Below are positions 1 to 21,555 of a stretch of 21,555 nt of DNA, in pieces. The notes under the pieces are model-generated. The model did not search any database, was not told the DNA's origin, and was given only the letters and a program-made list of their open reading frames with translations. Numbering within the stretch: position 1 is the first letter of the stretch; each line of letters starts with the position of its first letter. This DNA comes from a virus. Made by a program: the position numbers and the translations under genes. The DNA lies in the IMG/VR virus record IMGVR_UViG_3300036944_001072, positions 1 to 21,555 of that record; one strand, given 5' to 3'.

Positions 1-350
1 CCCTTCCTGTCCTTGTCGTGCATATTATCGGCATGCGTTCCCAAGAATAGATGATCTGGATTCACGCAGGCTCGAACGTCGCAATGGTGGCAAATACACA
101 GTCCATCCGGAATTGGTCCCTTGTAGATTTCCCAACTCAAGCGGTGCGTGGATATGGTTTGACTGTTGAGCGAAATGTTTCCATAGCCGGTTTTCGTGAA
201 GATGGATCCGGTCCAGAGCCAACAACCGCCGTTAGTGTCAAACTCAATCCGGCTATGAAACCGATCAACTAAGGGTGTGACCCTAGCGCGCTGCCTAGCG
301 AGCATTTTTGCTCGGCTGGCCTCTGAGTGCTTAAATCCGACGCGAGGCAT
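1..350 (-). CDS. HNH endonuclease, 3' end beyond window edge
   Basis: Reading the minus strand from an ATG at 350-348 gives 116 complete codons open to the window edge, so the C-terminus is missing. Residues 5-16 ([12 protein letters not shown]) look like a NUMOD3-type DNA-binding motif. They are followed by [14 protein letters not shown] and GYG, and then an HNH core: [20 protein letters not shown] at about 85-104 and NMHDKD at about 109-114. This is the usual layout of phage HNH_3-type nucleases. The paired cysteines probably bind a structural zinc and the His/Asn residues form the beta-beta-alpha-metal active site. The ATG overlaps the TAA stop of the preceding gene by one base (TAATG), which supports this start. 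Such genes are either free-standing homing endonucleases or packaging-associated nucleases; its position at the end of the recombination operon does not decide between them. Confidence 0.85.
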
Positions 351-790
351 TATACAAACTCTCCCAACATCATTCGGGCTTCCCGTTCCAGCGTTTCAGA
401 ATCCAGACCAGGGATAATTTGGGTGATTAGAAGCAGTTTGGCCTTGTCAAAGAATTGCTTGAACTCGACCTGACCCATTTTATCAAAGGCGATGGATTGA
501 GTGACCATCACCGTTTCGCCGTTCCGCTGGCGGACGGGATTGCAAAGTCCCAGCTTGAGTTTCATCCACTCGTGCAGATCCTCACCAGTCACGTTCTGGT
601 CGAGATTTTCCGCAACAAGGTCCAGCATTGACCAATAGAGGCGGTGTTGTTGAAGAGAGCGGGGTTGTGTGATTTTGACCTTTAGAGGCTTGTTGCTCGG
701 GTAAGCCTCTAGGCCGTTGCTATCGGTAGGCGCGACGGGGACCAAGAATGATCCCCTCCGCATCATCTGGATTGCGGGACGCTCGGCCAC
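350..790 (-). CDS. Phage DUF1367-like protein
   Basis: 146 aa from a GTG start, preceded by AGGTGA a few bases upstream. The body has QQHRLYW at about 47-53, an [15 protein letters not shown] stretch, and a C-terminal [20 protein letters not shown] segment followed by IIPGLD. This pattern (an HR-[YF]-W/F motif followed by SIAF.KM...EF...) matches what I recall of the DUF1367 family of prophage proteins, a NinB-like recombination-region family with no firmly known activity. It lies 4 bp downstream of the SSB-tip protein and is coupled to the HNH gene. A recombination or replication role is inferred only from the neighbours. An alternative is an unrelated phage protein with a similar C-terminus. 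Confidence 0.6.
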
Positions 791-794
791 ATCG

Positions 795-1058
795 TCACCT
801 CACCGACCACTGTGAAACGAACGGAATGTCCGTGTCATCATCGAACCCGGTCGATCCGCCACCGCCTCGCGGTTCTTCCTGCTTCTTCCGTGCAATCTCA
901 ATTTTGCCCGCAAGCATGGTCGCTGACTTCTGCCAGAACGCGACCCGATATTCGATCCCGTCCATCAGTGCGGTCCCCGTCCAGTCTGGGGCTTTGTCAT
1001 TCGTCTTTTTCTTGTCCTGAAAGACGGAGATGTCACCGTCTCGCTTTTCATACGCCAT
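795..1058 (-). CDS. Small putative ssDNA-binding protein with SSB-like acidic tip
   Basis: 87 aa with ATG at 1058 and an AAGGA ribosome-binding site about 9 bases upstream. The first 60 residues (EKRDGDISVFQDKKKTNDKA..DWTGTALMDGIEYRVAFWQK) resemble a group of small phage proteins of the form 'F.ND.K..HPD..G...I.G.EY..A.W', which look like minimal OB-fold proteins. The C-terminal third is low in structure, with a Gly-rich linker (GGGGSTG) followed by FDDDTDIPF. That is very close to the conserved acidic tip DDDIPF with which bacterial SSB recruits repair proteins. Unlike classical SSB, eight more residues follow the tip. It sits directly downstream of the ERF annealing gene. I infer an ssDNA-binding or recombination-mediator role; the fold assignment is tentative. 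Confidence 0.6.
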   Translation of the reverse strand: MAYEKRDGDISVFQDKKKTNDKAPDWTGTALMDGIEYRVAFWQKSATMLAGKIEIARKKQEEPRGGGGSTGFDDDTDIPFVSQWSVR

Positions 1059-1120
1059 TCGTCTTTTTCCTTATCGTCATTTCAGTGCCGGGCCATGCCT
1101 CATGCACGGCTCGGATAAAC

Positions 1121-1798
1121 TCAGCCAACGGCGGCGCGAAAGCCCTCGTCCATGTTGGCACCTGCCTCGTCGGCGTCGATTTCCTCCGCGCGGAGGTCGA
1201 TCATATCGCGGATGGAATCCAGCCAGGATTGCGGAAGATGCGCCGTGCGGGTGTCGAAATGCTCACGCCACGCAATCAGGTCAGCGGTTGACGCCTTGCC
1301 GATCTCGGCCTTGATGGTCACATCGTCGCCGTCCTTCTTGGCTTGGGCAGACGACTTCCGGCCCGTGCTGATGACAGGTTCCGATTTGGCAACCGCCTTC
1401 GGCTTGGCGGCAGTAGCGGCCTCGCCGTCATCATCGGCAGGCGAAACGCCCACAAATGCGGCCAAAGCGTACCGACGGGCATAGCTCGTGGCAGACCCGT
1501 AAGCCTGCGCATCGGCCTTCCCGAGAGGGATTGTCAATGAGCCTCGGACCCATTGACCGGACTTGTGGCAAAGCTGCGTGGTCATAGCCATACGGCCATC
1601 CACAAGTTCGCCCGGCGACTGAATGACGGACAGCCCGTTACTCGACAGGGCATCTCGACAGGCGTCCCAGACCCCCGCCAGATCGGCATACTTGGACCGG
1701 AAGTGTGGGTTCTCCCTCGTCTTCAGCGCGTTCTCAATTTGACCCTGCGCGATTGCAAGGGCGGTTGCCAGATCGGCGATATTTTCAGATTGTTCCAT
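1121..1798 (-). CDS. erf: ERF family single-strand annealing recombinase
   Basis: 225 aa. The N-terminal 125 residues form an ERF-type domain: ALAIAQGQIENALKTRENPHF, then RSKYADLAGVWDACRDAL, GLSVIQSPGEL and SATSYARRYALAAFVGVSPADDDG, where the last stretch matches the conserved end of ERF domains. ERF proteins anneal complementary single strands and help circularise or recombine phage genomes. The C-terminal 100 residues are charged and less conserved (Lys/Ala-rich linker, then a helical DLIAWREHFDTR region), as is common for ERF proteins. The start ATG is preceded by AGGTGAG and lies 3 bases after the TGA of the upstream membrane peptide. It pairs functionally with the SSB-tip protein downstream. 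Confidence 0.9.
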   Translation of the reverse strand: MEQSENIADLATALAIAQGQIENALKTRENPHFRSKYADLAGVWDACRDALSSNGLSVIQSPGELVDGRMAMTTQLCHKSGQWVRGSLTIPLGKADAQAYGSATSYARRYALAAFVGVSPADDDGEAATAAKPKAVAKSEPVISTGRKSSAQAKKDGDDVTIKAEIGKASTADLIAWREHFDTRTAHLPQSWLDSIRDMIDLRAEEIDADEAGANMDEGFRAAVG

Positions 1799-1801
1799 TT
1801 C

Positions 1802-1972
1802 TCACCTCACAGAAGCCAGGATCATCCCTGCGAAAAGCGAGGCCATCCCGGCACAAAACACGATTGATGCAATCAGCATCGGCCATCCAGACCAGACACG
1901 GCGAGGCATGAAATACATTCCGATGCCATCATTCCGCCGGAACGGTTCAAGATCGCGGGGTGACAGGTCCAT
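1802..1972 (-). CDS. Small membrane protein (56 aa)
   Basis: Not recognised. ATG at 1972-1970 overlaps the TGA of the preceding 24-aa gene (TGATG). Residues 1-28 are polar and charged (SPRDLEPFRRNDG), and residues 31-53 are one hydrophobic segment (PMLIASIVFCAGMASLFAGM), so a single-pass inner-membrane protein is likely. The gene ends 3 bases before the ERF start, and its last codons contain the AGGTGAG that acts as ribosome-binding site for ERF. Early-region membrane peptides of this kind can be superinfection-exclusion or host-takeover proteins, but nothing here shows a function. Confidence 0.65.
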   Translation of the reverse strand: MDLSPRDLEPFRRNDGIGMYFMPRRVWSGWPMLIASIVFCAGMASLFAGMILASVR

Positions 1973-2046
1973 CACCCGGCCACCGTCAGGACAACGGTCA
2001 GGGCGATAATCGCCGTCAAAGCGAGAGCGTCAAGGGCAAGCCTCAT
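1972..2046 (-). CDS. Tiny membrane peptide (24 aa)
   Basis: A 24-residue reading frame, MRLALDALALTAIIALTVVL followed by four more residues, is almost wholly a single hydrophobic helix. It is supported by perfect coupling at both ends: its ATG overlaps the upstream TGA (ATGA) and its own TGA overlaps the next ATG (TGATG). Without that context a peptide this short would not be called. No function is recognised. It may be a real membrane peptide or simply a coupling frame that lets ribosomes pass from one gene to the next. Confidence 0.5.
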   Translation of the reverse strand: MRLALDALALTAIIALTVVLTVAG

Positions 2047-2207
2047 GACAAGAACGCCTTCTCAATTGCACCATCCGCAATCATGCAGGCGGTAGCAATG
2101 CCAAACCCGGCAAACCCGCAGAGGAAAAAATGCGCTCCCGGCATCGTCACAACCACGGCTAAAAACAAAAACAACATGAACCAAAAAATGTGGTTTGCTT
2201 GCTTCAC
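2043..2207 (-). CDS. Small membrane protein (54 aa), GTG start
   Basis: 54 aa starting at GTG 2207-2205, which overlaps the TGA of the preceding gene (GTGA). Two hydrophobic stretches are visible, residues 7-22 (IFWFMLFLFLAVVVTM) and about 26-46 (HFFLCGFAGFGIATAC), separated by a Pro-Gly turn. This suggests a two-helix hairpin in the inner membrane with short polar ends. The TGA overlaps the ATG of the 24-aa peptide. Together with the next two genes it makes a run of three coupled membrane peptides. A holin-like topology is possible, but lysis genes are elsewhere and transcribed the other way, so I do not assign a lysis role. Confidence 0.6.
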   Translation of the reverse strand: MKQANHIFWFMLFLFLAVVVTMPGAHFFLCGFAGFGIATACMIADGAIEKAFLS

Positions 2208-2335
2208 GGTAGATCCTCCATTTCCTGCGCGGCTAGTGCCGCCTCAACGTCCTCATCGATCCAACCGGCAAGCCCGGCAGCGATGGCGTCAAGCGCCTCG
2301 GGCGTCATGGTGAAGTCGGGTTCGGGGTCAGTCAT
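2204..2335 (-). CDS. Small acidic protein (43 aa)
   Basis: 43 aa and strongly acidic: it begins MTDPEPDFTM and contains WIDEDVEAALAAQEMEDLP. It is probably a short helical protein. ATG at 2335 overlaps the upstream TGA (ATGA) and its own TGA overlaps the GTG of the next gene (GTGA). No family recognised. Acidic phage mini-proteins can be DNA mimics or adaptor proteins, but there is no direct evidence for that here. Confidence 0.6.
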   Translation of the reverse strand: MTDPEPDFTMTPEALDAIAAGLAGWIDEDVEAALAAQEMEDLP

Positions 2336-2496
2336 GGTTTGTTCCAATCAGGGTTAGGCGTGACGACATAGCCCATGCCTTTCATCATCTCGACGATTGC
2401 CCTAGCGCCAACGCTTGCGGTCCAATCAATGTCCATGCTGCAATCAATCGCGTCGGCAATGTCGTCCTCAAGGACGGTCCAGTCGTCGTCAGTCAC
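2332..2496 (-). CDS. Hypothetical acidic phage protein (54 aa)
   Basis: The GTG at 2496 is chosen rather than an in-frame ATG at 2523, because a strong ribosome-binding site (AGGGGG) lies 7-8 bases before it and it overlaps the upstream stop by only 8 bases. The protein starts MTDDDWTVLEDDIADAIDCS and ends GYVVTPNPDWNKP. It is acidic at the N-terminus with a likely amphipathic helix in the middle (ARAIVEMMKGMGY). No domain recognised. It is part of the leftward coupled operon. Confidence 0.6.
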   Translation of the reverse strand: MTDDDWTVLEDDIADAIDCSMDIDWTASVGARAIVEMMKGMGYVVTPNPDWNKP

Positions 2497-2800
2497 AGTT
2501 AATCCCCCTAATTGCGTCGTCAATCATCAGGGGCTCTGCCTGCGGATGACAGAAATAAGCAAGGCTCCACAACAGCTCTTTGACCATGTATTTAGGATCA
2601 ATTCCGTCAAGAATATCGTCGGTTATGATACGGCCGCCGGGAATGTAAGATTTGCGCTCGCCTCTGATGCCGGTCACTCCCATGTCAACAATGATGGGAT
2701 CAGTCGCCGGGCAATCGCGAGAAGCGGCCTCGCCAGGAACATATGTCCCGACAAGATCAACCTCTAACTCGATGGTGATGGTGCGGCGAACCTGGGTCAT
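2489..2800 (-). CDS. Hypothetical phage protein (103 aa)
   Basis: 103 aa; ATG at 2800 overlaps the TGA of the preceding gene (ATGA). The N-terminal part reads as alternating beta strands (RRTITIELEVDLVGTYVPG), followed by an Asp-rich middle and a C-terminal helical part (YMVKELLWSLAYFC). No known motif was recognised. The gene lies second in the leftward early operon. The predicted alpha+beta character, gene size and position fit an accessory early protein, but I give no function. Confidence 0.65.
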   Translation of the reverse strand: MTQVRRTITIELEVDLVGTYVPGEAASRDCPATDPIIVDMGVTGIRGERKSYIPGGRIITDDILDGIDPKYMVKELLWSLAYFCHPQAEPLMIDDAIRGINCD

Positions 2801-3141
2801 TCCGCACCCCCGATCTCAACCGCTGCGGCGTAGTGGACAATCCGCCCGGCATCCCACTCATTCAGGAAATATTGGTCGCCAATGATGTCCAGCACTTCGC
2901 TCGCCGGAAAATCCGCTTGAACGGTGCGGCTATACATGCGCCCCATGTCACCGACAACTTCGGTATATTCCATGATGGGCTCAAGGCGGAGGCGGTCATA
3001 AATGGCCTCAATCTCCTTCAGGCAAGCGCCCAACTTGCGGCCCGCTTCGATCAGGGCAATCTGATCCTCGGAGTAGAAATCAGCGTCGCCAGCTTCGGTG
3101 ATGGCAGCGTCAAGGCGTTGGGCGTTCGTGAGCGTCTTCAT
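2797..3141 (-). CDS. Hypothetical protein, first gene of leftward operon (114 aa)
   Basis: 114 aa from ATG 3141, with GAGGA ribosome-binding site about 5 bases upstream. The first half is helical (NAQRLDAAITEAG..., IALIEAGRKLGACLKEIEAIYDRLR), and the second half contains VVGDMGRMYSRTVQADFPAS and EVLDIIGDQYFLNEW. No family recognised. As the promoter-proximal gene of the leftward arm it is likely one of the earliest expressed products. The promoter must lie in 3142-3283, but I could not pick out a convincing minus-strand -35/-10 pair. Confidence 0.65.
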   Translation of the reverse strand: MKTLTNAQRLDAAITEAGDADFYSEDQIALIEAGRKLGACLKEIEAIYDRLRLEPIMEYTEVVGDMGRMYSRTVQADFPASEVLDIIGDQYFLNEWDAGRIVHYAAAVEIGGAE

Positions 3142-3283
3142 TTCGTCCTCGGGGTTCGCGTTGTTGTTGACCCGACCTTACTAGCGTCATCACCCATTGC
3201 AAGCGGAAAATGATAAGACCGCGCAACTTTTCTTGTTGACCTTTCCGCCCCCCGCATTAGGGTCAGTGACGAAAGGAGACAAC
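3142..3283. promoter_or_regulatory. Divergent early switch region
   Basis: 142 bases between the first leftward gene and the first rightward gene. The 9-mer TTGTTGACC occurs twice on the plus strand (3164-3172 and 3233-3241). Each copy is followed by a TAG[C/G]GTCA element (3182-3189 and 3258-3265). A small inverted repeat GTCAgTGAC covers about 3262-3270, between the -10 region and the first start codon. These repeats are candidate operators for the HTH protein encoded next door. No GANTC site (the CcrM/GcrA recognition motif) is present here. Confidence 0.55.
3236..3263 (+). promoter_or_regulatory. Candidate sigma70-type promoter of rightward early operon
   Basis: TTGACC at 3236-3241 and TAGGGT at 3258-3263 are separated by 16 bases, about 20 bases before the start codon of the HTH gene. 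The -35 box is good and the -10 box is weak, as is common in alphaproteobacteria. Only sequence resemblance supports this. A leader of roughly 15 bases would still include the GAAAGGAG ribosome-binding site. Confidence 0.4.
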
Positions 3284-3481
3284 ATGACCAAGCTCGAACA
3301 ATGGATGAGGACGCAGACCCCGAAGGTGACAGATCAGGCGCTTGCCGATCTGGTCGGCGCTACCCGGCCCACAATCAGCGGCATCAAGAAGGGACACACG
3401 ACCCCGACACTGGCAGTCGCCGTCCGGCTGATGGAAGCGACGGGGCTCAAGGCTAGTGATTTTTTGGCGGGTGCGGAATGA
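3284..3481 (+). CDS. Cro/CI-like HTH regulator
   Basis: 65 aa. The ATG at 3284 is preceded by GAAAGGAGACAAC, an almost ideal ribosome-binding site, so I prefer it to an upstream in-frame GTG/ATG that would place the promoter inside the gene. The protein is a single HTH_3/XRE domain: VTDQALADLVGATRPTIS at about 15-32, then GIKKGHTTPTLAVAVRLMEATGL, with no C-terminal oligomerisation or cleavage domain. This size and form match Cro-like repressors. It is the first gene of the rightward arm and its stop overlaps the helicase ATG (ATGA), so it probably regulates its own transcript and perhaps the divergent leftward promoter. No second, CI-like repressor is visible in the window. Confidence 0.85.
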   Translation: MTKLEQWMRTQTPKVTDQALADLVGATRPTISGIKKGHTTPTLAVAVRLMEATGLKASDFLAGAE

Positions 3482-4878
3482 GCCTCACTCCCTACGCGGA
3501 ATTGATTGCGCGGAAGGCGATTTCGTTCAAGCCGCAAGGGTTCATGGACATTCCAGAATTGAACCCGGAACTGAAGCCGCACCAGGACCATTGCGTCCGC
3601 TTTGCGCTTGATCAGGGATGCGCGGCACTGTTTCTTGATACCGGCCTTGGCAAGACTTTCTGCGCTCTGGAATGGGGCCGGGTGGTTATGGAAAAAACCG
3701 GCAGGCCCGTTCTCATGCTTGCGCCTCTCGCCGTGTCTCAACAACATGAGCGCGAGGCAAAGCGGTGGGGAATTGACGCCATCGCAATCCGTGAACCAGA
3801 GCAGATCACGACCCCACGCATCTATATCGTCAATTATGAACGCCTCGGAAAGTTTGACCCGTCCATCTTCTCCGGTGTCATTCTGGATGAATCATCGATC
3901 CTCAAGAGCTTCACCGGCGTGACAACCCGCGCGCTTATGGCAGCGTTTAAGGATACGCCATACCGGCTCTCATGCTCTGCCACGCCCGCACCTAATGACC
4001 ACATGGAACTAGGCCAACAGGCGCAATTCCTGGGGGTCATGGAAAGCACTGACATGTTGGCGCGGTGGTTCTTTGCCGATCAGGCAAACATGGGAAAATA
4101 CCGCATCAAGGGGCCGGGCGTCACTGACTTTTGGCGGTGGATGGCCTCATGGTCGCGGTGCGTGTCCAAGCCTTCCGACATTGGCTTTGATGACACTGGA
4201 TATGACCTACCACCGCTTGAGATGACCCGTCACGTTATCACGGCTGATAGGTCAATGGATGCCGGTGAGGACAAGTCAGGTCAAATGCGGCTTATCCGTA
4301 TCCCCGACATGTCCGCCACGTCGATCCATAAAGAGAAGCGGCTAACCGTTGACGGACGCGCGGATAAGATTGCCGAGCTGGTTGCGGCGGAACCTGACGA
4401 ACCGTGGATTATCTGGTGTGACACCGACTATGAAGCGGACGCTCTCACCGCTCGCATCCCTGGATCTCTGGAAGTGCGCGGCTCAATGTCGCCTGAGATT
4501 AAAGAGGAAAGGCTCTCGGCGTTCTCTCTTGGTCAGGCTCTCGTGCTGGTGACTAAGCCTTCAATCGCCGGGTATGGCCTTAACTGGCAACATTGCGCTC
4601 GCGTTGGGTTTGTCGGGCTCTCGTTCTCTTATGAAAGTTTCTATCAAGCTATCCGCCGTTGCTATCGGTTCGGACAATCGCGTCCGGTTCAGGTTCATGT
4701 CGCCTGCGCCGATACGGAGGAATCCATCTGGAATGTCGTCAACAGAAAATCAGGCGACCACGATGGGATGAAGGTTGCGATGACAAAAGCCATGCGCGAA
4801 GCTGTTGTCCACAATCGCGGATATGTCTCATATCAACCCACTGTGAAAGCGGCTTTGCCCGCATTTTTGAGGACCTAG
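3478..4878 (+). CDS. SNF2-type DEAD/DEAH helicase
   Basis: 466 aa superfamily 2 ATPase of SNF2 type, without accessory domains. Visible motifs: KPHQ near 34-36, motif I DTGLGKT (54-60), motif II DESS (136-139), motif III SATPAPND (167-174), motif V SIAGYGLNWQHC (about 362-373), and motif VI QAIRRCYRFGQ (390-400), which is the typical SNF2 'QA..R..R.GQ' signature. Such proteins use ATP to translocate on double-stranded DNA. Phages often carry one in the replication region, commonly next to a VRR-NUC nuclease; here a VRR-NUC gene follows three genes later. The gene is coupled to the HTH gene (ATGA) and the methyltransferase starts 1 base after its stop, which suggests the two work together. Confidence 0.92.
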   Translation: MSLTPYAELIARKAISFKPQGFMDIPELNPELKPHQDHCVRFALDQGCAALFLDTGLGKTFCALEWGRVVMEKTGRPVLMLAPLAVSQQHEREAKRWGIDAIAIREPEQITTPRIYIVNYERLGKFDPSIFSGVILDESSILKSFTGVTTRALMAAFKDTPYRLSCSATPAPNDHMELGQQAQFLGVMESTDMLARWFFADQANMGKYRIKGPGVTDFWRWMASWSRCVSKPSDIGFDDTGYDLPPLEMTRHVITADRSMDAGEDKSGQMRLIRIPDMSATSIHKEKRLTVDGRADKIAELVAAEPDEPWIIWCDTDYEADALTARIPGSLEVRGSMSPEIKEERLSAFSLGQALVLVTKPSIAGYGLNWQHCARVGFVGLSFSYESFYQAIRRCYRFGQSRPVQVHVACADTEESIWNVVNRKSGDHDGMKVAMTKAMREAVVHNRGYVSYQPTVKAALPAFLRT

Positions 4879-4879
4879 A

Positions 4880-5818
4880 ATGGACGTTATCAATCAGGAA
4901 GTGACTGAACGCTTTGCGGCTTACAACGCCGATTGCGTGGAGTTTGCAAAGACGATTCCCGACAACTCGATAGACTTTACCGTCTATTCCCCGCCGTTCT
5001 CTAACATCTATACCTATTCGGACAGCGAACGCGACATGGGCAATGTCGAAAGCGATGACGAGTTTTTCGAGAACTACCGTCACCTCATTCGGGAGAAGCT
5101 CCGCATCACGCGACCTGGGCGGCTCTCCGCCATCCACGTCAAAGACATTCCCTACTATCAAGGATCGTCTGAAAACGGGGACAGTGGCCTCCGCCCGTTT
5201 TCGGACCTCTGCACGGCGGCTCACCGGCTTGAGGGCTGGACGTTTCACTGCCGCATCACGATCTGGCGTGATCCCGTCCTTGAGCGCGGTAAGACGAACG
5301 CTCACGGCCTCCTTCGCAAGACCCGCCGATCTGATGCGAGTTTCTGCCGTGTCGGGATGCCTGAATATCTCCTGATTTTCCGCAAGTGGGCAAAGGAGGG
5401 TCAAGAGGACCTTGTGAGGCCGCTGGTCAATCCTGACTATCCTACCGAGTTGTGGCAACAGGAAGCCTCCCCGGTGTGGGATGGTGAAACGATCTGGAAC
5501 TATCAGCTGAACCAGTCCGGCAAGGGTGATTTTGACCTTCGCGCTACGGAAGTCCTCAACGTCAAATCGGCCAAGGATGAGGACGCAATCAAGCACCTTT
5601 GCCCGATGCCACTCAACATCACCCGACGGGCTCTGACGCTATGGTCTCAACCTGGGGACGTTGTGTTTTCACCGTTCATGGGCATCGGCTCCGAGGGATG
5701 GGAATCCATTCGTGCCGGGCGCAAGTTTATCGGCACCGAACTGAACCAGACATACTATCGGCAGGCCGTGAAAAATCTTCACGAGGCCGGTGGTCCTGTC
5801 GCGGATCTGTTCTCATGA
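4880..5818 (+). CDS. DNA methyltransferase, beta-class, SPPF motif
   Basis: 312 aa amino-methyltransferase. The catalytic motif IV is SPPF (37-40, in VYSPPFSNIY) and comes before the cofactor-binding motif I, FSPFMGIGSEG (263-273), with KHLCPMPL (239-246) as motif X. This permuted order is the beta-class arrangement, as in PvuII, CcrM and many phage enzymes. SPPF/SPPY is more usual in N4-cytosine enzymes and DPPY in N6-adenine enzymes, so N4-cytosine is more likely, though not proven. The segment of about 95-235 would hold the target-recognition region. The start is 1 base after the helicase stop. It is clearly not CcrM-like in motif IV, although GcrA homologues lie downstream. It may protect the phage from restriction or mark its genome. 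Confidence 0.9.
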   Translation: MDVINQEVTERFAAYNADCVEFAKTIPDNSIDFTVYSPPFSNIYTYSDSERDMGNVESDDEFFENYRHLIREKLRITRPGRLSAIHVKDIPYYQGSSENGDSGLRPFSDLCTAAHRLEGWTFHCRITIWRDPVLERGKTNAHGLLRKTRRSDASFCRVGMPEYLLIFRKWAKEGQEDLVRPLVNPDYPTELWQQEASPVWDGETIWNYQLNQSGKGDFDLRATEVLNVKSAKDEDAIKHLCPMPLNITRRALTLWSQPGDVVFSPFMGIGSEGWESIRAGRKFIGTELNQTYYRQAVKNLHEAGGPVADLFS

Positions 5819-5982
5819 ACCTCACCGCAATCATCTTCCCCCGTCGTCACGCTCTCACCCAATGGCAATCCGCAAAGGCACGCTATGAGGCCGCTGTGAG
5901 GGCAAGGGACACACGCGGACAACATGGGGCATGGGAGGCCCTGCGTAGGGCAACTGTGCGGAAATTGAAGGTGGGGGCGTGA
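5815..5982 (+). CDS. Small basic protein between two methyltransferases (55 aa)
   Basis: 55 aa; ATG at 5815 overlaps the TGA of the methyltransferase gene (ATGA) and its own stop overlaps the GTG of the next gene (GTGA). The sequence is Arg/Lys-rich and helical (QWQSAKARYEAAVRARDTRG, ending RKLKVGA), so it could bind nucleic acid or a protein partner. No family recognised. The tight coupling on both sides is the main reason for calling it. Confidence 0.65.
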   Translation: MNLTAIIFPRRHALTQWQSAKARYEAAVRARDTRGQHGAWEALRRATVRKLKVGA

Positions 5983-6551
5983 AGGTTCTCGTTGCGTGTG
6001 AATATTCCGGCACCGTGCGGGATGCATTTATCCGGGGGGGGCATGACGCAATGTCGTGTGATTTGCTGCCAACGGAAGTGCCCGGGCCGCACCATCAAGG
6101 AGATGTTTCGCCCTTACTGGATCAAGGGTGGGATCTGATGGTTGCTCATCCGCCTTGCACGCATCTGGCGGTCAGCGGCGCTAGGCATTTTGCTTCCAAG
6201 CAGGCAGCGGGGCTTCAACAGGAGGCTCTCGATTTTGTGCGGCTTCTGATGGATGCACCCATTGCCAGGATAGCCATTGAAAATCCCATTTCAATCATTT
6301 CCAGCCGCATCCGAAAGCCCGATCAGGTCATTCAGCCTTGGCAATTCGGACACGGCGAAACCAAGGCGACGTGCTTTTGGCTCAAGAACCTGCCAAAGCT
6401 AGTGCCAACTAATATCGTAGAAGGTCGGGAGCAGCGGGTTTTCAGAATGCCGCCTGGGCCTGACCGATGGAAAGAGCGCAGTCGAACCTTTGCCGGGATT
6501 GCGGAAGCAATGGCCGACCAATGGGGATCTGAATGGAGGCTGAGGGCGTGA
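5979..6551 (+). CDS. Small C5-cytosine-methyltransferase-like protein
   Basis: 190 aa from GTG 5979. The N-terminus resembles C5-MTase motif I (VLVACEYSGTVRDAF, then GGHDAMSCDL, where the acidic residue would bind the AdoMet ribose). HPPCTHLAVSG (57-67) supplies the PC dipeptide of motif IV with the potential catalytic Cys60. AIENPIS (99-105) corresponds to the ENV-type motif VI. The protein is about half the length of classical m5C enzymes and has no recognisable target-recognition domain, yet is of a size seen often in phages. Whether it methylates cytosine, acts on another base or nucleotide, or needs a partner for specificity cannot be said. It sits between the SPPF methyltransferase and the nuclease in one coupled operon. 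Confidence 0.75.
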   Translation: MKVLVACEYSGTVRDAFIRGGHDAMSCDLLPTEVPGPHHQGDVSPLLDQGWDLMVAHPPCTHLAVSGARHFASKQAAGLQQEALDFVRLLMDAPIARIAIENPISIISSRIRKPDQVIQPWQFGHGETKATCFWLKNLPKLVPTNIVEGREQRVFRMPPGPDRWKERSRTFAGIAEAMADQWGSEWRLRA

Positions 6552-6877
6552 ACCCAGAGGAACAAATCCACCGGGCAATTGTGAAATATCTCCGCCTCGC
6601 ATGGCCGGAAGTTCTGTTCTTCCACCCGGCCAACGGTGAGAAGCGCGGTATCCAGGCAGCGGTCAGGCTCAAGGCAATGGGCGTCATTCCAGGCGTGCCC
6701 GATCTGGTCCTGATCTTTCCGGATGGCTCTCATGGCTACTTGGAAATCAAACCGGAGAAGAAATACGCCACCCCCGTGCAGAAAGCCTTTCACGCGGAGC
6801 TAACCGCCCGCAACGTCAAAGTCGCCGTCGTCCGGTCAATCGAAGACGTGGCGCAAACCCTTGAGGAATGGATATGA
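6548..6877 (+). CDS. VRR-NUC domain nuclease
   Basis: 109 aa from GTG 6548, which overlaps the preceding TGA (GTGA). An in-frame ATG at 6533 is possible, but it would overlap the upstream gene by 19 bases and include the GGAGG that I take as the ribosome-binding site. The whole protein is one VRR-NUC domain: EEQIHRAIVKYLR, FFHPANGEKR, GVIPGVPDLVLIFPDG with the catalytic Asp at about 52, LEIK with the Glu/Lys at 66-68, and a following Gln (VQKAF). This is a PD-(D/E)XK metal-dependent nuclease. Family members cut branched or flap DNA and, in phages, typically accompany SNF2 helicases. Here both are in one operon separated by methyltransferases. Confidence 0.9.
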   Translation: MNPEEQIHRAIVKYLRLAWPEVLFFHPANGEKRGIQAAVRLKAMGVIPGVPDLVLIFPDGSHGYLEIKPEKKYATPVQKAFHAELTARNVKVAVVRSIEDVAQTLEEWI

Positions 6878-7314
6878 GTGAGAAGATTACATGGACCGAC
6901 GACATGAAGGAGGTTGTTCGGAAACACTGGGCAGACGGTCGGACCACGCCGGATATTGCGGACTCCATTAATACCGATTTCGGCACCAGTCTGACCAAGA
7001 GCGCCATCGGTGGTCTCATCACCCGCATGGGCTATGAAAAGGCGTGCGAGATGGAGGCGTTGACATCCAAGCTCGTGCAAGAGGAAATCGACAAGGCCTG
7101 CGCCAAATATGCAGCCAAGTCCGCCGATGTGATTTTCAGGCTCCGATATAAGGAAAATGAAGAACCCCGCGTTGTTGCAGCACGGGCGGAGGCTATTGCC
7201 CAGATTGTCAACAGGACCGGCGCGAGTATCAAGCTCATTGCGAAGGCATGGGGCTGCAATGACGATTTCATTTCCCCTCATTACCCGCGCTGGAACATTA
7301 CCAATGGCCGCTAA
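6874..7314 (+). CDS. GcrA-like HTH protein, short form
   Basis: 146 aa, ATG at 6874 overlapping the preceding TGA. Residues 5-55 (ITWTDDMKEVVRKHW, DGRTTPDIADSIN, then SLTKSAIGGLITRMGY) follow the pattern of the GcrA N-terminal HTH, 'W.......L..LW..G.S...IA..L....T..AV.G...R.G'. The rest is helical (MEALTSKLVQEEIDKAC, VVAARAEAIAQIVNRTG) and ends IKLIAKAWGCNDDFISPHYP. It lacks the C-terminal cysteine-containing segment of GcrA. It therefore looks like a DNA-binding protein without the sigma70-contact domain. Its last 11 bases overlap the long GcrA homologue, which suggests the two are made together. Confidence 0.65.
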   Translation: MSEKITWTDDMKEVVRKHWADGRTTPDIADSINTDFGTSLTKSAIGGLITRMGYEKACEMEALTSKLVQEEIDKACAKYAAKSADVIFRLRYKENEEPRVVAARAEAIAQIVNRTGASIKLIAKAWGCNDDFISPHYPRWNITNGR

Positions 7315-8065
7315 TCCCATCACCGACTATGACCGGCGCATCGTCCGCGAAATGTGGACGGCAGATTATTCCATCGATCAAATCAAGGCAAAGATCAACC
7401 GGGCTCGCGGGACGATCCAATACATCGCCGCCTCATTGCGTCTGGGGCCTAAGCCTGTATCGCCTCTTGTTACAGTCTGGACGCCTGACATCCTGGCCGA
7501 CCTCGAAGCTGAATGGTTTGCTGGTGCCACGGCAAGCGGAGTGGCGAGGGTTCTCAACAAGAAGTATGGAACCAGCTTCACCCGCAATGCCACGATTGGC
7601 AAGATCCACCGCATGGGTTTGATCAGGTCCAGCGAGGTCAGCGACTTGAACAAGCGCGAGAACGCGATGACGTCTCCGATGATCCGCCGCGCCACGAACG
7701 ATAACCGCAAGGTTGAGAAGGAGAAGAAGACCAAGCGCGACAAGCCCAAGCCGAAGCGCACGGCAATTCCAAATCCCGCCGCGTCCTTTGGGGCAGACGA
7801 CAATGTGCGGGAAGCCTGGGTCATTGTCACCGATGCGGCATGGGACGTTCTGCCCGGCACTGAGCCTAAGACGCTTCTCAACCGGCGAAACTTTGGCGAA
7901 TGCAAATATCCGGTCGGTATGAATGAACCAGAGCAGCGGTTTTGTTGCGCTAAAACCGACCAAACCTATTGCGACGCTCACCGCAAGATCATGTATCGCC
8001 CGCCGTCTAGCAGCGACCGTGACGCACTGCGCCTGCGCGGCTTGTTGAAGGCAACCGCTCGATGA
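7304..8065 (+). CDS. GcrA family regulator with an extra N-terminal HTH
   Basis: 253 aa from ATG 7304 (MAANPITDYD). Two HTH-like units are visible. The first, at about 8-50 (DRRIVREMWTADYSIDQIKA, TIQYIAASLRLG), is weak. The second, at about 58-107 (VWTPDILADLEAEWFAG, then SFTRNATIGKIHRMGL), is strongly GcrA-like. A Lys/Arg-rich linker follows (EKEKKTKRDKPKPKR). The C-terminal part has GECKYPVG, FCCAKT, YCDAHRKIMYRPP, matching the C-terminal GcrA domain that contacts sigma70. GcrA of Caulobacter is about 170 aa and activates sigma70 promoters containing CcrM-methylated GANTC. This longer version may redirect host transcription or act on phage promoters. An upstream ATG at 7259 is a less likely start. 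Confidence 0.8.
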   Translation: MAANPITDYDRRIVREMWTADYSIDQIKAKINRARGTIQYIAASLRLGPKPVSPLVTVWTPDILADLEAEWFAGATASGVARVLNKKYGTSFTRNATIGKIHRMGLIRSSEVSDLNKRENAMTSPMIRRATNDNRKVEKEKKTKRDKPKPKRTAIPNPAASFGADDNVREAWVIVTDAAWDVLPGTEPKTLLNRRNFGECKYPVGMNEPEQRFCCAKTDQTYCDAHRKIMYRPPSSSDRDALRLRGLLKATAR

Positions 8066-8466
8066 TTACGCACAGTCTCAATGACGATGACACCGTGACC
8101 ATCAGGGACGGTATTAAGACCTTGACGGTTCCGATGCGCGAGGCCGTTAACCTCGCATATGCCATAATTGACGATCTGGACCCGACCGGAGAGGATTCGC
8201 CCATCAATCGGCTGGTCAATCCTGGGAACGGGACTAGGCCACGATACGGGGCACAGAAACTTGCAATGCTCAAGGCAATGTCGGCAGGCAAGCGGTCTGC
8301 AACCTATCTCGGGCAACTGATCGGGCGCTCATCGAACCATGCCGCCCAGCAACTCCTACGGATGCAGCGCATGGGCTTTTGCGCGTCCTCCACCATCCCC
8401 GGCACGGCAAACCGAAAAGAGTGGGAAATCACCGCGAAGGGACGCCATTGGCTGGCCGTGAACTGA
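8062..8466 (+). CDS. Putative winged-helix DNA-binding protein (134 aa)
   Basis: 134 aa; ATG at 8062 overlaps the stop of the GcrA gene (ATGA). The first 50 residues are beta-rich (DDDTVTIRDGIKTLTVPMRE). The C-terminal 70 look like a winged helix: KLAMLKAMSAGKRSATYLGQ, then SNHAAQQLLRMQRMGFCAS, with a short wing and a final EITAKGRHWL. This resembles MarR/PadR-style 'learn lineage then end with T.KG...L' layouts in phage proteins. It precedes dnaB directly (TGATG overlap), so a role in origin recognition or regulation is plausible but unproven. Confidence 0.6.
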   Translation: MITHSLNDDDTVTIRDGIKTLTVPMREAVNLAYAIIDDLDPTGEDSPINRLVNPGNGTRPRYGAQKLAMLKAMSAGKRSATYLGQLIGRSSNHAAQQLLRMQRMGFCASSTIPGTANRKEWEITAKGRHWLAVN

Positions 8467-9842
8467 TGAAAGAACTCCACAACATCGAAGCCGAACAAGC
8501 CGTTTTAGGCGCGGCTCTCTACCGCCACTCCATTATTGAGGCGCTGACCGATCTAATCCCCGATCATTTCCATGAGGCCACGCATAGGGACCTCTGGGCG
8601 ACGATGCAACGGCTTTCACGGGAAGGGCGTGCGCCTGACCCATTGACTGTCTCAGAGGCTATGTCAGGCCATCAAGGGCTTACCGGGTTAGGTGGGTCCG
8701 CATATCTCGCCGACCTCTATTCACGCGGGATGCCATCAGCGGCGAAGGACCATGCCGATATTGTCCTGAACTGTGCCCGGCTCCGAGACTTGCGGCAGGT
8801 TGCGTCTGACGTTTCCGACATGGTGACACCTGGGGCCGATGCCTTCTCCATCATTGCACACGCCGAAAAGACGTTCGGCAAGATGGTTCAAGACGCCGCA
8901 CCGGCATCAGAAAATCTAATAGACGGCCAGACCTCGGTTCAGGAAACGCTCGAACAGATTGAGAAGGAAATCAGCGAGGGGCGCGAGAAGGGCTACATGA
9001 CTGGGCTCCGCTGCGTGGACTATCGCCTGCGGGGCTTGCGTCCCGGTTGGCTGGTAGTGATTGCAGGGCGTCCGAGTATGGGAAAGACTGCGCTCGCGCG
9101 AGCATTAGCGTTCGGAGCAGCACGCAAGACGAAAGCGCAAGTCGTGTTCTTCGCGCTTGAGATGGATCGTCGGGAACTTGACGAACGCACTCTGTCTCAA
9201 CTGTCATTTGAGCAATTCGGTCCTGATGATGCGATTGAGTATAGGCGCATCGGCGGGGATATGACTAGGGACGAACTGGTGAGACTTCGCCGGGCAGCGG
9301 CCCAGGTTCCCGATAATTTCGTCATCGACGACAGCCCGATCCTGTCCGTTGACTATGTTCGGCGTCGGGTTCTCGCACTCAAGCGCAAGGGCCCGGTTGC
9401 AGCGGTGTTTATAGATTATCTGCAAATCATGGACCGGCCCGACATGAAGGGCCGCAATGAGGCATCAGTGATTGGGGAGATGACTAAGGGGCTCAAGCAG
9501 CTTGCCAGAGAGGCGCAAACGTGCGTGGTGCTTTTATCCCAGATCAACCGGGGTGTTGAGCAGCGGGACGACAAGCGGCCTCAATTGTCGGATCTGCGTG
9601 AATCCGGCGCAATCGAGCAGGATGCAAACGCGGTCCTGTTTCCCTATCGGGACGTGTATTATCTCGAACGCGCAGAGCCTGACCGCAATAAGTCAGAGGC
9701 GAAATGGCTAGACTGGCAGATGGCCGTGATGGACAATCAAACCAAGATGCAGGTCATTGCCGCGAAGGTCCGTCAGGGATCAATCGGAACCGACCAGCAG
9801 ACCTATTTTGCACCCTTTGACGTGGTGGAGGACGTGAAGTGA
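8466..9842 (+). CDS. dnaB: Replicative DNA helicase DnaB
   Basis: 458 aa, the usual length for DnaB. ATG at 8466 overlaps the preceding TGA (TGATG) and gives the classical beginning (NIEAEQAVLGAAL). The N-terminal domain covers about 1-100, then a linker and a RecA-type ATPase: Walker A GRPSMGKT (201-208), ALEM with catalytic Glu (230-233), Walker B AVFIDYLQIM (313-322), SQINR (358-362), and the conserved RPQLSDLRESGAIEQDA. It unwinds the phage replication fork in the 5'-3' direction. The following gene resembles phage replication initiators or loaders, giving a typical self-sufficient replication pair. An N-terminal extension back to 8379 is possible in frame but would lie inside the previous gene. 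Confidence 0.95.
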   Translation: MKELHNIEAEQAVLGAALYRHSIIEALTDLIPDHFHEATHRDLWATMQRLSREGRAPDPLTVSEAMSGHQGLTGLGGSAYLADLYSRGMPSAAKDHADIVLNCARLRDLRQVASDVSDMVTPGADAFSIIAHAEKTFGKMVQDAAPASENLIDGQTSVQETLEQIEKEISEGREKGYMTGLRCVDYRLRGLRPGWLVVIAGRPSMGKTALARALAFGAARKTKAQVVFFALEMDRRELDERTLSQLSFEQFGPDDAIEYRRIGGDMTRDELVRLRRAAAQVPDNFVIDDSPILSVDYVRRRVLALKRKGPVAAVFIDYLQIMDRPDMKGRNEASVIGEMTKGLKQLAREAQTCVVLLSQINRGVEQRDDKRPQLSDLRESGAIEQDANAVLFPYRDVYYLERAEPDRNKSEAKWLDWQMAVMDNQTKMQVIAAKVRQGSIGTDQQTYFAPFDVVEDVK

Positions 9843-10555
9843 GCAGGCACTCTTTTGACCCTGAAGTCGCCCAGGCCGTAGGCGTTAACGCTGCGGTCAT
9901 TTATCAGAATATCGTCTGGTGGGCCGAGAAGAACGCTGCCAATGAACGCCACATCCATGCCGGTCGCGTCTGGACCTATAACAGCGTCGGGGCGTTTGAA
10001 ACGCTCTTTCCGTATCTGTCCACCAAGCAGGTCAGACTGGCCCTTGAGAAGCTGGTCGAGGCCGGGCTTTTGGTCACTGGAAACTTCAACCAATCCCCTT
10101 ACGATAGGACCAAATGGTATTCCCCAAATGAGGATTTCCATTTGTCCAAAACGGCAAATGAATTTGACCAGAAGGGCGAACCTATACCAGATAGTAAACC
10201 AGTTGATAAACCAGATAACAGCCAGCCGCGCGAAGCCTCCTTCGATCTATGGTGGGAAGCCTACCCTCGGAAGGCGGCTAAAGGTGCTGCTAGGAAGGCA
10301 TACGCCTCAGCCTTGAAGAAGGTTCCGGCGGGCAGCCTCTTAAAACTCACACAGGCTTTTGCCTTCGATAAGGAAACAAGATTCATTCCGCACCCGGCGA
10401 CATGGCTCAACGCGGAACGCTGGATCGAAGCCCAGATCGAACCCGACACAACCCCCAGGATGAGCAATGAGGAAGTGAGAATGATGTTCTGGACCAAGAA
10501 CCGCTATTGGAACTCCGACTGGGGTCCGCGTCCTGACAAGAGGGCCACGGCATGA
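9839..10555 (+). CDS. Phage replication initiator/helicase-loader-like protein
   Basis: 238 aa from GTG 9839 (GTGA overlap with dnaB). The N-terminal 95 residues form a winged-helix of the type found in phage replication proteins: AQAVGVNAAVIYQNIVWWAE, VWTYNSVGAFETLFPYLS, KQVRLALEKLVEAGLL. A polar linker at about 105-135 follows. The C-terminal part is FDLWWEAYPRKAAKGAARKA with helices and AKPATWL-like HPATWLNAERW, a module common at the end of phage replication proteins. Directly downstream of dnaB it is best explained as the partner that brings DnaB to the phage origin. It has no AAA+ motifs, so it is not a DnaC-type loader. Confidence 0.75.
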   Translation: MSRHSFDPEVAQAVGVNAAVIYQNIVWWAEKNAANERHIHAGRVWTYNSVGAFETLFPYLSTKQVRLALEKLVEAGLLVTGNFNQSPYDRTKWYSPNEDFHLSKTANEFDQKGEPIPDSKPVDKPDNSQPREASFDLWWEAYPRKAAKGAARKAYASALKKVPAGSLLKLTQAFAFDKETRFIPHPATWLNAERWIEAQIEPDTTPRMSNEEVRMMFWTKNRYWNSDWGPRPDKRATA

Positions 10556-11058
10556 GCTGGTATTGCATCCGCGCTGCCACGCGCTCCGAGGCAAAGGTCA
10601 TCAAGGGGCTGTCCGAGATAGGGGTTGAAGCCTATTGCCCGATGGAAACGAACTGGATCACCCATGCTAGGACGACTGAACGCAAAGACCGCCCACTCCT
10701 GCCGGGTTATATCTTCGCCACCCTCACCGACGCCGACATTTGGCGCGTGAACCGCCTCCAAGGGGTTCTAGGCATCATCGGTGCCCCTGGATTGCCAATG
10801 CCCCTCCCTGACCGCTTTGTGGGGCTTCTAGCGTTCCACGAATGGCTAGGCGCATTTGATCGGACCATGCCCTACACGGAATTGAAGCTGATCCCGAAAC
10901 CTGGGATGGCCGTGAAGGTGACGAAAGGCCCGCTATCTGGCGCTCTGGCCGTGGTCGCAGATGGCAAGCATACTGAGAACCGACTTCGCGTCCTCATTGA
11001 CGGGTTCGGGCGTGTGAGGGAATATGTCGTCAAGGCCGACGCGGTGGAGGGGATCTGA
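10552..11058 (+). CDS. NusG/RfaH-like transcription antitermination protein
   Basis: 168 aa, ATG at 10552 overlapping the previous stop (ATGA). The N-terminal NGN domain is visible: SWYCIRAATRSEAKVIKGL at 2-20, GVEAYCPMETNW, and RPLLPGYIFATL, where the 'PLLPGYIF' segment is the NusG/RfaH hallmark. The C-terminal KOW region is GMAVKVTKGPLSGALAVV followed by RLRVLIDGFGR, matching 'G..V.V..GPF.G..G.V'. NusG paralogues bind RNA polymerase and make it resist pausing and termination. It is the third-to-last gene of the early operon and lies just before the late intergenic region, so antitermination into packaging, spike and lysis genes is a reasonable inference. Confidence 0.88.
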   Translation: MSWYCIRAATRSEAKVIKGLSEIGVEAYCPMETNWITHARTTERKDRPLLPGYIFATLTDADIWRVNRLQGVLGIIGAPGLPMPLPDRFVGLLAFHEWLGAFDRTMPYTELKLIPKPGMAVKVTKGPLSGALAVVADGKHTENRLRVLIDGFGRVREYVVKADAVEGI

Positions 11059-11291
11059 TGCGGCAAGCGGTAGGGCGTATTTGCGCGGCACTAGCGGAAT
11101 GGCTCTGCGACCTGTCCGACCTAGCTTTCGGCGTTGACACTAAGAACTCAACGGAAACGATGTCCGCCGAGGCCATGAGGGCTCTATCTTTCTGCGCCGA
11201 TCTGGACGACTTGGAAGACGGCGAAATTATATCAGTTCAGGAATATGAGCGCCGGATCAGGATTGGGATGCAGGCGGCAACATGGCACTAG
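11058..11291 (+). CDS. Hypothetical phage protein (77 aa)
   Basis: 77 aa; ATG at 11058 overlaps the NusG-like gene stop (TGATG). The N-terminus is helical (RQAVGRICAALAEWLCDLSD). The centre is acidic (CADLDDLEDGEIIS) and the C-terminus basic (YERRIRIG). No family recognised. It belongs to the coupled end of the early operon. Confidence 0.6.
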   Translation: MRQAVGRICAALAEWLCDLSDLAFGVDTKNSTETMSAEAMRALSFCADLDDLEDGEIISVQEYERRIRIGMQAATWH

Positions 11292-11434
11292 ACGACAACG
11301 CAATCCCAGACGATGAGGTTGCAGCGGCTTTCCACAAGAACCGTCCTCCGTTCTCGGGCTTGGGTGTCTGGGTAAAGACTGAAGATGACCCATGGACGCG
11401 CGACATTGACAAAACGCCGGACGATGGTATCTAG
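11282..11434 (+). CDS. Hypothetical acidic protein, last early gene (50 aa)
   Basis: 50 aa starting at ATG 11282, overlapping the preceding gene by 10 bases and ending at TAG 11432-11434. It begins MALDDNAIPDDEV, contains AAAFHKNRPPFSGLGVW and ends DIDKTPDDGI. No domain recognised. The last codons contain a TTGACA hexamer and one copy of a 13-bp repeat that recurs 210 bases downstream, so this 3' end may also be regulatory DNA. Confidence 0.5.
   Translation: MALDDNAIPDDEVAAAFHKNRPPFSGLGVWVKTEDDPWTRDIDKTPDDGI
11406..11433 (+). promoter_or_regulatory. Candidate promoter at end of early operon
   Basis: A perfect TTGACA (11406-11411) lies 16 bases before TATCTA (11428-11433), at the very end of the last early gene and facing the late genes. 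The -10 box matches consensus at only three positions. The -35 overlaps the first copy of the TGACAAAACGCCG repeat. Called on sequence resemblance only. Confidence 0.3.
11407..11419 (+). repeat. 13-bp direct repeat, copy 1 (TGACAAAACGCCG)
   Basis: Identical to 11617-11629, with start-to-start spacing of 210 bases. Copy 1 lies in the 3' end of the last early gene. The match is too long to be expected by chance in a region this small, and the same-face spacing would suit a looping or cooperative DNA-binding protein. Confidence 0.6.
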
Positions 11435-11534
11435 GTAGTGTTCCGCTCCGTGTGTTTCGCGTTTGCGCGTTTCACCCGGTGTGTTGGCGTGTGTCCGACA
11501 CAAGACGAAGCCGCACTTGCCCGCGACAGCAAAG

Positions 11535-11561
11535 CCCTAGGAATGGCAGGATTGCCTAGGG
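11535..11561. other. Inverted repeat CCCTAGG...CCTAGGG
   Basis: A perfect 7-bp inverted repeat with a 13-base spacer sits in the middle of the early/late intergenic region. It has no following T-run. It could be an RNA hairpin used for pausing or antitermination, or a protein-binding site. Confidence 0.45.
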
Positions 11562-11616
11562 ACGCGTCATTTAATCTGGCCCTAGTTCTCCACTCAGTCC
11601 CATCCTGGCAGGTGAG

Positions 11617-11629
11617 TGACAAAACGCCG
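11617..11629 (+). repeat. 13-bp direct repeat, copy 2 (TGACAAAACGCCG)
   Basis: Second copy of the 13-mer, about 100 bases before the first late gene. Flanking bases differ from copy 1 apart from a loosely similar GA.GATG/AGATATG stretch that follows, so this is a short site rather than a duplicated segment. Confidence 0.6.
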
Positions 11630-11726
11630 AAGATATGCGGAAGCGACCCGGCGGGCCATACTCATGTGGTCGGGTAATCTCGGAAGCCATGCTTAACCAA
11701 TCATCAGTTTCGGAAGGAAATCCCTG

Positions 11727-12236
11727 ATGGCACGCACTGGACAGCGCGGCATTAGCGCCGCCGCCCCTTTCACCGGCCCGACCGTCTGGGCAACCTGCAA
11801 CGGCCTGCCCCATACGGCAACCAGTGGCACCGACACCACGCCTGTCGTGACTGAGGAATACGTTGCCGAAGTGTTCGTTCCGATGAATTGCATCGTGACC
11901 GGCTTCAGCGTCCTGAATGGTTCGGCAGTCGCAGGCAACATGCAGATTGCGCTTTACGATAGCGCGGGTGGGCTGGTCGCTACGACTGCATCCACCGCCG
12001 CTTCCGGCACCGCTGCCTATCAAGCTGTTCCGTTTTCCTCGACCGTCGCTTTGCGCGGCCCGGCTGAATATTTCATTGGCCTTCAGAACAACAACACCTC
12101 GAACCGCTTCCGCTCTCACACGGTCGGTGTTCATGGTGCGAGCAAGAAGACCGGCCAGACCTACGGCACCTTCACCGCTCTTACTCCGCCCACGACCTTC
12201 ACAACGGCGCTCGCTCCTATCGGCGCGCTGTATTAA
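11727..12236 (+). CDS. Beta-rich putative virion-associated protein, first late gene
   Basis: 169 aa with ATG 11727 and a good GGAAGGAAA ribosome-binding site. The composition is Ala/Thr/Ser/Gly-rich, typical of phage structural proteins. Predicted strands include EEYVAEVFVPMNCIVTGFSV, MQIALYDSAGGLVATT, and AEYFIGLQNNN. The pattern suggests a jelly-roll or galectin-like domain as found in head-decoration and spike proteins. No firm family. It is the first gene of the late transcript, immediately before the small terminase, whose start is 16 bases after its stop. Confidence 0.55.
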   Translation: MARTGQRGISAAAPFTGPTVWATCNGLPHTATSGTDTTPVVTEEYVAEVFVPMNCIVTGFSVLNGSAVAGNMQIALYDSAGGLVATTASTAASGTAAYQAVPFSSTVALRGPAEYFIGLQNNNTSNRFRSHTVGVHGASKKTGQTYGTFTALTPPTTFTTALAPIGALY

Positions 12237-12252
12237 AAATACAGGATGAAAA

Positions 12253-12570
12253 ATGAGCGAACCTTCGGAAACACCCAAGAAGCGGGGTAGGCCTTTGGGC
12301 TCTCCGAACAAGGTGATACCGGAGGTTCGTCTCCTTGCCCGTGCCTATACGGAAGGTGCGGTTAAGACCCTGGCTGAGATTATGGATCGGGGTGAGACAG
12401 ACGCGGTGCGTATCTCTGCAGCCAATAGCCTCCTAGACCGTGGGTTTGGTCGCCCTGCCCAAGCAGTTCACGTCGGACAGGATGAGGAAGCCGGTCCCAT
12501 TCAACAGGTCATCCGTTGGGCGGTGAGTGAGACCGAGGCAATCAAAGACCCGAGTAAGCGTGCAGACTAA
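12253..12570 (+). CDS. terS: Putative small terminase subunit
   Basis: 105 aa. It opens with a basic AT-hook-like segment (PKKRGRPLGSPNKV, about 8-21). Then come helices ARAYTEGAVKTLAEIMDRGE and VRISAANSLLDRGFGRPAQA, a pattern frequent in phage proteins annotated as small terminase ('GRP.GS.NK...A..LLDRG.G.P'). TerS recognises phage DNA and regulates the large subunit. The assignment depends mostly on this pattern and on the position directly upstream of, and overlapping, the large terminase. An AGGATG sequence 5-6 bases before the ATG serves as ribosome-binding site. Confidence 0.65.
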   Translation: MSEPSETPKKRGRPLGSPNKVIPEVRLLARAYTEGAVKTLAEIMDRGETDAVRISAANSLLDRGFGRPAQAVHVGQDEEAGPIQQVIRWAVSETEAIKDPSKRAD

Positions 12571-13825
12571 AGAGTTTGTCATTCCCTACCGGCCCCGTGC
12601 CGTGTGGGCAGACTTCCACAATGACACTAGCCGGTGGAAGGTGGTTGTCGCTCACCGCCGAGCGGGCAAAACTGTAGCTCTGATTAACCACGCCATCCGA
12701 GACGCCTTCGCGTGTCCGCATGAGCGTCCCAGGTTCGCCTACGTTGCGCCGTATCTCAGTCAGGCTAAGAGCGTGGCATGGGACTATGCCAAGACCTTCT
12801 GCGCTCCGATCCCCGGAGTGACGTTCAATGAGGCCGAGTTGCGGGTGGATCTGCCCAACGGGGCGCGGATCAGGCTATTCGGTGCGGATAACTACCATTC
12901 GCTCAGAGGCATGTATTTCGACGGTGTGATTCTTGACGAGTTCGGGGACATGGACCCGAGGGCATGGACGGAAGTCATCCGCCCGGCATTGTCAGATCGG
13001 CAAGGTTGGGCAGCGTTCGCCGGGACACCTCGCGGCAAGAACGCGTTCTATGACATGCGGAACCGTGGCCTGAAACATCAGGACGGTTGGACGGCATGGG
13101 TTCTAAAGGCATCGGAGACCGGCATCCTTTCGGCAGACGAGTTGAAGGACGCCCGCGATAGCATGGACGGCAACGCCTACAACCGGGAATATGAGTGTGA
13201 CTTCGAGGCTTCCGTTGAGGGGGCCTATTACGCTGACGAGATGGCTAAGGCCGAGGCAGAGAAGCGCATTACGCGGGTGCCGATTGAGCCTACCGTTCGG
13301 GTGGACACATGGTGGGACCTGGGCATTGATGACGCTACGGCTATCTGGTTTGTGCAGGACGTGGGCAAGGAACGCCGGATAGTCGATTACCTCGAGGTGT
13401 CCGGTGAGGGCCTCCCGCAGATCGCCAAGCGGCTAGACGCCAAGGGATACCGCTACGGACGCCACATCCTGCCACATGACGCCGAGGCGCGGGAATTGGG
13501 CACTGGTGTGAGCCGGATTGAAACCCTCCACGCTCTGGGGGTGAATAACACCGAGGTCATACCGGCCCAGGCTGTTGCCGATGGGATTAACGCAACCCGG
13601 TTGATGCTGTCCCGGTGCTGGTTCGATGCCGAACGCTGCGAGCGTGGGCTAGAGGCCTTGAAGCAATATCGCCGGGAATGGGACGGCAAGCGTCAAGTGT
13701 GGCGCGAACGTCCGTTGCATGACTGGTGTTCTCACGCGGCTGATGCGTTCCGATATGGAGCATTGTCCCGCCTCCCGATTAAATCTCCTTCGGCACTGAT
13801 CATGCCCAATTTCGGAGTTGTCTGA
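12560..13825 (+). CDS. terL: Large terminase subunit (ATPase-nuclease)
   Basis: 421 aa from GTG 12560, giving the typical opening EFVIPYRPRAVWADFH; a GTG at 12527 in the same frame would overlap TerS by 44 bases. Walker A is AHRRAGKT (31-38), Walker B is GVILDEF (122-128), and the coupling motif AGTPRGK is at 154-160. The RNase H-like nuclease domain has WWDLGIDDAT with Asp at 253, and a late conserved Asp in HDWCSHAADAFRYG near the C-terminus. This enzyme pumps DNA into the procapsid and cuts it. The next gene starts 1 base after its stop, so there is no sign of a deletion scar. A portal gene would be expected here but is not present. Confidence 0.93.
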   Translation: MQTKEFVIPYRPRAVWADFHNDTSRWKVVVAHRRAGKTVALINHAIRDAFACPHERPRFAYVAPYLSQAKSVAWDYAKTFCAPIPGVTFNEAELRVDLPNGARIRLFGADNYHSLRGMYFDGVILDEFGDMDPRAWTEVIRPALSDRQGWAAFAGTPRGKNAFYDMRNRGLKHQDGWTAWVLKASETGILSADELKDARDSMDGNAYNREYECDFEASVEGAYYADEMAKAEAEKRITRVPIEPTVRVDTWWDLGIDDATAIWFVQDVGKERRIVDYLEVSGEGLPQIAKRLDAKGYRYGRHILPHDAEARELGTGVSRIETLHALGVNNTEVIPAQAVADGINATRLMLSRCWFDAERCERGLEALKQYRREWDGKRQVWRERPLHDWCSHAADAFRYGALSRLPIKSPSALIMPNFGVV

Positions 13826-14347
13826 ATGACCTATTCTTTGGGCGGTCTCCAAGCCGTCGCGTCGAACACCATGACCCGCCCGGCTGATACCACGGCCTAC
13901 GCTCAATATGACCTGGTGGCGAACAGCACGACTGCCGGCAACGTCACTGGCATTGTGTTTCCCAACGCCGTGCGCTTTGACCTTGAGTGCGCCCGCTTCG
14001 AGCGTATCCGCCTTCGCAAGTCTGGCACCAGCCTGACGAACGCATCCTTCCGCGTTTATCTGTTCACGGCTCTCCCGACCCTCTCGGTGGGTGATAACGC
14101 GACGTTCAATTCGTCTAGCGTTCTTGCCGTGGATGACATGGACAAGCTCGTCGGCTGGTTTGACGTGACGATGGATCGGTCTGGCGCTGCTGGTGCGCGT
14201 GGATCGGGCACGCCGAACAGTGGCCCGGCTCTGACCATCAAGCCCGCGTCTGGCACCTCGCTGTATGGCCTGATCGAAGCGACTGCCGCCTATACCCCGA
14301 CGTCGGCTGAGACGTTCAACGCCGTGCTTGAGGGCCAGTGGTCCTAA
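13826..14347 (+). CDS. Beta-rich putative virion protein downstream of TerL
   Basis: 173 aa, ATG immediately after the TerL stop, with GGAG about 10 bases upstream. Contains YAQYDLVANSTTAGNVTGIVF-like strands, FERIRLRKSGTSLTNASFRV, and LFTALPTLSVGDNATFNSS. The segment 'LRKSG...NA.FRV.LF...P....GDN..F' recurs in phage structural proteins of unknown function next to head genes, and a head-decoration or connector role is plausible. No signal peptide or membrane segment. It is followed directly by the spike/fiber gene with no gap, so the two may be assembled together. Confidence 0.6.
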   Translation: MTYSLGGLQAVASNTMTRPADTTAYAQYDLVANSTTAGNVTGIVFPNAVRFDLECARFERIRLRKSGTSLTNASFRVYLFTALPTLSVGDNATFNSSSVLAVDDMDKLVGWFDVTMDRSGAAGARGSGTPNSGPALTIKPASGTSLYGLIEATAAYTPTSAETFNAVLEGQWS

Positions 14348-16267
14348 ATGCCGTTCATTACCCGCCTCCCGCCTCTGACCGGCGCTGACCCCTATCCAGA
14401 CGCTCTACTGGCCCTGGATTTCGTCGGTGCACGTCGTGGTCCGCAGTATTACAAGTCGGGTGGTGTGACGGTCTCTGACATCACGCAGATCCCCGGCTGG
14501 ACCTACACTGGCGGCACCCCTGCTGGCACCGGGTCCTACGCGCCGAAAGCTGACGGCTCGTTGCAGTTTTTCCCGAGTGTGACGAACCTGGAAACTTATT
14601 CCGAGCAATTTGACAATGCGGCATGGAGCAAGCAGGCCGCGACGATCACAGCCAATGCAGTCACGGCCCCAAACGGGACGCTGACGGCGGACAAACTTGA
14701 AGAAACTGCCACTACAAATATCCACTGGGCGTATCAAGACCCTGCCGCCGTCGCCAATACGACATATACGCTTTCCGCCTACCTGAAGGCTGCGGAACGC
14801 ACAAAAGCCCGCGCCGCGCTGATAAACTCTGATGGCACGAATGTTTCGGAGACAATTGTTGACCTAACTGCGGGGTCTATCGTTTCCGCCACCGGCACGG
14901 CAACAATCACGTCGGCTGGTAACGGCTGGTGGCGCGTGACGCTAACCGGCACGTTAAATGGCACGGCCACAAGGGCCAGAACCTACCTCCAGACGGCGCT
15001 TGCCGATAACTCGTTCAACTACGCAGGCACCGCCGGTTCCGGCATCTACATCTGGGGAGCCCAACTCGAACTCGGCTCCACGGCCTCGACCTATATCCCC
15101 ACCACGACGGCGGCTGTGACCGTCGCGCCGGCCCGCATCACGGACGCGGGGTATCTGGCGGAGGAGGCGCGGACGAACCTGCTGGTTTACAGTCAGGACT
15201 TCACAACCCAAGGCGCTGGATTTTGGCAGCTACAAGCGTCCAGCACGGTTTCTGGTAACGCAGCAACAGCCCCAGACGGCACCGCGACTGCTGACCTCTG
15301 GACTCGGGTGACGACCGCCGCAAGTTATTTTACGCAGACCAAAACAAAGGCAGCATCCGCGACCACTTACACGCATTCAATGTATGTAAAAAAGAGCGTC
15401 GGAAACTACTACGCGATCAGAATACAGGGTACATACCCTGCACGAGTGGACGCTGTTTTTGACCTTTCGACCGGCACTATTGCCACCGCAGCGGTTGTAT
15501 CTGGGTCATTTACCAGCCCTTCAGCTACGATTGAACCGGCGGCCAACGGCTTCTATCTTGTGACCATCACCGCAACGTCTGACGCCACAACGGCCCTTCA
15601 GGTGGTTGGTTCATTCCTTTCGACAAACGTTCAGGTTGACGGCACAGACAGTGCGTCCAACTCCGCAGGTTACATCTGGCAAGCTGACTTGCAGGTAGGC
15701 TCCTTCGCCACCAGCCCGATCCCGACGACCTCCGTGGCCGTGACCAGGGCGGCGGACGTGGGGTATATCTCGGGGCTGACGGTGCCGAGTGCGTTCACCT
15801 ACGCCATTCAGGTCGTTCCGAATACTGTCACGTCTGGGTCTTTCCCCTATGCGGTTGCTCTTTCAGACGGCACTAATAACAACCGGTTTGAGTTTTATGG
15901 TTCGACTGCAAATGCGGTGGGCTACGTCGCGTCCGGCGGAACGGCGCAGTTCAACAATTCAGTGGCCAGTGTTTCATCTGTTGGCTCTGCCTCAAGAGAT
16001 GCGATCTCCGTTTCCGGGACCGCACTCCTTCGGGCGATGAATGGCGTCACTAGAACGGGCGGGACGCTTAGTTCGTCGCCAGCCTCTGCGGTCACTAGAC
16101 TTGAGTTCAAAACGGGGTCGGCCTCTTACTTCGCGCAAAAGGTCACCATCTCACCCCGCGCAGCCAGTGCCGACGCTCTCCAGGCTGTCACCATAGGCCC
16201 TGTGTCCTTCGCCAACGACAATGCCCCCGACGACATGCGGGCAGCTCTCTGGGGGTGGGCGGCCTAA
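14348..16267 (+). CDS. Phage spike/fiber protein with two tandem carbohydrate-binding-like modules
   Basis: 639 aa, ATG directly after the previous stop. After an N-terminal 75 residues come two related modules. Module 1 (about 80-262) starts NLETYSEQFDNAAW, then VTAPNGTLTADKL, and ends YIWGAQLELG...TYIPTT. Module 2 (about 277-470) starts NLLVYSQDF, then ATAPDGTATADLW, and ends YIWQADLQVG...SPIPTT. This repeated pattern is that of the 'phage head spike fiber' type domain, a LamG/CBM-like beta sandwich probably binding cell-surface glycans. A further beta-rich domain (about 475-610) and a short tail (FANDNAPDD) follow. It is the likely receptor-binding protein. Whether it sits on the head or tail cannot be told. 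Confidence 0.75.
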   Translation: MPFITRLPPLTGADPYPDALLALDFVGARRGPQYYKSGGVTVSDITQIPGWTYTGGTPAGTGSYAPKADGSLQFFPSVTNLETYSEQFDNAAWSKQAATITANAVTAPNGTLTADKLEETATTNIHWAYQDPAAVANTTYTLSAYLKAAERTKARAALINSDGTNVSETIVDLTAGSIVSATGTATITSAGNGWWRVTLTGTLNGTATRARTYLQTALADNSFNYAGTAGSGIYIWGAQLELGSTASTYIPTTTAAVTVAPARITDAGYLAEEARTNLLVYSQDFTTQGAGFWQLQASSTVSGNAATAPDGTATADLWTRVTTAASYFTQTKTKAASATTYTHSMYVKKSVGNYYAIRIQGTYPARVDAVFDLSTGTIATAAVVSGSFTSPSATIEPAANGFYLVTITATSDATTALQVVGSFLSTNVQVDGTDSASNSAGYIWQADLQVGSFATSPIPTTSVAVTRAADVGYISGLTVPSAFTYAIQVVPNTVTSGSFPYAVALSDGTNNNRFEFYGSTANAVGYVASGGTAQFNNSVASVSSVGSASRDAISVSGTALLRAMNGVTRTGGTLSSSPASAVTRLEFKTGSASYFAQKVTISPRAASADALQAVTIGPVSFANDNAPDDMRAALWGWAA

Positions 16268-16319
16268 CTGGCCTCCCGCCAACCATCACCCCATCACATC
16301 GTGAAAGGAGGGCTCGCGC

Positions 16320-16661
16320 ATGAGCCTCGACCCTGAACGCCTGTCGTCAGCCTGGGCGGCTGTAGCGGGTGGCGTATTTTACGGCCTGTTCAATCTGGCC
16401 TCCCTGCTGTTGCAGGGCCAGCCCCCGGCACCGGCAGACATCCTGCGGGCGGTCGTCAATGTGATCTGCGGCATCGTCGCAGGTGCCCTGGCGGCCTATT
16501 TCGTGGTGGGCGGGATTGCCCCCCTGATCCCGTTCAAAAGCCTTCAGGATCCGGAGGTCGTCGGGTTCTTTGTCGGCGCCCTGGCCTGGGTTCTGGCCCC
16601 GCAAGGGTTCCGCCTGGTGCAGGTGTTCGCAGACCGCAAGATCGGGGAGGTGGGCAAATGA
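16320..16661 (+). CDS. Holin-like membrane protein
   Basis: 113 aa; GAAAGGAGG lies about 10 bases before ATG 16320. Three hydrophobic segments: about 12-31 (WAAVAGGVFYGLFNLASLLL), 41-70 (ILRAVVNVICGIVAGALAAY, then VVGGIAPLI) and 83-104 (VVGFFVGALAWVLA...). The C-terminus is charged (FADRKIGEVGK). Three membrane spans, size and position at the head of the lysis module fit a class I-type holin. No family is firmly recognised. The GC content rises visibly from here on. Confidence 0.6.
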   Translation: MSLDPERLSSAWAAVAGGVFYGLFNLASLLLQGQPPAPADILRAVVNVICGIVAGALAAYFVVGGIAPLIPFKSLQDPEVVGFFVGALAWVLAPQGFRLVQVFADRKIGEVGK

Positions 16662-16939
16662 CCGGCCTCGATGTCTGGGCCGCCACAGCTGCGGCCATTG
16701 CCTGTGGTGCTGTCGGGGTGAGAGCGGAAATGCTCAAGCCTGACGTGAAATCCTTTTTCAGCGCCCCGCCCTGGGTCTTCCTGTCCCTGACCCTCCTGTC
16801 CCTGTCCTTTGCGATTGCCACGATCTCGATCGCCGGGGGCAGTCACGCCACAGCCCGCGAGGCCACGGTCTATTCCGTGTCCGCCCTGGTCTCGGTCCTG
16901 ATGCTGGTGAACCTGTATCGTCAGCGGGTGGCAGACTGA
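16658..16939 (+). CDS. Second small membrane protein of the lysis module
   Basis: 93 aa; ATG 16658 overlaps the previous stop (ATGA). Hydrophobic segments at about 4-20 (LDVWAATAAAIACGAVGV), 37-60 (PPWVFLSLTLLSLSFAIATI) and 69-87 (TVYSVSALVSVLMLVNLY). The C-terminus is basic (YRQRVAD). It could be the holin itself, with the preceding gene as a partner or antiholin, or the reverse; the sequence does not decide. Confidence 0.6.
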   Translation: MTGLDVWAATAAAIACGAVGVRAEMLKPDVKSFFSAPPWVFLSLTLLSLSFAIATISIAGGSHATAREATVYSVSALVSVLMLVNLYRQRVAD

Positions 16940-18099
16940 TGGCCCGCATAGGGGCACCGCCCCTGTCGCGCGGTGAGTGCCTGCGACGGATCGAGGTCAT
17001 CGAAGAATGCGCCGGTGAGGGGTTCTCCTTCGATCACAACGGCCAGCAACCGACCGTCTATAGTGAGGCGGCCAAACGTCTCGGGATCTCAATTCCTACC
17101 CTCAAAAACGCCCTGCGGTCCGCCATGCAGGAATACGGTCTGGAGCCTGATCGGGCGACCTACATTCCGCCGGCCAGATCTGAACCCCCGCCGCTGTTCA
17201 CGTTTGATGACCTGCCGCACGACGGGGAGCCTGATGCGGAGACGTTGATCGGTCACCTCAAGGCGCGAAACGAGATCCGCCGGGCACACGCTGAAGCCTC
17301 ACAGCTGCAGAACGTGCGCGTAAACATGGACGGTCCCATAGGCCTGGCATTCTTCGGTGACCCTCACGTTGACAATCCAGGGTGCGACTGGATCGACCTC
17401 GAACGTGATGTGAATATCTGCAAGAATACTGAAGGCCTGTTCGCCATCAATCTGGGGGACAGCCGGGACAACTGGGTCGGGCGTCTCATGGGGCTTTATG
17501 CCAACCATGAGGTCACCGCAAAGCAAGCCCTGACCCTGATCGAATGGCTGTTTACGTCCCTGCCGTGGCTGGTGACTGTCCTCGGCAACCACGACCGCTG
17601 GGGACAGGAACACGGTGACGCCGCCCAGATCATGCACCGGCTACGTCAACTGCCGGGCCTTTGTGAAGGCCACGGGGTCCGTCTGAAGATGCACCTCCCT
17701 GCCGGGTGTGACTTCACGGTCCACGTTCGCCATGATTTCCCAGGTGGATCACAGTTTAACCCCGCCCATGCGCTGGTTCGTGAAACTCTGTTCGGGTATC
17801 GCGACCACATACTTGCCTGTGGCCACCGTCACTCGACTGGATACATCCCGATTTGGCACAATGACCCGGCCAGGCTGTGCCACGGTTTCCGAGTTGGAAC
17901 CTATAAAGTCGGTGATGAATACGCTAAAGAGAAGGGGTTTAAGGAACTGAACTGGGCCAAGTCGATGGCGGCAGTCATTGATCCTGAATATGCTCACGAC
18001 CCGGTTCGCTACATCAAACCGTTTTTCTCCCTGGAGGAAGCGGCGGAATACCTCACCTGGCGCAGGTCCAAGTGGGCCAGTCAGCGCACCCCCTCCTAA
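16939..18099 (+). CDS. Metallophosphoesterase with N-terminal HTH-like segment
   Basis: 386 aa, ATG sharing one base with the previous TGA. All calcineurin-type metallophosphoesterase motifs are present: GDPHVD (139-144), LGDSRDN (172-178), GNHDRWG (216-222), VRHDF (263-267) and CGHRHS (294-299), so a two-metal active site is intact. The first 70 residues look like a DNA-binding segment (AAKRLGISIPTLKNALRSA at about 44-62). Similar enzymes occur in alphaproteobacterial prophages without a defined substrate; nuclease or phosphodiesterase activity is possible. It lies between the holin-like genes and the endolysin, so it may be a late protein acting on nucleic acid or nucleotides during lysis or packaging. 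Confidence 0.85.
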   Translation: MARIGAPPLSRGECLRRIEVIEECAGEGFSFDHNGQQPTVYSEAAKRLGISIPTLKNALRSAMQEYGLEPDRATYIPPARSEPPPLFTFDDLPHDGEPDAETLIGHLKARNEIRRAHAEASQLQNVRVNMDGPIGLAFFGDPHVDNPGCDWIDLERDVNICKNTEGLFAINLGDSRDNWVGRLMGLYANHEVTAKQALTLIEWLFTSLPWLVTVLGNHDRWGQEHGDAAQIMHRLRQLPGLCEGHGVRLKMHLPAGCDFTVHVRHDFPGGSQFNPAHALVRETLFGYRDHILACGHRHSTGYIPIWHNDPARLCHGFRVGTYKVGDEYAKEKGFKELNWAKSMAAVIDPEYAHDPVRYIKPFFSLEEAAEYLTWRRSKWASQRTPS

Positions 18100-18132
18100 C
18101 CACCCTCACAACACCTTCCTGCGGAGGCGCTA

Positions 18133-18564
18133 ATGTTTGCGCTTGGTCAACGGTCTATGGACCGGCTCATTGGCGTGCATCCTGACCTGTCAAAGGTCGT
18201 GAAGCGCGCCATCCAACTGTCCACCGTGGATTTCGTCGTGATCGAGGGCGTGCGGACCCGCGCACGTCAGGCGGAACTTTACGCCCAGGGTCGGACCAAA
18301 CCCGGTCCGAAGGTCACCTGGACGATGAACAGTCGGCACATCCCTGCCGGTGACGGGTTCGGCCACGCGGTGGACCTCGGCCCGATCAAGGACGGCGTTA
18401 TCGCCTGGGGTGATCCGGCAGCGTTCACGGCGATCAACACCGCCATGCAGGCAGCGGCCACCGAACTGGGCGTCAAGCTGCGCTGGGGCAAGGACTGGAA
18501 CGGGAACGGGGTCGCCGGTGAAAAGGGTGAGACCGACAGCCCTCACTGGGAGCTGCCAGCGTGA
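18133..18564 (+). CDS. Endolysin, M15-type L,D-/D,D-carboxypeptidase
   Basis: 143 aa; ATG 18133 preceded by GGAGG. The M15C-type signature is visible: SRHIPAGDGFGHAVDLG at about 57-74 (His and Asp zinc ligands, 'S.H..G.A.D') and DSPHWELP at the end (third zinc ligand). GVRTRARQAELYAQG matches the conserved 'G.RT...Q..L...G' of the T5 endolysin and phage A118-type peptidases. These enzymes cut the peptide stems of peptidoglycan. There is no signal peptide, so export through the holin lesion is expected. Its stop overlaps the next small gene (GTGA). Confidence 0.92.
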   Translation: MFALGQRSMDRLIGVHPDLSKVVKRAIQLSTVDFVVIEGVRTRARQAELYAQGRTKPGPKVTWTMNSRHIPAGDGFGHAVDLGPIKDGVIAWGDPAAFTAINTAMQAAATELGVKLRWGKDWNGNGVAGEKGETDSPHWELPA

Positions 18565-18677
18565 TTGACTTCCTGTTCGGCATGGCGGTCGGCACGTTCC
18601 TGACCATGGGCGTGATCGGGGTCGTCATCGGTGCCGCCCTCCACTGGATCCGGTCTGCAGTCGCGAGGTCCCTATGA
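18561..18677 (+). CDS. Small membrane protein of the lysis module (38 aa)
   Basis: 38 aa from GTG 18561 (GTGA overlap). One long hydrophobic helix spans residues 3-30 (FLFGMAVGTFLTMGVIGVVI, then GAALHWI), with a basic end (RSAVARSL). Coupled on both sides (its TGA overlaps the i-spanin ATG), so it is probably real. It may be a small pinholin-like or regulatory peptide; no family recognised. Confidence 0.6.
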   Translation: MIDFLFGMAVGTFLTMGVIGVVIGAALHWIRSAVARSL

Positions 18678-19087
18678 TCCCGGTCCGTCTTTACCTGATG
18701 GCCGGTGTCGCCGCGGTGTTCGTCGCACTGGTCGCCGCTGTGGGTGTGCAGTCTGCCAGGCTGTCCCACGCCAAGGCCGACCTGATGGCCGCTAGAGACG
18801 AACTGAAAGGGGCGCAGAACGTGGTCGAGGCCTACAAGGCCACCATCACCGCCCGTGACGCCAAAGCCCGTGCAGACGCCGCCCTGGCCGTCTCTGAGGC
18901 TGGCGAGCTGGCCGCCCTCTACAAGTCCACATGCAAAGGAGCGTTTAATGCGGGTTACGCCTCTCGCCGCTGTCCTGATGGGTCTGTCCCTGACGGGCTG
19001 CCAGACCTTCACGCTACGCAGTCCGCTGGTCGTTTCGCCGGCTCCGACGATCTGTCCACCCAGTCTGGCGGCACCCGTCCCCGCTGA
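18674..19087 (+). CDS. Inner-membrane spanin (Rz-like)
   Basis: 137 aa; ATG 18674 overlaps the previous stop (ATGA). It has an N-terminal transmembrane segment (LYLMAGVAAVFVALVAAVGV at about 6-25) followed by a helical, probably coiled-coil periplasmic region (ARLSHAKADLMAARDELKGA, VVEAYKATITARDAKARADA). A less structured C-terminus follows, with two Cys residues (STCKGAF, SRRCPDG). The topology and the out-of-frame lipoprotein gene that begins inside it are the hallmarks of an Rz/Rz1 pair. These connect the inner and outer membranes and fuse them in the last step of lysis of Gram-negative hosts. Confidence 0.8.
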   Translation: MIPVRLYLMAGVAAVFVALVAAVGVQSARLSHAKADLMAARDELKGAQNVVEAYKATITARDAKARADAALAVSEAGELAALYKSTCKGAFNAGYASRRCPDGSVPDGLPDLHATQSAGRFAGSDDLSTQSGGTRPR

Positions 19088-19247
19088 ACCTGTCGCGCCT
19101 GACGGGGTGCAGTTGGCCGATCTGCCGCCAGGCGTCGCTGAATGGTGGTTCACCGATATGTTGCCCTGGGCACGGTCCACCGCCCTGCGGCTGGATCAGG
19201 GGCGAAGGTGGTGCGTCGAACAGTCGCGCCCACCTGATCCCGGCTAG
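18948..19247 (+). CDS. Outer-membrane spanin lipoprotein (Rz1-like), overlapping Rz
   Basis: 99 aa starting at ATG 18948 with AAAGGAG about 6 bases upstream, in a different frame inside the Rz-like gene and extending 160 bases past its end. The N-terminus is a lipoprotein signal (MRVTPLAAVLMGLSLTGC) with lipobox LTGC and the lipid-bearing Cys at 18. The body is Pro-rich (VVSPAPTICPPSLAAPVPAE), as usual for Rz1. It ends with WWFTDMLPWA and RRWCVEQSRPPDP. An upstream in-frame start at 18855 is rejected because it would bury the signal peptide. It partners the Rz-like protein across the periplasm. Confidence 0.82.
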   Translation: MRVTPLAAVLMGLSLTGCQTFTLRSPLVVSPAPTICPPSLAAPVPAEPVAPDGVQLADLPPGVAEWWFTDMLPWARSTALRLDQGRRWCVEQSRPPDPG

Positions 19248-19300
19248 ATGGTAGGTTTACGACCCCGCACAAACAGCGTCGAGCCTCACGGTTCCGCACC

Positions 19301-19332
19301 AGCCCCTCGGTCACCATGCCGGGGGGCTTTTT
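19301..19332 (+). terminator. Rho-independent terminator of lysis operon
   Basis: AGCCCCTCGG at 19301-19310 pairs with CCGGGGGGCT at 19319-19328 (10 pairs with one G-U wobble) around the loop TCACCATG. A TTTTT run at 19328-19332 follows. It lies 54 bases after the Rz1-like stop and should end the rightward late transcript before the att-like region and the convergent integrase gene. Confidence 0.85.
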
Positions 19333-19379
19333 GTTGTCCGGTTAAGTCGCGGAAACGGTTAGACAATCCGAACCTAACC

Positions 19380-19390
19380 CATTGAAAACA
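19380..19390 (+). repeat. CATTGAAAACA direct repeat, copy 1
   Basis: Eleven identical bases recur 46 bases downstream at 19426-19436, between the GGTTAGACA copies. Possible arm-type integrase or excisionase site. Confidence 0.5.
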
Positions 19391-19425
19391 CTCAGACGGC
19401 CAATGGTCGGTTAGACACGGCAAGA

Positions 19426-19436
19426 CATTGAAAACA
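19426..19436 (+). repeat. CATTGAAAACA direct repeat, copy 2
   Basis: Second copy of the 11-mer at 19380-19390, 9 bases after the second GGTTAGACA. A GCAG/TCAG trinucleotide context is shared after both copies (CACTCAG and CATGCAG), slightly extending the similarity. Confidence 0.5.
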
Positions 19437-19511
19437 TGCAGCTAGGTCCGTCCCCTAGGGACTGCCACCGCGAGATTTTAGCACTGATTTCATTCAACAA
19501 TTCGGCCAGAT

Positions 19512-19538
19512 TGTCTAACCGGGTGAACGGGTTAGACA
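19512..19538. repeat. Perfect inverted repeat TGTCTAACC/GGTTAGACA (possible att core)
   Basis: Two 9-bp arms at 19512-19520 and 19530-19538 flank GGGTGAACG. The spacing suits two recombinase monomers on opposite sides of a crossover region. It ends 10 bases before the integrase stop codon. An alternative reading is a bidirectional terminator stem for int, but no T-run follows on the minus strand. Confidence 0.55.
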
Positions 19539-19548
19539 GTGACGTTCC

Positions 19549-20571
19549 TCATTTGGCCTTTTTCATCGCCCGATCCGCCAGACGTTCCTGATCGGCAGAC
19601 GCTGTGTAGGTCGCGACCTCCGACAGATTCTTGTGTCCGGTGATCGACATGATTTCATTTGCGCTGCATCCGGCTTCCGCCAAGCGACGTGCTGCCGCTT
19701 TCCGCAGACCGTGCGGGGCAGACCGTGGCGGGAGGCCCGCAGCCTGGGCGGCATCAGTGAACCAGTTCGTAAAACCTGCCGGACTGAACGGCTGACCGTA
19801 TTGCGTCTGCACGAATGTGAGCTGGTCGCGCGGTACCTGGTCGATCTCTGCCTGAAGCGTCCGGTGAATAGGGATCCACAGATTGGTCCGTCCACCTGAC
19901 TTGGCCTGCGCGACAGCTATTCGACCGTCCTTGACGTGCTGACGGCCCATTGTGACCACGTCTGACCGGCGCTGGGCGGTATAGAGCAACAAGTGCAGGG
20001 CCAGACGCTGACGGGTGCCTGTGGGCCAGTAGGCCTCGAACCTGGCAATGTCGTCCTCTGACCAGGGCCTGAACCCCTCACCAGTCTTTCGCGGGCGACG
20101 CATCCCCGCCATCGGATTGTCCTTGCGCCAGCCATGCTCGACAGCGTGGGTCAGGAGAAGCCGCAGGACACGGCGCAGGCTGTATTCGTCCTTTTTCTGC
20201 TGATCGAGCAGCTTGACGATGTGGCGATATTCCAGACCGCTGACCGGCAGATGGCCGTGGACCGCCCTGAACTTGTCGATCACCAGGCGATATTTGCGCT
20301 GGGTCTTTGGCCCAATGCCTGTGAACCGGCTAGAACGATAATAGGAGACGCACAGGGTGCTGATTGACCCTGGCAAGGTTCGCTCTACCCCTGCGCCTTC
20401 AGACGGCCCTGTGACCGTGTCCAGGGCGCTCTGATAGGCCTCCATGAACTCCCTCGACCCAGGCAGACCGGGCAGGGCAATCCGTGCAGCACCTGGCCGG
20501 CGGAAATAGTGCCGCCAGACCCCGTGTCTGTCCTGATAACGCTGGATCCATCGCAGCTTTAGGTCGGTCAT
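19549..20571 (-). CDS. int: Tyrosine recombinase/phage integrase
   Basis: 340 aa from ATG 20571, which overlaps the previous gene's TGA (ATGA); an upstream start at 20595 is possible but lies inside that gene. The N-terminal DNA-binding part contains RYQDRHGVWRHYFRRPG (an AP2-like arm-binding segment), and the SAM-like core-binding domain spans about 80-165. The catalytic domain has Arg in YTAQRRSDVVTMG, Lys in VAQAKSGG, HGLRKAA (His-x-x-Arg), GHKNLSEVATYTASA with the second His and the nucleophilic Tyr. All residues needed for activity appear present. It should integrate the element at a host attB. The candidate attP lies immediately downstream. Confidence 0.95.
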   Translation of the reverse strand: MTDLKLRWIQRYQDRHGVWRHYFRRPGAARIALPGLPGSREFMEAYQSALDTVTGPSEGAGVERTLPGSISTLCVSYYRSSRFTGIGPKTQRKYRLVIDKFRAVHGHLPVSGLEYRHIVKLLDQQKKDEYSLRRVLRLLLTHAVEHGWRKDNPMAGMRRPRKTGEGFRPWSEDDIARFEAYWPTGTRQRLALHLLLYTAQRRSDVVTMGRQHVKDGRIAVAQAKSGGRTNLWIPIHRTLQAEIDQVPRDQLTFVQTQYGQPFSPAGFTNWFTDAAQAAGLPPRSAPHGLRKAAARRLAEAGCSANEIMSITGHKNLSEVATYTASADQERLADRAMKKAK

Positions 20572-20765
20572 CTGATCGCCAGGGCGTCGTCCCACAGGTT
20601 TGCAGGGGGTTCGCTTTCATCCCGCGCGCTTGCGTCTGGGTGTGTCAAGCGCAGTTCATAGGCCCCATCGGGACGCAGAACGATGCCGGTGACCGCCTGG
20701 CCGAGGGCTGTGGCGGTTTTCATGGCCCGCTTGAGGGTGGCTTGGCTGATGGCGCTGCGGGTCAT
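20568..20765 (-). CDS. Small integrase-associated protein (65 aa)
   Basis: 65 aa; ATG 20765 overlaps the upstream TGA (ATGA), and its TGA overlaps the int start (ATGA). It begins TRSAISQATLKRAMKTATAL, then VTGIVLRPDGAYELRLTHPD. Small proteins of the form 'ALKRA.KAA...G..V......PDG.I.L' are common directly upstream of integrase genes in alphaproteobacterial prophages. Their role is not established; an excisionase or integrase-accessory function is inferred from position. Confidence 0.65.
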   Translation of the reverse strand: MTRSAISQATLKRAMKTATALGQAVTGIVLRPDGAYELRLTHPDASARDESEPPANLWDDALAIR

Positions 20766-21046
20766 GGCGCTGACACCTTGGGTTTTTCGCCATAAGGACC
20801 GCGAGGCCCTTGTGCGGCCCATGAACCTGCCAGTGGGCTTGTCTCGCTGATAACCGTGACGATGATGTGGCGCATGTGCCTGGGCTTGGACACGCCACAT
20901 TCAATCAGGGCATTGACTACCGTGGACCCATATTCGTGGACGATTTCCCGCACCTCTGGTGGGAGGCTGTCTATGCGGTCCATTCGCGCCCGGCGCTTGT
21001 CGTCAATCCACTGTTGATTGCTGGGTTCAGATCGGCGCTCCGTCAT
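20762..21046 (-). CDS. Hypothetical protein upstream of integrase (94 aa)
   Basis: The ATG at 21046 shares a base with the previous stop (TGATG) and has AAGGGGG about 6 bases upstream; a GTG at 21049 is an equally coupled alternative. The N-terminus is charged (RRSEPSNQQWIDDKRRARMD), the middle is RIDSLPPEVREIVHEYGS, followed by VVNALIECGVSKPRHMRHII. The 'LP.E.R..VHEYG..VV.AL...GV.....' segment suggests a helical protein. No family recognised. Confidence 0.6.
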   Translation of the reverse strand: MTERRSEPSNQQWIDDKRRARMDRIDSLPPEVREIVHEYGSTVVNALIECGVSKPRHMRHIIVTVISETSPLAGSWAAQGPRGPYGEKPKVSAP

Positions 21047-21555
21047 CACCCGCCCCCTTGCATGTTCAGGGCGGCCTCTGCCTGTGCAAGCATGGCCTCT
21101 ACGGCGCGGGGGTTGCCAGCCACCTGGACCTGAAACCGACTGTCGATCAGGAAGAAGCCCAAGGCCTCCCGCAACCTCTCCGCCTCCGTATCCACCTTGA
21201 GCAAACCATGACAGGCGTCAGCGTATAGCTGCTTCCACCGCGCCACCTCGGTCTCAAGGTCGGCCAGCCGAGAGGCGGGGATGAGGGCCGACAGTTCGGC
21301 CTGATCGGCGCACACTGACCGCCCGCCAAGGAAGGTCATCCACCACACGACCATAGGTCGCTTCGGGTTCTGACTGTCGCTCACAAAGTCCATCGTCACC
21401 GGCAACAGCCACTCGCTGCCGGGGGTGAGGGTGTTCCAGTCCCCGGGTCGATACGTCGAACCAGTCCCGGTACACCGATGGCAGATAGGACCGCCACGGT
21501 CCATGTGGCTGAAGTCAGTTCCACCGCAATACACGCAGGGCTTAAGCACGCTCAT
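21046..21555 (-). CDS. Zinc-ribbon protein with helical C-terminus (169 aa)
   Basis: ATG at the extreme window end (21555-21553); an earlier start outside the window cannot be ruled out. The N-terminus has two Cys pairs, CVYCGG (7-12) and CHRC (25-28), forming a zinc ribbon. The middle holds a hydrophobic strand region (SEWLLPVTMDFVSD, RPMVVWWMTFLGG). The C-terminal half is helical and probably coiled-coil (ASRLADLETEVARWKQLYAD, EAERLREALGF, AVEAMLAQAEAALNMQ). No family recognised. It is the first visible gene of the leftward integrase operon. Confidence 0.65.
   Translation of the reverse strand: MSVLKPCVYCGGTDFSHMDRGGPICHRCTGTGSTYRPGDWNTLTPGSEWLLPVTMDFVSDSQNPKRPMVVWWMTFLGGRSVCADQAELSALIPASRLADLETEVARWKQLYADACHGLLKVDTEAERLREALGFFLIDSRFQVQVAGNPRAVEAMLAQAEAALNMQGGG

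Follow-up and report, generated by a model that had tools for sequence, protein, structure and literature searches.

A lambda-like viral record carrying terminase, spike and lysis genes without portal or capsid genes

Phage satellites of the PICI, P4 and PICMI types have no large terminase (TerL) of their own and depend on that of their helper. To our knowledge, known satellites either use a small protein that redirects the packaging of the helper or make their own capsids. Capsid-forming PICIs (cf-PICIs) have capsid, portal and connector genes of their own and take only tails from elsewhere, and Streptomyces satellites also have capsid and packaging genes (PMC10690885). P4 and PICIs average approximately 10 kb, and PICMI concatemers are packaged in full-size capsids (PMC10803314). 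In the gene transfer agent RcGTA, a capsule-binding head spike, made of a fibre on a jelly-roll base, sits at the capsid vertices (PMC7296036).

The DNA analysed here (the window, 21,555 bp, which make up an entire IMG/VR virus record; Table 1) has the map of a lambda-like temperate phage. Like cf-PICIs, it is an integrating element with its own TerS and TerL; unlike them, it lacks its own capsid, portal and connectors and carries lysis genes. With PICI, P4 and PICMI it shares an integrase and the lack of virion structural genes, whereas these satellites are smaller and have no spike of their own. PICIs use the TerL of the helper and supply only a TerS or a redirecting protein; the window encodes a full-length TerL in which the Walker A (HRRAGKT, residue 43), Walker B (VILDEF, residue 134) and nuclease motifs are all intact. 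Within the record, the portal and major capsid genes expected of a complete tailed phage were not found, and the particle-building structural genes are absent, as in a phage satellite. No satellite type in the literature compared combines TerS, TerL, spike and lysis genes with the lack of both portal and capsid.

Table 1 Features of the window.
Feature	Position	Strand	Basis or remark
Early left operon, proximal part: HNH, DUF1367 protein, weak SSB-like protein, ERF, small ORFs	3..3141	-	
Early right block: helicase, methyltransferase, GcrA-like proteins, DnaB, replication initiator, NusG-like antiterminator	3478..11058	+	
DUF4082-like protein, 169 aa	11727..12236	+	Opens late block; Pfam DUF4082 below cut-off, E 2e-5
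Probable TerS, 105 aa	12253..12570	+	Position; phrog_15261; homologues immediately 5' of TerL in L007, L008, L013, L020, L021, L049
TerL, 432 aa	12527..13825	+	Terminase_6N, phrog_2
Predicted jelly-roll-like virion protein (vir), 173 aa, possible spike base	13826..14347	+	Structure model
Spike/fibre, 639 aa, two GTA head-spike-fibre domains	14348..16267	+	phrog_5939 tail protein
Spike–holin gap, 52 bp	16268..16319	+	AAAGGAGG ribosome site
Probable holin, 113 aa	16320..16661	+	Precedes lysis cassette; hydrophobic segments in translation
Small membrane-type protein, 93 aa	16658..16939	+	Translation; G001 has a 93-aa gene likewise before MPE
Metallophosphoesterase-like protein (MPE), 386 aa	16939..18099	+	phrog_7339
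Endolysin, 143 aa	18133..18564	+	phrog_465, E 1e-50
Rz-like spanin	18674..19087	+	phrog_89; weak LysB match
Terminator-like hairpin closing late operon	19301..19328	+	11 pairs, T tail
attP	19352..19538	.	CGGTTAGACA arm-type repeats either side of tRNA-like core; between Rz and integrase
Tyrosine integrase	19549..20595	-	phrog_1, E 6e-38; convergent with late block
Early left operon, distal part (g31, g32, g33)	20568..21555	-	Last 127 bp = exact end of contig G416

The genes for TerS, TerL, the jelly-roll-like protein, spike, holin, endolysin and Rz form one contiguous run, and the late operon is unbroken from TerS to the terminator-like site without any morphogenesis gene. Searches of both strands with Pfam, PHROGs, NCBIfam and portal and MCP HMMs built from relatives found no portal, protease, scaffold, capsid or tail-assembly gene, which bears out what an earlier interpretation made from the letters alone (the sequence-only reading) had claimed of the window. 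A hidden divergent portal or capsid gene was also considered and rejected: the longest gene without assignment encodes 173 aa, such genes are too short, and the custom HMMs were silent. The whole 21,555 bp contain no Ns, no exact end repeats and no tRNAs. The DUF4082-like protein is probably a virion surface protein, and its homologues occupy the same position ahead of TerS/TerL in L004–L008 and G005. MPE homologues in other phages are 57–64% identical, several of them adjoining an endolysin gene; the holin candidate had no family match in Pfam or PHROGs. A terminator scan was overall not above chance, and the hairpin 3' of Rz was its strongest site.

A viral TerL scan returned 224 relatives; the analysis retained 80 of them, and the nearest is 76% identical. 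Among the closest (68–76% identity), a portal gene lies downstream in all of the approximately 15 that are long enough to judge (approximately 14 viral contigs with at least 2.5 kb downstream, and the Caulobacterales MAG L117) and a capsid gene in most; the portals are of the phrog_1216 type where tested. The contigs L004–L019, with TerL at 68–76%, resemble the window in the DUF4082-like and TerS genes upstream (several contigs) and in accessory genes between TerL and portal (some), and differ from it in that a portal is present in all with enough sequence. Rhodoferax phage P26218 belongs to the same TerL group and is more distant than these. The distant TerL relatives that seemed portal-less mostly have other portal types, with no type assigned in L051, L129 and L137. 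Because the window branches within a portal-bearing clade in the TerL tree (support 100/99), the absence of the block is a derived loss. Plasmid terminase relatives were set aside, all being less than 60% identical, and integrase and TerL searches of 398 genomes of the order of L117 found a close TerL in L117 alone.

The gene after TerL is vir, as described in the sequence-only reading; the spacing of 1 base given there is in fact 0 intergenic bases, with the TerL stop abutting the vir ATG at 13826 (TGA-ATG) and the spike ATG at 14348 directly following the vir TAA (14345–14347). The junctions are therefore as tight as had been claimed, yet they lose their value as evidence bearing on a deletion, in either direction, because the next start lies 0–1 base past the TerL stop in five relatives as well (L008, L013, L014, L015 and L018). 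The unusual point is the identity of the gene after TerL, not the spacing of the junction. A vir homologue also follows TerL in Caulobacter phage Lullwater. Separately, the interval between TerL and portal was observed to be an insertion hot spot for surface-type genes (L014, 1410–3036; L015, 2306–4840; L018, 5179–9083); its contents include a lipase-like gene (L014), a tail protein and an O-antigen acetyltransferase (L018), and a gene for an 844-aa unknown.

The protein after TerL that the sequence-only reading called a beta-rich virion protein, vir, is predicted by AlphaFold (pLDDT 83) to be all-beta and jelly-roll-like, with weak jelly-roll matches among PDB structures. The NCBIfam GTA head-spike-fibre domain (NF048003, E 9e-81), which marks an RcGTA-type head spike, occurs twice in the spike, and the spike matches RcGTA Rcc01080 (PDB 6tb9) with E 1e-29; folded alone, it reached a pLDDT of 33. 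The RcGTA head spike (Rcc01079 base and Rcc01080 fibre; PMC7296036) and the window share the fibre domain, and vir is a candidate counterpart of the jelly-roll base. No sequence match was found between vir and Rcc01079, and the window spike, unlike the RcGTA fibre, is without the LGLGL N-terminal anchor. By analogy, the vir–spike pair may set sugar-binding spikes of the element's own on a borrowed particle. Adjacent jelly-roll-like and GTA-spike-fibre genes, resembling the pair of base and fibre in RcGTA, were observed in two different phage genomes (L139, 12579–13097 and 10804–12582; window, 13826–16267), and a vir homologue adjoins the spike gene in G001.

G001 (IMGVR_UViG_3300046005_001691; 36.1 kb) is a podovirus-type temperate phage, judged complete from a 126-bp overlap of its ends across which the portal ORF continues. 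Its order is TerL, portal, scaffold, MCP, head-tail, vir, spike, further virion and ejection genes, MPE, endolysin, integrase and left operon. G001 and the window have in common the vir–spike pair, MPE, endolysin, a convergent integrase, an ERF/HNH left operon and a circular map, putative in the window; in contrast to the window, G001 has portal, scaffold, capsid, tail and ejection genes, and its TerL lies on another branch (30%). In G005, a portal and a capsid gene are likewise found between TerL and MPE. The position of the spike varies among relatives—before the portal (L169, L185 and L230), in the portal–MCP interval (L156 and L205) or after the tail genes (G001, L196 and L206). Because it precedes the portal in some of them, one deletion at the spike/holin boundary is enough; the two separate deletions that the order of G001 alone would imply are unneeded. 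An ancestor with the order TerL-vir-spike-portal-...-holin would have lost the block from portal to ejection genes (portal, scaffold, major capsid, tail and ejection proteins) by one deletion in the 52-bp spike–holin gap, which gene order indicates as the most parsimonious site of the missing block. The ORFs flanking it are intact.

The attP core resembles the anticodon arm of tRNA-Arg(CCT). In the integrated prophage relative L318, the same arm motif lies between int and a tRNA, and in most other genomic relatives tRNA genes flank the integrase. Because DNA of the window lies on both sides of the two-armed attP, the record does not represent a prophage in its integrated state. Of the parts expected of a mobile unit, the integrase, attP, initiator and DnaB are present, and we infer that the DNA closes into a ring. 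With the ends joined, HNH (3–350) would finish in an ATGA overlap with g33; this overlap was downgraded as a proof of closure, because HNH would then be 55–92 residues shorter at its C terminus than same-subtype relatives. Neither end had a match when compared with phage DNA. The only near-identical stretch among the compared loci is an exact 127-bp overlap of the window (21429–21555) with the end of contig G416 (43334–43460; L340, 8001–8127; IMGVR_UViG_3300036944_000900). The overlap has a length typical for de Bruijn assembly and appears to mark a graph branch point at the start of g33 with k = 127; the window thus probably stops on the right where the assembly graph broke, and not at a natural terminus. 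G416 is a 43-kb low-GC phage-like contig (42% GC versus 58% in the window), in which the GC content changes abruptly and the last approximately 760 bp hold GC-rich small genes leading into g33; it is an assembly-graph neighbour of the window, possibly a chimera or the left operon of a variant. It was rejected as the missing half of the window, given the lack of portal, MCP or TerL profile matches, of any other match to the window and of a similar GC content. A structural block would not fit between the integrase or lysis genes and the early genes of G001, L155, L112, L301 and L313. Synteny suggests that the two ends of the window meet in the early left operon; because the spacing from int to early genes in relatives leaves no structural room, any piece absent between them is most likely small early-gene DNA.

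We favour, with modest confidence, the reading that the window is an essentially complete, attP-joined replicon of approximately 21.5 kb that derives from a temperate phage, has lost its whole virion-morphogenesis block and depends on a helper; this probability and those that follow are judgements rather than computed values. Such an element would integrate and excise by its own integrase and replicate by its own initiator and DnaB. Its TerS and TerL would mark and cut its DNA, a related helper podovirus would supply portal, procapsid and tail, with the element TerL docking on the helper portal, and its own lysis genes would open the cell. Two unit lengths (43.1 kb) would suit the 36–45-kb genomes of the phage group. 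The best-fitting of the options raised from the letters alone is accordingly a satellite-like element that brings its own terminase and spike. No sibling with the same architecture was found in IMG/VR scans with TerL, vir, MPE, initiator, integrase, spike, helicase and g33 or in genomes scanned with TerL, scans that may not cover records near-identical to the window. The window is a single example in these scans, which showed no recurrent lineage distinct from phages, and neither a helper nor a capsid-size gene was identified. A full lysis set is, as far as we know, rare in satellites and counts against the satellite reading. We put forward only tentatively, as an unlikely possibility, that the element represents a new satellite type, with its own terminase, lysis genes and head spikes and a borrowed portal, capsid and tail, re-dressing helper particles with its own receptor-binding spikes.

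The lack of siblings also suits a serious rival, to which we grant a minor but appreciable probability—a defective phage or prophage in which the structural block was lost recently and which still excises, is not adapted to parasitise a helper and is at most complemented by its parent. A single deletion would suffice for it and the full phage-like lysis and replication sets are retained, but no parent phage was seen (nearest TerL 76%), and a parent in the same sample should make the assembly branch at the deletion. The block is probably truly absent, a statement that covers helper-dependent element and unproductive deletion derivative jointly. We consider it improbable that the contig is incomplete and that portal, capsid and tail genes lie, in an unusual order, within the early left operon between the HNH end and the g33 end of the window. 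Fragments are common among IMG/VR records of this size, HNH appears cut short and the 127-bp overlap probably reflects a graph break at the right end; yet the late operon is already complete inside the window without structural genes, in no relative examined are structural genes found in this interval, which holds early genes only (spacing from int to ERF/HNH or to hel being short), and the G416 end upstream of g33 is approximately 760 bp of GC-rich, non-structural small-gene DNA. The suggestion that the genes lie outside the window therefore fares poorly. An assembly chimera that skips the structural block is very unlikely: the contig is metagenomic and the GC of its neighbour G416 shifts abruptly in the last 760 bp, but the window has no Ns, TerL, vir, spike and holin are full length at gene boundaries, and a 127-bp k-mer graph (k inferred from the overlap) could not join at a few similar bases.

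If the helper-dependent reading holds, terminase, spike and lysis genes without a particle would be a missing combination between the two satellite types. The element would test whether a TerL works with the portal of another phage, and its spikes could alter which cells the borrowed particles bind. Were it a deletion derivative only, it would still show how a satellite could arise from a phage in a single step. A defence-gene scan of the window gave generic helicase and methyltransferase matches only. Downstream of methyltransferase genes, at 6868–8065, lie two overlapping reading frames that resemble GcrA, an alphaproteobacterial cell-cycle regulator family; together with the methyltransferases, they point tentatively to a host among the alphaproteobacteria and to regulation linked to methylation.
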